53,036 nt of DNA from Methanosaeta sp. PtaU1.Bin060. Its GTDB lineage: Archaea; Halobacteriota; Methanosarcinia; Methanotrichales; Methanotrichaceae. This document shows positions 1-53,036 of the stretch, piece by piece (position 1 is the first letter of the stretch; every line of letters starts with the position of its first letter). A program made the position numbers and the translations under genes. The stretch lies in contig MVRK01000040.1 of NCBI GenBank assembly GCA_002067365.1, positions 1-53,036 of the forward strand, in the 5' to 3' direction. Under the pieces are notes generated by a model, which made no database searches, was not told the DNA's origin, and worked only from the letters and a program-made list of their open reading frames with translations.

Positions 1-92
1 TTGGTGCTATCGCCTCTGATTTTGGCCCGAATGATATATCTGATCTTCTTCTTTGTTAGCTTTACAACCTTATTCTCCTTTCCCATGCCCAT
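1..92 (-). CDS. N-terminal fragment of a leftward gene, possibly an integrase/transposase (partial)
   Basis: The last 92 bases before the window edge read leftward as an open frame from ATG at 92, with a second ATG at 86. It begins Met-Gly-Met-Gly-Lys-Glu-Asn and continues with a very basic helix (KLTKKKIRYIIRAKIRGDST). A basic, helical start of this kind resembles the helix-turn-helix head of rve-type integrases or transposases in methanogens, but only 30 residues are visible. A TATA-like element, ACTTTATATA, lies just upstream at 101-110, so the gene probably has its own promoter. Function is a guess; the open frame and promoter are seen. Confidence 0.4.
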   Translation of the reverse strand, partial: MGMGKENKVVKLTKKKIRYIIRAKIRGDST

Positions 93-100
93 TTAATGGG

Positions 101-110
101 TATATAAAGT
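101..110 (-). promoter_or_regulatory. TATA box for the partial leftward gene
   Basis: On the minus strand the sequence is ACTTTATATA, a good archaeal TATA box. It sits only 9-18 bases before the candidate ATG codons at 92 and 86. Either the transcript starts inside the apparent N-terminus or the true start is slightly internal. Confidence 0.4.
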
Positions 111-573
111 CAAAGGTTTCGGGACTACACAATCTGAATTTTGAGAGGAGTTCGTTATATATTAAGATTGTCTGCCTATAGACATACACGACCAATCTCA
201 CTGTCCGCTAACAAGGTTCATACACAGAGCAATGGATAGCAGCATGGATATACAAATGCAATCGCATGTTATCGATTTCTTCCCGGGTTTAGTGCAACTT
301 CGTCAAACCGCATCATTCCTGAGAGTTGAGGCCAACCATGGTAAAAAATAGATGCAGCGAACTCCCGCATGACAGAAGAAATTACGGATCACGTATGGAT
401 CTTGAAAGAGCTATTGATGTTCAGAGTACCTATTCTATGAATGCCACATATGACCTATGAATGCAAAATATCTAGTCCTGAAATCCATCCACCATAAATT
501 ATGTGGGGCGGTTATTCAGAATTCCGTAATGAAGTCGTCTCAAAATTTAGCAAAGTAGATTTCAGTTAAAATC
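111..573. other. Intergenic stretch without a recognisable gene
   Basis: About 460 bases between the partial leftward gene and the end of the polysaccharide cluster. I find no convincing coding frame or RNA gene. There is a short direct repeat, CTATGAATGC, at 435-444 and 455-464. Base composition is mixed and the stretch may hold decayed mobile DNA, but nothing identifiable remains. Confidence 0.5.
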
Positions 574-1665
574 TCATAACAGGCTCTGGTATATTTTCAC
601 AATCTCTTTCGCTATATTCTCCCACGTAAACTGTTGTGCATACTCCCATATGTACTCATGATCCCATTCGCACTCGAGAGCCTGCAGGATTGCCTGCGCA
701 AGAGCCTCTGGGTCGCCCGGCTCGACGAGGATACCGAGCCGATTGTCGATGATCACGTCAGGTACCCCTCCAACCCTCGTTCCTAAAAATGGTTTACCAC
801 ATCCTAATGCTTCAAACATGACCGTCGGATTGCCCTCTGCTAAGCTTGGCAAAATGAATATATCTGATGCATTAATCCATAGGGGGATTTCAAAATCTGG
901 CTTATTTCCTCCGGCTAGTACTACCTCTACATCGTAGCTATCTATCTGATTTTGAAGCTCGTATCTGAGAGATCCTTCGCCGATAATATAAACTAGAATA
1001 TCATTTCTTTTTTTAGATAAAATGTTTACTGCATCTATTAGGTATTTATGGCCTTTATAGTTTTCAAGATGACCTATAGTGATTAAGGCTTTTTTATTCT
1101 TTAAAATGCCCACTCGATCTCTTGCTTTATCTCTTGGAAAAGGACGAAATATAGTAGGATCAAATCCGTTAGGTACAGATAAAATTTTTTTATCGGAGTT
1201 GACAATATCTTTGATGCGTGATACCCAAATATAAGAAGTTACTATAATCATATCTGGCAAAAGTAGTGTATTTCTTATAATATACCGTTCCAAAAATTTT
1301 GATTTTTTATAAAACAAATGGAACTCGGCTCCGTGGATATGAAGTATTACTTTTTTATTAAACATCTTCGAAATTATGACATACATTGAATTTTTATAGA
1401 AGCTTAAGTACGATGCTGTGTGGATATGAACGAGACCAGAACTCCAAAAATCCTTCGAAAAAGGATACTGAATTATCCGTATCGTATCGCGGATTAATGT
1501 TTTAAAGATTGATTCGTTTTGTTCAATTTTTCCGTTTTTGTATAGTAATACATTACATTTTGTTTCAAAATTATCACTTTTTATAAAATTTTTTATAAAA
1601 TTTGAAACACCCCCATTTTGTGAAGGGGTCGGCCCAACCATAAGTATTTTAGCCATTTTACACAC
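574..1665 (-). CDS. Glycosyltransferase family 4 (GT-B fold)
   Basis: A 363-residue retaining glycosyltransferase that would transfer a sugar from a nucleotide-sugar donor during surface polysaccharide or glycan synthesis on the cytoplasmic side. Visible family marks are a Gly-rich N-terminal loop (NGGVSNF, residues 17-23), a central ITIGHLENYKG strand-loop, and the donor-site EX7E motif with Glu277 and Glu285 (EGNPTVMFEALGCGKP). The start is ATG at 1665; a second ATG at 1656 gives MAKILMVG and is equally plausible. It is the last gene of a leftward cluster, 18 bases after the dehydrogenase gene. Base composition is AT-rich compared with the rest of the window. Acceptor and donor cannot be told from sequence. 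Confidence 0.88.
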   Translation of the reverse strand: MCKMAKILMVGPTPSQNGGVSNFIKNFIKSDNFETKCNVLLYKNGKIEQNESIFKTLIRDTIRIIQYPFSKDFWSSGLVHIHTASYLSFYKNSMYVIISKMFNKKVILHIHGAEFHLFYKKSKFLERYIIRNTLLLPDMIIVTSYIWVSRIKDIVNSDKKILSVPNGFDPTIFRPFPRDKARDRVGILKNKKALITIGHLENYKGHKYLIDAVNILSKKRNDILVYIIGEGSLRYELQNQIDSYDVEVVLAGGNKPDFEIPLWINASDIFILPSLAEGNPTVMFEALGCGKPFLGTRVGGVPDVIIDNRLGILVEPGDPEALAQAILQALECEWDHEYIWEYAQQFTWENIAKEIVKIYQSLL

Positions 1666-1683
1666 TCTTTGAAAACATCATAT

Positions 1684-2796
1684 TTAATTTGTGTTCGAGT
1701 ATTCTGAATAACCCGTCTCCAAAAATAACTTAAGTTTATTTGAATCGAGATTATCGATACCAAGCGTTCCTAGTGTTCGTGATATTCTCCAGTAATCTTC
1801 ATTATTTATAGCAGATGCTATAGAGATTAGTGCATCGCATATTGGAGTTTTTACTCCCATTTTTTTACCAAGAGAGTGCATTAAACCTAATCCAATTGGC
1901 ACGTCTTCTGTGATGTATCGCGTCTTAGAACTCACGGGTCCTTTAGGTGAACCTTCATCTGCATAATATTTAAATACGCGATTTGAATCTCCACTTAAAT
2001 CTTTAAAAGTTCTAAACTTAAAACTTTCTAAAAATGAGATTCTAGGTAAATCTAATTTATCTAATATATCCATCTTCTCTTGATCTAACATATTGACGAG
2101 ATTCCATATTGAAGGAGTAAAAGCCTCTTTATACATCCAAAATTCCCCATTTGAATACTCAATCCGCGAGACATTCATTATGGCACCAATTGTATGGACG
2201 ATTAGATTTGGATTATGCAACGTGGCCTCCAGTACGTTTGATATACCTGTAAAATTACTATATAAATCAGCAAGTATATTTAACCCTTCCTGGGTTAATC
2301 TTGAGGGAAAAACCCCTATAGGATTTCTAACATTTTCAAAGAGCACTTTTACTTTGCCATCGGAGATTATTCTACAATCCAATGGTAGGCTTTCTCCTTC
2401 AGCAAAGATCAATTTTTTTGCATGTGAATATTTAGCAAAAAGCAAACTCCCCCCATAACCAGGATCGAGCATTATTACCATCCCATTTTCAAAAAATGGG
2501 GCTAATCTTGGAGCCAACGATTCATGTGCCAGTGTTTGAGTGACAATATATATAATATCTGAACCATGTATCGCGTTTCTAAAGTCCCTAGTTATCAAAC
2601 TGATTGGAGCAAACGTTGTTTCTTCATCGCGCTCTACATAGATACCACCTTGCTGTTGAATAATCTCAAAATTTTTATTATGCATAGTTGAACTTGTTTT
2701 CAATAACCTAACTTCGTGACCTTTCATTGATAAATCTGCTGCGATCGTACACCCACCATTACCTGCACCTACAACAGTCACGACATGTTTACTCAT
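1684..2796 (-). CDS. NAD/NADP octopine/nopaline dehydrogenase family protein
   Basis: A 370-residue dehydrogenase-like protein. The N-terminus is a Rossmann strand-turn-helix with the GAGNGG nucleotide-binding loop at residues 10-15. The C-terminal half is helical and resembles the octopine dehydrogenase domain, including a conserved-looking HNPNLIVHTIGAIMN segment. In opine enzymes this family reductively joins an amino acid to a keto acid. In polysaccharide loci its substrate is unknown and might be an unusual acyl or amino modification of a sugar. Its ATG overlaps the stop of the upstream PaaK-like gene as ATGA (2793-2796), so the two are translationally coupled. The composition is AT-rich. 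Confidence 0.75.
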   Translation of the reverse strand: MSKHVVTVVGAGNGGCTIAADLSMKGHEVRLLKTSSTMHNKNFEIIQQQGGIYVERDEETTFAPISLITRDFRNAIHGSDIIYIVTQTLAHESLAPRLAPFFENGMVIMLDPGYGGSLLFAKYSHAKKLIFAEGESLPLDCRIISDGKVKVLFENVRNPIGVFPSRLTQEGLNILADLYSNFTGISNVLEATLHNPNLIVHTIGAIMNVSRIEYSNGEFWMYKEAFTPSIWNLVNMLDQEKMDILDKLDLPRISFLESFKFRTFKDLSGDSNRVFKYYADEGSPKGPVSSKTRYITEDVPIGLGLMHSLGKKMGVKTPICDALISIASAINNEDYWRISRTLGTLGIDNLDSNKLKLFLETGYSEYSNTN

Positions 2797-4235
2797 TTAT
2801 TTCTACCACCATATTTTTTATGTATCTCATTACTAGTTACAACTAACCTTCTTTTTCCAGCACAGGTTCTTGTGATTTCATTTACTTTAACTATTTTAAT
2901 CGAATCGAACCAACATGATAGTTTTGTACGTTGTGCTTCAAAAATATTTTTTTCTATCTCATCATCGTATGACGGTCGAGGAATTATATGAAGCTCAACC
3001 TCTCCAGGAGTATTTTGTACGAATTGGAATGTTTCTACGTAGTTCCAAATAAACTTGTCTATCGATACAGATGTAGCAGGATAATAGGATCCATACTTAG
3101 TTATTAAATAATCCTGCAACCGACCATCTAGCTTATCTAGTGTTGGCCACGATAACCCACAATTATCGCATTTGCTAATTTCATCTGAAATTTTGCCATA
3201 ATCTTGTGTGCGATATCTTATTAAAGGCATTGTATTGTTCCAAAATCCAGTACCAACTAATTCAAAGTTACCATTCTCATCCTTAAAATTCTCAGCCAAC
3301 CCATAAAACGGGTGAAAGTGATAGTTTATATGCCCTTTATTATAGCAACCATATCCAAGAAGTACTTGCTCTACAGCACCATAATGGAAAAACACAGGCG
3401 ACTTAAAAACCTCAGAAAAGAGATCGATTTGCCCGGGATATATTTCCTCTGACGCCAAAAAAACTCCTTTCGTTCGAATCTGAATGTCATTGAGTTTCAA
3501 GAATCCGGCCAAAAGCTCCAAACAAGAGGGATACGCATGTACATAATCTGGTTTGAAGTTTTGTATTGCGCTTGCGATATCTGGTAGCAATCTTTCGCTT
3601 AAATGATGTGGAGATACTAATAATCTCTTGCCTATTCTTTTATAAGGTGTTTTATTAAGTGGTGCTACACTGTCAGCACCAATTCTTAATGTCTTGTATC
3701 TTCTATTATACCCATATTTCCCCCACATATGATCAATAAAAGCATAATTTGCTAAAACCTCATCATAATTTCTCCATAGTCCGATTCCGGTACCAGTTGA
3801 TCCACCACTGGTCAAATAAAATAGAAATCGCTTATCTGCTTTAGTTGAAATAAATTTATTTACATTTTCCATAACGGTTTCTTTTGATATAAACGGAAAT
3901 TCTAACAAAAAACTGTATGCGGTATCCGAATCTATTGATTTCGGATTTATCTTTACGTTCTTCTTGTAAAAAGGTACATTTATTAATGCATTTTTAAGGG
4001 TAGCCGAAAGCAATAGGCCTTGAATTTCTTTAGTCTTTTTGTTACATATATCAAAATATGTATCTGATAATAAATATTTTGATATTTTATAATAACTAGG
4101 TGAAAAAAATAGCGCGATAGGGAATAATTCGCACAGAAAACAATAAGATATTTTCATCATATCCTGCAAATTCGAACGAAAATTTGGATGACTTTTCCTC
4201 AAATTAATCATATCCTCGAATGATTCCAATGTCAA
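2793..4235 (-). CDS. Phenylacetate-CoA ligase-like adenylate-forming protein (PaaK/CapK family)
   Basis: A 480-residue member of the ANL adenylate-forming superfamily, of the branch found in capsule loci as CapK and in methanogens as coenzyme F390 synthetase-like proteins. The AMP-binding P-loop YLTSGGSTGTGIGL lies near residues 140-153. A second core motif, PLIRYRTQDYG, lies near residue 340 and is followed by a CDNC pair that could bind metal. Such proteins activate a carboxylate with ATP, so this one may activate an acyl group for glycan modification in concert with the overlapping dehydrogenase. Substrate is unknown. Low GC suggests transfer from elsewhere. Confidence 0.78.
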   Translation of the reverse strand: MTLESFEDMINLRKSHPNFRSNLQDMMKISYCFLCELFPIALFFSPSYYKISKYLLSDTYFDICNKKTKEIQGLLLSATLKNALINVPFYKKNVKINPKSIDSDTAYSFLLEFPFISKETVMENVNKFISTKADKRFLFYLTSGGSTGTGIGLWRNYDEVLANYAFIDHMWGKYGYNRRYKTLRIGADSVAPLNKTPYKRIGKRLLVSPHHLSERLLPDIASAIQNFKPDYVHAYPSCLELLAGFLKLNDIQIRTKGVFLASEEIYPGQIDLFSEVFKSPVFFHYGAVEQVLLGYGCYNKGHINYHFHPFYGLAENFKDENGNFELVGTGFWNNTMPLIRYRTQDYGKISDEISKCDNCGLSWPTLDKLDGRLQDYLITKYGSYYPATSVSIDKFIWNYVETFQFVQNTPGEVELHIIPRPSYDDEIEKNIFEAQRTKLSCWFDSIKIVKVNEITRTCAGKRRLVVTSNEIHKKYGGRNK

Positions 4236-4286
4236 CTTGTCGAGATCGTACGTGCTCGATTACCCAGTTCGGACTTAGAGAACCTG

Positions 4287-5495
4287 TCATGTGGAGTTCG
4301 TATATCGGTATTCATCTCTCAAATGCTCCATTAAGGTTGCCAACGCCAGCATCATCCAAGCTTGGCTCCAGCGCATATAAGGGATTTTATTCGCGATCAA
4401 AGGCCATTTGTGATAATAAAAATAACCTGATCTATCTTGCATATTTGTTATCGTCCATTTGGCAATTTGATTCGCAAAATCTGAATATTGAGGATCTAAT
4501 ACACTGTATTTAGCAAAAGTAATTATCCCCTGTGCTTGATTGTGTATGTCAATAGGGTACTTTGCGGGATATCTATAATAACTCCTACCGTCACGTAAAA
4601 ACATTTTCTCCTTGTAAATGCGGATTCCATTCTCGATGCAAGAAGCTAATTCTGCCTTACTGTCTGCGTATTTCAAATAATCAACAAGTGCATCTAATAT
4701 AAACCCCTGATGAAAATCCAACTGATTCCTAACCCTGCCATCGTCATAAATGCTGTATTTCCAGGAGCCATCATCACCCTGCATCGAGACTAAAAATCGT
4801 GATAATTTTTGGCATATATTTTTTGTTTGTCGGTCCTGATGTAACTTTAATATATAACATCCTGCTTCAAGTCCTTGTGCAGAAGCATTTATTGTTATAC
4901 GATTATCATTTCCCAGTGTATATTTAATGAATATTTTATTTGTTTTAGATTCTATAAATTTGTCTGATAAAAAATTCCATGCATCAAGTGCTGCATTTTT
5001 GGCATGCTCGTCGCCTGTTATCATATATCCTTCGACTAATGCGATTATTGATTGGGACGTTCCAATCACATCTGGAGTACTCGGAGTGAGTCGACTTTTA
5101 TCAACTCCTGTATAAGGGAAATAATGACTAGACCAGCATTCGTATCCATATTTATCCTTCAGAGAGTTGTCGTTTAAAAACGATATCATTTTACATAATT
5201 CGGTGAGATATATTTTGTTCCTGACCGTTTTACACATTTCGGCGTATGCCCGAGCAAAAAGTGCACAGCCTTTAAGATCGATTCCTTTTTGAATTTTTAA
5301 AATTGGACGCATATTTATAGGAGATATTCTACCAATCTGTATCAGCATCATTTCCAAATAGGGATTTCCCATGCACATTTTCGTGGTTATAAGACCATGT
5401 AAAGCATCGTATGGATCCCAGCCATAATAACCTTCTTTTTTGACCCAGTTAAACAAAGAACCCACAGATTTAATAAGATCATTTTCAATCATCAT
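4287..5495 (-). CDS. Alpha/alpha-toroid polysaccharide-locus protein (function unknown)
   Basis: A 402-residue helical protein. It opens with GYYGWDPYDALHG, a signature recurring in polysaccharide-locus proteins often mislabelled delta-aminolevulinic acid dehydratase. Repeated helix pairs rich in Trp, Tyr and small residues (AYAEMCKT, ALDAWNFL, ASAQGLEAGCYIL, HNQAQGIITFAKY) suggest an alpha/alpha6 barrel of the kind seen in glycan lyases, hydrolases and epimerases. Catalytic residues cannot be assigned. The start has GAGGAG close before ATGATG at 5495. It lies 15 bases after the DUF354 gene and 51 bases before the PaaK-like gene, within the leftward operon. Confidence 0.6.
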   Translation of the reverse strand: MMIENDLIKSVGSLFNWVKKEGYYGWDPYDALHGLITTKMCMGNPYLEMMLIQIGRISPINMRPILKIQKGIDLKGCALFARAYAEMCKTVRNKIYLTELCKMISFLNDNSLKDKYGYECWSSHYFPYTGVDKSRLTPSTPDVIGTSQSIIALVEGYMITGDEHAKNAALDAWNFLSDKFIESKTNKIFIKYTLGNDNRITINASAQGLEAGCYILKLHQDRQTKNICQKLSRFLVSMQGDDGSWKYSIYDDGRVRNQLDFHQGFILDALVDYLKYADSKAELASCIENGIRIYKEKMFLRDGRSYYRYPAKYPIDIHNQAQGIITFAKYSVLDPQYSDFANQIAKWTITNMQDRSGYFYYHKWPLIANKIPYMRWSQAWMMLALATLMEHLRDEYRYTNST

Positions 5496-5510
5496 GCTCC
5501 TCAGCTTAGA

Positions 5511-6614
5511 CTATCTAAATCGATTCGAAATTTCTGGGTTGTGCTTTAAAGTGCCTACACATTCAGGGTAGTTCTCTATTATCCAAACCATAAACGCAGT
5601 TATATCAATCTTGTCCCTAAGCAAGCGCTCTCTTTTTTCATTCCACTCTTTTTTCAAGTTGTTCCTTTGTATAAGCTCAATAGCTTTATTTATCACCCTG
5701 TCCGGCTCGCGATAGTTGAATATCATGCCGTAGTTCTTCTCAAGCTCGATAAAGTTTCCCATATCATTAGGTCCAACAAAGTGATTGCGTCGGATCGCTG
5801 GTGTTCCGAGCAATGCAGCCTCAGTCGCCATCGTCTGTGTATCCGTAATAAGCATCTTTGCGTAGTAGATGGCATCATGAATCTTGCTCTTCGGTATTTT
5901 CATAACTCGATCCTTTATTGCATCAGGAACTCCTGCCTCAGAGGATATAAATACTTTGGCATAATTTTCTATTTCCTTTACGAGGAGTACCTTATCTTTG
6001 GCGCTAAACCCATCGATTCCAAGATCATGAACAGCGTCGAAGGCGTTGAACCTGAGCAGCACATACTCCTCATCCTTCTCCAGACTAAGCATCTCTTTTA
6101 TCTTCCAATCGGGCTTGAAATAGTGAGGATGAAGGTACGCTAGCTCCTTGAAACTGTTCACCCGGATCTGCTTTCTACCAAGATCGTCCGTGAAGGTTTC
6201 AGGAGTGATTATTGCGTCAACGAAAGGCATGTATAACCGGAACTGCGTCGCATAGGCGAGATTATTTATCTTTGGCTCTGAGTCCGTAAACTCTATGCAC
6301 CTTGAGCCCAGCAGGACTGAGGTGAATGCATCGTAGACACCAAATCCACTCACCAAATCGGGCTTAAACTTGCGTCGCAGGATATTGTAGGTCTTTAGGA
6401 GTTCCCACGGAAGCAAGATTATCTTTCCAGCCTTGGATGATGATGGGTTTGAATGGATAGCGTACTCGAGCCCAAACTCGTTGGCAACTTCAAGCGTTTC
6501 TCCATAGTTCCGCACGAGTAGCATTACCTGATGTCCATGCTCTTCAAGATTGAGCATTATATTTTTGTAAAAGTGGACTTGCGCAGGAGTATTGGCAAAT
6601 ATCGCTATATTCAT
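5511..6614 (-). CDS. DUF354 family predicted glycosyltransferase
   Basis: A 367-residue protein with the archaeal DUF354 signature: an MNIAIFANTPAQVHFYKN start, VMLLVRNYGET near residue 35, GFGVYDAFTSVLLG in the first half, and the second-half donor-site-like run TDTQTMATEAALLGTPAIR. The fold is GT-B like and related to WecB/MurG-type enzymes, so sugar transfer is likely although the reaction is uncharacterised. It follows wecB by 44 bases and would be co-transcribed with it. GC content is intermediate between the AT-rich distal genes and the rest of the window. Confidence 0.82.
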   Translation of the reverse strand: MNIAIFANTPAQVHFYKNIMLNLEEHGHQVMLLVRNYGETLEVANEFGLEYAIHSNPSSSKAGKIILLPWELLKTYNILRRKFKPDLVSGFGVYDAFTSVLLGSRCIEFTDSEPKINNLAYATQFRLYMPFVDAIITPETFTDDLGRKQIRVNSFKELAYLHPHYFKPDWKIKEMLSLEKDEEYVLLRFNAFDAVHDLGIDGFSAKDKVLLVKEIENYAKVFISSEAGVPDAIKDRVMKIPKSKIHDAIYYAKMLITDTQTMATEAALLGTPAIRRNHFVGPNDMGNFIELEKNYGMIFNYREPDRVINKAIELIQRNNLKKEWNEKRERLLRDKIDITAFMVWIIENYPECVGTLKHNPEISNRFR

Positions 6615-6658
6615 GCAATCATCCGATCAATTGTATCAACTGACCCCATTGGCACAAA

Positions 6659-7723
6659 TCAGGGAAAAAGTTTCATTTGTTCGCAGATAACCTCACCTAT
6701 ACTTTCACATGCCCTACCGTCCCCGAAAATATCAGCCCGATCTCCTTTGGGATTAAAGTCGTTTATCGCATTAAGGATCTTCCCTCTGTTGGATCCGACA
6801 AGAACATTCCACCCGGCATTAACAGTCTCTATCCATTCTGTCGTTTCCCTCATCGTGATGCAGGGCTTTCCAAGAATATATGCTTCCTTCTGAACCCCCC
6901 CAGAGTCTGTCAATATCTTCTCTGCACCAGTCATTAAGGAGATCATACTCAGATAGCCTACTGGATTAATTATTTTTAGATTCCCGTTGATACTTTCTAT
7001 AAGTTCATTGGACCCCATCTTTCTTTTTGTCCTTGGGTGCAACGGAAGTATTATCGACCTATTCGAATCTCTAAGGGCCCGAATGATCCTAGAAAGCCGT
7101 TGCATATCATCTGTATTCTCTGCTCGGTGAATGGTAGCGACAAGATATTTCTCTCCTGTATCCGCCATAATCTCGGGTCGGTTTGTCTTTTGCTTTGCAA
7201 TCTTAAGGGCATCGCACATCACATCTCCTACTAAATAGGTACCCTTCGTAATCCCTTCTTTTTTCATGTTTCCCATTGCAGTCTCTGTTGGTGCAAAGAG
7301 CAGATCAGATATATGATCTGTAACCACGCGGTTTATCTCCTCTGGCATTCTTCTATCGTAAGAACGCAGACCCGCCTCGACGTGCCCCACTTTAATATGA
7401 AGCTTTGCCGCAACCAGTGCTCCAGCCAGCGTTGAGTTTGTATCTCCGTAGACAAGAACAAGGTCTGGACACTCCCTGACGATCACCTCTTCAACCCGTT
7501 CCATGATCCTTCCTGTTTGGGCCCCGTGTGTAGATGAACCAACTCCGAGATTATAGTCCGGCTCTGGTATGCTCAATTCTTCGAAAAATATCCTGCTCAT
7601 CTCATAATCATAGTGCTGTCCCGTGTGGACTAGGATCTCAACATGCTTCTTGCGCAACTCACTGGATAGGGCAAAAGCCTTAATGAACTGAGGCCTTGCT
7701 CCAACTATGCTTAATATTCTCAT
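6659..7723 (-). CDS. wecB: UDP-N-acetylglucosamine 2-epimerase (non-hydrolysing)
   Basis: A 354-residue WecB homologue that interconverts UDP-GlcNAc and UDP-ManNAc for envelope polysaccharide or N-glycan precursors. Family blocks are clear: GARPQFIK at the N-terminus, VYGDTNSTLAGA near residue 91, HVEAGLRSYDRRMPEEINR, LHPRTKRK, and the C-terminal UDP site DSGGVQKEAYILGKPCITMR followed by TEW. It is the first gene of the leftward cluster, with a TATA box at 7751-7760 and a leader of only a few bases. WecC, the usual partner that oxidises UDP-ManNAc, is not next to it. Confidence 0.93.
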   Translation of the reverse strand: MRILSIVGARPQFIKAFALSSELRKKHVEILVHTGQHYDYEMSRIFFEELSIPEPDYNLGVGSSTHGAQTGRIMERVEEVIVRECPDLVLVYGDTNSTLAGALVAAKLHIKVGHVEAGLRSYDRRMPEEINRVVTDHISDLLFAPTETAMGNMKKEGITKGTYLVGDVMCDALKIAKQKTNRPEIMADTGEKYLVATIHRAENTDDMQRLSRIIRALRDSNRSIILPLHPRTKRKMGSNELIESINGNLKIINPVGYLSMISLMTGAEKILTDSGGVQKEAYILGKPCITMRETTEWIETVNAGWNVLVGSNRGKILNAINDFNPKGDRADIFGDGRACESIGEVICEQMKLFP

Positions 7724-7750
7724 CTTTGGGTCGCCTGTAAGTTCAATCTG

Positions 7751-7760
7751 ATATTTTTAT
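7751..7760 (-). promoter_or_regulatory. TATA box for the wecB-led operon
   Basis: On the minus strand the sequence ATAAAAATAT is centred about 33 bases before the wecB ATG. Transcription would start near 7730, leaving a very short leader. Confidence 0.45.
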
Positions 7761-7979
7761 GATCAATTTGATTCAGGCATGGAGTATGAGGAACCACATA
7801 GCCCTTGATCCGACTTTGAATCATTAAAATGTGCAGTAAGGCGGTTTCATTTTTTTATCAATCGCTTTCGAACCACTTTCATACATAGATGCCCCTTTTC
7901 CAATCCACTTCATTCACACTACCAGATCACCGGGCCATCTTAGTTATCTCTGGCCAAGTTCCAAACACGATTGTGATAC

Positions 7980-8894
7980 TCATGCATTATGGCTTCCTTT
8001 TTCTCTATCCGTTTTCATCCTTGACTCTGCAATTAGCTGGGAAAAGCTGTGCAGAATTATCCCTGTGAGTGCCATGAAGGACCCTATCAGCGTAAGCAAA
8101 ATCATGAGGAGCGCGGGCCCGTAATGCAGGCTTCCTCCATGAAAGAAAATCCTCAGAAACTCCAATCCCATCCCGATCCCAACTGCTGACATTATGACTC
8201 CAGGAACTGTGAAGTAGTAAAGCGGCCGTCTCAGCTCCATATCATGCAGCACCTTCACTAATATCCGCACTCCGTGAGCTACCGGATTCTCAGTCGAGCC
8301 TTCCACATCATACCGGACGCCGATCGGCACCTCCTTGATGCGAAGCCCCGCCTCTGCGGCATCTGCCAGCATCTCGCTCTCGATGGCAAGACCATTTTGT
8401 CCGAACCGAAAGACGTTCTTCGTCCTGGCAGCAAAGGCTCTAAACCCACTCTGGCTGTCTGTTACATTGAGCCCGCAGTCCAAGTTAGTGGCAGAATCCA
8501 GCACCTTTTGGCCAAGACGGCGGTAGAGGGGCGTATTTTTCCCATTGCCATTAAGATACCGGCTGCCATTCACCATATCAGCCTCTCCCTTCAGGATTGG
8601 CTCAACTAGCTTAGGAATATCCCCCGGATCATGCTGACCATCGGTGTCTATGGTTACTATTACATTCGTCCCGTTCAGCAACTCGAAGCCCGTTTTAAGC
8701 GCTGCCCCCTTTCCCTTGTTCTGGGGGTGTCGCAGAACCTCCGCTCCCGCCATCTGTGCCACCTCTGCCGTGTGATCGCTGCTGCCATCGTCAACTACTA
8801 TCACACGATCTGCATAGAGCTTGGTCCTCAGCACCATACTTCCAATGGCCACCTCCTCATTGAAAGCAGGCAAAATGGCCGTGATTTCGTTCAG
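7980..8894 (-). CDS. Family 2 glycosyltransferase with C-terminal membrane segments; probable CTG start
   Basis: A DPM1-like GT2 enzyme that probably loads a sugar onto a polyprenyl phosphate at the inner membrane face. Motifs are PAFNEEVAIG, VVDDGSSDHT, the metal-binding DTDGQHDPGDI, ADMVNGSRYL and QSGFRAF, then two hydrophobic segments near the C-terminus. The only ordinary in-frame start is TTG at 8873, which would remove the first beta-strand (ITAIL) and has no ribosome site. Seven codons upstream a CTG at 8892-8894 follows GGAGGG (8901-8906) by six bases and restores NEITAILPAFNEE. The frame is closed by TAA at 8925-8927. I therefore start it at CTG. It is transcribed separately from wecB, 256 bases downstream. 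Confidence 0.85.
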   Translation of the reverse strand: MNEITAILPAFNEEVAIGSMVLRTKLYADRVIVVDDGSSDHTAEVAQMAGAEVLRHPQNKGKGAALKTGFELLNGTNVIVTIDTDGQHDPGDIPKLVEPILKGEADMVNGSRYLNGNGKNTPLYRRLGQKVLDSATNLDCGLNVTDSQSGFRAFAARTKNVFRFGQNGLAIESEMLADAAEAGLRIKEVPIGVRYDVEGSTENPVAHGVRILVKVLHDMELRRPLYYFTVPGVIMSAVGIGMGLEFLRIFFHGGSLHYGPALLMILLTLIGSFMALTGIILHSFSQLIAESRMKTDREKGSHNA

Positions 8895-8950
8895 GCTAAA
8901 CCCTCCTACGCAATTGCTGGCGGATTACCATCTTTCTTTTGAAGAACGAA

Positions 8951-8960
8951 AATTAATATT
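8951..8960 (-). promoter_or_regulatory. TATA box for the GT2 gene
   Basis: The minus strand reads AATATTAATT. Transcription would start near 8929, leaving a leader of about 34 bases that contains the GGAGGG ribosome site. This arrangement supports translation from the CTG codon at 8894. Confidence 0.45.
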
Positions 8961-9047
8961 GACTTATGCTGATTTTATGACACATTACTTTGTCATCCCG
9001 CGCATCTACAGCGTCTGCTCTGCAAGCCAGCCTCTCTTATCATCCCA

Positions 9048-9284
9048 TCAATTCAACAACTGGCTTTTACCATCGGCTTCGGATTCTTTGATGAGACGAA
9101 GCCATTTTCCTTGCTTCAGATCCGGACACAGTTGTGCCCAACAGTTTACATCGGCTTTGCAAGTAAAACTAGTTGGGATTAAAAGGTTGCGGTGATAATT
9201 CAAATTTATTATTAATGTTATCGAAACTGCGGCCGCAACAATCCATTTTGTGACAAGCGAACGAAACCACAAATAGATTATCAA
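9048..9284 (-). CDS. Possible small single-pass membrane protein (weak)
   Basis: An open frame of up to 78 codons with TTG starts at 9284 or 9272. It encodes a hydrophobic segment (WIVAAAVSITLIINL) followed by a polar tail with two Cys (CKADVNC) and a third nearby. A TATA-like ACTTTAAAAT lies just upstream. There is no ribosome site, no ATG, and no family I recognise, so this may be chance. It is otherwise the only protein-like signal in the gap between the GT2 gene and the 9605 gene. Confidence 0.22.
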   Translation of the reverse strand: MIIYLWFRSLVTKWIVAAAVSITLIINLNYHRNLLIPTSFTCKADVNCWAQLCPDLKQGKWLRLIKESEADGKSQLLN

Positions 9285-9289
9285 TGATA

Positions 9290-9592
9290 CAATTTTAAAG
9301 TCCTACATATCCACATATATTTAAATATATCTGGCCTATTTGTACCATTTGTTTGGATCAATTTCAAAAAGATAAGTTTTGAGCTATCTTTGATTGAAAT
9401 TTAGGACCTAGATCTTACATAATTTGTACCAGATTGTATCAAATTTGGCATTGATGCAAAATATGACATATTATTCATTATTACTTTACATTTTTCCCTT
9501 AATTAATTGATAGCATTTTCAAATAGTCAAAATAATGATTCATATTTTGTACAAATTGAACGGCGAAAATCTTAATAAATGTTCGCGAAATC
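9290..9592. other. AT-rich intergenic region with repeated TTTGTAC elements
   Basis: This stretch is strongly AT-rich and holds no gene I can support. TTTGTACCA occurs at 9339-9347 and 9423-9431 and TTTGTACAA at 9546-9554, each built on the palindromic core GTAC. They precede the rightward gene at 9605 and could be regulator sites, but there is no independent support. Confidence 0.35.
9571..9580 (+). promoter_or_regulatory. TATA box for the 9605 membrane hydrolase gene
   Basis: The sequence CTTAATAAAT is centred about 29 bases before the ATG at 9605, the geometry of a leaderless archaeal transcript. Confidence 0.45.
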
Positions 9593-9604
9593 ATGGTCCT
9601 AGAA

Positions 9605-10126
9605 ATGCTTCTCTTCGCTCATCTGGGCATCACCCTGGCCCTCGGCCGCTTCATTGCGGCACGATATGCCCTGGCGGTCAACCTGCTCTTCCTGGGCCTC
9701 GGCTCCATGCTTCCTGATATCATCGACAAGCCACTGGGATTGCTCCTCTACGGCACGCCGAACATGGGCAGGATCTACTGCCATACCCTCCTCTTCCTGC
9801 TAATCATGGCCGCCCTGGCCGCATATTCTCGCGACCTGAGGCTCATATCGCTCACTGGAGGAGTCTTGGTCCACCTCGTTCTGGACTTCATGTGGAATTC
9901 CCCCGTGATCCTGTTCTGGCCCCTTCTCGGCCCTTTTCCGGCGGCAGTGCAGCTGGACGCCATGAGCTATCTGCAGAGGCTTCTGTTAGGGCTGCGAAAC
10001 CCTGCGGTGCTGGTGCCCGAGTGCCTTGGGCTGGCGGAAGTCGTTTACCTGGCCCTCACGATGCAGCCATCTGTCTTCGTGCGCATGAAGATGGCACTGA
10101 GATCCATCGCAGATAGTCGAAGATGA
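9605..10126 (+). CDS. DUF457/YbcI-type membrane-bound metal-dependent hydrolase
   Basis: A polytopic protein of about 173 residues. It starts MLLFAHLGITLALG, then carries the conserved acidic LPDIIDKPLG loop, GRIYCHTLLFLL and HLVLDFMWN. These His and Asp positions are the presumed metal ligands of the family, which is related to phospholipase-C-type hydrolases. The substrate is unknown. I prefer ATG at 9605 over the in-frame ATG at 9593, because the TATA box at 9571-9580 would place transcription start at about 9602 and family members begin with this segment. It stands alone, convergent with the secreted-protein gene to its right. Confidence 0.75.
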   Translation: MLLFAHLGITLALGRFIAARYALAVNLLFLGLGSMLPDIIDKPLGLLLYGTPNMGRIYCHTLLFLLIMAALAAYSRDLRLISLTGGVLVHLVLDFMWNSPVILFWPLLGPFPAAVQLDAMSYLQRLLLGLRNPAVLVPECLGLAEVVYLALTMQPSVFVRMKMALRSIADSRR

Positions 10127-10307
10127 ATCTTCTAGCATCCTTTTCCCTGAGAATGAGCGCGCCATTGCGGGATGCGAACTTCCTTTCGCACTATAGGGCT
10201 GCTGCTTGCCTGTCACAGTCACAGCAGACGCCGCAGAGATATTATGCATAGAGCCTCATGCAGTTGATAAACCTGTGCTGCCAACTTTCAGCCCTAAATA
10301 GAGATCT

Positions 10308-11180
10308 CTAATAGGCCCTCTGTAATTCAGCAGAGGCCGGTGTCTTGAAGCAGGTGCAGTCGAAGACTCCCTTGACGTCAGGGCCAAAGCCGTACGTGCC
10401 TCTCTGGTAGTAGGTCGCCATACTCTTGTAACCATCTATGCAGCACGGCATCCAGTCGTCCATCTCCGTGGACCTTGAGCGTTTCTGAGAGATCTTCATC
10501 TTCTTGGTCAGGGAGAAAGTGCCTCTGTAGTATTCATCCATGGCCGTCTCGGGAGTGCCCCAGTCTTCTGACTGACTCTGATCCAGGACTGTCGCACTCA
10601 ACTGGGCAGTGCCATTGAAGGCGGAGTTCAATTCCATGCTGGCCACGAAGCTGCCGGTCGATCGTTCGATGGTATCAATAGATAGAAGTCCAGAGACCTC
10701 TGTTGCCATGTGCTTGACGAGCGACCTGGCATCGCCAAAAGCAACCTTCATGACAGCGCCTCCGTGATTTCCAGCCTGTGTGGAGTCACTCCATGTGGAC
10801 TTTATCGGCCCGAATCTCGCACTTCCGCCAGGAGAGACTGTGGTTGGAAAATAAGCTGCACTGACATTATCATTGAAGTTGACGCTTCGCTTCGAACTCG
10901 AATAATCCTCATAAATCATATTGGAAAGGACTATATCCTCGTCCAATATATTTGAATCGGACGAATATGCGCCGCTCCCACTGATGTGGGACTTGAGGAT
11001 GAGCGAGTCGTTGTTGAAGCACCGATAAGCGCTCATGAATCCATTTCCGCTGATGGACTGCTGGGTGTAAAACTTCAAGCCAGAAGCCGTCTTATTTCCC
11101 ACAAAGGCTTCCTCACTGAGAGCGAGGTCCATCAATAGCAAGGCCAGAAGGACACATGCCAAGGATCTTTGAATTCTCAA
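10308..11180 (-). CDS. Secreted protein of unknown function
   Basis: A 290-residue exported protein starting at TTG (11180), with GAGGAG about nine bases upstream and a TATA-like TTTATATT further up. An N-terminal signal peptide (SLACVLLALLLMDLALS) is followed by a Ser/Thr- and Gly-rich beta-type domain with several Asn-X-Ser/Thr sequons. It contains a C-terminal Cys cluster (CCIDGYKS, FDCTC) but no membrane anchor. I do not recognise the family. It probably lies on the cell surface or in the sheath space. Confidence 0.7.
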   Translation of the reverse strand: MRIQRSLACVLLALLLMDLALSEEAFVGNKTASGLKFYTQQSISGNGFMSAYRCFNNDSLILKSHISGSGAYSSDSNILDEDIVLSNMIYEDYSSSKRSVNFNDNVSAAYFPTTVSPGGSARFGPIKSTWSDSTQAGNHGGAVMKVAFGDARSLVKHMATEVSGLLSIDTIERSTGSFVASMELNSAFNGTAQLSATVLDQSQSEDWGTPETAMDEYYRGTFSLTKKMKISQKRSRSTEMDDWMPCCIDGYKSMATYYQRGTYGFGPDVKGVFDCTCFKTPASAELQRAY

Positions 11181-11334
11181 TGAGATCTCTCCTCTTCACA
11201 CCCATTTGCCCATGCTCATGATTGCAATATAAACTATTTGGTCAAGAGCCAGGCACACCCTCTGCAATATCACCATTTTCTCGCAGATCCAAATTCTATC
11301 CAAAAATAGAATAAAAATATTATATTCTCATCTA

Positions 11335-13404
11335 TCAGATGTACATGGCAGGTCTCCCATTCACTATGGCCGATTGCAGATCCTCGACGCGATCGCTTAT
11401 GCCCACCCATTCTTTGGACGGATTGGGAATGATTATGGCCGTCAGATTCATCCGGAAGTACCTGTCCATCAGCTTATCCAGGTCGTAGAGCCCCGAAAGA
11501 TAATCATTCAGATAGTTCTCATCTGCCCTCAGGAGCACCATCTTCGAGTCCTCCTTCAGCTCTGGAAATTCTGTGGTGTAGTGAGCCAGTGGATAGGATA
11601 TATTATAGGCGACAAGCAAGATCAGGAATAGCACTATGATGGCCGAAAAGCTCTCTTTGCGCAAGCGCACCACTATGGCCAGGGCGACGGCCATCATGAG
11701 AAGAAGCGGCAACGTCTTATCAAGCATCTCAGCGCATGATACATACTCGACCATGGCAAGAAAGATCTGCAGATGCTCCCCCACCCCAATTACTCCATTA
11801 TTGAACTGGGTGCTGTCTGTGAAAAGCACCGCCTTTCCCTTTCCATATCCCACTGCCGCCCAAACCAGATGCCTTCCGAAGAGGCCGTTCAGCTTCACCT
11901 CATCCGGGAAATCCCTCGTCAGGAAGAAGGCTGAGGTCTCATTGCGGTAGTCCGCAAAGTAGCTCGGCCACGTCTCTATCTCGAAGAGGGGCTTTGCCCC
12001 ATCAAGCCTCTCCAGGCTCGTGCTCGTCTCCCACAGGAGGTCCCCTGTCATGTAGCGGGCCATGAACTGGGGCATCTCTCCAATCCGAGTGAGAGACCCC
12101 CTGGAGTCGGTGTAGACGTCCTGCACCCCCGTGGCAAGGTACCTGTACCCCAATCTTTCTGCTATGGGATTGATGTTCGTGGCCATGCCGTATATGTCCG
12201 TGTGCTCCCCGATCAGGATCAGGCCGTTGCCCTGAGCCACGAATTTCATGATCGCCTCGACCTCCCTCTCGCTGTAGGGGCTCGTGATGCACTTCAGCAC
12301 AAGAACGGCCTTTCGCCCCTGAGAGATCTTCTCCAGTAAAGAGAGATCTATCTCCTTTGCCTCTACATAGCCAACATAGCTCAGATCCGGCCTCTTATCT
12401 GGCCTATCGCCTATCAGGGTGATGTTGTAGATGCGTGAGATTATGTTCATCAGGCCGAAGTAGTTGTTTGAGCCGCTCACGGCATCCTTCGCGTTGGTCT
12501 GCAGATAATCCGTCCACGTCGGCTCCCAGACGCTGTGTGTCTCGTCTATTATGATGATCGGATCGGCCCTCGTCGCTAGGGGAGTGAAATAGACGACTGC
12601 GAGCATGAGGAAGGCCATGAGAAGTGGCAGGGCCCTCATCCATCTCTTGGATGAATAGCCCCCGCCTGTTTGCCTAATCGTCGCTTCCGGCAGGGAGAAG
12701 CAAAGCAGGAGGACGCATGCCAGCGGGAGCAAGAGCGCCTGGAGATTATCAGGGATGAATGTGGCAATGCGAGGGACATACAGAAGGCTCTGGAGGCTGA
12801 GGATCAGGAAGAGAAAGGGGATGGCCAGTGCTGCTAATGCCGACCACAATTTAGCCCTTCTCTCGGCCCTCACGATGAGAATAAGGGCGATCGCGGCAAG
12901 TGACAGAGATACATAGAATGGCAGGAGAACCTTGACATCATCGAGAAGTATGGGCCGAAGAGCTCGGGTATGGTAGAGAATAAGGTATCCTGTCTCGCTC
13001 AGGCCGTAGTGCAGATGCAGAAGCGAGGATAAGCCTGATAAGACAGCCCTGAATCCCCCGAGGACCAGATCAGGCTGCAGGAATCGAAGGGCGATGAGGC
13101 CTATGAGGGGGGAAATGAAGACCTCAATCTTCGCTTTGATGGCCAATAGGGCTGCAACCAAGAGGAGGACGACAGGAAGATAGGCTTTGTCCGCAGGATA
13201 TATCGAAAAGAATCCAGTGGCTGCTGCTGCCAGGAGCACCTGCATCTTGCCAGGGCGATGATCCCTGAAGGCGACGAGGAGCAGAAGCAGGGATGAGAGC
13301 ATCAGAAGGAAGCCGGAGTATTCCCAGAGGTCGAAGGGCACTATGTAGCTTCCGAGCAGGAAGAGCCCCGTGGCCAGCCATGCGATCCTGGACTCAAATT
13401 CCAT
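11335..13404 (-). CDS. Multi-pass membrane protein with DUF4350/GATase-like extracytoplasmic domain
   Basis: A 689-residue protein. About eight hydrophobic segments fill residues 5-275. A large soluble domain (about 283-550) follows, then two more hydrophobic segments and an 85-residue tail. The soluble part opens with IIIIDETHSVWEPT and contains the loop GEHTDIYGMATNINPIAERLG (residues 399 on), a strand-Gly-rich-loop pattern typical of DUF4350 or class-I GATase-like folds. The same loop occurs in the adjacent gene, so the two are paralogues. No Cys-His catalytic pair is evident, so it may bind rather than cleave. Its ATG overlaps the upstream gene by 11 bases. Role unknown. Confidence 0.72.
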   Translation of the reverse strand: MEFESRIAWLATGLFLLGSYIVPFDLWEYSGFLLMLSSLLLLLVAFRDHRPGKMQVLLAAAATGFFSIYPADKAYLPVVLLLVAALLAIKAKIEVFISPLIGLIALRFLQPDLVLGGFRAVLSGLSSLLHLHYGLSETGYLILYHTRALRPILLDDVKVLLPFYVSLSLAAIALILIVRAERRAKLWSALAALAIPFLFLILSLQSLLYVPRIATFIPDNLQALLLPLACVLLLCFSLPEATIRQTGGGYSSKRWMRALPLLMAFLMLAVVYFTPLATRADPIIIIDETHSVWEPTWTDYLQTNAKDAVSGSNNYFGLMNIISRIYNITLIGDRPDKRPDLSYVGYVEAKEIDLSLLEKISQGRKAVLVLKCITSPYSEREVEAIMKFVAQGNGLILIGEHTDIYGMATNINPIAERLGYRYLATGVQDVYTDSRGSLTRIGEMPQFMARYMTGDLLWETSTSLERLDGAKPLFEIETWPSYFADYRNETSAFFLTRDFPDEVKLNGLFGRHLVWAAVGYGKGKAVLFTDSTQFNNGVIGVGEHLQIFLAMVEYVSCAEMLDKTLPLLLMMAVALAIVVRLRKESFSAIIVLFLILLVAYNISYPLAHYTTEFPELKEDSKMVLLRADENYLNDYLSGLYDLDKLMDRYFRMNLTAIIIPNPSKEWVGISDRVEDLQSAIVNGRPAMYI

Positions 13405-15481
13405 TCTGTTCCCGCCCCCCCAATGAGATGAACAGGCGCTCTATAAGCCTCTTCAAGCCTTCGTCGGGATATCTGAAGACCGGCTCGTATTCAACTATGT
13501 TTCTGAATATGGTGTGATCTGCTATGACGATCAGCCTTCCGCGACCGATGTTCTCGCTGGCCATCACAGGAGTGAGGTTGTAATAGGCGAGTGGATCGCC
13601 GCCCGAGATCCCCTCTGCCGAGTACATGGTGATCTCATTGATCCCCTTCGTCAGGGAGGCATTCGCGGGTCTGACACGAATCGTCGTCTCTCTCATGTAC
13701 GGGAGCTTGAATCCCCAGGTTGTGTTGTTCTGGTAGCTGATCTCACCCAGGGGTGCCCCCTCAAGATGCATCCCAAAGTCTTGGAGGAGCGAGTTGGCGG
13801 CATCATTTGTCTGGGCCGCGGCCGTGTCTGTATGGTAGCCGTCAAAGAGAATCAGAGTGCCTCCGCTCTCTACATAGTCCCTCAGCTGCTCCATCTCCTG
13901 CTCGTCAAAAGCCTTTGTCGGCCCCATGGTGACATAAGCCCTGTACTCGCGGAGGTCCTCAGGCACCTGCTCCACCAGAAGGGGATTGAAACCGTAATGC
14001 TGAGCAAATATAGCTAAGAACACATTCTTGTATTGGTGGGGCGCGCCGTAGCCCTCGATGTTGGCGTGACCGATATCAAGAGCTATCTTGTTGGCAGGAT
14101 CCTGATTTACGGGGATCATCGCCTCGACCTGAACTAAAAGGAGCACCAAAATGACGGCTGCGATGAAGGGCTTCAAGGCTGCAAGGCCCGCCCTTGATAA
14201 TCCAAAGAGGATCAGGATCGCCAGCAGGGCCCTCAGAAAATCGCTTCGGAGGATGCTGTTCTCTTGATTGAGGTAATGAATAACCCTTGCCAGGAAGCCA
14301 TAGTTGTAGAGAAGATCGGGGCCGCTAATGCTGTCTGTGTTGGCTATGGCGATCACCCTCCCCCGCCCAAAGTTGGCACCGGCGCAGATGGGCAGGACGC
14401 CGTATCTGTCCCCCTTGCCCGGCACGATATCACCCATGTAGACGTGATTTGAGGCTGCCCAATCCCCCACGTCACCCCAGGTGGTGTACTTCAGGGAATA
14501 GAAGATCAGGTTATCCGATCTATTGACCTCCAAAGTCGCGCCTGCAGTCTCTTCTGTTGAGTCGAATCCCATGATGCTCGGGAAATGAGGCTCCCAGAGC
14601 ATACTGTAGTCGAAGTTGAGGTGCAAGCCAAAACGGTGCAGCAGAGGATTGAGGTTCAGATAACACTCATAGATGTTCGTGTGGTCCCCCAGAAGGAACA
14701 ACCCTCCGCCATTATTGACGAAATCGGTTATGGCTGCTATTTCAGCTGATGTGTACCCCTTCTCGGGAGTCTCGATGATCAGGATGCTAATTCCTCTCAG
14801 GGCCTCGGGGGTGATGGTCTCATTCAGCAGCCTTGACTTGTATCCGATGGCGTCCAGGTACCTCAAGAAGGTGTGCGTGAGAGTGTCGTTCTGAAAGAAG
14901 GGAGATTCGATATTATGGTGAAATGCGTCATAAGCTATGTTCCCGCTCTTCTCGGAAGCCAGTGGATCCACAGGAGACATGCTTATCAGCAGAAGGACGA
15001 GGGAGAGATAGAGCAAGCCCTTGATGAGGGGCTTGACATTGGCCTGAGCGGCTTCCAACAGGTCGTAGCGAGCTGCGACCAGGGTGAAGATGATGGTGCA
15101 TAGCAGGACGATCCTGGAGTCGATCGCCAGCCCCAGGCCCTCGGCCAGGGCAAAAGGCGATAGTATGAAGATGGTCTTCAAAAGCGCCTCGTTCCTGTAG
15201 AGACAAAAGGCAAACGCCAGCAGAAAAAGGATATAGGGCAGAGCAGGGCGCATGAAAAACAGCATGAAGAATAGAGGGATGCCGAGGACCCTGGCGCTCT
15301 CGAACCTCGGCCACGAGAAATAGATGATGAGAAGGAGACCTCCCACAAGATCGACTATCAACAGAGGGGTCGTGAGATGAAAGAGGCCATGGACCATTCC
15401 AGCCTCCCATGCTAGAAATACGAGCAGTATAAGATAGGGGGTGCAATCCCTCAATCGCGCGGGTCTCTCGCCTCTGCTCAT
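13394..15481 (-). CDS. Multi-pass membrane protein with two DUF4350/GATase-like domains
   Basis: A 695-residue protein. Hydrophobic segments occupy about residues 15-170. A first soluble domain (about 180-400) carries FVNNGGGLFLLGDHTNIY, with Gly265-Asp266-His267-Thr268. Two membrane segments follow near 405-455. A second soluble domain (about 465-690) carries the related loop YVESGGTLILFDGYHTD. The tandem layout suggests internal duplication. It is paralogous to the next gene, which it overlaps by 11 bases. The operon context with a secreted anchored protein and a Cys-repeat protein suggests a surface assembly or processing role, but this is inference. Confidence 0.72.
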   Translation of the reverse strand: MSRGERPARLRDCTPYLILLVFLAWEAGMVHGLFHLTTPLLIVDLVGGLLLIIYFSWPRFESARVLGIPLFFMLFFMRPALPYILFLLAFAFCLYRNEALLKTIFILSPFALAEGLGLAIDSRIVLLCTIIFTLVAARYDLLEAAQANVKPLIKGLLYLSLVLLLISMSPVDPLASEKSGNIAYDAFHHNIESPFFQNDTLTHTFLRYLDAIGYKSRLLNETITPEALRGISILIIETPEKGYTSAEIAAITDFVNNGGGLFLLGDHTNIYECYLNLNPLLHRFGLHLNFDYSMLWEPHFPSIMGFDSTEETAGATLEVNRSDNLIFYSLKYTTWGDVGDWAASNHVYMGDIVPGKGDRYGVLPICAGANFGRGRVIAIANTDSISGPDLLYNYGFLARVIHYLNQENSILRSDFLRALLAILILFGLSRAGLAALKPFIAAVILVLLLVQVEAMIPVNQDPANKIALDIGHANIEGYGAPHQYKNVFLAIFAQHYGFNPLLVEQVPEDLREYRAYVTMGPTKAFDEQEMEQLRDYVESGGTLILFDGYHTDTAAAQTNDAANSLLQDFGMHLEGAPLGEISYQNNTTWGFKLPYMRETTIRVRPANASLTKGINEITMYSAEGISGGDPLAYYNLTPVMASENIGRGRLIVIADHTIFRNIVEYEPVFRYPDEGLKRLIERLFISLGGREQNGI

Positions 15482-15502
15482 GGCAGGATCTTTTCCCTTC
15501 CG

Positions 15503-16240
15503 CTAGATATGCCCTTTGATACTGGTCAGAAGCGCCGGAAGCCTCTTTCTGTAGCCCAGCAGCAATGCAGCCGCAATCAGCACCGCAACCCCCAGCAGGA
15601 TCTTGTAGAGATTGTCGTTCAGGTACATCTGTGCATTATAGTAGTTGAAGTTCGCCCTGAAGACCACCTCTGTCTGGTTGCCGGTATTATTCGTCCGCCA
15701 GATAAGCGAATCCCTTCCCTGGACCCTCTCCCTCTGGAATGGCTCGCTCTCATTTCCTTTGGTGACCACAGAGGTTCCAATCCTTGCTCCTTCGGGTGGC
15801 ACAACTACTATCGCTGCCGCCTGAGGTTCACCCACATCTACGCTTGTGTAAAGGGTGTTTCTATCTCCAACCCTCTGGAGGAGCCCATTCCATGTGAAGC
15901 TCAGGTTGAACTGATACGGCCTGTCTATCATATGGCCCGCCAGAAGCAGGGATACTGTCCGCGCGCTCTCGGCCTCGTTCACATCTGCATCCAGGATCTG
16001 TCCAAGGGAGTCCTCCGCCTGGTAGTCTTTGGTCGATCCCCCTCTGAATGAGAAGGTGTAGATGAAGCTGGGCTCTTTGGGGATGATCGTCGTGGACCAA
16101 GTGCATCTGACGCTCCCATCATCGAGCACATCATAGATGTAGCCGTGATCTACCGGCTCAAAGGCGGTCTTCTCGGCGCTTGCAGAGATGAGCAAAGCTA
16201 GAGGTACCAAAAATAGGAAAAAAATATATTTTTTTGTCAT
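15503..16240 (-). CDS. Secreted, C-terminally membrane-anchored protein (unknown)
   Basis: A 245-residue protein with a signal peptide (residues 1-22, ending at ISASA), a beta-rich ectodomain of about 185 residues with several N-glycosylation sequons, a membrane segment near 213-231 (ILLGVAVLIAAALLLGY), and a short basic cytoplasmic tail. This type I topology would hold the ectodomain outside the cell. It lies 22 bases from each neighbour in a four-gene leftward operon, between the Cys-hexad protein and the DUF4350-like pair. I recognise no catalytic motif. Confidence 0.68.
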   Translation of the reverse strand: MTKKYIFFLFLVPLALLISASAEKTAFEPVDHGYIYDVLDDGSVRCTWSTTIIPKEPSFIYTFSFRGGSTKDYQAEDSLGQILDADVNEAESARTVSLLLAGHMIDRPYQFNLSFTWNGLLQRVGDRNTLYTSVDVGEPQAAAIVVVPPEGARIGTSVVTKGNESEPFQRERVQGRDSLIWRTNNTGNQTEVVFRANFNYYNAQMYLNDNLYKILLGVAVLIAAALLLGYRKRLPALLTSIKGHI

Positions 16241-16262
16241 TGAGGATCTGATCTATAGAGTT

Positions 16263-16964
16263 CTAGCTAGCGCTGGTTGGAGGCTTGAGCTCGAATTGCA
16301 GAGTATTCTGGCACTGACAAGCTAGTCCCTGGCAAGTCGCCCCAGTTGCACATGCTGTGCCGGTGATGCATCCAGCTCCTGTTATGCAGTCGGATGCCGT
16401 TGTGCATTCTGCTTTCGTGGGGCAATTAGTGCCTGTGGCACATGTGCTGCCTGTCGCACATGTCGACCTCGTCGGGCAGTCTGCGCCTGTGATGCATGTG
16501 CTGCCGGTTATGCATGTCGACCTCGTCAGACAACCCGCACCTGTGATGCATGTGCTGCCGGTTATGCATGTCGTTCCAGTGGGGCAATTAGTGCCTGTGG
16601 AGCATGTGCTGCCGGTCACGCATTTCGAGCCGGTAGGACAGGTGGTGCCAGTGATGCATGTTCCACCAGTTACCCCACAACTTGAACCAGTGGGGCAATT
16701 AGCGCCTGTGATGCATGTGCTGCCTGTCGCACATGTCGACCTCGTAGGACAGTCCGCGCCCGTGATGCATGTGCTGCCTGTCGCACATGTCGCGCGTGTA
16801 GGACAGTCCGCGCCTGTGATGCATTTGCTGCCTGTTGCACATGTCGCGCGTGTAGGACACGTTGCGCCAGTAGGATGGTTGGAAGTAGTAACAGAAACTG
16901 CGGAAGCATTAGCAATTAATCCAAGGAGAATGATCAAGCACAGGGCCCATTTTAAACCTCTCAT
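16263..16964 (-). CDS. Secreted cysteine-hexad repeat protein (putative disulfide-laddered solenoid)
   Basis: A 233-residue protein with a signal peptide (residues 1-22), then 29 consecutive hexads from Cys36 to about residue 210. The consensus is Cys-(Ile/Pro/Ala)-Thr-(Gly/Arg)-(Ala/Ser)-X; the single exception is one seven-residue unit (CGVTGGT). It ends with CQGLACQCQ and a short polar tail. Cys every six residues and Thr two after each Cys predict a flat two-sided coil with a disulfide or Cys ladder. A perfect GGAGG lies seven bases before the ATG and a TATA box near 17020. It is first in the four-gene operon. I know no named family for it. Confidence 0.72.
   Translation of the reverse strand: MRGLKWALCLIILLGLIANASAVSVTTSNHPTGATCPTRATCATGSKCITGADCPTRATCATGSTCITGADCPTRSTCATGSTCITGANCPTGSSCGVTGGTCITGTTCPTGSKCVTGSTCSTGTNCPTGTTCITGSTCITGAGCLTRSTCITGSTCITGADCPTRSTCATGSTCATGTNCPTKAECTTASDCITGAGCITGTACATGATCQGLACQCQNTLQFELKPPTSAS
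16300..16866 (-). repeat. 18-bp tandem coding repeats
   Basis: The DNA behind the Cys hexads is an 18-bp periodic array with larger near-copies, for example blocks built on TGCATGTGCTGCC and GCACATGTCG motifs. Repetition of this kind can expand or contract by slippage, so the hexad number may vary between strains. Confidence 0.65.
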
Positions 16965-17101
16965 CTTCCCTCCTTTTTCAATTTTATTACTGTGTTTGCT
17001 TTTCTCCTAACCTCTATAAAGACTTAACGAGTCATCAGACGCAAGATATTAGTAAGAGCAAGGCCCTAATAGGTTCCCGCAATCGATAAAGAGATGTCAT
17101 C

Positions 17102-18556
17102 ATGGCGGCCATCAAGGTTCGTAAGAGATGCAAAGATTTCAGAATTTGCGGCTTGTGTCCGGCATGGATGACCTGTTTCATTCTTCTAGCTTTTATCGGC
17201 GTCTCCTTCGCATCGGATGAGCCCCAGTCATCCTTCAGCGGCCTTTACAAATCAGATGCCATCGATCTCGACAAGGATGGTCTTTATGACAGCATGGATG
17301 TGGCTGTCGGCGCAAATGCGGTAGCCTCAGGATATTATGAGGTCACAGGCGACCTTCAGGATCAGAATGGCAGCGAGACTCATCTCGCCAGTAACAGGAC
17401 GTACCTGACCTTAGGTGCCGACACCCTGATCTTAAGATTTTATGGCCTATGCCATCCAGGCGCATTCTATCTCAGGAATCTGACCCTTCGCGACGATTCG
17501 GGCAGAATCCTGGAGCACCTCGATGAGGCTTATACCACCCCAAAATATACGATCCTCGATCCAATACCGGAGATCGCTAAGCTGACAGGAGATTATAAGG
17601 ATCATGCAACCGACGCGAATGGCGACGGCAGATATGAGGACCTGACCATTGACGTGGAGGTCTATCTGTTCAGTCCGGGCCAGTACACATTGACCGGCTA
17701 CCTGTACGACCAGAATGGCTCAGATGTGGCTTGGTCTATAGATAGTCGCGACCTGGATGCAGGAGAGACTTTGATGCACCTGAGGTTCGATGGGGGCACC
17801 ATAAGGGAACATGAGGCGAACGGGCCCTATCGTCTGGGGAACCTATTCCTGTCCGGCAGGAACTGGACCATAGACGAGTTCGCCAGGAATGCCTATAACA
17901 CCTCCGCGTACAAATTCGTCGATTTCGCTGAGCCTTTGCGGCCAATGTATGAGAAGTACATCTCAGGAGTGGGAAAGGGCGAGCTGGCCCTGACTGTGAT
18001 CATAAAGCAGAAGGTTCCAGTGCGATCGGGAGCCTTCAGCTTCGATATATCTGGCATCAACATCCCTCCAATCTCCACGCCCCTGGCTGTGAAGAGCTCG
18101 AAACTGGGCTACAGCTACAACCTGACGGGCATATATATGCCCAGCAAGCCGAACAACTTCACTGTGACTGCCAGCAGCGTGAAGAACCTGAATATAGGCC
18201 TGAAGAAGCTCCAGGGAAGCTATGAGAATTCGAGCATGATCTGGAAAGGCAAGTATACCAGGATCTGGATAACGACCCAGGCGGAGGCTGACAAGAATGG
18301 GACTGCCACCGCAATGAGCGATTTATTGTCTCCCGGCAATTACGACGCCAAGATCTTCGGCGACGCTGCCAAAAACACGTCAGAGGTCGATCTGACTATG
18401 AGACTGGAGAAGAAGTTGATGATAGATGGGAGGTTCAGTCTGGCCATAAATACCAGCGGCTTTCCTGCGGGAGACTACGCGATGATCGCGAGGGCATTGA
18501 ATGGATCTTTCTGCATGGATGAGATGGCTGTAGAGGGGCTGTCGATGGAAGACTAG
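17102..18556 (+). CDS. Secreted protein with duplicated calcium-loop domain and a shared C-terminal beta domain
   Basis: A 484-residue exported protein with an N-terminal basic region and hydrophobic signal segment ending near residue 38. Two homologous domains of about 110 residues follow. Each begins with an acidic EF-hand-like loop (DLDKDGLYD; DANGDGRYED) and contains DQNGS and a conserved LRF block, so calcium binding is likely. The C-terminal third (PNNFTVTASSVKNLN, PGNYDAKIFGDA, INTSGFPAGDY) matches part of the 21512 protein, showing a shared module. Several Asn-X-Ser/Thr sites are present. It is divergent from the Cys-hexad operon and followed by a terminator-like hairpin. Function unknown. 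Confidence 0.72.
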   Translation: MAAIKVRKRCKDFRICGLCPAWMTCFILLAFIGVSFASDEPQSSFSGLYKSDAIDLDKDGLYDSMDVAVGANAVASGYYEVTGDLQDQNGSETHLASNRTYLTLGADTLILRFYGLCHPGAFYLRNLTLRDDSGRILEHLDEAYTTPKYTILDPIPEIAKLTGDYKDHATDANGDGRYEDLTIDVEVYLFSPGQYTLTGYLYDQNGSDVAWSIDSRDLDAGETLMHLRFDGGTIREHEANGPYRLGNLFLSGRNWTIDEFARNAYNTSAYKFVDFAEPLRPMYEKYISGVGKGELALTVIIKQKVPVRSGAFSFDISGINIPPISTPLAVKSSKLGYSYNLTGIYMPSKPNNFTVTASSVKNLNIGLKKLQGSYENSSMIWKGKYTRIWITTQAEADKNGTATAMSDLLSPGNYDAKIFGDAAKNTSEVDLTMRLEKKLMIDGRFSLAINTSGFPAGDYAMIARALNGSFCMDEMAVEGLSMED

Positions 18557-18580
18557 CTTGTAGGTGCTAGCTTTTTTTCC
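18553..18580 (+). terminator. Hairpin plus T-run after the 17102 gene
   Basis: CTAGC (18553-18557) and GCTAG form a short stem around an eight-base loop, followed by seven T residues at 18572-18578. It lies across the stop codon of the preceding gene. Archaeal termination relies mainly on the T-run. Confidence 0.5.
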
Positions 18581-18760
18581 TTACCCAGTCCTTGAGAGGA
18601 CCGCATACAGCCTCATCTGTTTCAATTTCATGTCTTGGATCGCACACTTGCCCAAGCAGGAAGCGGGACGCGACGTGGTTTCAGGACTCTGCAAAAGCTC
18701 GGGATCATGCAAAACCTTTTTATAATGGCGAGGATAAGAAGAGTGTATCAGGAGGGAAGA

Positions 18761-19033
18761 ATGCTTTCATCCATGTTGAGCACGCTGAGCACCACAAGCA
18801 CGCTGAGTACGACATCATCAGTGGTCAGCATGTTCTCTACAATAGGTGTCTCTGACATAAGCATAATCACAGTCATCTGCCTCATAGCCTTGCTGAGCGC
18901 CTCAGAGATCCTGTCAGCCTCAAAGTACTGGAATAGGCGTTTATCAGTCATGCTGAATTCCGCCATCATTCCGATGGTCCTGACATTCTTCCTGATCGTT
19001 GGCTATAAGGTCATGGATGTATTGGCGCACTAG
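18761..19033 (+). CDS. Small two-pass membrane protein with Ser/Thr-rich N-terminus
   Basis: A 90-residue protein starting at the ATG at 18761, directly behind a strong GGAGGG (18751-18756). A TATA-like TTTTTATAATGG near 18716 would give a leader of about 15-20 bases. Longer upstream readings lack these signals. The first 27 residues are a Met/Ser/Thr-rich run with an imperfect repeat (MLSTLSTTSTLSTTSS) encoded by near-repeat DNA. Two hydrophobic segments follow (about 33-50 and 68-86), separated by a short polar loop with KYWNRR. I do not recognise a family. It stands alone before the decayed insertion element. Confidence 0.62.
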   Translation: MLSSMLSTLSTTSTLSTTSSVVSMFSTIGVSDISIITVICLIALLSASEILSASKYWNRRLSVMLNSAIIPMVLTFFLIVGYKVMDVLAH

Positions 19034-19127
19034 ATTTCAATAACCTTTTTAATGGCCTTGAAGTGAAGGCACTTAGCCTCTTATTTATTCCTGAGAAGCT
19101 TTGAAGTATCGCATTTGTCTGCGGATA

Positions 19128-19488
19128 ACAAGTCAGCCGTGATCTGGTTGACCGATTTGGCCTGATAGCCTTTGAAGATCTGAATATCAAAGGCATGATG
19201 CATAACCACTGCCTGGCAAAATCTATCTCAGATGTTGCATGGAATATGCTGGTGAACATAACATCGTACAAGGCTGCAAGTGCTGGTTCGATGGTAGTCC
19301 TGGTAGATCCAAGGAATACGTCTAAGATGTGCTCAAGGTGTGGTATCCTGGTTGAAAAAGATTTGTCCGATAGAACCCATAACTGTTCTCAGTGTGGCCT
19401 CTCCTTGGATAGAGACTGGAACGCAGCAATAAACATATTGAGATTGGGAACACAATCTCTGCAAAACGCTAGAAGCTCCGCCCTTTAG
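19128..19488 (+). pseudogene. tnpB: tnpB remnant (RNA-guided nuclease of IS200/IS605), C-terminal part
   Basis: The frame reads SRDLVDRFGLIAFEDLNIKG, then continues through MMHNHCLAKSISDVAW to a zinc ribbon with CSRCG and CSQCG and the RuvC-III block DRDWNAAINIL. This is the C-terminal third of a TnpB protein. Upstream the frame is closed by TAA just before 19128, and the N-terminal two thirds, including the first RuvC Asp region, are gone. An ATG at 19195 could give a 97-residue fragment, but it would lack nuclease competence. The stop TAG lies inside the right-end hairpin, as is usual for complete elements. Confidence 0.85.
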
Positions 19489-19500
19489 GGTGGGGAGTGT
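19455..19500 (+). ncRNA. Right-end / omega-RNA-like 3' segment of the tnpB element
   Basis: In intact IS200/IS605 elements the guide (omega) RNA overlaps the tnpB 3' end and ends at the transposon right boundary. Here the overlapping hairpin (CTCCGCCC-TTTA-GGGTGGGGAG) and boundary persist although tnpB is broken. Whether any RNA is made is unknown; the structure is seen, the RNA is inferred from the family. Confidence 0.3.
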
Positions 19501-20385
19501 TCACTGAGGCTCAATCTTTTTTGGAGGCCGCTTGTCGCCAGCTGGAGCCTCCTTCGATGAGATCCATATTACGGACGCATGAAGAATGAAAAGAAATCCA
19601 GGAACGCCAATCAAATAGATGAGAGCTTCAGGATAGATCGGCGCGACCAGGAAGAGGGAGATGTTTGTGATCCCGTGGGCCAGGGCGATGATGGGCAGGC
19701 TCTTGGTCAGCCAGAAGAGCAGCCCGAAGACGACCCCGGCGAATGAGACATAGAATACCTCTGACGGCAGCCGGTAGCCGCTGTGCATTATGCCGAAGAT
19801 GATGCTGCAGACTAGAAGCCCTCCCAAGGAACCCAGACGCTGCTCCAGAACCGTCTGAAGGGCGGACCTGAACATGAACTCCTCCACGACGCCCACGAAG
19901 AGCGTCATAGTCAGGGCGAGGATCAATATGCCCTTGAGATCAACGTCTGGAATGAGGGCACCCGCATGCAGCACATTACTCTCGCCCCACCCCAACGCAA
20001 AGCCCACGCCGATGGCAAGCGGCAGGTAGAACAAAAAGCCCTTGGGGGTGATTCCAGCCTCTGAGGTGCTTATCACCTTCTCTCTCATGATGTAGTATAT
20101 GGGAATGAACATGGGGGCATAGACGAGGGAATAGGAGTAGATCGTGAGATTGAAGAAGACCGGCATGGCGACGTTCAAGAGCCTGAAGAGCGGAAGGAGC
20201 ATCAGAACAGAATATATCCTGCTCTCCAGGTATATTGAGGAGAAGATGAGCAGCAAGATATTGAGGGCATGAAGCGTCATCGCAGCTTTCATGTTGCCGA
20301 GAAATATCAGATACTCCGCCAGAAGCAACAGGCCAACGGGAAAGATGAGATCCAGATTATACTTACCTATCAGGTCCAGCTTCAT
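19501..20385 (-). CDS. CPBP (CAAX/Abi-type) intramembrane metalloprotease
   Basis: A 294-residue polytopic protein of the CPBP glutamic/metalloprotease family related to Rce1. The three conserved elements are present: EEFMFR (Glu168-Glu169 to Arg173), FGIMH with His201, and the HGITN block with His237 and Asn241. About eight hydrophobic segments are visible. The substrate is unknown; family members process membrane proteins or serve in defence and peptide maturation. The 3' end touches the decayed tnpB element, whose right end begins at the stop codon, so the last residues (KRPPKKIEPQ) might differ from the ancestral tail. Confidence 0.85.
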   Translation of the reverse strand: MKLDLIGKYNLDLIFPVGLLLLAEYLIFLGNMKAAMTLHALNILLLIFSSIYLESRIYSVLMLLPLFRLLNVAMPVFFNLTIYSYSLVYAPMFIPIYYIMREKVISTSEAGITPKGFLFYLPLAIGVGFALGWGESNVLHAGALIPDVDLKGILILALTMTLFVGVVEEFMFRSALQTVLEQRLGSLGGLLVCSIIFGIMHSGYRLPSEVFYVSFAGVVFGLLFWLTKSLPIIALAHGITNISLFLVAPIYPEALIYLIGVPGFLFILHASVIWISSKEAPAGDKRPPKKIEPQ

Positions 20386-20578
20386 GGCTGCCTCCTGAGA
20401 GTGGTGGTCGCAAACTGGATAAATACCTTCTGTCTGTCCTTCGATGGTCGGCCTGCCCTTCGTATTCCTGCGCTGGATACGATGATGGATGCTTTAGCTT
20501 TAGAATAATTTTTGGCGAGATTCATGCGCGATTCAATGGCCTCATCGAGTCATATCCGCAAAGTCATTCGGCAAAAAA

Positions 20579-20588
20579 CATAAATATG
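20579..20588 (+). promoter_or_regulatory. TATA box for the 20610 gene
   Basis: The sequence CATAAATATG is centred about 27 bases before the ATG at 20610, which would give a leaderless transcript and selects that ATG over the one at 20586. Confidence 0.4.
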
Positions 20589-20609
20589 ATGGTGATTCTC
20601 TTCTCGACC

Positions 20610-21512
20610 ATGAGGGCACAATTGTCCTTGCTGTTGCTGATTCTGTTTCTTGCTGCCTTGAGCCAAGGCGGCTCGTTCTTGGGCCCGGCCAATAAGGACG
20701 CCCTTGTCTTCGATGAGATGAACGCCATAAAAATAGCTCAGGCGAATCTGACGGCGACTGGTCTGAATAGCAGCTACCCCTTCGGAGGCATAGCCATCTA
20801 TAGCGAGAACCAGAATATATCGGGGACCTTCAGAGGCCCAAGAGAGATATCAGGCGCTGAGATCAGTGTCTCTCTTACGGCTCTCAGGTCTCCTGAATCG
20901 CTGATGACACTGATGGACAGATCCACGAAGAGCGTGGCCGGCTCACTGATACAATTAAACCATACGGGAAGCGCCCATTTCTCTTTGCCCGGAGTTGCCA
21001 GCGGTGCTTACTTGATCTCGGTATCCGATGTCCTGAACCACACGACCCTGTGCATATCACCTCTCCTCGTGACAAAGGAAGAGCTATCAATCCCATCCCC
21101 CTCTGCCCTGAGGAGCGAAGGGATGACGAGAATAAGGTTGAATGTTTCAGGAGGCAATGAGACCAAGATATATGGCGCCATCATGATGCCGAAGAAGGAT
21201 TACGAGACGGCGAGCATCAGCATATGCGCCAATGGCACATCAAAGGACCTTCTTGCCACAATCGCCCTCGGAAATAAATCCCTTCAGATCCAGAATATCC
21301 TCATCAATTCGTCACAGCTGATGATGAGCTTGCTGACCATCTTGCCTGCTGATAGTGCCTTGGCCTACCAGGAGTCCAAAGAGAATGAGACTGAGCTCCT
21401 CTTGCTGACGGACGAGCCTTTGAAGAAGGGCGAATATATGCTGACCTGTGCAGTCTATTCTGCCAGAAGGGGCATTCTGGGATTGATGCAGAGGGAACTC
21501 GTGGTTATGTGA
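20610..21512 (+). CDS. Secreted N-glycosylation-rich protein (unknown)
   Basis: A 300-residue protein beginning MRAQLSLLLLILFLAALSQGG, a clean signal peptide once the start is set at 20610. An in-frame ATG lies at 20586, but it adds eight residues and sits inside the TATA box. The mature part is beta-rich with more than ten Asn-X-Ser/Thr sequons and no Cys ladder or membrane anchor. It resembles the methanogen-specific extracellular proteins of this region but carries no motif I can name. Its stop overlaps the next start (ATGTGATG), so it is translationally coupled with the 21512 gene. Confidence 0.68.
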   Translation: MRAQLSLLLLILFLAALSQGGSFLGPANKDALVFDEMNAIKIAQANLTATGLNSSYPFGGIAIYSENQNISGTFRGPREISGAEISVSLTALRSPESLMTLMDRSTKSVAGSLIQLNHTGSAHFSLPGVASGAYLISVSDVLNHTTLCISPLLVTKEELSIPSPSALRSEGMTRIRLNVSGGNETKIYGAIMMPKKDYETASISICANGTSKDLLATIALGNKSLQIQNILINSSQLMMSLLTILPADSALAYQESKENETELLLLTDEPLKKGEYMLTCAVYSARRGILGLMQRELVVM

Positions 21513-22564
21513 TGAGATCATCCCTGGGCGTTGCAGTTGTGGTTTTCATATCACTCTGCTCGGGCTTCGATCTCACACCCGCCAATCCGAACCCTGGCGA
21601 TAGCATAACTCTGAGAGGCTTGGCATCTCCGGGCGAGCAGGTCTCTTTTCGCTCGAGCTTCTCCATGAAACTGCCCGTCTCCGGGGGTCAGTACGATTAT
21701 GAGGCTGAGGTCGAGATCCCTCAAACGCCCAATAGTTTCGCAGTCAAGGCCGAGAATGTCCAGGACCTCAATGCAGGCGTGAAGCTTGGAATATGGATCT
21801 CGAAGAGCTTCCAGGCTAAAGAAGGGGTAGCAAGCATCTCGCATTCGAATGTGCCCCCAGGACGATATCACCTGAGGATCTTCGGGGAGGCCCTGCCAGG
21901 GGCCTTGCAGGTGCCTGTCAGGGTGACTGCAGAGACTGCTGTCAGGGCTGATTCTCAGGGTCGCTATATCATGACCATAGATACTTCAGGGGTGCCAGCA
22001 GGTGAGTACAGGATTGACGGCCAGGGGGAGACAAAGACAATTCATCTCGGTGGCTCCGCTGACGCTGACGAGAGACCGAAGAACATCAGCACCCCGTCCA
22101 GTCATGCCGAAGCTGATGCCAAGGGCGCAGGGACTCCCAGGAATGTGAAGATCACGCCCGAGGTCGTCAGGTGGTATGCAGAGGACATCGGCATGAATTG
22201 CAGCAGTGAGAGCCAGTACGCAGAGGCAGAGCGGCTCCTGAAGATGAGGCTATCAAGCGGCTATTGGTATATAATAGCGAAGGGCGAGCCATTGACGGAA
22301 GCGGCTGGGAACTGCGATCAGGTGTACTGCCTCGTCAGGGGCACTGATGCATGCAGGGGATGTAAAGAGAAGGATATGATCCAACAAGATGCCCAGCAGC
22401 CGACAAGCCTGCGCGATGGCATGATAGAGGCCAAAGCAGCCTCGCAAAATGTCAGCAATGCCGTCGGCCCGAGAGCCACCGATGGGGCGACGGATTGGAT
22501 CGGCCGACTCATGGAATTCTTGAGATGGATTGAGCGAATTTTGGGCGTCGACTCTGGGGGCTGA
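21512..22564 (+). CDS. Secreted protein sharing a beta module with the 17102 protein
   Basis: About 350 residues with a signal peptide (VAVVVFISLCSG). The first 180 residues form a beta module with IPQTPNSFAVKAENVQDLN, PPGRYHLRIFGEA and DTSGVPAGEY, which line up with matching blocks near the C-terminus of the 17102 protein. After a polar linker comes a second part with YAEDIGMNCSS, GYWYIIAKGEP and a Cys cluster (CDQVYC, CRGCKE), ending in an amphipathic helix. The start is ATG at 21512, overlapping the previous stop; GTG at 21509 is the alternative. Function unknown; probably surface-located. Confidence 0.68.
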   Translation: MRSSLGVAVVVFISLCSGFDLTPANPNPGDSITLRGLASPGEQVSFRSSFSMKLPVSGGQYDYEAEVEIPQTPNSFAVKAENVQDLNAGVKLGIWISKSFQAKEGVASISHSNVPPGRYHLRIFGEALPGALQVPVRVTAETAVRADSQGRYIMTIDTSGVPAGEYRIDGQGETKTIHLGGSADADERPKNISTPSSHAEADAKGAGTPRNVKITPEVVRWYAEDIGMNCSSESQYAEAERLLKMRLSSGYWYIIAKGEPLTEAAGNCDQVYCLVRGTDACRGCKEKDMIQQDAQQPTSLRDGMIEAKAASQNVSNAVGPRATDGATDWIGRLMEFLRWIERILGVDSGG

Positions 22565-22584
22565 GGAGAATAGGAAGAGAAGAA

Positions 22585-23451
22585 TTGCCAGGCGACCTGT
22601 TGGCAGCGATCGTCCTGGCGATAGCAACCTTGGCGTTCACTTTGACGCCGCTTGCAAATCTCCCGGTGCGAATACCACTGGGGCTTGCCATGGTGCTCTT
22701 TGTGCCAGGATACACGCTCATCGCCGCCCTCTTTCCAGGAAAAAGAGACCTGGACGGCATAGAGAGGCTGGCCCTCAGCTTCGGCCTGAGCATAGCAGTT
22801 GTTCCTCTCATAGGCCTCGGCCTCAATTATACCCAGTGGGGCATAAGGCTGACTCCAGTGGTGGTCTCCATAGCATTCTTCACAGTGGCCATGGCAGCGG
22901 CCGCTTGGATGCGAAGGAGGAGCCTGCCGCGCAGGGACAGGTTCTCAGTCGAGTTCCAAGAGAGCATTGTATCCATAAAGAATGAGCTGATGGCCGAGGA
23001 TAAGGGAAGGCTGGACAGGGCGCTGACGATAATCCTGGTGATCACCATAGTTCTCTCGGTCTCTGCTCTTGTCTATGTCATAGTAACTCCAAAGCAGGGC
23101 GAGAAGTTCACAGAATTCTATATCCTCGGCCCTGGTGGAAAGGCCTACGACTACCCCACCCACGTCGTGGCTGGAAATAAGAGCACTGTCATCGTTGGCG
23201 TAGTCAATCACGAGTATTCTACGCTGAACTATACGATGCAGCTATGCCTCAATAACACGACGATCTACAGCAGAGAATTGGCTCTGCAAAATAATCAGAC
23301 CTGGGAGCAGCCTGTGAGCTATATCCTGCATGAGCCGGGTGATGAGCAAAAGCTGGAGTTCCTCCTTTTCAAGGAGAACAACTTCACAGCGCCCTACAGA
23401 GATCTTCATCTATGGGTGAATGTCACAACAGGTGAGACCCTATCCAGATGA
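22585..23451 (+). CDS. DUF1616 family membrane protein
   Basis: A 288-residue protein starting at TTG (22585) behind a purine-rich GGAAGAGAAGAA. It has the DUF1616 layout found in methanogens: four hydrophobic segments in the first 110 residues, including LGLAMVLFVPGYTLIAALFPG and SFGLSIAVVPLIGLGLNY, a charged loop, one more membrane segment near residue 150, and an extracytoplasmic beta domain with several sequons (NYTMQLCLNNTT). Family members occur in S-layer or glycosylation settings, but no activity is established. It follows the 21512 gene by 20 bases and probably belongs to the same transcript. Confidence 0.8.
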   Translation: MPGDLLAAIVLAIATLAFTLTPLANLPVRIPLGLAMVLFVPGYTLIAALFPGKRDLDGIERLALSFGLSIAVVPLIGLGLNYTQWGIRLTPVVVSIAFFTVAMAAAAWMRRRSLPRRDRFSVEFQESIVSIKNELMAEDKGRLDRALTIILVITIVLSVSALVYVIVTPKQGEKFTEFYILGPGGKAYDYPTHVVAGNKSTVIVGVVNHEYSTLNYTMQLCLNNTTIYSRELALQNNQTWEQPVSYILHEPGDEQKLEFLLFKENNFTAPYRDLHLWVNVTTGETLSR

Positions 23452-23568
23452 GGCTCTTGGTTGAATGCTCCTTGAGAAGATCCCCGATGAGAGAATGCCC
23501 GACGCCGGCTCAGCAGTCTGAACAGAAGGCCCGAACTTCTGGCCGTTCCCTGCTGTTCACAATTATCC

Positions 23569-24159
23569 TCAGCCGAAAAAGTCGTCCAGTCTCGTACAAT
23601 TTCCGTCACGCGCAGTCGTCGATCCGCAACTCTTCAGGTCTCTTTCTGGCATTCGTCTATGGAATGCCTCAGGGTTTCTTCTCTTTAGGCTGCACTGGCT
23701 CTCGTAGTAGATCCTCCAGATACCCTCCAGATCCTCGTCGTCTGAGCCGCTGAAGGCAGTTTTTAGCTTCTCCAGGACTTCTGGCATGCTATGGCCGTGA
23801 TGATGCATAATCCTGCCTCCGGAAGAGAGAGAGGCCCAGCTCTCGCATCCGTTTCCCAGCACCACAATCATCTCGGGATTCCTGAGGGCAAAGTGATCGC
23901 TGATCAGCCAGCCGATTCTGTGCCTCGGCCTGAGGTAGCCATAAAGAATTCGAGGGCCCAGAGGCTTGAGCCTGACGAAGCCCTTCAGCCTGTGCGCCTC
24001 GGCCATCACATCCTTTACCATCCTTTTCAGGCGAAGCGCCTTTGCATCGACTGAGATCTCAATCTCATCCGCAGTCAGGCCATCTGCCAGGGCGACCAGC
24101 TTTTCGCTGCAATCCCTGTGGGCCGAGAGGAAGAGGAGGAAATTCTCAGGAACACTCAT
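23569..24159 (-). CDS. DUF4130 domain protein, partner of the radical SAM protein
   Basis: About 196 residues, matching the DUF4130/TIGR03915 family that is almost always paired with a radical SAM protein and is annotated as putative DNA metabolism or repair. Recognisable features are the central FVRLKPLGPRILYGYLRP and HRIGWLISDHFALRNP segments and a C-terminal KRRNPEAFHRRMP. Its ATG at 24159 overlaps the stop of the upstream gene as ATGA, indicating translational coupling; a GTG at 24168 is possible but less natural. The reaction carried out by the pair is not established, to my knowledge. Confidence 0.82.
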   Translation of the reverse strand: MSVPENFLLFLSAHRDCSEKLVALADGLTADEIEISVDAKALRLKRMVKDVMAEAHRLKGFVRLKPLGPRILYGYLRPRHRIGWLISDHFALRNPEMIVVLGNGCESWASLSSGGRIMHHHGHSMPEVLEKLKTAFSGSDDEDLEGIWRIYYESQCSLKRRNPEAFHRRMPERDLKSCGSTTARDGNCTRLDDFFG

Positions 24160-25355
24160 GCGGACCACATCTCAAGTGTGGAATTAATCCAGCCGTTGAT
24201 CTTCAGGAAGGGTGAAGCCCTCCTGACCCGAACTCCTAAGCGAGCAAGATCCTCCCTCTTTGTTATTCTTCGCCTTTGCCGGATGCCCATGATCCTCCTG
24301 GCGCTTGCGGGCCCAATTCCCGGCACCCTCAGCAGCTCGCTGTAGGAGGCCGAGTTCGGGTCCACAGGCAGGACAAGAGTCTGCATGGCGACAGCCATCT
24401 TCGGGTCGGCATCGGGCAGGAAGCCGTCCTCGTCGAAGGCGCATCGGATCTCATCGGGATGAAAATGGTAGATCCTGTAGAGCCAGTCCATCTGGTAGAG
24501 CCTGTGCTCCCTCCAGAGTGGCTGGGGCGACTTTGCCTCGAAGGGCGTTCCCCTCTGAGGGGAGAAGGCGCTGTAATAGGCCCTTCGGACTCCGATCTCC
24601 TTATACTCGTAAAGCACCCTTCTGAAGATCTCAAGGTCGCTCTCACCCGCAGCACCCACCACGAGCTGAGTTGTCTGGCCAGCTGGCAGTTTCGTCTCAG
24701 TGATGAGGTCGCGGATGTATCGCTGTCTTTGCAGAATATCGCTCTCGTAGTCCTTGGTGGGGCAGATCTCGCCCATGCGAGATGTCGATGCCGCCTCCAG
24801 GTTTATGCTCACTCGATCAGCAAGCTCCACCGCCTCTTCGATGCGGGACTGCGATGATCCTGGAAGCACCTTGAGATGGATGTAGCCCTGAAAACAGTAA
24901 TTCTTGCGCAGAAGCCAGGCAGTTTCCACAATGCACTCCATGATGCGGTCCTCATCCCCGCCTGACCCCGAGCTCAGGAATAGGCCCTCGATGTAGTTCG
25001 ATCTGTAGAGCGCCAGGGTGATCCTGGCAAGCTCCTCAGGAGTATAGGAAAATGTCCTCTTCCTGTGAGTGCATCCGACTGCATTGGTGCAGTAGCTGCA
25101 CTGATGTGTGCAGCTGTTGGTATAAAGGGTCTTGAAGAGGCTGACACACCTGCCATCGTGGCTGAAGGCATGACATATCCCCGGCATAGCAGGGCTTCGT
25201 GGCGAGTAGGTAGAGGCGCAGACGTCGTGCCTGGTGCCTGCTCCGAGGGCAGCGAGCTTCTCTGAGTCAACCTCAATCGTTTGTCCCATCATTGGTCCCA
25301 GGGAGTCAAACCTGCACTCCTCGGCCAGATGGGCGATCTTCTCCAGGGAGACCAT
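24156..25355 (-). CDS. Radical SAM protein, putative DNA modification/repair (TIGR03916-like)
   Basis: About 399 residues. The N-terminal half holds the radical SAM cluster site CTHQCSYC, a CX3CX2C motif binding a 4Fe-4S cluster, followed by LFLSSGSGGDEDRIME and IHLKVLPGSSQSRIEEA typical of the TIM barrel. The C-terminus holds a helix-hairpin-helix (LLRVPGIGPASARRIMGIRQ) suggesting DNA contact. With the coupled DUF4130 gene it forms a conserved pair of unknown chemistry. I set the start at ATG 25355 (MVSLEKIAHLAEE) because a TATA-like CTTTTATCC near 25385 would make it leaderless; a TTG at 25367 is the alternative. Confidence 0.88.
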   Translation of the reverse strand: MVSLEKIAHLAEECRFDSLGPMMGQTIEVDSEKLAALGAGTRHDVCASTYSPRSPAMPGICHAFSHDGRCVSLFKTLYTNSCTHQCSYCTNAVGCTHRKRTFSYTPEELARITLALYRSNYIEGLFLSSGSGGDEDRIMECIVETAWLLRKNYCFQGYIHLKVLPGSSQSRIEEAVELADRVSINLEAASTSRMGEICPTKDYESDILQRQRYIRDLITETKLPAGQTTQLVVGAAGESDLEIFRRVLYEYKEIGVRRAYYSAFSPQRGTPFEAKSPQPLWREHRLYQMDWLYRIYHFHPDEIRCAFDEDGFLPDADPKMAVAMQTLVLPVDPNSASYSELLRVPGIGPASARRIMGIRQRRRITKREDLARLGVRVRRASPFLKINGWINSTLEMWSA

Positions 25356-25428
25356 CCATGAAAACAAGCGATTATCCAGGATAAAAGCCCTTAATACACG
25401 GGGCGAAAGTAATATAGAAGATCTTGGA

Positions 25429-28400
25429 TTAGCCCAGGGCCCCAGCAGTGAGATTTTCCATCACAGACTCCTCCCACAAATCCAGCTCTGGCTCCATGGT
25501 CAGTATCGATTCAGATGTGCTCAGGTCCCAGTCCGGCGGCTCCCAATCTCCATACCTGTAGGTCCTTGGCACATTGCCTGTCCCTGTGACCTCGATATAC
25601 GCCGCAGCCTCGGCCTTATTGAGGCTCTCTCCATTGATGGCTGCTGCATCCATGTGGACGATATTGGTGTAGCCACCATCTCTTGAGGCCTTCGTGGTGT
25701 AATCTATGGTCTTGGACAGGCCTGGCATTATCTCTGGCAGGACCCAGATCATCTGGCCGCTGCTATCTATGTTGGGGTCAATAGATGCATCGAGCAGCGT
25801 CATGCCACCCGGCAATTGATCCGTCACCCTCGCGGCCACGATCTCCGACGCTTCGTTGAGGATTGCAATGCGGTAGTGGACCACAGTCGAATCAACATCA
25901 TCCAGCCAGGCCTTCTTCGAGAGCAGGGCCTTGGGCGGACAGCATGTCAGCCAGCTGAACTCGATAACCGAGTAGTTCTCTGCACACGCAGTGCCATTCT
26001 CATAATTTCCGCATGCTTGAACGCGGTTCACCACGTCTCCTTGGGCAAACTCGGTGATATTCAGCGTGAGGCCTATGGTCATCTTATCGCCAATGCCAAG
26101 GTGCTGCACAGTCCACTCGGCCCCAGAAGGATTGAGCACAACTGGCCTCATCGTCGATCTGACATACTCCGTGCCTGGCGGGAATATGTCTCTCACGCGA
26201 ATGGGAGCAAGGGCGCGGTTTCCATCGTTGATTATGCTTATCTTGTACTCTGCCAGGGCTGCATCAGTGCCATTGTACCATTCTGTCTTTGTCTCTCCCT
26301 CCTTGATCAGGGTCAGATGGGGCGTATCGTATCTTGATGTGCCTGTCAGGAGCACATGCCTCTTGATGCCATAGCTGCCCGAGTAGTGCTCCTCCTCGTC
26401 TATGCCATCAGTGTTGTTATCGCCGTGACGTACCACCCTGTAGTCTGCCTGGCCGTTGAAGAGCGCTTCCGTCATCATCTCGTTTAGGCCGCTGGCAGTG
26501 GTCTCTTTTTGCAGGCTATCGAGATATGAATACCTCTCGCTGATCAGGGTTCCGGGTGTGATGCCGTCGCCAAGACAGCTGGAGGCGACCGGCTGGCGGC
26601 AGTTCATGCAGCCTGCGATGTCGACTCCCCCAGCCAGGCCGCCGCTCTTCGACCACATGCCCTCGCTCCATTTCAGGGACTGATTGGCCAGGAAGCTCGG
26701 GGAGTAGGCATAGCTCGTTGGCTCATGAATCAGGCTTATATTCTTGGCCATATAGCTTGACGAGGTCTCGACCATCTCCTCGCTATGGTAGGAGCCCGTC
26801 CCCGATTCATAGGAACGCTGGCTTCCTTTGATTCTTGCATCCACAGCAGCATAGCCTGATCCAGTGGTCGATCTGTTGGAGATGACGCTCGTCCCGTATT
26901 CATCGACATATTCATAGACCTTGAAGCTGCCCGCGTACTCTTCTTGGGCTTCGTAAGCAGGCTTGGATCTGGCAGCGGCATCCGGTTCCGCCTTCTTTAA
27001 GATGCCTATATGGCCAATGCCCTCAAACTCCACCTCGGATTTCATGGTAGAGCCATTCCGATCGAGCTCAGTAGATCCATTCCTCTCGATCTTTGAGGCG
27101 GAGGTGTACTCCTCAGTCATTGTGGTCCCTGTAGCCTCGTTTCTTCCCCTGAATTTTTCTGTCCATTTGGTGCCATAATCGATGAAGCGGCCATTGGGCA
27201 AAGAGAAGGTCGTGGGTTTGTGGACAGCCGAAAGGCTTGTGGCGATCTTGATGGACTTGTTCTCTGTGCGCATCTTGGAGATCTCTTCGCTGGCATATAC
27301 GCCGCTTCCGGACTCGCGCTTCATCAATTCAGTTCCCGGATCCTCGATATGCGTAAACGCACAGTTCGATATGGTCTCAGTGAAATCAGCCCGTGCATAG
27401 GCGCAGTTCCTGACTGATTCATCTCTGGGGGAGGTATCATAGTTGCTATATACGTTTACGAATCCTTCTCCCTGTACCCTCTGAGTCATATCGTAATAGA
27501 TATCAATTTTCTTGACGCGAACAGCCAGGTCCACCACAAATCGCTGCCCTGGAGCCAGCCTGCCTATGTGCCAGTAGAGGCTCGAATCAGGCTCGGGATT
27601 GACGCGAACCTGCTCAACAGAGTCTGGCAGGACATCCCACAGGGTTACATTTGTCAGGGGAAGAGGGCCGTCATTGGAGACTTCGATGGTATAGATTATC
27701 TCTTGGCCCCGTTTAGCTGATGTGTTCAGCGTGGTCTTGGCAAGCCTCAGGCCCTTTAGCATCTTTGTATCCACGAATCTGACTGTCGCACTCTCTCCGT
27801 CTTTCAGATGGACCACCAATCCATTTGGCACGACGTCGCTGCTGGCTCCCTTGCATTCGACTGATTCGAGGGACCAGCCAGATGGCACATCTTCGAGGAT
27901 TTCGTAGTCCTGGGCCTGCAGGTTCTCAAAGATGGCGCGATCGGATGGCGTCCCGTCATCCATCAGCGAGAAGTCCCCCAGGGTGCCCGTGAAGGCGAAG
28001 GCCTGGCTGCCATCTGGAATCGCATCCTTGATCACAATGATGGAATTTGCCTTGCGGTTGCCGAAATTTTGGATGACATCGCCGCCCGCCAAGTCTATCT
28101 CAGCCTTGCCCTCGGCGGGACAGGCCGGGGTCCAGCCTGACTGAAGCGTCTCCTCGATGGTGTATTTTCCCGCTGAGACATACCTGAAAATGTAGTTGCC
28201 ATCCTCATCAGTCGTCGTAGAGGCCACTATCTTGCCTGAAGCATTCTTCAGTGTGATGGCCCAGCCCGGAAGCATCTGCTCGCCTTGGTCGAGCCTGCAG
28301 TTGCCGTTGGCGTCATTCCACATGTAGCCCGTAATGTTGTTTCCCAGAAGCCTCGTGTTTGTGAAGGTGATCACAGGAGATTCACCGGGCTCGGGCGTTA

Positions 28401-29370
28401 TGGTGATCGAGTTTCCTGCGGTAGAGGCGGCATTGGTTCCTGTAACTTCAATGCTCTGCTCCCAGCCATCTAGTTGGGCCTCTGCTATCGTATATGGTAT
28501 CTCGGGGGTGAGGTTTGATTCAGACCTGCTCTGGCCATTCATCAGCTTGAATGATTCCAGGGCACTCCCTGGCTCGAATCCCGTTCCTGTGAAGTTGAAG
28601 ACCGCGTCTGCGCCGACTGTCCTCTTGACAACAGTGATCGAACTCAATTTCTTGTCGATGAAGGTGATCACCGGGGACTCGCCTGAGAGATGCTCGATGG
28701 TTATAGAGTCTCCTGATATCTGGTAGTTTTCCGGATCAGCTCCATTAACTTCAATGCCATCGAGGACCCAGCCAGGTGGTACGTGCTCGGTTATGGAGTA
28801 TGTTCCGGGATTCAGATTGGGGACGAAGATGGTGTACCTGTTGGTGGGGCTCAGGCTGAAGGATTTCATGCCGCTGAATTCTGAGAAGCCCGTACCTGTG
28901 AAGGCAAATGTGCCATCGCCGCCCAATGGCCTCTTGAGCACAGCGATTCCGGCGAGCGGCCGCACTATGATCTTGAGAGTCGCCATGTCCATGCATGACG
29001 CTAATTTCTTATTGCGCACGACCACGGAGATGGTGACCTCTGTGGGAAGATCAACGTCTGGAGCCGTCAAGACGAATGTGTTCTTGTCGATCTTCGTAGG
29101 ATCATAGCAGCATGGCTTACTCTCGTCATCGCAGCAGGGAGTTGCATCCCAGGAGTATTCCCAGTTTTCATTATAGGGCGTGCTGAATGTATACTGCAGT
29201 CCTGAATAGTAATTTATCGCGCCCGCAGCAGGATACAAGAGGAGCATTATGCAGGGCAGCAAGAGAGTCAGAGTCCGGGAGACGCGAGCCGGAACCTGCC
29301 TGGCTTTCGCTCTTGCGAGGGGCCTCTTTGGCCGAAGATACTTTGCCGATCCTGCATGCTTTTCAGACAT
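25429..29370 (-). CDS. Giant surface protein with CnaB/SdrD-B-like and DUF11 domains
   Basis: A 1313-residue exported protein with a long basic N-region and hydrophobic signal near residues 33-50. A Cys-rich segment follows. Next come three CnaB/SpaA-like domains (about 140-240, 244-340, 443-536) and one SdrD B-like domain (344-440, WNDANGNCRLDQGE). Candidate isopeptide residues are Lys146/Glu195/Asp239, Lys249/Glu297/Asn338 and Lys448/Glu493/Asp534. Then come a DUF11 domain (about 541-640), a long Ser/Thr/Glu-rich middle, and two further DUF11-like domains near the C-terminus. There is no C-terminal membrane anchor or sortase motif. It lies 37 bases after the 809-residue gene. It is likely an adhesin, sheath or matrix component. 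Confidence 0.82.
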   Translation of the reverse strand: MSEKHAGSAKYLRPKRPLARAKARQVPARVSRTLTLLLPCIMLLLYPAAGAINYYSGLQYTFSTPYNENWEYSWDATPCCDDESKPCCYDPTKIDKNTFVLTAPDVDLPTEVTISVVVRNKKLASCMDMATLKIIVRPLAGIAVLKRPLGGDGTFAFTGTGFSEFSGMKSFSLSPTNRYTIFVPNLNPGTYSITEHVPPGWVLDGIEVNGADPENYQISGDSITIEHLSGESPVITFIDKKLSSITVVKRTVGADAVFNFTGTGFEPGSALESFKLMNGQSRSESNLTPEIPYTIAEAQLDGWEQSIEVTGTNAASTAGNSITITPEPGESPVITFTNTRLLGNNITGYMWNDANGNCRLDQGEQMLPGWAITLKNASGKIVASTTTDEDGNYIFRYVSAGKYTIEETLQSGWTPACPAEGKAEIDLAGGDVIQNFGNRKANSIIVIKDAIPDGSQAFAFTGTLGDFSLMDDGTPSDRAIFENLQAQDYEILEDVPSGWSLESVECKGASSDVVPNGLVVHLKDGESATVRFVDTKMLKGLRLAKTTLNTSAKRGQEIIYTIEVSNDGPLPLTNVTLWDVLPDSVEQVRVNPEPDSSLYWHIGRLAPGQRFVVDLAVRVKKIDIYYDMTQRVQGEGFVNVYSNYDTSPRDESVRNCAYARADFTETISNCAFTHIEDPGTELMKRESGSGVYASEEISKMRTENKSIKIATSLSAVHKPTTFSLPNGRFIDYGTKWTEKFRGRNEATGTTMTEEYTSASKIERNGSTELDRNGSTMKSEVEFEGIGHIGILKKAEPDAAARSKPAYEAQEEYAGSFKVYEYVDEYGTSVISNRSTTGSGYAAVDARIKGSQRSYESGTGSYHSEEMVETSSSYMAKNISLIHEPTSYAYSPSFLANQSLKWSEGMWSKSGGLAGGVDIAGCMNCRQPVASSCLGDGITPGTLISERYSYLDSLQKETTASGLNEMMTEALFNGQADYRVVRHGDNNTDGIDEEEHYSGSYGIKRHVLLTGTSRYDTPHLTLIKEGETKTEWYNGTDAALAEYKISIINDGNRALAPIRVRDIFPPGTEYVRSTMRPVVLNPSGAEWTVQHLGIGDKMTIGLTLNITEFAQGDVVNRVQACGNYENGTACAENYSVIEFSWLTCCPPKALLSKKAWLDDVDSTVVHYRIAILNEASEIVAARVTDQLPGGMTLLDASIDPNIDSSGQMIWVLPEIMPGLSKTIDYTTKASRDGGYTNIVHMDAAAINGESLNKAEAAAYIEVTGTGNVPRTYRYGDWEPPDWDLSTSESILTMEPELDLWEESVMENLTAGALG

Positions 29371-29407
29371 TTCGCATATCGCTCCCTGGCATCACCTTCT
29401 TGATGCT

Positions 29408-31837
29408 CTAGGTCCATCCCTGAGGCTCTATGACGGTGATAGTCGCGATGGGGTGCATAACGACATATATGGTGACATCATCGCTGACATCAGGACAGGC
29501 CCCATAGGCCGTGAAGGTGAGAACCGCTTCAGATTCGCCTGAGAGGGGCGGAGTGTAGGCTGCCTTGTACACGGAGCCATCATAAGGCCAGACCAGAGTG
29601 CCGGAAGCCGTCTTCTTGGTCCATGATACCGATGTTGCATCTGTCGCAGTGCCCGTCAGAATCACAGGATATCCTGAACAGATCTCAGCATCATCTCCAG
29701 CAGAGGCCGCCTGGCATCTTGAGTTGTTGATGGCCGCCGTCGATGTCGCGCCTTTCGAGACGGCGACGGTCTGAGGCGAGATTGATTCTGTCCAGCCTGA
29801 CTTTGGCGTCTCAGATATCGTATAGGTCCCAGTCGGCAGGCCCGTGAATGTGAAGGTCCCACCTGTGCAGTCGAAAATGTGGCTGGCAGAATAGCCCCCT
29901 GGGCCGCTTATGAAGACGGCGAAGCCCGTGCCGGCGTCACACTGACCCGTGACTGTCTTGGTGACCATGAGGTTGCCCGTATCCCTGGTGTTTGATACGC
30001 CCGCTGTCACAGTCACGCCTTTGTAGACGACGGCTGTCTGAGGCGAGCCTGTGGCTGTCCAGTCCGCCGGTACAGTCTCAGATATCGTATAAGTCCCAGT
30101 CGGCAGGCCCGTGAAGGTATAGGAGCCGCCAGTGCATGTGAAGGTGTGGCTGGCCGAATACCCCCCCGGGCCGCTTATCGAGACGGGGAAGAGTGTGCCT
30201 GCCTCGCACTGGCCGCTGACGGCTTTGAAGACTGTGAGGCTGCCTGTATCTCTCGTGTTGGTCACAGTCGCGCCAACAGTCGTGCCCTTGGAGACTGTGA
30301 TGGTCTGCGGCGAGCCGGATGCAGTCCAGCCTGTCGGAACAGTCTCTGTTATCGTATAGGAGCCTGTAGGCAGCCCCGTGAAGGTATAGGAGCCGCCAGT
30401 GCATGTGAAGGTGTGGCTGGCCGAGTAGCCCCCTGGGCCGCTTATCAAGACGGGGAATGTAGTGCCTGCCTCGCACTGGCCGCTGACGGCTTTGAAGACT
30501 GTGAGGTTGCCTGTATCCCTCGTGTTGGTCACAGTCGCGCCAACAGTCGTGCCCTTGGAGACTGTGACTGTTTGAGGCGTGCCTGTGGCAGTCCAGCCTG
30601 TCGGCACTGTCTCTGTTATCGTATAGGAGCCAGTCGGCAGGTTAGTGAATGTATAGGAGCCGCCAGTGCATGTGAAGGTGCGGCTATTCAGGTACCCACC
30701 CGGGCCGGTTACGACTACCTGGAAGCTCGTGCCCGATTCGCACCAGCCGCTGACGGCTTTGGTGACTGTGAGGTTGCCCGTGTCTCTCGTGTTGGTCACA
30801 GTCGCGCCAATGGTCACGCCCTTGGAGACTGTGACTGTTTGAGGCGAGCCGGATGCTGTCCAGCCTGTCGGAACAGTCTCTGTTATCGTATAGGAGCCCG
30901 TAGGCAGCCCCGTGAAGGTATAGGAGCCTCCGGAGCAAGTGAAGATGTGGCTGGCCGAGTAGCCCCCCGGCCCGCTTATCGAGACGGGGAATGTAGTGCC
31001 TGCCTCGCACTGGCCGCTGACAACCTTGAAGACTGTGAGGCCGCCTGTGTCTCTGGTGTTGGTTATCGTCGCAGTCGAGGTTGTTCCCGAGACGGTTGTG
31101 ACACTCTGGGGCGAGCCTGTGGCTGTCCAGCCTGTCGGAACAGTCTCTGTCACTGTATATGTCCCGACAGGCACATTCGTGAATATGAAGTGGCCACCTG
31201 AGCAGCCGAAGGTATGTGTGGCAAAATAGCCGGTGCCTGTCACAGATACGGGGAAGGTTGTGCCTGCCTCGCACTGGCCGCTGACGACCTTGGTCACATC
31301 TATGCCAGGAATAATTACCTGCAGATCTGCAGGTCGAGAGCACTTGGACCCTGTGCCGCCGCTACAGTCATAAGCGCATGGAGAATTCTGGTTCCATTGG
31401 ACGTAAATGTTCCTGACGTACAGGTTTTTGCCGCATGGCCACATAATAGTATATATTTTTTGATTTAAGTCGACTTTTGTATTGAAGTCTCCAAGAGTCA
31501 CAGAGACGTCCTGCTGAAGCAGCTGATTATTGTCAGTATATATATCAAAAACAACATATACGCAATATACATTGACTCTGTTTGTTATAAAATGCAAATA
31601 CAGGTCGGCGCTGGTCGTACCTCCGGCACATGTTCCTGATGGCATAAGGGAGAAGCCAATTATTTGAACATCGTTTGCTGTGCATCCAGTATAGCAGCGC
31701 GGAAGAGCCGATGCAGGCTGCGACGCGAGGAGTATCATCAGAGAGATGATCAGAAATGCCCGAAATTTTCCGGGCGGGCTGCTCATTGGCGGGACAGTGG
31801 ATCTCATTTGCGCCAATCCTTTGGTACAATTGCACAT
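29408..31837 (-). CDS. Surface protein with six tandem CnaB/SpaA-like isopeptide domains
   Basis: An 809-residue exported protein. A signal segment (about 24-44) precedes a 125-residue Cys-containing head, then six prealbumin-like domains with an 89-residue period (about 173-706) and a C-terminal PKD-like domain starting near AGDDAEICSG. Each repeat has the CnaB triad: Lys183/Glu231/Asn260, 271/320/349, 360/409/438, 449/498/527, 538/587/616 and 627/676/705. It also has two Cys (GQCEAGT and FTCSGG) that could form a disulfide. No membrane anchor follows. An internal ATG at 31807 is an alternative start. It probably forms a rigid stalk, by family analogy. Confidence 0.82.
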   Translation of the reverse strand: MCNCTKGLAQMRSTVPPMSSPPGKFRAFLIISLMILLASQPASALPRCYTGCTANDVQIIGFSLMPSGTCAGGTTSADLYLHFITNRVNVYCVYVVFDIYTDNNQLLQQDVSVTLGDFNTKVDLNQKIYTIMWPCGKNLYVRNIYVQWNQNSPCAYDCSGGTGSKCSRPADLQVIIPGIDVTKVVSGQCEAGTTFPVSVTGTGYFATHTFGCSGGHFIFTNVPVGTYTVTETVPTGWTATGSPQSVTTVSGTTSTATITNTRDTGGLTVFKVVSGQCEAGTTFPVSISGPGGYSASHIFTCSGGSYTFTGLPTGSYTITETVPTGWTASGSPQTVTVSKGVTIGATVTNTRDTGNLTVTKAVSGWCESGTSFQVVVTGPGGYLNSRTFTCTGGSYTFTNLPTGSYTITETVPTGWTATGTPQTVTVSKGTTVGATVTNTRDTGNLTVFKAVSGQCEAGTTFPVLISGPGGYSASHTFTCTGGSYTFTGLPTGSYTITETVPTGWTASGSPQTITVSKGTTVGATVTNTRDTGSLTVFKAVSGQCEAGTLFPVSISGPGGYSASHTFTCTGGSYTFTGLPTGTYTISETVPADWTATGSPQTAVVYKGVTVTAGVSNTRDTGNLMVTKTVTGQCDAGTGFAVFISGPGGYSASHIFDCTGGTFTFTGLPTGTYTISETPKSGWTESISPQTVAVSKGATSTAAINNSRCQAASAGDDAEICSGYPVILTGTATDATSVSWTKKTASGTLVWPYDGSVYKAAYTPPLSGESEAVLTFTAYGACPDVSDDVTIYVVMHPIATITVIEPQGWT
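29720..31321 (-). repeat. Six tandem 267-bp coding repeats
   Basis: The DNA coding for the six CnaB-like domains repeats every 267 bp, and the inner four copies are nearly identical over long stretches (for example around 30120-30180 and 30380-30440). The near identity points to recent duplication or gene conversion and makes copy-number change by recombination likely. Confidence 0.8.
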
Positions 31838-32101
31838 TGAAGCCTGCAGTCTCTTCTGATCCTGCTATCTCCCCGGCAGAATGCCCGAATGAAAAGGGGA
31901 ATACAGAGCCAGGAGGGCCCCACCTCAGGGGCCCCGATGGACGACTCAGACGCGCTGCAAGCCCTTTCCTTCCGACATAGACTGCCTCATCTCAATGACC
32001 TCGATGACGCTTCCCATCTGCCCTGGCATGAAATCGGGTCATTCTGCCACAGCAAGCGCTACTGCTCTTCATCCGGAAATGATGCCACTGGCCGCAGCGA
32101 T
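31838..32101. other. Gap between two surface-protein genes, no gene seen
   Basis: I find neither a coding frame with start signals nor a clear promoter for the 31837 gene here, so that gene may depend on the promoter upstream of 32872. Confidence 0.4.
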
Positions 32102-32872
32102 TTAGGTCACTAGTGTTATGTTAGCCGTGGGTTTCTCGACCTTGTAGACATGGCATGGGGTCAGGCCGGCCGAGCAGCTGCAGGAGAGATCGCAGTCGGT
32201 GATCCTTTCGAGGTTGCCCGTTTCAGGATTATTCGCCCATATCTCGAAGCAGATCTGATGCAGCCCTACTCCAAGGGGTATATCGACGCCCCCGTCGCCA
32301 GTCAGATTGGATTGTGTCCAATCAATGTTAACCGAGGTAGCCGTCCCGCCGACCTCATACGGGATCTCATCTATCAGCCATTTGAAGATGAATCCACCTG
32401 TTGGGCCGGAGTATGACATGTGCCACGGACATTGCGCATAGTTTGGAACCGATGCCTCGCAGATCTCTTGGCAGCAAAGGGTCGGACATGCGTAAGTGGT
32501 GGTGAAGCATATGCTTTTTGTATCGTAACAGGTCGATGGAAAGAGATGATCCCTGACAGTGAGAGCTACGCGATATTCACCGGCAGGCGGCATATAAAAA
32601 TATAGATCCCTGTGGTCCATGTCGCCGCTTTCCAGCTTCCCGCCAGTATAGTATAAGTCGATTACGGCACCGCTGGTACAGTTGTATGCGACCCATGTGT
32701 AATCCAGCGGCCTGCCTTGTGGAGAGGTCGCAGGTCCCTGAAGATGAACTACAGTCCCCTGAGTGATGGGATTTGTATATGTCTGGTCGCAGTTCTGACA
32801 TGCAGATGCTCCTATGCCCGTCAGCAGCATGAGCACCGAAAATACTAAAACAAGCCCGCCGAGGATGTTCAT
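32102..32872 (-). CDS. Secreted Cys-rich protein with a PKD-like domain
   Basis: About 256 residues starting at ATG 32872 (MNILGGLVLVFSVLMLLTG), which gives a normal signal peptide. An upstream ATG at 32932 would add 20 charged residues and is contradicted by the TATA box at 32904-32912. The first half is PKD-like (DYTWVAYNC, AGEYRVALTVRDH). The second half contains paired cysteines (CPTLCCQEIC, CDLSCSCS) and a GLHQICFEIWA strand. There is no membrane anchor. It heads a leftward run of three surface-protein genes and may join the two giant proteins in one extracellular structure, which is inference. Confidence 0.7.
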   Translation of the reverse strand: MNILGGLVLVFSVLMLLTGIGASACQNCDQTYTNPITQGTVVHLQGPATSPQGRPLDYTWVAYNCTSGAVIDLYYTGGKLESGDMDHRDLYFYMPPAGEYRVALTVRDHLFPSTCYDTKSICFTTTYACPTLCCQEICEASVPNYAQCPWHMSYSGPTGGFIFKWLIDEIPYEVGGTATSVNIDWTQSNLTGDGGVDIPLGVGLHQICFEIWANNPETGNLERITDCDLSCSCSAGLTPCHVYKVEKPTANITLVT

Positions 32873-32903
32873 TTTAACACCATATTCATTCCGAACTTTT
32901 GAA

Positions 32904-32912
32904 ATTATATAG
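32904..32912 (-). promoter_or_regulatory. TATA box of the surface-protein run
   Basis: The minus strand reads AACTATATAATTTC across 32901-32914. Transcription would start near 32882, ten bases before the ATG at 32872. The box lies inside the longer alternative frame, arguing for the shorter protein. Confidence 0.5.
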
Positions 32913-33111
32913 TTTTCTATTACTGACGACAATATCTTATATTTTTTAACGTAAGCATATATGCTAACTCTATGCCAGCGTGTTTTGAAACAACTGTGGA
33001 AGATTAATCGTATTCTGCGCGATGATCAAACCCCATCGAAGATTAGAAATACTTCATCAGTTGATCTATGATTGGTGCTCTTTAGAGAGAATCACGAGGA
33101 GCTGATCGAAG

Positions 33112-34113
33112 ATGAAGCATGTGATTTGTCTTGCATTGGCCCTGTGCATAACGGCCGCCATTCCCACAGGAGTGTCCCAACAGGGAGCCTCTTCACCGTT
33201 TGTCAGCATGATGATCGACATAAGCGGATCGCTGCATCCAACAGAGAATCAATCAACAGTTGAGAGGGACAATATAAAAAATATGTATAATGCATTGACC
33301 AAGGAGAGGATACCCTCGACGATGTTCCTGACGCAGGACGTCTCAGCATCTCAGCTGGCCTTGTATCTCACTCAGCTTGGACTCTATGGAGACATCGAGT
33401 TTGGAATCTCAGGCAACAGCTCGGACGAAAAGTTGAGCACTATGCCCTACTCGAAGCAGCTGGCGATTCTTGAGGGCTCCAAGAAGTATGCAAGCGCAGC
33501 GCATGTTTGCGGCAAGAACGAGAAGCCCATCACTGGCTTCAAGCCCCAGTCCTTCGACCAGAATGAGGATACATACAGGGCGCTGGACACAATGGGCATC
33601 CGGTACGATGCAGGTTTCCAGGCAGGTATTCTGTATGCTCCCGGACATGAGAAGGACGTCTGGCCCTACCCGGTCGAAGGTCACAAGTTCTATGCTGTGC
33701 CCTTGAGCGTCTACTTTAGCTCTGGAGAGAATATGCCGCTCCAGGACAGCTACTTCCAAGAGCACGGGCTTGATGCCAGCCAGTGGTACAATGCCCTGGC
33801 AGCAAAGTTCAATGAGACCCGTGGCAATAGGGAGCCGCTGGTATTCGGCCTGACCACGTCCGTATCTGGCTCCGGCGATTATCTGGCAGCACTCAAGAAG
33901 TTCATCAGCTACGCAAAATCCGAGAACGCCACCTTTGCCAATGCCACTGCGCTCGTTGATATGGCCCAGTCGGGATCATACGCTTCAGGAGAGGCTCCTG
34001 TCAAGGCCCCATCAACAGGATGCAGTACATGCGATCAGAAGAAAAGCAGTGAGACTAGCAACACAACCCTCACAATATTCGTGAGCATGAACAATACAAC
34101 AAACTCAAAATGA
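33112..34113 (+). CDS. Secreted polysaccharide-deacetylase-like protein lacking catalytic residues
   Basis: A 333-residue exported protein with a signal peptide (VICLALALCITAAIPTG). The order of strands resembles the NodB deacetylase barrel: FVSMMIDISGS where active enzymes have TFDDG, EFGISGNSSDEKL where they have the metal-binding His pair, and ITGFKPQSFDQNEDT followed by LDTMGIRYDAGF near the middle. The metal-binding His and the paired Asp are missing, so it is probably a binding or structural relative. The C-terminus is a low-complexity Ser/Thr/Asn tail with CSTC. It is divergent from the surface-protein run and followed by a palindrome with a T-run. Confidence 0.65.
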   Translation: MKHVICLALALCITAAIPTGVSQQGASSPFVSMMIDISGSLHPTENQSTVERDNIKNMYNALTKERIPSTMFLTQDVSASQLALYLTQLGLYGDIEFGISGNSSDEKLSTMPYSKQLAILEGSKKYASAAHVCGKNEKPITGFKPQSFDQNEDTYRALDTMGIRYDAGFQAGILYAPGHEKDVWPYPVEGHKFYAVPLSVYFSSGENMPLQDSYFQEHGLDASQWYNALAAKFNETRGNREPLVFGLTTSVSGSGDYLAALKKFISYAKSENATFANATALVDMAQSGSYASGEAPVKAPSTGCSTCDQKKSSETSNTTLTIFVSMNNTTNSK

Positions 34114-34161
34114 TCTTATGGGATGAGAGCATCGCTTTCCAGCGGTGCTATAAATTTCCAT

Positions 34162-34180
34162 ATAATATATATTATTTTTT
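34162..34180 (+). terminator. Palindrome plus T-run after the 33112 gene
   Basis: A perfect AT palindrome, ATAATATATATTAT (34162-34175), runs into six T residues. It lies between the convergent 33112 and pstA genes. Confidence 0.5.
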
Positions 34181-34183
34181 GCT

Positions 34184-35440
34184 TTACCACGAGATCTTCT
34201 TTCTGTAATGGTTTCTCACCAATATCGCCAGCATGTTTGTTCCGAGCACCAGAGCCACAAGAACCAGGGCGGTTCCCCATGCCCTTGCCTCAACATCCCA
34301 CGCTCCGAGGAAATAAATCAGGTTCAGCAGGTGATAATCCAGGTTGTTCACAGGCTGAAAGAGATCCGGGATGACGCCGTAGATCATCTGCACAGAAGTG
34401 GCCGTGAATGTCACCGCAGTCCACATGATGGGGGCAGTCTCCCCTGATGCCTTGGCGACTCCCATGATGATGCCCGTGAGAATTCCGGGCATGGCCGAGG
34501 GCAGCACCACCTTCCTTATGGTCTGCCATTTGGAGGCCCCGAGAGCCATGCTGCCCTCTCGGAGGGTGTTGGGGACGCTCTTCAATGCCTCCTGACTGGT
34601 GAGGATGATCGTGGGGATGTTGATCAATCCGAGGATTATCGATCCGGAAAGGAGCGAAACCCCAAAAGATGTGACCAGAAAAGCCAGGCCGAAAAGGCCG
34701 AAGACGACAGATGGCACGCCGTTCAGCACGCCTATGGCGATGGTGATCATGCGATTGAGCCTCAGGCTCCTGGAATACTCGTGCAGGTAGATGGCCGACC
34801 CGATGCCAAGGGGCGCTGAGACTATCATCGCTCCGAGAACCATCCAGAATGTGCCGACGATGGCAGTGCTTATGCCTCCCGACTGCCCAAGCCTCCTGTG
34901 GGGCATGGTGAGGAAATCCCAGCTTATGACCCAGATCCCCTTTGAGATTATTATGAAGAGGATCCCTCCGAGGATCAGCAGCGCCAGCACCGCAGAGGCT
35001 CTGATGGCCAGAAATACGAGCACCTCCCTTCCCTTGGCGCTGTATCTGTAGAGGATGTTGATAGAGTCCTTGACCCCCAGAATGCTGGCCACGAGCACCA
35101 GGAAGGGAAGGATCACGCCATAGCCGAAGGAGGCTCCCACGCATAAAGGTCTGATGATGACAAAATTCGGCTGAAGAAAGCCTGTGAAGATCACGAGAGA
35201 GATTCCAAAGGAAAAAAGAAGATCGGCCGCAAGCACAGGAATCCTCTTCAGAGGAGCCTTCGCCCGCGAGAATGATATAGCTATCATCAGGGCGGAGACG
35301 AGAAGGGCGACACCCCATGAAGGCACCATCAGGCCAAGATCAGGGCGAAGGACGAGGCAGGCCGCGGATGAGATGAACATGAACGCCGATGCGATCAAGG
35401 AAACGGCGATGGCGGGCATCCGGGCGAGAGATGTCCTCAA
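34184..35440 (-). CDS. pstA: Phosphate ABC transporter permease PstA with N-terminal extension
   Basis: A 418-residue permease for high-affinity phosphate import. The C-terminal 280 residues are canonical PstA, with GGISTAIVGTFWMV, APLGIGSAIYLHEY, GVPSVVFGLFGLAF and the ATPase-contact EAA loop EGSMALGASKWQTIRKVVLP. The first 130 residues carry about four extra hydrophobic segments not typical of the family. It starts at TTG (35440) immediately after the pstC stop. PstS, PstB and PhoU are not in this window, so the rest of the system must be elsewhere. Confidence 0.9.
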   Translation of the reverse strand: MRTSLARMPAIAVSLIASAFMFISSAACLVLRPDLGLMVPSWGVALLVSALMIAISFSRAKAPLKRIPVLAADLLFSFGISLVIFTGFLQPNFVIIRPLCVGASFGYGVILPFLVLVASILGVKDSINILYRYSAKGREVLVFLAIRASAVLALLILGGILFIIISKGIWVISWDFLTMPHRRLGQSGGISTAIVGTFWMVLGAMIVSAPLGIGSAIYLHEYSRSLRLNRMITIAIGVLNGVPSVVFGLFGLAFLVTSFGVSLLSGSIILGLINIPTIILTSQEALKSVPNTLREGSMALGASKWQTIRKVVLPSAMPGILTGIIMGVAKASGETAPIMWTAVTFTATSVQMIYGVIPDLFQPVNNLDYHLLNLIYFLGAWDVEARAWGTALVLVALVLGTNMLAILVRNHYRKKISW

Positions 35441-36358
35441 TCAATAGCCCCCAAATCGTTTACGGATCCTGGCGCGGACAAGATCCGCCACAATGCTCAG
35501 CGCTGACACCACCAGCAACAGCACGAAGCCGACTGCGAAGAGGACGTGGTAATGCAAGGACCCCCTCGCCACCTCCCCCATCTCTCCCGCAATCACAGAG
35601 GTGAATGTCGCACCCTGATCGAAGATGTTGAAGATGGGCGATGGTATCCTCGCCACATTGCCCACGACGAGGAGGACTGCCATCGTCTCTCCAATGATGC
35701 TTCCGATGTTAAGAAGCACAGCCGCTGTGATTCCTGATGAGGCGGCAGGTATGACCACATGCCTTATCGTCTGCCATTTATTGGCACCAAGGGCCAAAGA
35801 GCCCTCCTTGAACTCTCGAGGAACAGCTCGCAAAGCGTCCTCGCAGATGGTGGTGATGTAGGGAATGAACATGATCCCAAGAAGTATGGACCCGGCGAGG
35901 ATGGATCTGCCAGTCAGCATATCGAAGCTCTCCTGCAGATAAGAGACGAGGATGATCACGCCCAAAAAACCGTAGACGATGGAGGGTACGCCCGCCAGGA
36001 GCTCGATCGACGGCTTCAGGATGGCTTTGCTTCTCGGCCCCGCCAGCTCCGCCAGGTAGATCGCCAGGGGGATGCCTATCATGATGTTGATGAAAAGGGC
36101 GAGCGCTGTGATCTCAAGAGAGCTTGCTATCAGGGGCATCATGCCGTAGATATCCCCTACGGGGTGCCATTTCTGCCCCAGCAGGAGAGGGAGGACACCG
36201 AGATCGAGGAACGCCTTGAAGCTCTCCTGAGTGAGAAAATAGAATATCAGGAGCATGACCAGGATGGATGCGATGGCGCAGAGGAAGAGCACCGCCTCGA
36301 CGAATCTCTCCCTGCATCTACGCATCTTGGTAATGCTCATCACTATGCCAAAACACAT
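35441..36358 (-). CDS. pstC: Phosphate ABC transporter permease PstC
   Basis: A 305-residue permease partner of PstA. Visible blocks are IGIPLAIYLAELAGP, LLAGVPSIVYGFLGV and the EAA loop KEGSLALGANKWQTIRHVVIP, followed by IGETMAVLLVVGN. Six hydrophobic segments fit the family. A TATA box at 36388-36395 (CTATATAG on the minus strand) puts the transcript start about seven bases before the ATG at 36358; a second ATG at 36340 (MSITKM) is an alternative. The two genes form a transcript with no spacing between stop and next start. Confidence 0.92.
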   Translation of the reverse strand: MCFGIVMSITKMRRCRERFVEAVLFLCAIASILVMLLIFYFLTQESFKAFLDLGVLPLLLGQKWHPVGDIYGMMPLIASSLEITALALFINIMIGIPLAIYLAELAGPRSKAILKPSIELLAGVPSIVYGFLGVIILVSYLQESFDMLTGRSILAGSILLGIMFIPYITTICEDALRAVPREFKEGSLALGANKWQTIRHVVIPAASSGITAAVLLNIGSIIGETMAVLLVVGNVARIPSPIFNIFDQGATFTSVIAGEMGEVARGSLHYHVLFAVGFVLLLVVSALSIVADLVRARIRKRFGGY

Positions 36359-36387
36359 TATCGTTTAAAGTCCTTGTCTATATTATC

Positions 36388-36395
36388 TATATAGT
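36388..36395 (-). promoter_or_regulatory. TATA box for pstC-pstA
   Basis: The minus strand reads CTATATAG, centred about 33 bases before the pstC ATG. It lies in the short AT-rich gap after orc1. I saw no clear Pho-type repeats. Confidence 0.45.
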
Positions 36396-36467
36396 GGATT
36401 TACAGTAGCACAACTCTATAGAGCTTTCTTTTCTCATTTTCTTTGATTTCAAGAATATTATGGGCTA

Positions 36468-37601
36468 TCAGGAGCCAATCCTGCAGAGGATCTCCTTGGG
36501 ATCATAGCGCATGCGAATGATGCGGCTGCGGCCCCTCTCGCCAGCGCCGCTGAAATCCGTGGTGATGAGCCGGACAGCATCCAGCTTGTTGAGGATCTCA
36601 TGAAACCTCGTGTACCCGGCGCCGGTCTCCTCATGGAAGCGGCTGAATATCTCGCCCGCACGAGAGCTCTCATGCTCGGCCGCCAGCCTGAGCACGCAAA
36701 GCTCATCCTTCTTCAGGGATTTCAGGGCATATGTGAGGTGCACGAGCCTTGAGCGCTCGTAGGAGTTCTTCACGTCCTCGGGCGAGACTGTCTTTGAAGC
36801 GCGCTTCTCAGCAGAGAGGCCTGACCTCTTCAGAAGATCTATTCCCACCCTGAGATCTCCTGACATCTCAGTGTAGTCCGTCACCATCTCGAGCACATCC
36901 TCCGAGATGACTTTGGGGTAGAAGCCCATCTTCACCCTCCAGCCGAGGATCTCCCTGATCTCCGCCCGCGTATAAAGGGGAAACAGGATCTCTTCGGCCT
37001 GAAAGACGGAGACCACCCTCGGGTCCAGGACGTAGTTCAAGGCTGGCTCGCTCAGGATGGCGATGACCCCCATCCTGGCTCCGGGACAGGTCTCGTGGGC
37101 CCGCAGGAGAGAGTAAAGGACGTGGTCCACCTCCTTCTCGTGAAAGAGATAGTTTACGTCGTCCAGAGCAACTATCAGGACGGCGTCCTTCTCAGCCGAG
37201 TGCCGTGCCACCTTCTCGAAGATGCGCTTGAAGGATATGCCGCTCGAAGGGGGCGAGTGGCCGAAGATCTTGGTGTAGAGCTGGTAGAAGACGGCGTACC
37301 TTGTGGAGTCCATCTGGCAGTTCACGTGGACCGGCACGACCTTTGAGGAGTGAGCCTCGATCTCCTCGAAGAGCTTGAAGATGGCGGTCGTCTTTCCTGT
37401 ACCAGGCGGGCCGAGACAGAGAGCATTGACGGGCCGCGAGCCCTGCAAGGCGGGGCGCACGCAGAACTTCAGGCTGTTCATCTGCGCCTCGCGGTGGAGG
37501 AAATGCTCCGGCAGGTAGTCTAGCTCGAAGAGATCCCTGTCCTTGAAGAGGGTCTCCTCCCACAGGAGCATGTCCGGTCTCTTTTCTTTCTCGGGGCTCA
37601 C
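36468..37601 (-). CDS. orc1: Orc1/Cdc6-type replication initiator
   Basis: A 377-residue AAA+ ATPase that would bind origin DNA and help load the MCM helicase. Walker A is GPPGTGKT (residues 64-71), Walker B is LIVALDDVN with Asp147-Asp148, and sensor 2 is GDLRVGIDLLKRS with Arg251. A winged-helix DNA-binding domain fills about residues 285-377. It starts at GTG (37601), overlapping the gatE stop as GTGA, so it is translated from the histone-gatE transcript rather than from its own promoter. No origin repeats were seen beside it; it may be one of several Orc1/Cdc6 paralogues. Confidence 0.92.
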   Translation of the reverse strand: MSPEKEKRPDMLLWEETLFKDRDLFELDYLPEHFLHREAQMNSLKFCVRPALQGSRPVNALCLGPPGTGKTTAIFKLFEEIEAHSSKVVPVHVNCQMDSTRYAVFYQLYTKIFGHSPPSSGISFKRIFEKVARHSAEKDAVLIVALDDVNYLFHEKEVDHVLYSLLRAHETCPGARMGVIAILSEPALNYVLDPRVVSVFQAEEILFPLYTRAEIREILGWRVKMGFYPKVISEDVLEMVTDYTEMSGDLRVGIDLLKRSGLSAEKRASKTVSPEDVKNSYERSRLVHLTYALKSLKKDELCVLRLAAEHESSRAGEIFSRFHEETGAGYTRFHEILNKLDAVRLITTDFSGAGERGRSRIIRMRYDPKEILCRIGS

Positions 37602-39502
37602 TCTTTCAGTATATTCTGTATTTCCTTCTTCAATATGGCGCTTACAAGAGCTCCGTCCGCTTTCCCTCTCAGCTCCTTCATCACGAGGCCCATGAGAGGC
37701 CCTGCGGACCTCTCGCCCTTGGAGCGGACAAGGTCGGCCTTGCTGGCGACCAGCGAATGGATCACTGATTCGACCCCCGCCTCGTCCACGCCCACCAGGC
37801 CAGCGGCCTTGGCCGCCCCGGAGGCGCTCTTCTCGGGATGATCAGCCAGAGAGCGAAGAAGCTCCACAAGTCCCTCCTTGGCGACCTTTCCCTCGGCCAG
37901 GAGAGCGAAGCATTCTATGTAATGCTGGTCTGTCAGGCAGGAGACCTGCACGCCCTCTCTGGCAAGCTCTATTGGAATGGTCTCAAGAGCGCGGACAACG
38001 ACTGACGGCGGCACCTTGCGGCCTGCCACAATCTCCTCGAAGAGATTGTAGTTCGGGGAGGAGGCCATGACAGCTGCCTGCTCCCTGTTGAGGCCGTACT
38101 CGCTCTCGAAGCGCTCAGCCCTCGCGGCGAAGAGCTCCGGCAGCTTCAGACCCTCGAGCATCTCGTCGGTGATCACCACAGAGGGCACATCGGTCTCGGG
38201 GTACATCCTGGCTGAGCCGGGCAAGGGCCTCATGTACTCTGAGCAGCCGTCCGGGAGCGCACGCCGCGTCTCCTCGGGCACCCCCTGAAGCGCCTCGCCT
38301 GCGCGGGCAATGACCGCCTTCAGGGCCTTCTCAGCGCGATCCCGTGGGCCCGTTACCATGATCACGCAGTCATCCGCTGCAGCTGCAATGTGGGAGCGCA
38401 CTATGCTGATCTCTTCCTCAGTTATGCCGTAGGCCGGCAGCTCATCGGTGTGGAAGATCCCGCCAACGCCTGCGCGCTTCGCCCTGTCTGAGAACTCAGT
38501 GCCAAGCCTGCGATCTGGCTGAATCTCCCTTCCGACGAGGCCGTCAAAGCCCTTCAGGAGACACGCCAGGAGAAGACCGCCGTCCTTCAGGGATCTGGAG
38601 ATCACCTTCGAGCCCGTCGAGGCGAAAAGGGAGGTGACGTCCCAGATGTCTGCACCTGCGGACGCGCCCCGCAGCCTCAGCTCGTCCCTTATCTCAAGCA
38701 GCCGAAACTGCCGCAGGGCCTCCAGCCCCACTATCCTGTCGATGAGGTTCAGCTCCTGGACGCCCTTGACCTCCACGCGCGCCCCGCCCTTTATGGAGAC
38801 ATTCACATCCTGGCGGATAGTCCCCAGGCCGCGCTTGACCCTGCCGGTGGACCGCAGGATCATCCCGAGGGTCTTCGCGACCTCGCGGGCGTGCTCGGGC
38901 GAGACTATGTCGGGGGCGGTGCCTATCTCGACCAGAGGGATTCCCAGGCGATCGAGGGAGTAGACGAGGCTGTCGCCGCGATCCTCGACGATGCGCGCTG
39001 CCTCCTCCTCCAGGCAGAGGATGCCGATGCCGACGGGGCCGTGGCCCGTCTCGATGGACCCCTCTGAGCCGATGTATGCAGTGCGCTGGAAGCCGGAGGT
39101 GTTCGAGCCGTCTATCACAGTCTTGCGCATGGTCTGCACCTCGTCCACGATCTTCATGCAGAGCAGCCTGGCGATGACGAGCGAGATCTCCAGGGCCTCG
39201 GGGTTGATCTCCCGGGGCGGCTCCTCATCCGCCTCCACGAGGCAGGTGCTCTCGTAGGACTTGTAAAGGAACCTGCGCGTCACCAGAACCTCCTCCAGCG
39301 CCGCGCGATCTATCTCCCCCAGCTCGCTGCGCGAGGGCCGTAGGTATCTGAAGAACTCGAAGTTGGACTCGTCCACCTCTCGGTGTGTTGTGGGGCAGCC
39401 GCAGAAGAGCTTATGTGCGGTATCGAGCTGCTGGTGAATCTCGATGCCGCACACTAGACCCAGGGCGCGGTAGTCGAGCCCCTCGGACATTTCGTTTGCC
39501 AT
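37598..39502 (-). CDS. gatE: Glu-tRNA(Gln) amidotransferase subunit E
   Basis: A 634-residue archaeal GatE. With GatD it converts Glu-tRNA(Gln) to Gln-tRNA(Gln), since most archaea lack glutaminyl-tRNA synthetase. The GatB/E catalytic core opens with GLVCGIEIHQQLDTAHKLFC and includes HKLFCGCPT, SGFQRTAY and RVEVKGVQELN. A GAD insertion domain lies in the middle and a YqeY-like helical tail for tRNA binding at the end. Length is normal for the family. The gene lies three bases after the histone gene and overlaps orc1 at its end. gatD is not in the window. Confidence 0.96.
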   Translation of the reverse strand: MANEMSEGLDYRALGLVCGIEIHQQLDTAHKLFCGCPTTHREVDESNFEFFRYLRPSRSELGEIDRAALEEVLVTRRFLYKSYESTCLVEADEEPPREINPEALEISLVIARLLCMKIVDEVQTMRKTVIDGSNTSGFQRTAYIGSEGSIETGHGPVGIGILCLEEEAARIVEDRGDSLVYSLDRLGIPLVEIGTAPDIVSPEHAREVAKTLGMILRSTGRVKRGLGTIRQDVNVSIKGGARVEVKGVQELNLIDRIVGLEALRQFRLLEIRDELRLRGASAGADIWDVTSLFASTGSKVISRSLKDGGLLLACLLKGFDGLVGREIQPDRRLGTEFSDRAKRAGVGGIFHTDELPAYGITEEEISIVRSHIAAAADDCVIMVTGPRDRAEKALKAVIARAGEALQGVPEETRRALPDGCSEYMRPLPGSARMYPETDVPSVVITDEMLEGLKLPELFAARAERFESEYGLNREQAAVMASSPNYNLFEEIVAGRKVPPSVVVRALETIPIELAREGVQVSCLTDQHYIECFALLAEGKVAKEGLVELLRSLADHPEKSASGAAKAAGLVGVDEAGVESVIHSLVASKADLVRSKGERSAGPLMGLVMKELRGKADGALVSAILKKEIQNILKE

Positions 39503-39505
39503 CGA

Positions 39506-39736
39506 TCACCGGTCAGAGACGGCAGGAGGCTTAACTCTTTTGACTGCCTCCCTTATGTCCTCCGCCTTGACTGTCTTGCGCTTGGCATGGTTGGCCCATC
39601 CCACTGCCTCTCTCGCCACCTCCAAGCCATAGCTCTCCAGAATCTCTGCCAGCGCGTCCCTCGCACCCTCGCTCACCCTTTTGGCCCCAGCTTCGCGAAT
39701 CAGCCTGCTCACAGGGGCTACAGGAAGTATCGGCAT
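39506..39736 (-). CDS. Archaeal histone
   Basis: A 76-residue histone-fold protein that wraps DNA as dimers and higher oligomers. It has the expected N-terminus (LPVAPVSRLIREAGAKRVS), the long central helix (ARDALAEILESYGLEVAREA), and the C-terminal helix after KRKTVKAEDI. A perfect ribosome site, GGGTGAT, precedes the ATG at 39736. A TATA-like ATTTTATTTTGG lies near 39785. It leads a three-gene leftward operon with gatE and orc1. Confidence 0.95.
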   Translation of the reverse strand: MPILPVAPVSRLIREAGAKRVSEGARDALAEILESYGLEVAREAVGWANHAKRKTVKAEDIREAVKRVKPPAVSDR

Positions 39737-40096
39737 CTCTCAATCACCCTTGAATTCCCAAATTTCCGCCAGAAGATCCAAAATAAAATGCCTTCTGGAG
39801 CTACAAGCTGAATTTTGCAATTTAGGAACTTGTAGTTCGATATATATATTTTTCGGGCGGCCCAAGACCATATTGTGATGATGATCAGCGTTTGTTTGCT
39901 TAATACCCACTCTACATTTAAGTATAACAGCAAATCGGGATTTTCCTGGATTTTAGAGCCAAGGAGATGGCAAATCGATCCGGAAGCCCTCCGATAAAAG
40001 CGGATATTTCGAAGAGGATGGGAAACCTTTTTTAAAGCAGCTGCATCAGCATCATTGAGAGAAGAGCTGAAGATTGGCGAGAGAGGAGAAGAGAAG
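39737..40096. other. Divergent promoter region between histone and the 40097 gene
   Basis: About 360 bases. On the minus strand there is a TATA-like box near 39785 for the histone operon. On the plus strand CCTTTTTTAAAG near 40029-40040 could serve the 40097 gene. An unexplained AT run, GATATATATATTTTT, lies at about 39839-39853. No gene is supported here; a long leftward frame through it is only antisense to the 40097 gene. Confidence 0.45.
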
Positions 40097-40432
40097 ATGG
40101 GCGAATTCAGGCAACATGCAGTGATATACAAGGATATGGAGGATGTATACGGTCCGTGCGGATGCGGCATGGATATGGCCATCCTGCCGATGCTTATTCC
40201 CAGAGCTTGGATCATAGAGGAGTGGCCCGCTGTGGTGGAGGCGCATGAGTTCGGGAAGGGCTTTGATTTCAGGCGCGTCTCGGGCTTCAGCTGCAACCAG
40301 GTATTCGAGCATGAGATGGACGGCGTTGAATACCTCGCAAACTTCTCATGCTGCAGGGACTGTGCAGAGAGGGCTGTGGAATTAGGATATGCGGTATGGT
40401 CCGAGAAGTCCTATCCCATGGTGCTGAGATGA
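40097..40432 (+). CDS. Small Cys-rich protein of unknown function
   Basis: A 111-residue protein starting at ATG 40097 with GAGGAG nine bases upstream. A longer start at 40055 lacks such a site. Cysteines occur as GPCGCG near residue 20, one at SGFSCNQ, and CCRDC near residue 83, a pattern that could bind zinc or an iron-sulfur cluster. There are no membrane segments. I do not recognise the family. Confidence 0.6.
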   Translation: MGEFRQHAVIYKDMEDVYGPCGCGMDMAILPMLIPRAWIIEEWPAVVEAHEFGKGFDFRRVSGFSCNQVFEHEMDGVEYLANFSCCRDCAERAVELGYAVWSEKSYPMVLR

Positions 40433-40511
40433 GGCTCTGAAAAAGACTGAAACATTTTTTTTGGATAAACAGTTATGCCATCTAGAGATATACCATCTGC
40501 AGGGATCTGAT

Positions 40512-40760
40512 TTGAATTACAAGATCTACTCAACCAAGGCCTGCTCCAAGTGTGAGCAGCTCAAGAAGGCCCTGAAAAGCGCAGGCCTTCAGTTCGATGA
40601 GATTGACATGGCCACGCCCGAGGCCCTCACTGAGCTGCGGATAAACGGGGTGTTCACCCTCTCTGCACCCGTTCTCCAATTGGACGAGAGATTCTACACC
40701 ATCGATGATCTCTTCGAGGGGGATCAGCTGAAGGATCTGACAGAGATTCTCGGGGGCTAG
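40512..40760 (+). CDS. Glutaredoxin-like thiol-disulfide protein
   Basis: About 82 residues with a thioredoxin fold of the glutaredoxin/NrdH type. It has the redox CSKC motif after YKIYSTKA, the cis-Pro loop TLSAPVLQLDE, and ends in a helix. I place the start at TTG 40512 (LNYKIYST) because GGGATC precedes it and the protein is then the family length; TTG at 40461 adds 17 residues of no clear value. It probably reduces protein disulfides in the cytoplasm. It is convergent with the ACT-domain gene. Confidence 0.75.
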   Translation: MNYKIYSTKACSKCEQLKKALKSAGLQFDEIDMATPEALTELRINGVFTLSAPVLQLDERFYTIDDLFEGDQLKDLTEILGG

Positions 40761-40785
40761 GATCTCTTCTTTTTGAATTTCTGAG

Positions 40786-41451
40786 TCAGAACTCCAGCCC
40801 GCGCACTCTTCGGATGTCGAAGACTGCTGTGCTGGCCACATGCATCACAGCGAATGTGCCTGCCTGAATGGGATCCGTTACTACCAGATCGGCCTGCTGA
40901 GGAACAGTTCCCGCCATCCTAAGGGCTATGACCGGGATGCCCTCCTGCTGAAGATTCTTCACCTCCTCGGTGATGCGACCTCCCATGAGGGCGCCGGCCA
41001 GCACCAGGATAGATGCGCGCGGCAGCCTGGAGACTGCGCTGACGGCATCCGCGATGGCGGCTTCTCCGACGAGGGGGATTGTGTCCACGCTGATGCGTTC
41101 GCCGCGAAGGTTATGCCTGTCGGCCTCGCTCACAGCGCCGACTGCGACCTGCGCCACCTGGGCCCCGCCGCCTATTATTATCACCCTCGATCCGTAGATC
41201 TTCTCGAAGGGCTGGTGAACTGAGACCTCGAAGATCGACTCGAAGGCATCCAGCTCCCTCACCATCTCCTCCAAATCCGCCGGATCTGAATCGATCTCCA
41301 TGTACACAGATGCCTTGCCCTCGTTCACCCCGCGCTCGATCACGAACTGCTGGGTGTAGATTATATTGCCATCCCTCTTGGCCACCACGCCAGCGATGTC
41401 GCGCAGCATCCCGGGGCGGTCAAGGCAGATCACATTTATTGCACAGCTCAT
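40786..41451 (-). CDS. ACT domain protein with DUF5612
   Basis: A 221-residue protein. The N-terminal 75 residues form an ACT ligand-binding domain (INVICLDRPGMLRDIAGVV, EGKASVYMEI). The remaining part matches a methanogen-specific domain with GSRVIIIGGGAQVAQVAVGA, SILVLAGALMGGRITEEV and ADLVVTDPIQAGT, which looks like a small Rossmann-type fold. ACT domains sense amino acids, so a regulatory role in amino-acid metabolism is plausible but unproven. It is divergent from the TFS gene. Confidence 0.78.
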   Translation of the reverse strand: MSCAINVICLDRPGMLRDIAGVVAKRDGNIIYTQQFVIERGVNEGKASVYMEIDSDPADLEEMVRELDAFESIFEVSVHQPFEKIYGSRVIIIGGGAQVAQVAVGAVSEADRHNLRGERISVDTIPLVGEAAIADAVSAVSRLPRASILVLAGALMGGRITEEVKNLQQEGIPVIALRMAGTVPQQADLVVTDPIQAGTFAVMHVASTAVFDIRRVRGLEF

Positions 41452-41524
41452 AGCGCCTCTGAATTATCAGCAGATAATGCAGCTGGCAAACTTTAATATT
41501 ACGGGGGTTCACTTCGTTGAAACG

Positions 41525-41833
41525 ATGGAGTTTTGTCCACAGTGCAAGAGCATCATGGTGCCAAAAGATGGTATGATGGTCTGCAGAAGATGCAGCTACA
41601 AGATGCCTAAGACCGCTGGCGGCGCGATGGTGAGCAAGACGGAGCAGCTTGAGCGCGTAGTGCCAGTCCTGGAGCAGGAGTCCGCTGGCCTTCCCACGAC
41701 GAACGCGAAGTGCCCTGAGTGTGGCAACAACCTCGCCTACTGGTGGCTGCGTCAGCTGCGCTCAGCAGATGAGAGCGAGGTGCGTTTCTTCAGATGCACC
41801 AAATGCAGCAAGACATGGCGTGAGTACGACTGA
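41525..41833 (+). CDS. tfs: Transcription factor S (TFS), RNA polymerase cleavage factor
   Basis: A 102-residue two-zinc-ribbon protein homologous to TFIIS and RPB9/RPC11. The N-terminal ribbon is CPQCKS with CRRCS; the C-terminal ribbon is CPECGNN with CTKCSKTWREYD. The acidic pair in RSADESEVRFF is the catalytic hairpin that restarts backtracked polymerase by inducing RNA cleavage, so this copy should be active. The ATG at 41525 follows a TATA-like ACTTTAATATTAC near 41490, giving a near-leaderless transcript. Confidence 0.95.
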   Translation: MEFCPQCKSIMVPKDGMMVCRRCSYKMPKTAGGAMVSKTEQLERVVPVLEQESAGLPTTNAKCPECGNNLAYWWLRQLRSADESEVRFFRCTKCSKTWREYD

Positions 41834-41896
41834 GCGAGCAGGAAATGAGTTAACTATATCAAATATTAAATTATCCTCTTCCAGGAGGCTCAAGGA

Positions 41897-42631
41897 ATGT
41901 TCAAGGCAGTAATCAACGCAGATACTTTGCGCGATGCGATCGAATCCGTCTCTTCTCTGGTCGATGAGGTGAAGTTCTCCATATCCGATAAGGGCTTAGA
42001 GCTCAAGGCCGTGGACCCGGCGAATGTCGCCATGGTCTCTCTCAAGATCGGAGCTGAGGCTTTCGAGTTCTTCAAGGCCGACCAAAGGGAGATCGGCGTG
42101 GATCTGGTGCGCCTGAGCGATGTCCTGAGCATGGCGGACAAGGGAGAGACTGTGCAGCTCGAGTTGGACGAGGAGAGCCATAAACTCAAGATCGGAGTCG
42201 GCGCTTTATCCTATACCCTGAGCCTTATTGATCCCACTGCCATCAGAAAAGAGCCGCGTATCCCCGAGCTGGACCTGCCGGCTCACGTGACACTTCCAGG
42301 ATCGGAGTTCCGCAAGGCTGTGAAGGCCGCCGAGAAGGTCAGCGACCATGTGGTCCTGGGTGTCTCTGATGAGGGCTTCTACATGGAGGCGAAGGGGGAT
42401 ATCGACTCGCTCAAGCTCAAGATCCCAAGCACTGAGCTTCTGGGAATGAAGCCCGGCGAGGCCAGGTCGCTCTTCTCATTGGATTATCTGGAGGACATGT
42501 CCAAATCCATCGGCAAGGCTGGCGAGGTCACATTGGAGATGGGCATAGACTATCCCCTCAGGGTGGGCTTCAAGATAGGCCAGCATGTCGAGATCACCTA
42601 CCTGCTCGCCCCGCGAATAGAACAGGAATGA
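41897..42631 (+). CDS. pcn: DNA polymerase sliding clamp (PCNA)
   Basis: A 244-residue archaeal PCNA that forms a homotrimeric ring tethering polymerase, ligase and FEN1 to DNA. It shows the two-domain clamp pattern: FKAVINADTLRDAIESVSSL, KGLELKAVDPANVAMVSL, LDYLEDMSKSIGKAGEVTLE and a terminal PLRVGFKIGQHVEITYLLAPRIE-type strand. AGGAGG lies eight bases before the ATG. Its stop overlaps the priL start as ATGA. Confidence 0.97.
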   Translation: MFKAVINADTLRDAIESVSSLVDEVKFSISDKGLELKAVDPANVAMVSLKIGAEAFEFFKADQREIGVDLVRLSDVLSMADKGETVQLELDEESHKLKIGVGALSYTLSLIDPTAIRKEPRIPELDLPAHVTLPGSEFRKAVKAAEKVSDHVVLGVSDEGFYMEAKGDIDSLKLKIPSTELLGMKPGEARSLFSLDYLEDMSKSIGKAGEVTLEMGIDYPLRVGFKIGQHVEITYLLAPRIEQE

Positions 42632-43629
42632 GTATCTCCGATTATCCATTCACACAAGAAGCAGCCGAGCAGGTCAGGAAGGCGGGCTACTCCCTAGATA
42701 GCCTTCTTGAGAAGACCTCTTTTAAGTCTGTGAGAAGCAGGGCGGCCGAGAGGGTTCTGGGCGCTATCGGAGGCCAGATACCCGACAGAAGGGCAAACAG
42801 CGATGCAGAAGCCCTGGCTGAGCTGCTCTCCTATCCCCTAGCAAGGGTCATCGTCTCCTGCCTGGACGACCAGCACCTCCAGCGCCGCTATGCTCTGGCC
42901 GAGGCGAAGCTCGCCTTCTCCCGCATGAAGGATGAGAAGGATGCGCTTCTCCAGCTGGCGCGCGACCTGGGACTTCATCCGGAGGGCACAGAGGCCCTCA
43001 GGCTTCACTTCGCTGAGTACATCCGGGCTGCGCACAGGATGCATGCCCCCAAGTGGAAGCTCGTGAACCGCGATCTATGTGAGGGCTACCTCACTGTCAC
43101 AAGAGAGGAGCTGATGCGGCTTCTGGAGGAGGTGATACGGGACAAGGTTCAAAAGGGGCTTCCTCTCGATGTGGACGAGAAGGTCTGCGCGAAGCTCACA
43201 GAGTACCTGGACCCGCTGAGGTCGGAGATGCAGAAGGTCAATGCCAGCCAGAAGGCGGACCTCGGCCAAGTCGAGCAGGGGGCCTTTCCGCCGTGCATGC
43301 GAAAGATGCTCTCCGATGTCGCGAGTGGGACGAACCTGGCGCACTCTGCGCGCTTTGCGCTGGTGAGCTTTCTCCTGCAGATCAACATGGGCTCGGAGGA
43401 TGTGATCTCCCTCTTCAACACCAGCCCCGACTTCGACCAGGAGAGGACGCGCTACCAGGTGGAGCACATCGCCGGGGCCAGCGGGACGAAGTACAGGCCG
43501 CCGTCGTGCGCCACCATGGCGACATATGGCAACTGCCCCGGCGAGGATGAGCTTTGCAGGAGGATTCGCCATCCACTCAGCTACTATGAGCGGCGGGTGC
43601 GCTTCCTGGGAAAAGAGGGAAGGATCTGA
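42628..43629 (+). CDS. priL: DNA primase large subunit PriL
   Basis: A 333-residue PriL, partner of the catalytic small subunit PriS in the archaeo-eukaryotic primase that makes Okazaki primers. The four conserved Fe-S ligands are Cys223 (FPPCMRK), Cys294 (PPSCATM), Cys303 (YGNCPG) and Cys310 (DELCRR). The N-terminal helical domain is normal. The ATGA overlap with pcn indicates coupled expression of clamp and primase. priS is not in the window. Confidence 0.93.
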   Translation: MSISDYPFTQEAAEQVRKAGYSLDSLLEKTSFKSVRSRAAERVLGAIGGQIPDRRANSDAEALAELLSYPLARVIVSCLDDQHLQRRYALAEAKLAFSRMKDEKDALLQLARDLGLHPEGTEALRLHFAEYIRAAHRMHAPKWKLVNRDLCEGYLTVTREELMRLLEEVIRDKVQKGLPLDVDEKVCAKLTEYLDPLRSEMQKVNASQKADLGQVEQGAFPPCMRKMLSDVASGTNLAHSARFALVSFLLQINMGSEDVISLFNTSPDFDQERTRYQVEHIAGASGTKYRPPSCATMATYGNCPGEDELCRRIRHPLSYYERRVRFLGKEGRI

Positions 43630-43641
43630 AGAGCCCTCTCA

Positions 43642-44322
43642 TCAGTCTGGCTCCATAGGCTGCACATCAAGAGTTACATCATAAGTGCCGGCATGCGGAC
43701 CCCTATTGATGATCAGCTCCCCCTTTCCTGCAGTGCGGCCTTCGCAGGGAGAGATCATCACCCTAAGGCTCCCTGCAATCGATGTCTTATTGCTAATAGT
43801 AAGATCGAGGGCGGGCTCAACGACGTATGCATACAAGGAGATCGAGTCGCCGCCAGATGGAGAACTGTTGATATCTATAAGTGGATAAACCATCTCGTCG
43901 AGCTTTATGAAGCCGCGGTATATCGCCCGCTCCTGCATTGCATTTATCTCATCCCTTATCTCCTCGATGCTCTTGTTAGATGCCAGGAGCCTTCGAACCT
44001 GCATGGGGTCTGGGGGCATCAGATTAACCACAGTCATCATCAGATCGTGGGACTCATCTTCCTTCAGGGCAAACCCGCGTCCGCTATAGGAAAGCCCCAG
44101 TGGAGGGCTCTCGCCAGGAGGACGACCCATCTGCCCTGCAAAATCATCTGCAGGTCCGGGACCCGGTGCCCTCTGATCCAATTCGCGAAATGGCTGGGCT
44201 GGAACAGAGGAACCCATGCATACCTGGCTCACCACCATCAAGGCTGCAATCATCAGGTAAATCCCTTTTTGGTCAGCGAACATCATCAACAGTCCCTTCT
44301 TTTGCATCCGATGCGACCTCAT
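43642..44322 (-). CDS. Secreted protein of unknown function
   Basis: A 226-residue protein. The first Met codons (residues 1, 6, 13, 14) precede a hydrophobic segment (GIYLMIAALMVVSQVCMG), so the exact start is open. A Pro/Gly-rich linker follows, then a helical region (RRLLASNKSIEEIRDEINAM) and a beta domain with LDLTISNKTSIAG and a single late Cys. There is no membrane anchor. It is convergent with priL. No family recognised. Confidence 0.65.
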   Translation of the reverse strand: MRSHRMQKKGLLMMFADQKGIYLMIAALMVVSQVCMGSSVPAQPFRELDQRAPGPGPADDFAGQMGRPPGESPPLGLSYSGRGFALKEDESHDLMMTVVNLMPPDPMQVRRLLASNKSIEEIRDEINAMQERAIYRGFIKLDEMVYPLIDINSSPSGGDSISLYAYVVEPALDLTISNKTSIAGSLRVMISPCEGRTAGKGELIINRGPHAGTYDVTLDVQPMEPD

Positions 44323-44448
44323 GCTCCTCAGTCAGCCAGTTTCGAGATACCCTCAGCTGCAACACGATCTCTTAACACTGTACATTAGTCTCTTTATGGA
44401 TTAATGCCTTACTCCCTTGAGGCCACCACGGGCAAGCTCGAAATGATC

Positions 44449-45342
44449 TCATTTTGTTAGGAATTTTTCAGATAGCTGTATGAGGTTTGTCCTGCCAAAT
44501 TCCTTTTTGATTATTATGTTGCGCTTCTCCAGGGAGAGCAATATATCCGACAGAGATGACTTGGGCGTGTTCGTCTCGTGCCTCAAATCAAGCTGCGTCA
44601 TGCTACCTCCGTGGCTCAACAGGGCCCTTAAGACGGTAAGCTCGTTATCCGTCAGAGTGTGCATAACAGCATCCAGCTCGCTTGTGATCTCAATGCTATT
44701 GGCCGGGTCGTCGACTCGATCAGCCTCCGATGGACCCTCTCTTCGAACTCCCTCGCGTACCTTATTGATCAAGAAGGCAAATCCAAGAGCAGCAAGCATC
44801 ATCGCCGCTATAAATAAATAGAGATCATCAGAGTTATTATGCTCATCAGCCTTAAAGAAAGGCTGCCTGTATTCGATTGTCACAACAGGATCCAGGACAT
44901 CGTATCCCTGGACTTCCACAACCAGCGAATCGTTTCGCGTAGAGATGATATACTTCAATCCCTCTGAGATATTGACTCCTTTGAGCTTCACGTCGCCCGG
45001 CAGGTAAAAGGCGGCATAGTATCCGTTCAGGCGATCCAAAAGCTCAAACCTCAGGGTCCAGAGGTCTTCGTCTTTCCGCGTCAAAGCATTGGTGCGCGCA
45101 ACGAGCTGCATTGTATTATTGTTATATGTATATTCTGATTTGTTTAAAAATTTGAGGCTCCCGAGGCTGTCTGCATAGCCGATTATCAAAGCATCGCCTG
45201 CCCTATCAGGATAAATATCCAGGATGACTCTATTCGAGCCGGAGCTATCCGATGCACCGCTCTGCCCTGGCGCAGGCGTTATGACAAAGGAGATAACGAG
45301 AAACAAGCCCAGCATCCAGGAGAAGGGGATTCTCGTCGGCAT
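44449..45342 (-). CDS. Membrane-anchored winged-helix transcriptional regulator
   Basis: About 297 residues. A signal-like segment at the N-terminus precedes a 145-residue extracytoplasmic beta domain with sequons. A membrane segment (LYLFIAAMMLAALGFAFLI, about 177-197 in the longer frame) follows, then a cytoplasmic winged-helix domain (LTDNELTVLRALLSHGGS, TPKSSLSDILLSLEKRN). This one-component sensor layout is common in Euryarchaeota. A perfect GGTGATC favours the ATG at 45342 over the one at 45351. It is divergent from the Met/Cys-repeat gene, whose upstream repeats are candidate targets. Confidence 0.8.
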   Translation of the reverse strand: MPTRIPFSWMLGLFLVISFVITPAPGQSGASDSSGSNRVILDIYPDRAGDALIIGYADSLGSLKFLNKSEYTYNNNTMQLVARTNALTRKDEDLWTLRFELLDRLNGYYAAFYLPGDVKLKGVNISEGLKYIISTRNDSLVVEVQGYDVLDPVVTIEYRQPFFKADEHNNSDDLYLFIAAMMLAALGFAFLINKVREGVRREGPSEADRVDDPANSIEITSELDAVMHTLTDNELTVLRALLSHGGSMTQLDLRHETNTPKSSLSDILLSLEKRNIIIKKEFGRTNLIQLSEKFLTK

Positions 45343-45518
45343 AGTATGCATCGATCACCATCCGGACTTACTGGACTTCAACTATTTCAACTTACATGGC
45401 AGCGAAAGGTACCTAAATGATCTATGATGCACGATCTGGATCTCGAATCGCCCGAGATGATTGCGGCGAGGGCAAGCTCAGACCTTCACTTTAACACGAT
45501 TCAAGGTTCATTTAAGTT

Positions 45519-45580
45519 CGTTCGATAATCGTCCGGCATCGTTCGAGGTTCGTCCGATTACACATTTTTGTATCGTTCGA
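45519..45580 (+). promoter_or_regulatory. Cluster of CGTTCGA repeats (candidate operator)
   Basis: CGTTCGA occurs at 45519-45525, 45540-45546 and 45574-45580, with a variant CGTCCGA at 45551-45557, all on the same strand. They lie 55-120 bases before the repeat-protein ATG and in the gap divergent from the membrane-anchored regulator. The first two are 21 bp apart, two helical turns. Confidence 0.45.
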
Positions 45581-45635
45581 AAGATTGGCTGCTTGTAAGG
45601 CGACATAAGGTCGCCTTGAACGGAGGTACAACAGA

Positions 45636-46091
45636 ATGGATAAGAAGATATTAACGGCATTGATGGCACTATTCGCCGCCTGCATTCTTGTGATGCCGGC
45701 CTTCTCAATGCCAGACGATGGGAAAACCACACCAGGACAGAACTGCAATCAGATACATTCTATGATGGGCAACAAAATGCCTGCACCGCAGGGATGCCCA
45801 TCCGACAATCCCGCCATGGGGCCTGATGGCAAACAGGTACCGCCCATGATGAACGGCAAGCCCGCACCACAGGGATGCCAGTGCGACAAGCCCGCCATGG
45901 GACCCGACGGCAAACAGATACATTCCATGATGGGCGACAAAATGCCCGCGCCACAGGGATGCCAGTGCGACAAGCCCGCCATGGGACCTGATGGCAAACA
46001 GGTACCGCCCATGATGAACGGCAAGCCCGCACCACAGGGATGCCCATCCGACAAGCCCTCCATGGGACCTGATGGCGAAGACGGCAACTAA
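45636..46091 (+). CDS. Secreted Met/Cys-rich tandem-repeat protein
   Basis: A 151-residue protein with a strong GGAGGT ribosome site and a signal peptide (residues 1-24). The mature part is four units of 28, 27, 28 and 27 residues in A-B-A-B order: IHSMMG(N/D)KMPAPQGC for A and VPPMMNGKPAPQGC for B, both followed by a shared DKPAMGPDGKQ-type ending. Met, Cys and His clusters suggest metal (copper) or thiol chemistry outside the cell, but no known metal-binding family matches. It stands alone behind a cluster of CGTTCGA repeats. Confidence 0.72.
   Translation: MDKKILTALMALFAACILVMPAFSMPDDGKTTPGQNCNQIHSMMGNKMPAPQGCPSDNPAMGPDGKQVPPMMNGKPAPQGCQCDKPAMGPDGKQIHSMMGDKMPAPQGCQCDKPAMGPDGKQVPPMMNGKPAPQGCPSDKPSMGPDGEDGN
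45753..46082 (+). repeat. Two 165-bp higher-order coding repeats
   Basis: The DNA encoding the A-B pairs repeats with a 165-bp period and very few differences, for example the CCCATGATGAACGGCAAGCC block near 45843 and again near 46008. Recent duplication is likely and copy number may vary. Confidence 0.75.
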
Positions 46092-46137
46092 ACAAGATCG
46101 AATAGCCTTGGTGACTCATGAGGTGAGACAAAGATCT

Positions 46138-46178
46138 CCAGCAGAATAATCTCGCGAGGCGTATCTGCTGGTCTCTTT
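46138..46178 (+). terminator. Long hairpin after the repeat-protein gene
   Basis: CCAGCAGA (46138-46145) and TCTGCTGG (46164-46171) form a perfect eight-pair stem. The loop itself contains the palindrome CTCGCGAG (46151-46158). A TCTCTTT run follows. It is probably a terminator or 3' structure. Confidence 0.45.
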
Positions 46179-46211
46179 AACAACCTCCTAGAGAGAATAT
46201 ATTGGGGCATG

Positions 46212-46232
46212 GTTGGGCGACTTCAGCCCAAC
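46212..46232 (+). other. Perfect seven-pair hairpin in an intergenic region
   Basis: GTTGGGC (46212-46218) and GCCCAAC (46226-46232) enclose GACTTCA. A TATA-like AATATAT lies just before it. Such hairpins occur at ends of IS200/IS605 elements and in small RNAs; nothing here decides between them. Confidence 0.35.
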
Positions 46233-46333
46233 TAATCCCTAAAGAAATGGATCTAACTCGTTTTATGGAAGTCACGTCCGAGAATGCTCCTCAAGAGATC
46301 AGCTGCTGGCTCCGAGCACAGGCATTTAAAAAA

Positions 46334-46340
46334 TATATAA
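46334..46340 (+). promoter_or_regulatory. TATA box for the 33-residue leaderless gene
   Basis: TATATAA is centred 26 bases before the ATG at 46363, exactly the spacing of a leaderless archaeal transcript. Confidence 0.55.
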
Positions 46341-46362
46341 ATAAAAAATTATGAATTCAACG

Positions 46363-46464
46363 ATGGAGGGGTCTTGGGCGGATTTAGCGATCGCAGTCAT
46401 TGCATCATCCTGCATCACCGGGTTTGTGCTGTTTTGTGTCTATAAATGTCTCCATGCAATCTAA
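46363..46464 (+). CDS. 33-residue single-pass membrane peptide, leaderless
   Basis: A tiny open frame (MEGSWADLAIAVIASSC and onward) with a single membrane segment of about 20 residues, three Cys in or next to its C-terminal half, and a short tail with Lys and His. The TATA box at 46334-46340 lies 26 bases before this ATG; an in-frame ATG at 46351 would lie upstream of the predicted transcript start. The end overlaps the 5' region of the nitroreductase gene, so the two may share a transcript. No family is known to me; it is too short for routine annotation. Confidence 0.5.
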   Translation: MEGSWADLAIAVIASSCITGFVLFCVYKCLHAI

Positions 46465-46529
46465 TTTATGCGGCTTTGCCGGTCTTTTTGGGGGAAAGCC
46501 TGATAATTGATCAGATCCCATATTCTTAT

Positions 46530-47090
46530 ATGGAGCTTGATGCCTGCATAAAAGGAAGAAGAAGCATACGAAGGTACGCAGATAAGGCCGTGCCAAAAGA
46601 GATCGCCGAGAAATTGATGGAGGCCGGGGTCGCTGCCCCGTCGGGCATGAATGCTCAGCCCTGGCGGTTCGTGGTGATCGAGAAGAGAGAGGCGATCAAT
46701 AAGCTCTCCAGGAGAACGAAGGAGCTGCTTCTCGGGATGGGGCAGTGGCCAGAGAACCTCAAGGATGCCTTCAAATCGGAGAAGGATACCATCTTTTATG
46801 GTGCTCCGCTGCTGATTCTGATCTGCACACCAAAGAAGGAGGGCTGGAGGGACGTGAACCTTCTGGACTCTGCCCTCGCTGCCGAGAACATGTTCCTGAC
46901 AGCTTACCAGGAGGGCTTAGGAAGCTGCTTCATAGGATTTGGCAACTTCCTGAACCAGGATCCAAAGCTGCTGGCCGATGTAGGCGTTCCGGAGGACCAC
47001 GAGCTGATAGCGCCGCTGATCTTCGGCTACCCTGCAGAGAGCCCAGCTGCAAAGCCGCGATCAGTCCAGGTCCTGAGATGGGAGAGATAG
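46530..47090 (+). CDS. Nitroreductase family protein
   Basis: About 186 residues of the FMN-dependent nitroreductase fold. The N-terminal phosphate-binding segment CIKGRRSIRRYADKAV, the SGMNAQPWRFVVI block and the C-terminal FGYPAESP are typical. Homologues reduce nitro compounds, quinones or flavins with NAD(P)H. I start it at ATG 46530 (MELDACIKGRRS); an earlier ATG at 46446 adds 28 residues that overlap the small membrane peptide gene in another frame. A flavodoxin-fold reductase follows 110 bases downstream. Confidence 0.88.
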   Translation: MELDACIKGRRSIRRYADKAVPKEIAEKLMEAGVAAPSGMNAQPWRFVVIEKREAINKLSRRTKELLLGMGQWPENLKDAFKSEKDTIFYGAPLLILICTPKKEGWRDVNLLDSALAAENMFLTAYQEGLGSCFIGFGNFLNQDPKLLADVGVPEDHELIAPLIFGYPAESPAAKPRSVQVLRWER

Positions 47091-47200
47091 GCAGAAGCGC
47101 CTGGAGTGAGACAGGGTTTGCAAGAATCATGCCGGAATAATTAGAATAAGTAGATATGCAATCGCTGCCCAAGGAAACTCTGAAGCAAGGAGAAATGCCT

Positions 47201-47911
47201 ATGAATGTTCTAGCCATTAACGGCAGCCCCCACATGGATGATGGGAATACCGCGAAGATCCTGAACCCCTTCCTGGAAGGGATGAAAGATGCAGGCGCAA
47301 AGGTGGAGTTGTACTTCACAAAGAAGCTGAACATCGGGCCCTGTAACGGTGACATGAGCTGCTGGTTTGTGAATCCGGGAAAGTGCGGCCAGAAGGACGA
47401 CATGCAGATGCTCCTCCCCAAGCTGCGGGAGGCGGACATCATCGTCTATGCCACCCCTGTCTACTACGCGGGGATAACAGGCCCCCTCAAGAACCTGATG
47501 GACAGACAGCTCCCGCAGCACGTGATGGGAGATGCGGCGGAGAAGAAGCAGAAGATAGCCCTCGTCTCCACATGCGGGGCGTGGGAGCTTTCGATGTTCG
47601 ATCCGCTTCTTGTGCAGATGAAGGCGATCTACAGCCATCCTGAGGGCGGCTCCGAGTTCGTGGGCGCTCTGCTGCGGCCCATGGCCGATGGAATGACTGA
47701 GATGATCAAGGCTGGTGAGACGGGAAAGGTTGAGGGCGTCTTAAAGGCCGCGAGAGAGGCGGGCCGCCAGCTCGTGAAGGATGGCAGGATCTCCGAGGAG
47801 ACGCTGAAGGCTGTGAGCAAGGAGCTTATGCCGCAGGATGCCTACTATAAGGCGGCTGAAGCTATGATGGAGCAGATCAAGAAGGCAGCGAAGGAGAAAT
47901 GCGGGAAGTGA
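47201..47911 (+). CDS. NADPH-dependent FMN reductase / flavodoxin-fold protein
   Basis: About 236 residues beginning MNVLAINGSPHMDDGNTAK, the phosphate loop of the FMN reductase family, and containing YATPVYYAGITGPLKNLMDR around the flavin. Related iron-sulfur flavoproteins have four Cys in the loop after the second strand; here the loop is GPCNGDMSCWFVNPGKCG with three Cys, so a 4Fe-4S cluster is unlikely. AGGAG lies eight bases before ATG 47201, which I prefer to the ATG codons at 47156 and 47195. It probably carries electrons or reduces small oxidants. Confidence 0.85.
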   Translation: MNVLAINGSPHMDDGNTAKILNPFLEGMKDAGAKVELYFTKKLNIGPCNGDMSCWFVNPGKCGQKDDMQMLLPKLREADIIVYATPVYYAGITGPLKNLMDRQLPQHVMGDAAEKKQKIALVSTCGAWELSMFDPLLVQMKAIYSHPEGGSEFVGALLRPMADGMTEMIKAGETGKVEGVLKAAREAGRQLVKDGRISEETLKAVSKELMPQDAYYKAAEAMMEQIKKAAKEKCGK

Positions 47912-47984
47912 GACTCTCGAAGATCGGAGATATCACTGCTTCGCATCGTCCCGGCGATACGGGCATCTGGTCAAATCAGGATCT

Positions 47985-48014
47985 GCAGGGACAGGGTTGC
48001 CCTGCTTTTTACTT
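47985..48014 (+). terminator. Hairpin plus T-run after the FMN reductase gene
   Basis: GCAGGG (47985-47990) and CCCTGC (48000-48005) pair around a nine-base loop and are followed by TTTTTACTTTT. A second stem, ACCTGC/GCAGGT (48026-48046), follows and may serve the convergent gene on the other strand. Confidence 0.55.
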
Positions 48015-48062
48015 TTAGACGAGCGACCTGCGGCTTTTCAGCAGGTGCGCCCTGATCGGATA

Positions 48063-48593
48063 TCAGGGACTATACACATAGGGCGTATTCAACGAGCCGT
48101 TAAATGGGCTCTCAGCCGATCCGCTGGAGTTCGAAAAAGCTTTCGCCTCGCGAACGATGCTCCGAAGAGAGGTGACATTGTAAAAGGTGCAGGCCCGCCC
48201 TTCAGGAGATATCACAGTAAACCTTGGAATCGTACCCCTTAAAGGCACCTCCTTGGAGCCTATGGAAAGCGGGTCGAAAAGATAGCGGCCTTCAACATAT
48301 TTTCCCGCATTCGTCACCTCCACAGAAGCATAATTCGTATTTGCCCTCAGGAGCTTCACGCCACCACAGCCTTTGAAGAAAGAGAGAAGATCAGTCTCAA
48401 GATACCTGCATCCCAATGCGAGCACATAGAGCTTCGCGAACGTCTCGAGAGAATAGTTCAGGTCAAAGGTGGCGTTGCCATCGCTCATGTGCATTGTGAT
48501 CTCCTTGACGTAAATGTAGTCTGCCGCCTCCCCGCAGTGAACGGCCACAGTCAAAAGAGCCGCCAGGGCCAGAACCCCACAAACCGATCGCAT
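48063..48593 (-). CDS. Secreted protein of unknown function
   Basis: A 176-residue protein with a signal peptide (VCGVLALAALLTVAVHCGEA). The mature domain is beta-rich with four Cys (GCRYLE, GCGG, RACTFYN) and several sequons. It follows the Zn-ribbon gene by four bases, so they are one transcript. No family recognised. Confidence 0.65.
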   Translation of the reverse strand: MRSVCGVLALAALLTVAVHCGEAADYIYVKEITMHMSDGNATFDLNYSLETFAKLYVLALGCRYLETDLLSFFKGCGGVKLLRANTNYASVEVTNAGKYVEGRYLFDPLSIGSKEVPLRGTIPRFTVISPEGRACTFYNVTSLRSIVREAKAFSNSSGSAESPFNGSLNTPYVYSP

Positions 48594-48597
48594 TGGC

Positions 48598-48792
48598 TCA
48601 ACCTTTCAGCTTAAGCAGTGACGGCAGAATGAGAATCAGCACCATGATCGCTATGAAAGCAGCGAACAAAAGTTGCTGTCGCCTCTGGGCGGACTTGAAC
48701 CTGGACTCACACAACTCATCGCAGAAGTTGGCGTCCGGCTCCACGACATTCCCGCATACAATGCAATGCTTATGAGGTGCTGTGCCTGCCAT
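48598..48792 (-). CDS. Small Zn-ribbon protein with C-terminal membrane segment (DUF2116-like)
   Basis: A 64-residue protein. The first half is a treble-clef-type zinc ribbon (HCIVCGN, FCDELCESRF). The second half is a membrane segment (LLFAAFIAIMVLILILPSLL). This matches the archaeal DUF2116 layout, in which a cytoplasmic Zn ribbon is tail-anchored. GGTGATC precedes the ATG. Its role is unknown, with speculation about nucleic-acid or ribosome contact. It is co-transcribed with the secreted-protein gene. Confidence 0.8.
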   Translation of the reverse strand: MAGTAPHKHCIVCGNVVEPDANFCDELCESRFKSAQRRQQLLFAAFIAIMVLILILPSLLKLKG

Positions 48793-49148
48793 CAGATCAC
48801 CGATGGTTGTGACTTATGCAAGAGAGTAGATAAGGCTTTGCTTGGGCGGTCGGTCGCATGTGATTGAGCGGGAGCGAGGAGGTCCGGGTGAATTCCGCTG
48901 CATGTGGAGTCATTTCTTCTCCATCAATATCTCCCATGCGAGAGCGGTGCTTTGAGATATATGACATTTCAAATAAGTTTATACGATTGATCGAACATAT
49001 TGAGATCTTTTTTATTGAGCTGGTTTCATGGCGAACAAATTTGCATGTTTATTTTTCCACTGGAAATAAAGGGGTTGATCTGCAGGCCAGAGCCCGCACA
49101 CTGAAGCATTTGGATTAACTATAAGAGGAGCCTTAGCGAGTAGAGTTC
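48793..49148. other. Divergent intergenic region, no gene seen
   Basis: About 356 bases between the DUF2116-like gene and the beta-helix gene. A weak rightward frame from about 48864 has no family-like features. The rightward promoter lies at 49117-49126. Confidence 0.4.
49117..49126 (+). promoter_or_regulatory. TATA box for the beta-helix gene
   Basis: AACTATAAGA is centred about 28 bases before the ATG at 49149, giving a leaderless or nearly leaderless transcript. Confidence 0.5.
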
Positions 49149-50993
49149 ATGTTCAGATCATCGGCTTTCATCCTCATAGCACTGATAGTATGCCTCTTTA
49201 ATGCGGCCGGTGCAAGAACCTACATCGTAGACGACGACGGCTTTGCCAACTACAAGACCATCGGTGAGGCGGTGGTCGCCTCAAGCGATGGCGATACGAT
49301 ATACATCAAGCCTGGAACCTACAAAGAGGAGGTCATCCTGAACAAGAGCCTGAAGCTCATGCCCCTCTCCGGAGAGAGCGAGCCTATAATCCTGAGAGGG
49401 GACGGCACAACGACGGGAATCAAGATAGAATCAGATGGCTGCTCGATAGAAGGTCTGACGCTGGAGAACTACACAGGCCCCGGGATCAGCGTTGTGTCCA
49501 GCGGAAATGTTCTCAATAACAACAGGTTTGAGAAGAACAACCCAGGCATAATGGCCCGCAACTCCAACAGGAACAAAATAAGCAAGAATATCCTGCAGGA
49601 GTGCGAGGGAGGAGTAGTCCTATGGGGCGGCTCCAACAATACTGTTTCTGGGAATGAGATAAAGGGCGGAAAGATCTCAATCCTCCTCAGGGACGCCAGC
49701 CAAAACAGCGTCGAAGCCAACAGAGCAGAAGGTGCTGGCACTGGAATCGGGCTGGAAAACTGCAGAGAGATCAATACGGCAAGAAATGAGATAAGCGGGG
49801 GAGAGTTTGGGATAGGGTTGTTCAACAGCAGTTCTGGAAGGACTTGGAGCAACTCGGTGATCGGCAGCCGCTGGGGCATATACCTTCTCAATGACAGCTC
49901 CATGGAGATCGCCAACAACAGCATCAAGGATGTGGAGTTCGGAATAGCGATGGAGAGCTCCAGCGGAAACGCCGTCCAGGGATGCACAGTCGAGAACAGC
50001 ACGCGTGCCCTTGGTCTGGCGATGAGTTCGATGAACAGGTTCATAGAGAACAATCTCATCAAGACCAGAGATACCGCCCTGGAGATGGATTCCTCCACAG
50101 GCAATCTCATAGCGCGAAACGAGATATCGGAGAGCGAGAAAGGGATAATCGCCCTGGACTCCTCGGCCAACAGCATCGAGGCCAATAGTTTCCGCAATGT
50201 CAGCTGGGGACTCTATGTGGAGGGCTCAATTCGCGAGAGCTTCAACAACACCATCCCCGAGTCCAATCTGATAGACGGAAAACCTGTGGTCTATCTCTAT
50301 GGCCAATCGGACAAGAGCATCAAAAACGCAGAGCTGGCACATCTCACCCTCGCCTACTGCAGCAACATCGATGTCGAGGAGAGCGCCATCACGAACGATG
50401 CGGTCTTCCTCTTCAGCTCAAGCGGCAATGAGATCATCGGGAACAACATCTCACGATGCTACGGCGTCAGGCTTCTCGATTCCAACAGGAATGCGATATC
50501 GAATAACAGGATGGTCGGCAATCGATTCAGCGGATTGTTCCTGGTGAGCTCTAACGGGAATCAGATAGAAGGAAATAACGCCTCTGAGAACAGCCAGAAT
50601 GGGGTATCCCTCATCAACAGCAGCGAGAACATCCTTCGCGACAACACTGTGGACAGCAACAAAAACAGCGGGATCTGGATGAATATCTCCAACAAGAACC
50701 AGATCTACCAGAACAACATCACCCGGAACCTCCTCGGACTCGATCTGATGTACTCCTCAGAGAACAGCATCTACCATAACAACTTCATCGACAACAAGGA
50801 TCACGCCCAGGATCGAGAGGGCGAGAATGCCTGGGACACGGGCAATGCAACCGGAGGAAACTATTGGAGCGGCCATTTCGCCAAGGGCAATCCGAGCCAG
50901 AACTGGCCGAGACTTATCAAGGGCGGAAAGAAGGATAACCATCCCTTCCAGGACGTGAGCGGCTGGATGCAGGCCGCGTCACCCTCCTCCTGA
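49149..50993 (+). CDS. Secreted NosD-like right-handed beta-helix protein
   Basis: A 614-residue exported protein with a signal peptide (SSAFILIALIVCLFNAAGA). From about residue 25 it opens with YIVDDDGFANYKTIGEAV and GDTIYIKPGTYKE, the usual start of NosD/pectin-lyase-like helices. It continues as PbH1 coils built on N-X-I-X-X-N repeats to about residue 590, ending at NYWSGHFAKGNPSQNW. Many Asn-X-Ser/Thr sites are present. There is no C-terminal anchor. Methanogens carry many such proteins on their surface; the ligand, perhaps carbohydrate, is unknown. Confidence 0.85.
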   Translation: MFRSSAFILIALIVCLFNAAGARTYIVDDDGFANYKTIGEAVVASSDGDTIYIKPGTYKEEVILNKSLKLMPLSGESEPIILRGDGTTTGIKIESDGCSIEGLTLENYTGPGISVVSSGNVLNNNRFEKNNPGIMARNSNRNKISKNILQECEGGVVLWGGSNNTVSGNEIKGGKISILLRDASQNSVEANRAEGAGTGIGLENCREINTARNEISGGEFGIGLFNSSSGRTWSNSVIGSRWGIYLLNDSSMEIANNSIKDVEFGIAMESSSGNAVQGCTVENSTRALGLAMSSMNRFIENNLIKTRDTALEMDSSTGNLIARNEISESEKGIIALDSSANSIEANSFRNVSWGLYVEGSIRESFNNTIPESNLIDGKPVVYLYGQSDKSIKNAELAHLTLAYCSNIDVEESAITNDAVFLFSSSGNEIIGNNISRCYGVRLLDSNRNAISNNRMVGNRFSGLFLVSSNGNQIEGNNASENSQNGVSLINSSENILRDNTVDSNKNSGIWMNISNKNQIYQNNITRNLLGLDLMYSSENSIYHNNFIDNKDHAQDREGENAWDTGNATGGNYWSGHFAKGNPSQNWPRLIKGGKKDNHPFQDVSGWMQAASPSS

Positions 50994-51121
50994 TCGATCC
51001 GTGAGAGGCTGCGGGATACAACGAGGAGACTGATGGCAAACGCTGAATTTGGCAGGGATGGGAACTTGTGGCCGTGGGGGCCGCAATCTACTTTAATACG
51101 ATAGATCAAGAGGAGAAAAAT

Positions 51122-51298
51122 ATGGCAAGGAAGAAGGAAGAGGGAAGCGGCCTGCAGTCCTCAGCCGGTCTTATGAGGTACTTCGAGGCTGATGATACTT
51201 CTATAAAGCTCAGTCCAAAAATGGTGGTCGGAGCATGTATGGCCTCAGGAGTAGTGGTCCTGGGCCTCAATATAGCGTTTGGTCTCTGGCCGCGTTAG
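51122..51298 (+). CDS. secG: Preprotein translocase subunit Sec61-beta (SecG)
   Basis: A 58-residue archaeal Sec61-beta, the small tail-anchored subunit of the SecYE-beta protein-conducting channel. It has the typical polar start (SGLQSSAGLMRYFEADD), conserved KLSPKMVVG, and one membrane segment (GACMASGVVVLGLNIAFG). GAGGAG lies seven bases before the ATG and a TATA-like CTTTAATACG upstream. In a window full of exported proteins it is the only piece of the export machinery. Confidence 0.93.
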   Translation: MARKKEEGSGLQSSAGLMRYFEADDTSIKLSPKMVVGACMASGVVVLGLNIAFGLWPR

Positions 51299-51440
51299 CA
51301 TTCGGCTCATCAGCATCGGCCAAGTCCCTCTTGCTCAGGCTGAAGGTCTTGTGGATGAGTGAAAGAGGCAGAAGGACGCGGACAGAAAGGCCGTCGTCTG
51401 CACGGCTCTCCTGCAGCGGCCCAGCCTTTTGAAGCCGTCT

Positions 51441-51749
51441 CTAGACGCTTCTCAGCTCCGCTGCCATCTGATCGACCTCCTCGGCACCCTGAGAGAGCAA
51501 GAGATCTTCGTCCCCTGTGAGAAGGTTTAGCAGCCTGGCAAACTCGCCCGCGTGGACCCGCTCCTCATCGGCTATGTCCAGGAGAACCTTTTTCGCCAGA
51601 GCGTTATCCGTTGCCTCGGCATGAGCCATATAGAGATGCACAGCCTCATGCTCAGCTGCAAGATCCAGGCGGATAGCCCTGATCAGTTCCTCTTCGGTGA
51701 GCTTTCGTTCCGGCACTTTTCCGCTGAAAGGGTTTACGAATTCAGGCAT
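51441..51749 (-). CDS. Ferritin-like protein of the encapsulated-ferritin type
   Basis: About 102 residues, half the length of classical ferritins, so dimerisation would be needed to build a four-helix bundle. It contains LDLAAEHEAVHLYMAHA and IADEERVHAGEF. Glu33, Glu63 and His66 have the spacing of the EncFtn ferroxidase triad (Glu32, Glu62, His65 as I recall it). It should oxidise and store iron. GGAGGAG lies seven bases before ATG 51749, which I prefer to ATG 51773. No encapsulin gene is nearby and I see no clear targeting tail, so it may act alone. Confidence 0.8.
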   Translation of the reverse strand: MPEFVNPFSGKVPERKLTEEELIRAIRLDLAAEHEAVHLYMAHAEATDNALAKKVLLDIADEERVHAGEFARLLNLLTGDEDLLLSQGAEEVDQMAAELRSV

Positions 51750-51887
51750 TTTCATCTCCTCCATCGCATTCAAATGAAAGGACAGAATGAAGAGGTTCGT
51801 CGAAGCTCTGCGGTACCACTATGCATCATGCTCCTCCAAGACCATTTCAATCCGGAAGAGGCATATTTTTGAGGAACTCAAGGGGCC

Positions 51888-52058
51888 TCAAACAGCCCCA
51901 TCGAAGGGGTGCACGCCATCAGATGAGCGCAGCGTTTTCAGGGCATATTCTATGGCCTCACTCCTGTCCGCGAACTGCTTGAGGGCAACCCTCTCATCTA
52001 TCCACTTGACAGTCTCACGATCTAAAGATATTTTCAGCCGCTCGACCTCGGTGAACAT
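51888..52058 (-). CDS. 56-residue ribbon-helix-helix protein
   Basis: A short open frame (MFTEVERLKISLDRETVKWI and onward) with the ribbon-helix-helix pattern: a beta-strand with alternating polar residues (RLKISLD), helix 1 (RETVKWIDERVALKQF), a turn and helix 2 (DRSEAIEYALKTLR), then a short tail. Such proteins bind DNA as dimers and are often antitoxins or autoregulators. A TATA-like TTTTAAGTAT near 52081-52092 gives a leaderless start at ATG 52058. It lies upstream of the ferritin-like gene on the same strand (138-base gap). No toxin partner is evident. Confidence 0.68.
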   Translation of the reverse strand: MFTEVERLKISLDRETVKWIDERVALKQFADRSEAIEYALKTLRSSDGVHPFDGAV

Positions 52059-52274
52059 ATTTCATTATTTTGTCGTGTTCATACTTAAAACTATTTTTGA
52101 AGCAGGGCATCTCCTGCATAGTCCTGCCAGCGGCTATCGGATCAGAAGCTGTGGGTCGATCATGCGCACCTTCGGCCCGGGCAGGGCACGAGGCTGCCCT
52201 GCAGACTTCATGCATTTTGCGCTGCAAGCCCTGCCCCGCTTCTGCCCCTTAGAAAAAGCCGCCACACAGAGCCA
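52059..52274. other. GC-rich intergenic region with repeated GCAGG segments
   Basis: No gene is supported here. The stretch 52170-52200 holds a stem (GGGCAG/CTGCCC) and several GCAGG and CCTGC words that could fold. Promoter signals for the 51888 gene lie at its left end. Confidence 0.3.
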
Positions 52275-52694
52275 TCAGATGGATTTCTCCCAGCCCTGCC
52301 CAAGGTCGATCAGAGGCCGAGCCTCAGTCACATCGAACGTCGCCAGCGCGTGAATCATCTCTACAGCTTCCTCACCTATGATCTTCACAGCCTGGACCTT
52401 CCATTGGTCCAGTTGAGGACCCGATGTGGCGTACTCCTTCATCCTGAGATAGACCCGAACCCCTTTCCAATCATGGATTCCTGCTCCGGGCTCCAGTATC
52501 ATGTAAACCGCATTTGGATTCTCCTGAAGATTTGCAGCGGTGCGGCCATTCCCGAGAGCCACAATGACAGTCTTCTCGTCGATCATCTGAGGAGAGCCAT
52601 AAACCGCAGAATCGATCAGTCCATCCTTATTCGATGTGCTGAAGACACCAAGCCTGGGTTGCTTATTGAAATAATCCACTAGTTTTCCGGACAT
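52275..52694 (-). CDS. Pyridoxamine 5'-phosphate oxidase-like flavoprotein
   Basis: About 139 residues with the FMN-binding split-barrel pattern: MSGKLVDYFNKQPRLGVFST, AVYGSPQMIDEKTVIVALG, TAANLQENPNAVYMIL and WKGVRVYLRMKEY. AAAGGTGG lies seven bases before ATG 52694, and a TATA-like ACTTTAATAG near 52735 precedes it; an upstream ATG at 52721 is less likely. Family members bind FMN, heme or F420; the ligand here is unknown. Confidence 0.85.
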   Translation of the reverse strand: MSGKLVDYFNKQPRLGVFSTSNKDGLIDSAVYGSPQMIDEKTVIVALGNGRTAANLQENPNAVYMILEPGAGIHDWKGVRVYLRMKEYATSGPQLDQWKVQAVKIIGEEAVEMIHALATFDVTEARPLIDLGQGWEKSI

Positions 52695-52883
52695 ATAGCG
52701 CCACCTTTCAAAGATTATCAAACGGGATTACTATTAAAGTTTGGGCCAATGTCAAAGAGAAATGGAGGAAGATGAACAAATGCGGGCGCGGCAGGGACGA
52801 GGGAGATATCCCCATCGATCGGCCCTTTTATGGAGGCGTCTGCGGCCAGTCAGCCATGGATAAAAAAAATATGGTGTGCAGCC

Positions 52884-53036
52884 TCAAATGTTCTCGCCCT
52901 GGTACTTGCCAGAGTATATCTTCTCAGCCTCTTTGTCGAGGCGCAGGAAGACCAGCTGCAGCAGCCTGGCATTCTTCTTCAGCCGCAGGCCGCAAGGATT
53001 GTGGACGACCAGCAGGCTCTGGCTTCTCCCGCGATA
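52884..53036 (-). CDS. dcd: dCTP deaminase, C-terminal part (partial)
   Basis: The last 50 codons of a leftward gene run from the window edge to TGA at 52884. They contain SLLVVHNPCGLRLKKNARLL, QLVFLRLDKEAEKIY and the C-terminal signature SGKYQGENI. These match the trimeric dCTP deaminase/dUTPase superfamily, which makes dUTP (or dUMP) for thymidylate synthesis. The N-terminal part with the catalytic residues lies outside the window, so deaminase versus bifunctional type cannot be told. Confidence 0.85.
   Translation of the reverse strand, partial: YRGRSQSLLVVHNPCGLRLKKNARLLQLVFLRLDKEAEKIYSGKYQGENI

Follow-up and report, generated by a model that had tools for sequence, protein, structure and literature searches.

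A candidate rod-like surface protein made of cysteine hexads, and its linked envelope proteins, in two genera of Methanotrichaceae

A gene of Methanosaeta sp. PtaU1.Bin060 codes for a protein, predicted to be secreted, in which cysteine returns every sixth residue in a strict register that is under selection. It belongs to a family of seven hexad genes in two genera of the Methanotrichaceae, and is linked to genes for three envelope proteins that share its sparse distribution. We propose that it is a structural surface protein, whose hexads would build a beta-solenoid rod working with these three proteins; we see this reading as evenly poised between being right and being wrong.

The gene and its cysteine register

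By the window we mean the whole stretch of DNA that was analysed, 53,036 nucleotides long. The initial annotation had given the open reading frame exactly the coordinates listed here; it lies on the minus strand, among features that are numbered by their position in the window.

16263..16964, minus strand: hexad-repeat protein gene, CxT(G/R)xx repeats (233 aa, 233 codons)
16899..16964, minus strand: predicted signal peptide, residues 1-22 (read from the sequence, cleavage after ASA placed by eye)
16662..16859, minus strand: first array, residues 36-101, 11 Cys in six-residue register, the last unit opening the seven-residue step
16335..16658, minus strand: second array, residues 103-210, 18 hexads, insertion-free
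16263..16334, minus strand: C-terminal tail CQGLACQCQNTLQFELKPPTSAS and stop, resembling the tail of the Ch14 orthologue
16965..17040, minus strand: upstream region with GGAGG ribosome-binding site and TATA-like CTTTATAG (the latter identified by eye)
15503..16240, minus strand: 245-aa envelope protein with signal peptide and C-terminal TM segment, 22 bp 3' of the hexad gene
13394..15481, minus strand: 695-aa polytopic membrane protein, GldG/DUF4350/ABC_transp_aux-like domains
11335..13404, minus strand: 689-aa polytopic membrane protein, weakly DUF4350-like
17102..18556, plus strand: 484-aa secreted protein with DUF4785-like domain, divergent neighbour of the hexad gene

The signal peptide, MRGLKWALCLIILLGLIANASA, with a hydrophobic segment that spans residues 7-25, agrees with the extracellular location assigned at the outset, and we count secretion, as predicted from this peptide, among the demonstrated points. 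GGAGG stands directly 5' of the ATG. Cysteine makes up 15% of the mature protein: there are 33 residues in total, 32 beyond the signal peptide and 30 in one array chain, where 11 and then 19 of them, each set in strict six-residue register, are joined at CGVTGGTC. The spacing comprises 28 six-residue steps and a single step of seven (28 of 29 are sixes), hence the 29 hexads with a one-residue insertion described initially are 28 hexads and one heptad, and the count matches. When the mature protein was shuffled at constant composition, the longest six-spaced cysteine chain in 20,000 trials was 7, against 19 observed. Threonine occupies C+2 in all 28 hexads of the unit C-x-T-(G/R)-x-x, while C+3 (position 4) is Arg or Lys in six of them. 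The protein is rich in Ser, Thr, Gly and Pro, with few aromatic residues, and close cysteine pairs are nearly absent (one CxC).

The codons tell that this frame is the one that matters. Across the 28 hexads, the entropy at codon positions 1 and 2 is zero for both Cys and Thr, and at position 3 it is 0.97 bits for Cys and 1.84 bits for Thr; within the 18-hexad stretch, 41% of the codon differences between repeats are synonymous, against 3-30% in the other five frames. Because Cys and Thr vary only at the third base, and because synonymous differences are commonest here, selection must act on the protein that this frame encodes: the six-residue register is real and strict. An antisense frame (16357-17010, plus strand) is open too, its start falling inside the array, and comparable antisense frames are open in the paralogues of the related genome described below, because of the repeat. 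One might still imagine the out-of-frame translation of a DNA minisatellite that has no role as a protein, as 18-bp minisatellites elsewhere often give cysteine-hexad frames (among the matches listed in our motif scans), but the signal peptide and ribosome-binding site, the constraint visible at the codon level, and the seven genes that keep the same frame in two genera leave this idea with hardly any credence. A real protein, as the initial annotation had it, is what codon-level constraint, signal peptide and homologues in the same frame all argue for.

Relatives in a second genus

Besides the single hexad gene of the window's own genome, six are present in 'Methanotrichaceae archaeon Ch14' (taken to be genome G035), a member of another genus, whose contig JABLXE010000012.1 carries a hexad gene; JABLXE01 is the name of a GTDB genus of the family (PMC10652976). 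The Ch14 genes, on contigs C4, C5, C7, C22, C24 and C27, each begin with a hydrophobic N-terminus and use the unit C-x-T-(G/S)-x-x, with a longest uninterrupted run of 58. This run belongs to C24, where 59 six-residue cysteine steps include 58 hexads without any indel; the array (L017:4592-6649) is followed by about 260 C-terminal residues for which the PDB, at E up to 1, gave no match. In the C5 paralogue (L016:6833-7837) residue 212 is followed by a TGA that interrupts the frame, and the hexads resume in frame beyond. Extra cysteines occur at positions 4, 5 and 6 in the Ch14 paralogues, adjacent Cys-Cys included. The tails of the window protein and of its Ch14 orthologue have the motif Q-x-E-L-x-P-x-T in common. 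In the orthologue there are three steps of seven residues; two of them (CAATTST, CGATSSN) are similar in form to the CGVTGGT of the window protein, and this step may be a tolerated bulge. In the pooled set of 273 hexads, position 3 is Thr or Ser in 95% and position 4 Gly or Ser in 72%, positions 2, 5 and 6 being more variable.

To judge from the libraries that we searched, the family seems not to have been described. Among 50 genomes of the Methanotrichaceae, relatives were limited to the window's genome and Ch14, and 25 other genomes of the window's genus lack the gene; sweeps of 238 genomes of the class and 393 of the phylum returned chance matches only. In scans of genome and viral collections, the matches listed, the Ch14 contig aside, looked on inspection like minisatellite frames or repeats of another kind, and they speak neither for nor against relatives elsewhere. 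We rejected G040 as a chance match after looking at its raw sequence, and G438 and G503 because their hexads come from reading, in antisense, the Lys-rich repeats of genes without relation to ours. Homologues that keep the cysteine spacing singled out by the initial annotation do exist, namely the six Ch14 paralogues.

Linkage with three envelope proteins

The hexad gene appears to head an operon: 22 bp separate it from the gene of the 245-aa protein, 21 bp lie between the latter and the 695-aa gene, and this one overlaps the 689-aa gene. The 245-aa protein is found in two of the 50 family genomes and the 695-aa protein in two of the 393 phylum genomes (E up to 1e-30), the window's genome and Ch14 in both cases; the 689-aa protein occurs in three of the 238 class genomes, that is, these two and a remote match of 25% identity. 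A plasmid search with the 695-aa protein gave no match. In Ch14 the three genes, in the same order, precede the C5 hexad gene by about 390 bp, and the identities between the two genomes are 61% (245-aa), 60% (695-aa) and 54% (689-aa). Hexad gene and module are linked, and sparsely distributed together, in two genera. Since the genes are linked, this co-distribution counts as one observation rather than several independent ones, and it could reflect a single block inherited together, which speaks against a partnership. So does the order of neighbours, which differs between the window, with the hexad gene at the operon start, and Ch14, with the hexad gene past the module. Moreover, as the 25 other genomes of the genus do without the gene, the cell surface functions without the hexad protein.

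On the other side of the gene, the best match of the 484-aa secreted protein is the divergent neighbour of the Ch14 C4 hexad gene, and its family is widespread in genomes without hexad genes. About 0.6 kb from it, a 97-aa frame (19195-19488, plus strand) matches a Cas12f1-like TNB domain and is probably the remnant of a TnpB-type transposon. On the Ch14 contig that carries the C4 hexad gene, and a few kb away from it, lies a gene of thioredoxin fold whose motif is CPHC (L108:4775-5263). The window also holds a sugar/glycan gene cluster (574-8873, minus strand) with glycosyltransferases, a UDP-GlcNAc 2-epimerase and an octopine-dehydrogenase-like gene; two large surface proteins of 1313 and 809 aa (25429-31837, minus strand) with SpaA and SdrD-like domains, the former also with DUF11 and the latter with five 267-bp tandem repeats; a secreted 151-aa protein (45636-46091, plus strand) built from 27-aa units in tandem (APQGCQCDKPAMGPDGKQVPPMMNGKP and the like) that contain cysteine, with no Pfam match; and a 614-aa NosD/right-handed beta-helix protein (49149-50993, plus strand).

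Which fold would hexads adopt?

Here we infer a fold, an orientation of side chains, a structural role and a partnership. The unit C-x-T-(G/S)-x-x would fold as a beta-solenoid rod in which one hexad makes one face, with the side chains of Cys and Thr pointing inward and the variable Ser, Gly, Asp, Thr or Pro outward, and the three downstream envelope proteins would plausibly anchor or assemble the rod at the archaeal cell surface. That the hexad is a structural face is suggested by the conserved register, by its two fixed positions (Cys 1, Thr/Ser 3) and by recent duplications, which span multiples of six residues, with lags of 3 hexads in the window array, 5 in that of C4, 4 in that of C7 and 2 in that of C27. 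Weak matches in the structure database, obtained from sequence only, include several solenoids of the hexapeptide type, namely LpxD, eIF2B epsilon, perosamine N-acetyltransferase and a UDP-GlcNAc acyltransferase, as well as the antifreeze helix of Tenebrio; all matches are below significance (best E 0.015), with composition bias in common, unrelated enzymes turn up beside these solenoids, and they point only weakly towards a solenoid. AlphaFold models are of low confidence (mean pLDDT 41.5 with a two-row alignment, 39.9 with a six-row alignment). In favour of the solenoid put forward by the initial annotation stands the conservation of the register, and against it that neither model is confident.

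Two architectures remain, a three-faced helix of the hexapeptide kind, with an 18-residue turn, and a two-faced helix of 12 residues. Six window hexads that have Arg or Lys at position 4, and the invariant residue at C+2, speak for the first; for the second speaks a cysteine spacing identical to that of the beetle (Tenebrio, Dendroides) antifreeze proteins, right-handed beta-helices of consensus TCTxSxNCxxAx. The likeness goes further, as both are secreted (here by prediction), made of tandem repeats and rich in Thr and Ser. A profile built from the window protein and the Ch14 orthologue follows 1EZG for 82 residues without a gap, most cysteines on cysteines, so that the identity of spacing first pointed out holds, though only at E = 0.015. 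A beta-helix of the Tenebrio type, with 12-residue coils whose two cysteines are joined by a disulfide, might also profit from the mostly small position 4 (Gly/Ser), which could face inward like Ser5 and Ala11 of the beetle fold (PMC8038014). Yet the conserved Thr sits at C+2, whereas the small inward residue of the beetle proteins is at C+3, where Arg or Lys recurs here; the ice-binding TCT occurs 0 times in the window protein, as the first description of its flanks had it, and the 12-residue consensus TCTxSxxCxxAx 0 times in all hexad proteins. Nor is there a clear alternation of two hexad types: an even-lag preference over all arrays, which would bear on coil size, loses significance once the visibly duplicated ones are removed. 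The hexad protein differs further in being archaeal and of a putative fold, and we hold this precise architecture to be improbable.

The left-handed hexapeptide beta-helix of LpxA/LpxD-type acyltransferases offers a six-residue unit, and, as we read the weak LpxD and eIF2B alignments, the hexad falls into the hexapeptide register, with T where LIV would point inward, G beside it and C where the small inward residue would be. The strict tandem motif [LIV]-[GAED]-x-x-[STAV]-x is never found three times in a row (0 occurrences), but a version with T and C substituted does occur. Pfam, at E up to 1, gives no hexapeptide family, PDB matches to hexapeptide-helix proteins have E >= 0.067, and, unlike these acyltransferases, the hexad protein has no enzyme domain or significant match. 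A core with Thr instead of Ile, Val or Leu would be out of the ordinary in such a helix, which counts against the solenoid. As it lacks a defining motif of each, we file the hexad protein under neither beetle antifreeze proteins nor hexapeptide helices. Collagen-like proteins (Scl/Lcl adhesins, collagen-like tail fibres of phages) give biased matches due to a repetitive xTG composition (Pfam collagen scores 13 bits, with a cut-off of 27.2), but glycine is not at every third place, every second Gly place being Cys here, and we rejected this identity. Finally, the archaeal sheath amyloids (Methanospirillum SH, Methanothrix MspA) are likewise secreted proteins of the surface, from methanogens that are related or of similar ecology, and disulfides are proposed to be important in sheaths; SH has two cysteines per monomer (PMC10593813) against 32 beyond the signal peptide in the hexad protein.

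Thiols and disulfides

A disulfide ladder, as the initial annotation had it, would require oxidation outside the cell. We found no match to DsbB or VKOR in the window's genome, Ch14 and ten other family genomes, where search controls were positive, and DsbD-type proteins, of the reducing side, in all 12. Together with the low-confidence models, this leaves the ladder unsupported, and the absence of DsbB and VKOR is compatible with other oxidants or with spontaneous oxidation; in sheathed Methanotrichales, a thiol-exchange protein called DbsB was reported in 2024 (PMC11576556). The redox-active filament envisaged at the same time is not supported.

What, then, could the thiols do? They might, in a flexible cysteine-rich matrix with no fixed fold, tie surface layers by intermolecular bonds, regularly spaced along the chain. 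Models of low confidence and a composition dominated by Ser, Thr, Gly and Pro would fit such a cross-linker, and disulfides have been proposed to link the beta-rings of the Methanospirillum sheath (PMC10593813). Yet a linker has no need of an exact six-residue spacing kept over up to 58 units, nor of a nearly invariant Thr at C+2, and it too would have to do without DsbB and VKOR, so that we take it as unlikely, while giving it real weight. Rows of reduced thiols could instead hold soft metals or sulfur species at the surface: the cysteine content of the mature protein, the extra and adjacent cysteines of the Ch14 paralogues and the balance of DsbD-type over oxidizing proteins, compatible with thiols kept reduced outside the cell, would suit this role. 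The close cysteine pairs typical of metallothioneins are, however, what the window protein nearly lacks, and among the genes of the operon we identified none for the handling of metals, which makes metal or sulfide binding distinctly unlikely. A more daring variant, which we consider very unlikely, has a solenoid core of only Thr and Cys, where stacked cysteines would form rails of reduced thiols, about 4.8 angstroms apart, holding metal ions or passing electrons.

A surface module of the Methanotrichaceae

The hexad protein probably represents a novel type of surface protein, shaped like a rod. If its fold is as outlined, prokaryotes would have in it a solenoid with a cysteine at every face, reached independently of the beetle antifreeze proteins and in an anaerobe in which DsbB and VKOR were not found. 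One would then have to ask how a strict anaerobe copes with some 30 extracellular thiols per molecule. The finding would also add an apparently undescribed surface module, made of a repeat protein and three envelope proteins, to the Methanotrichaceae, the family that includes the methanogen Methanothrix.
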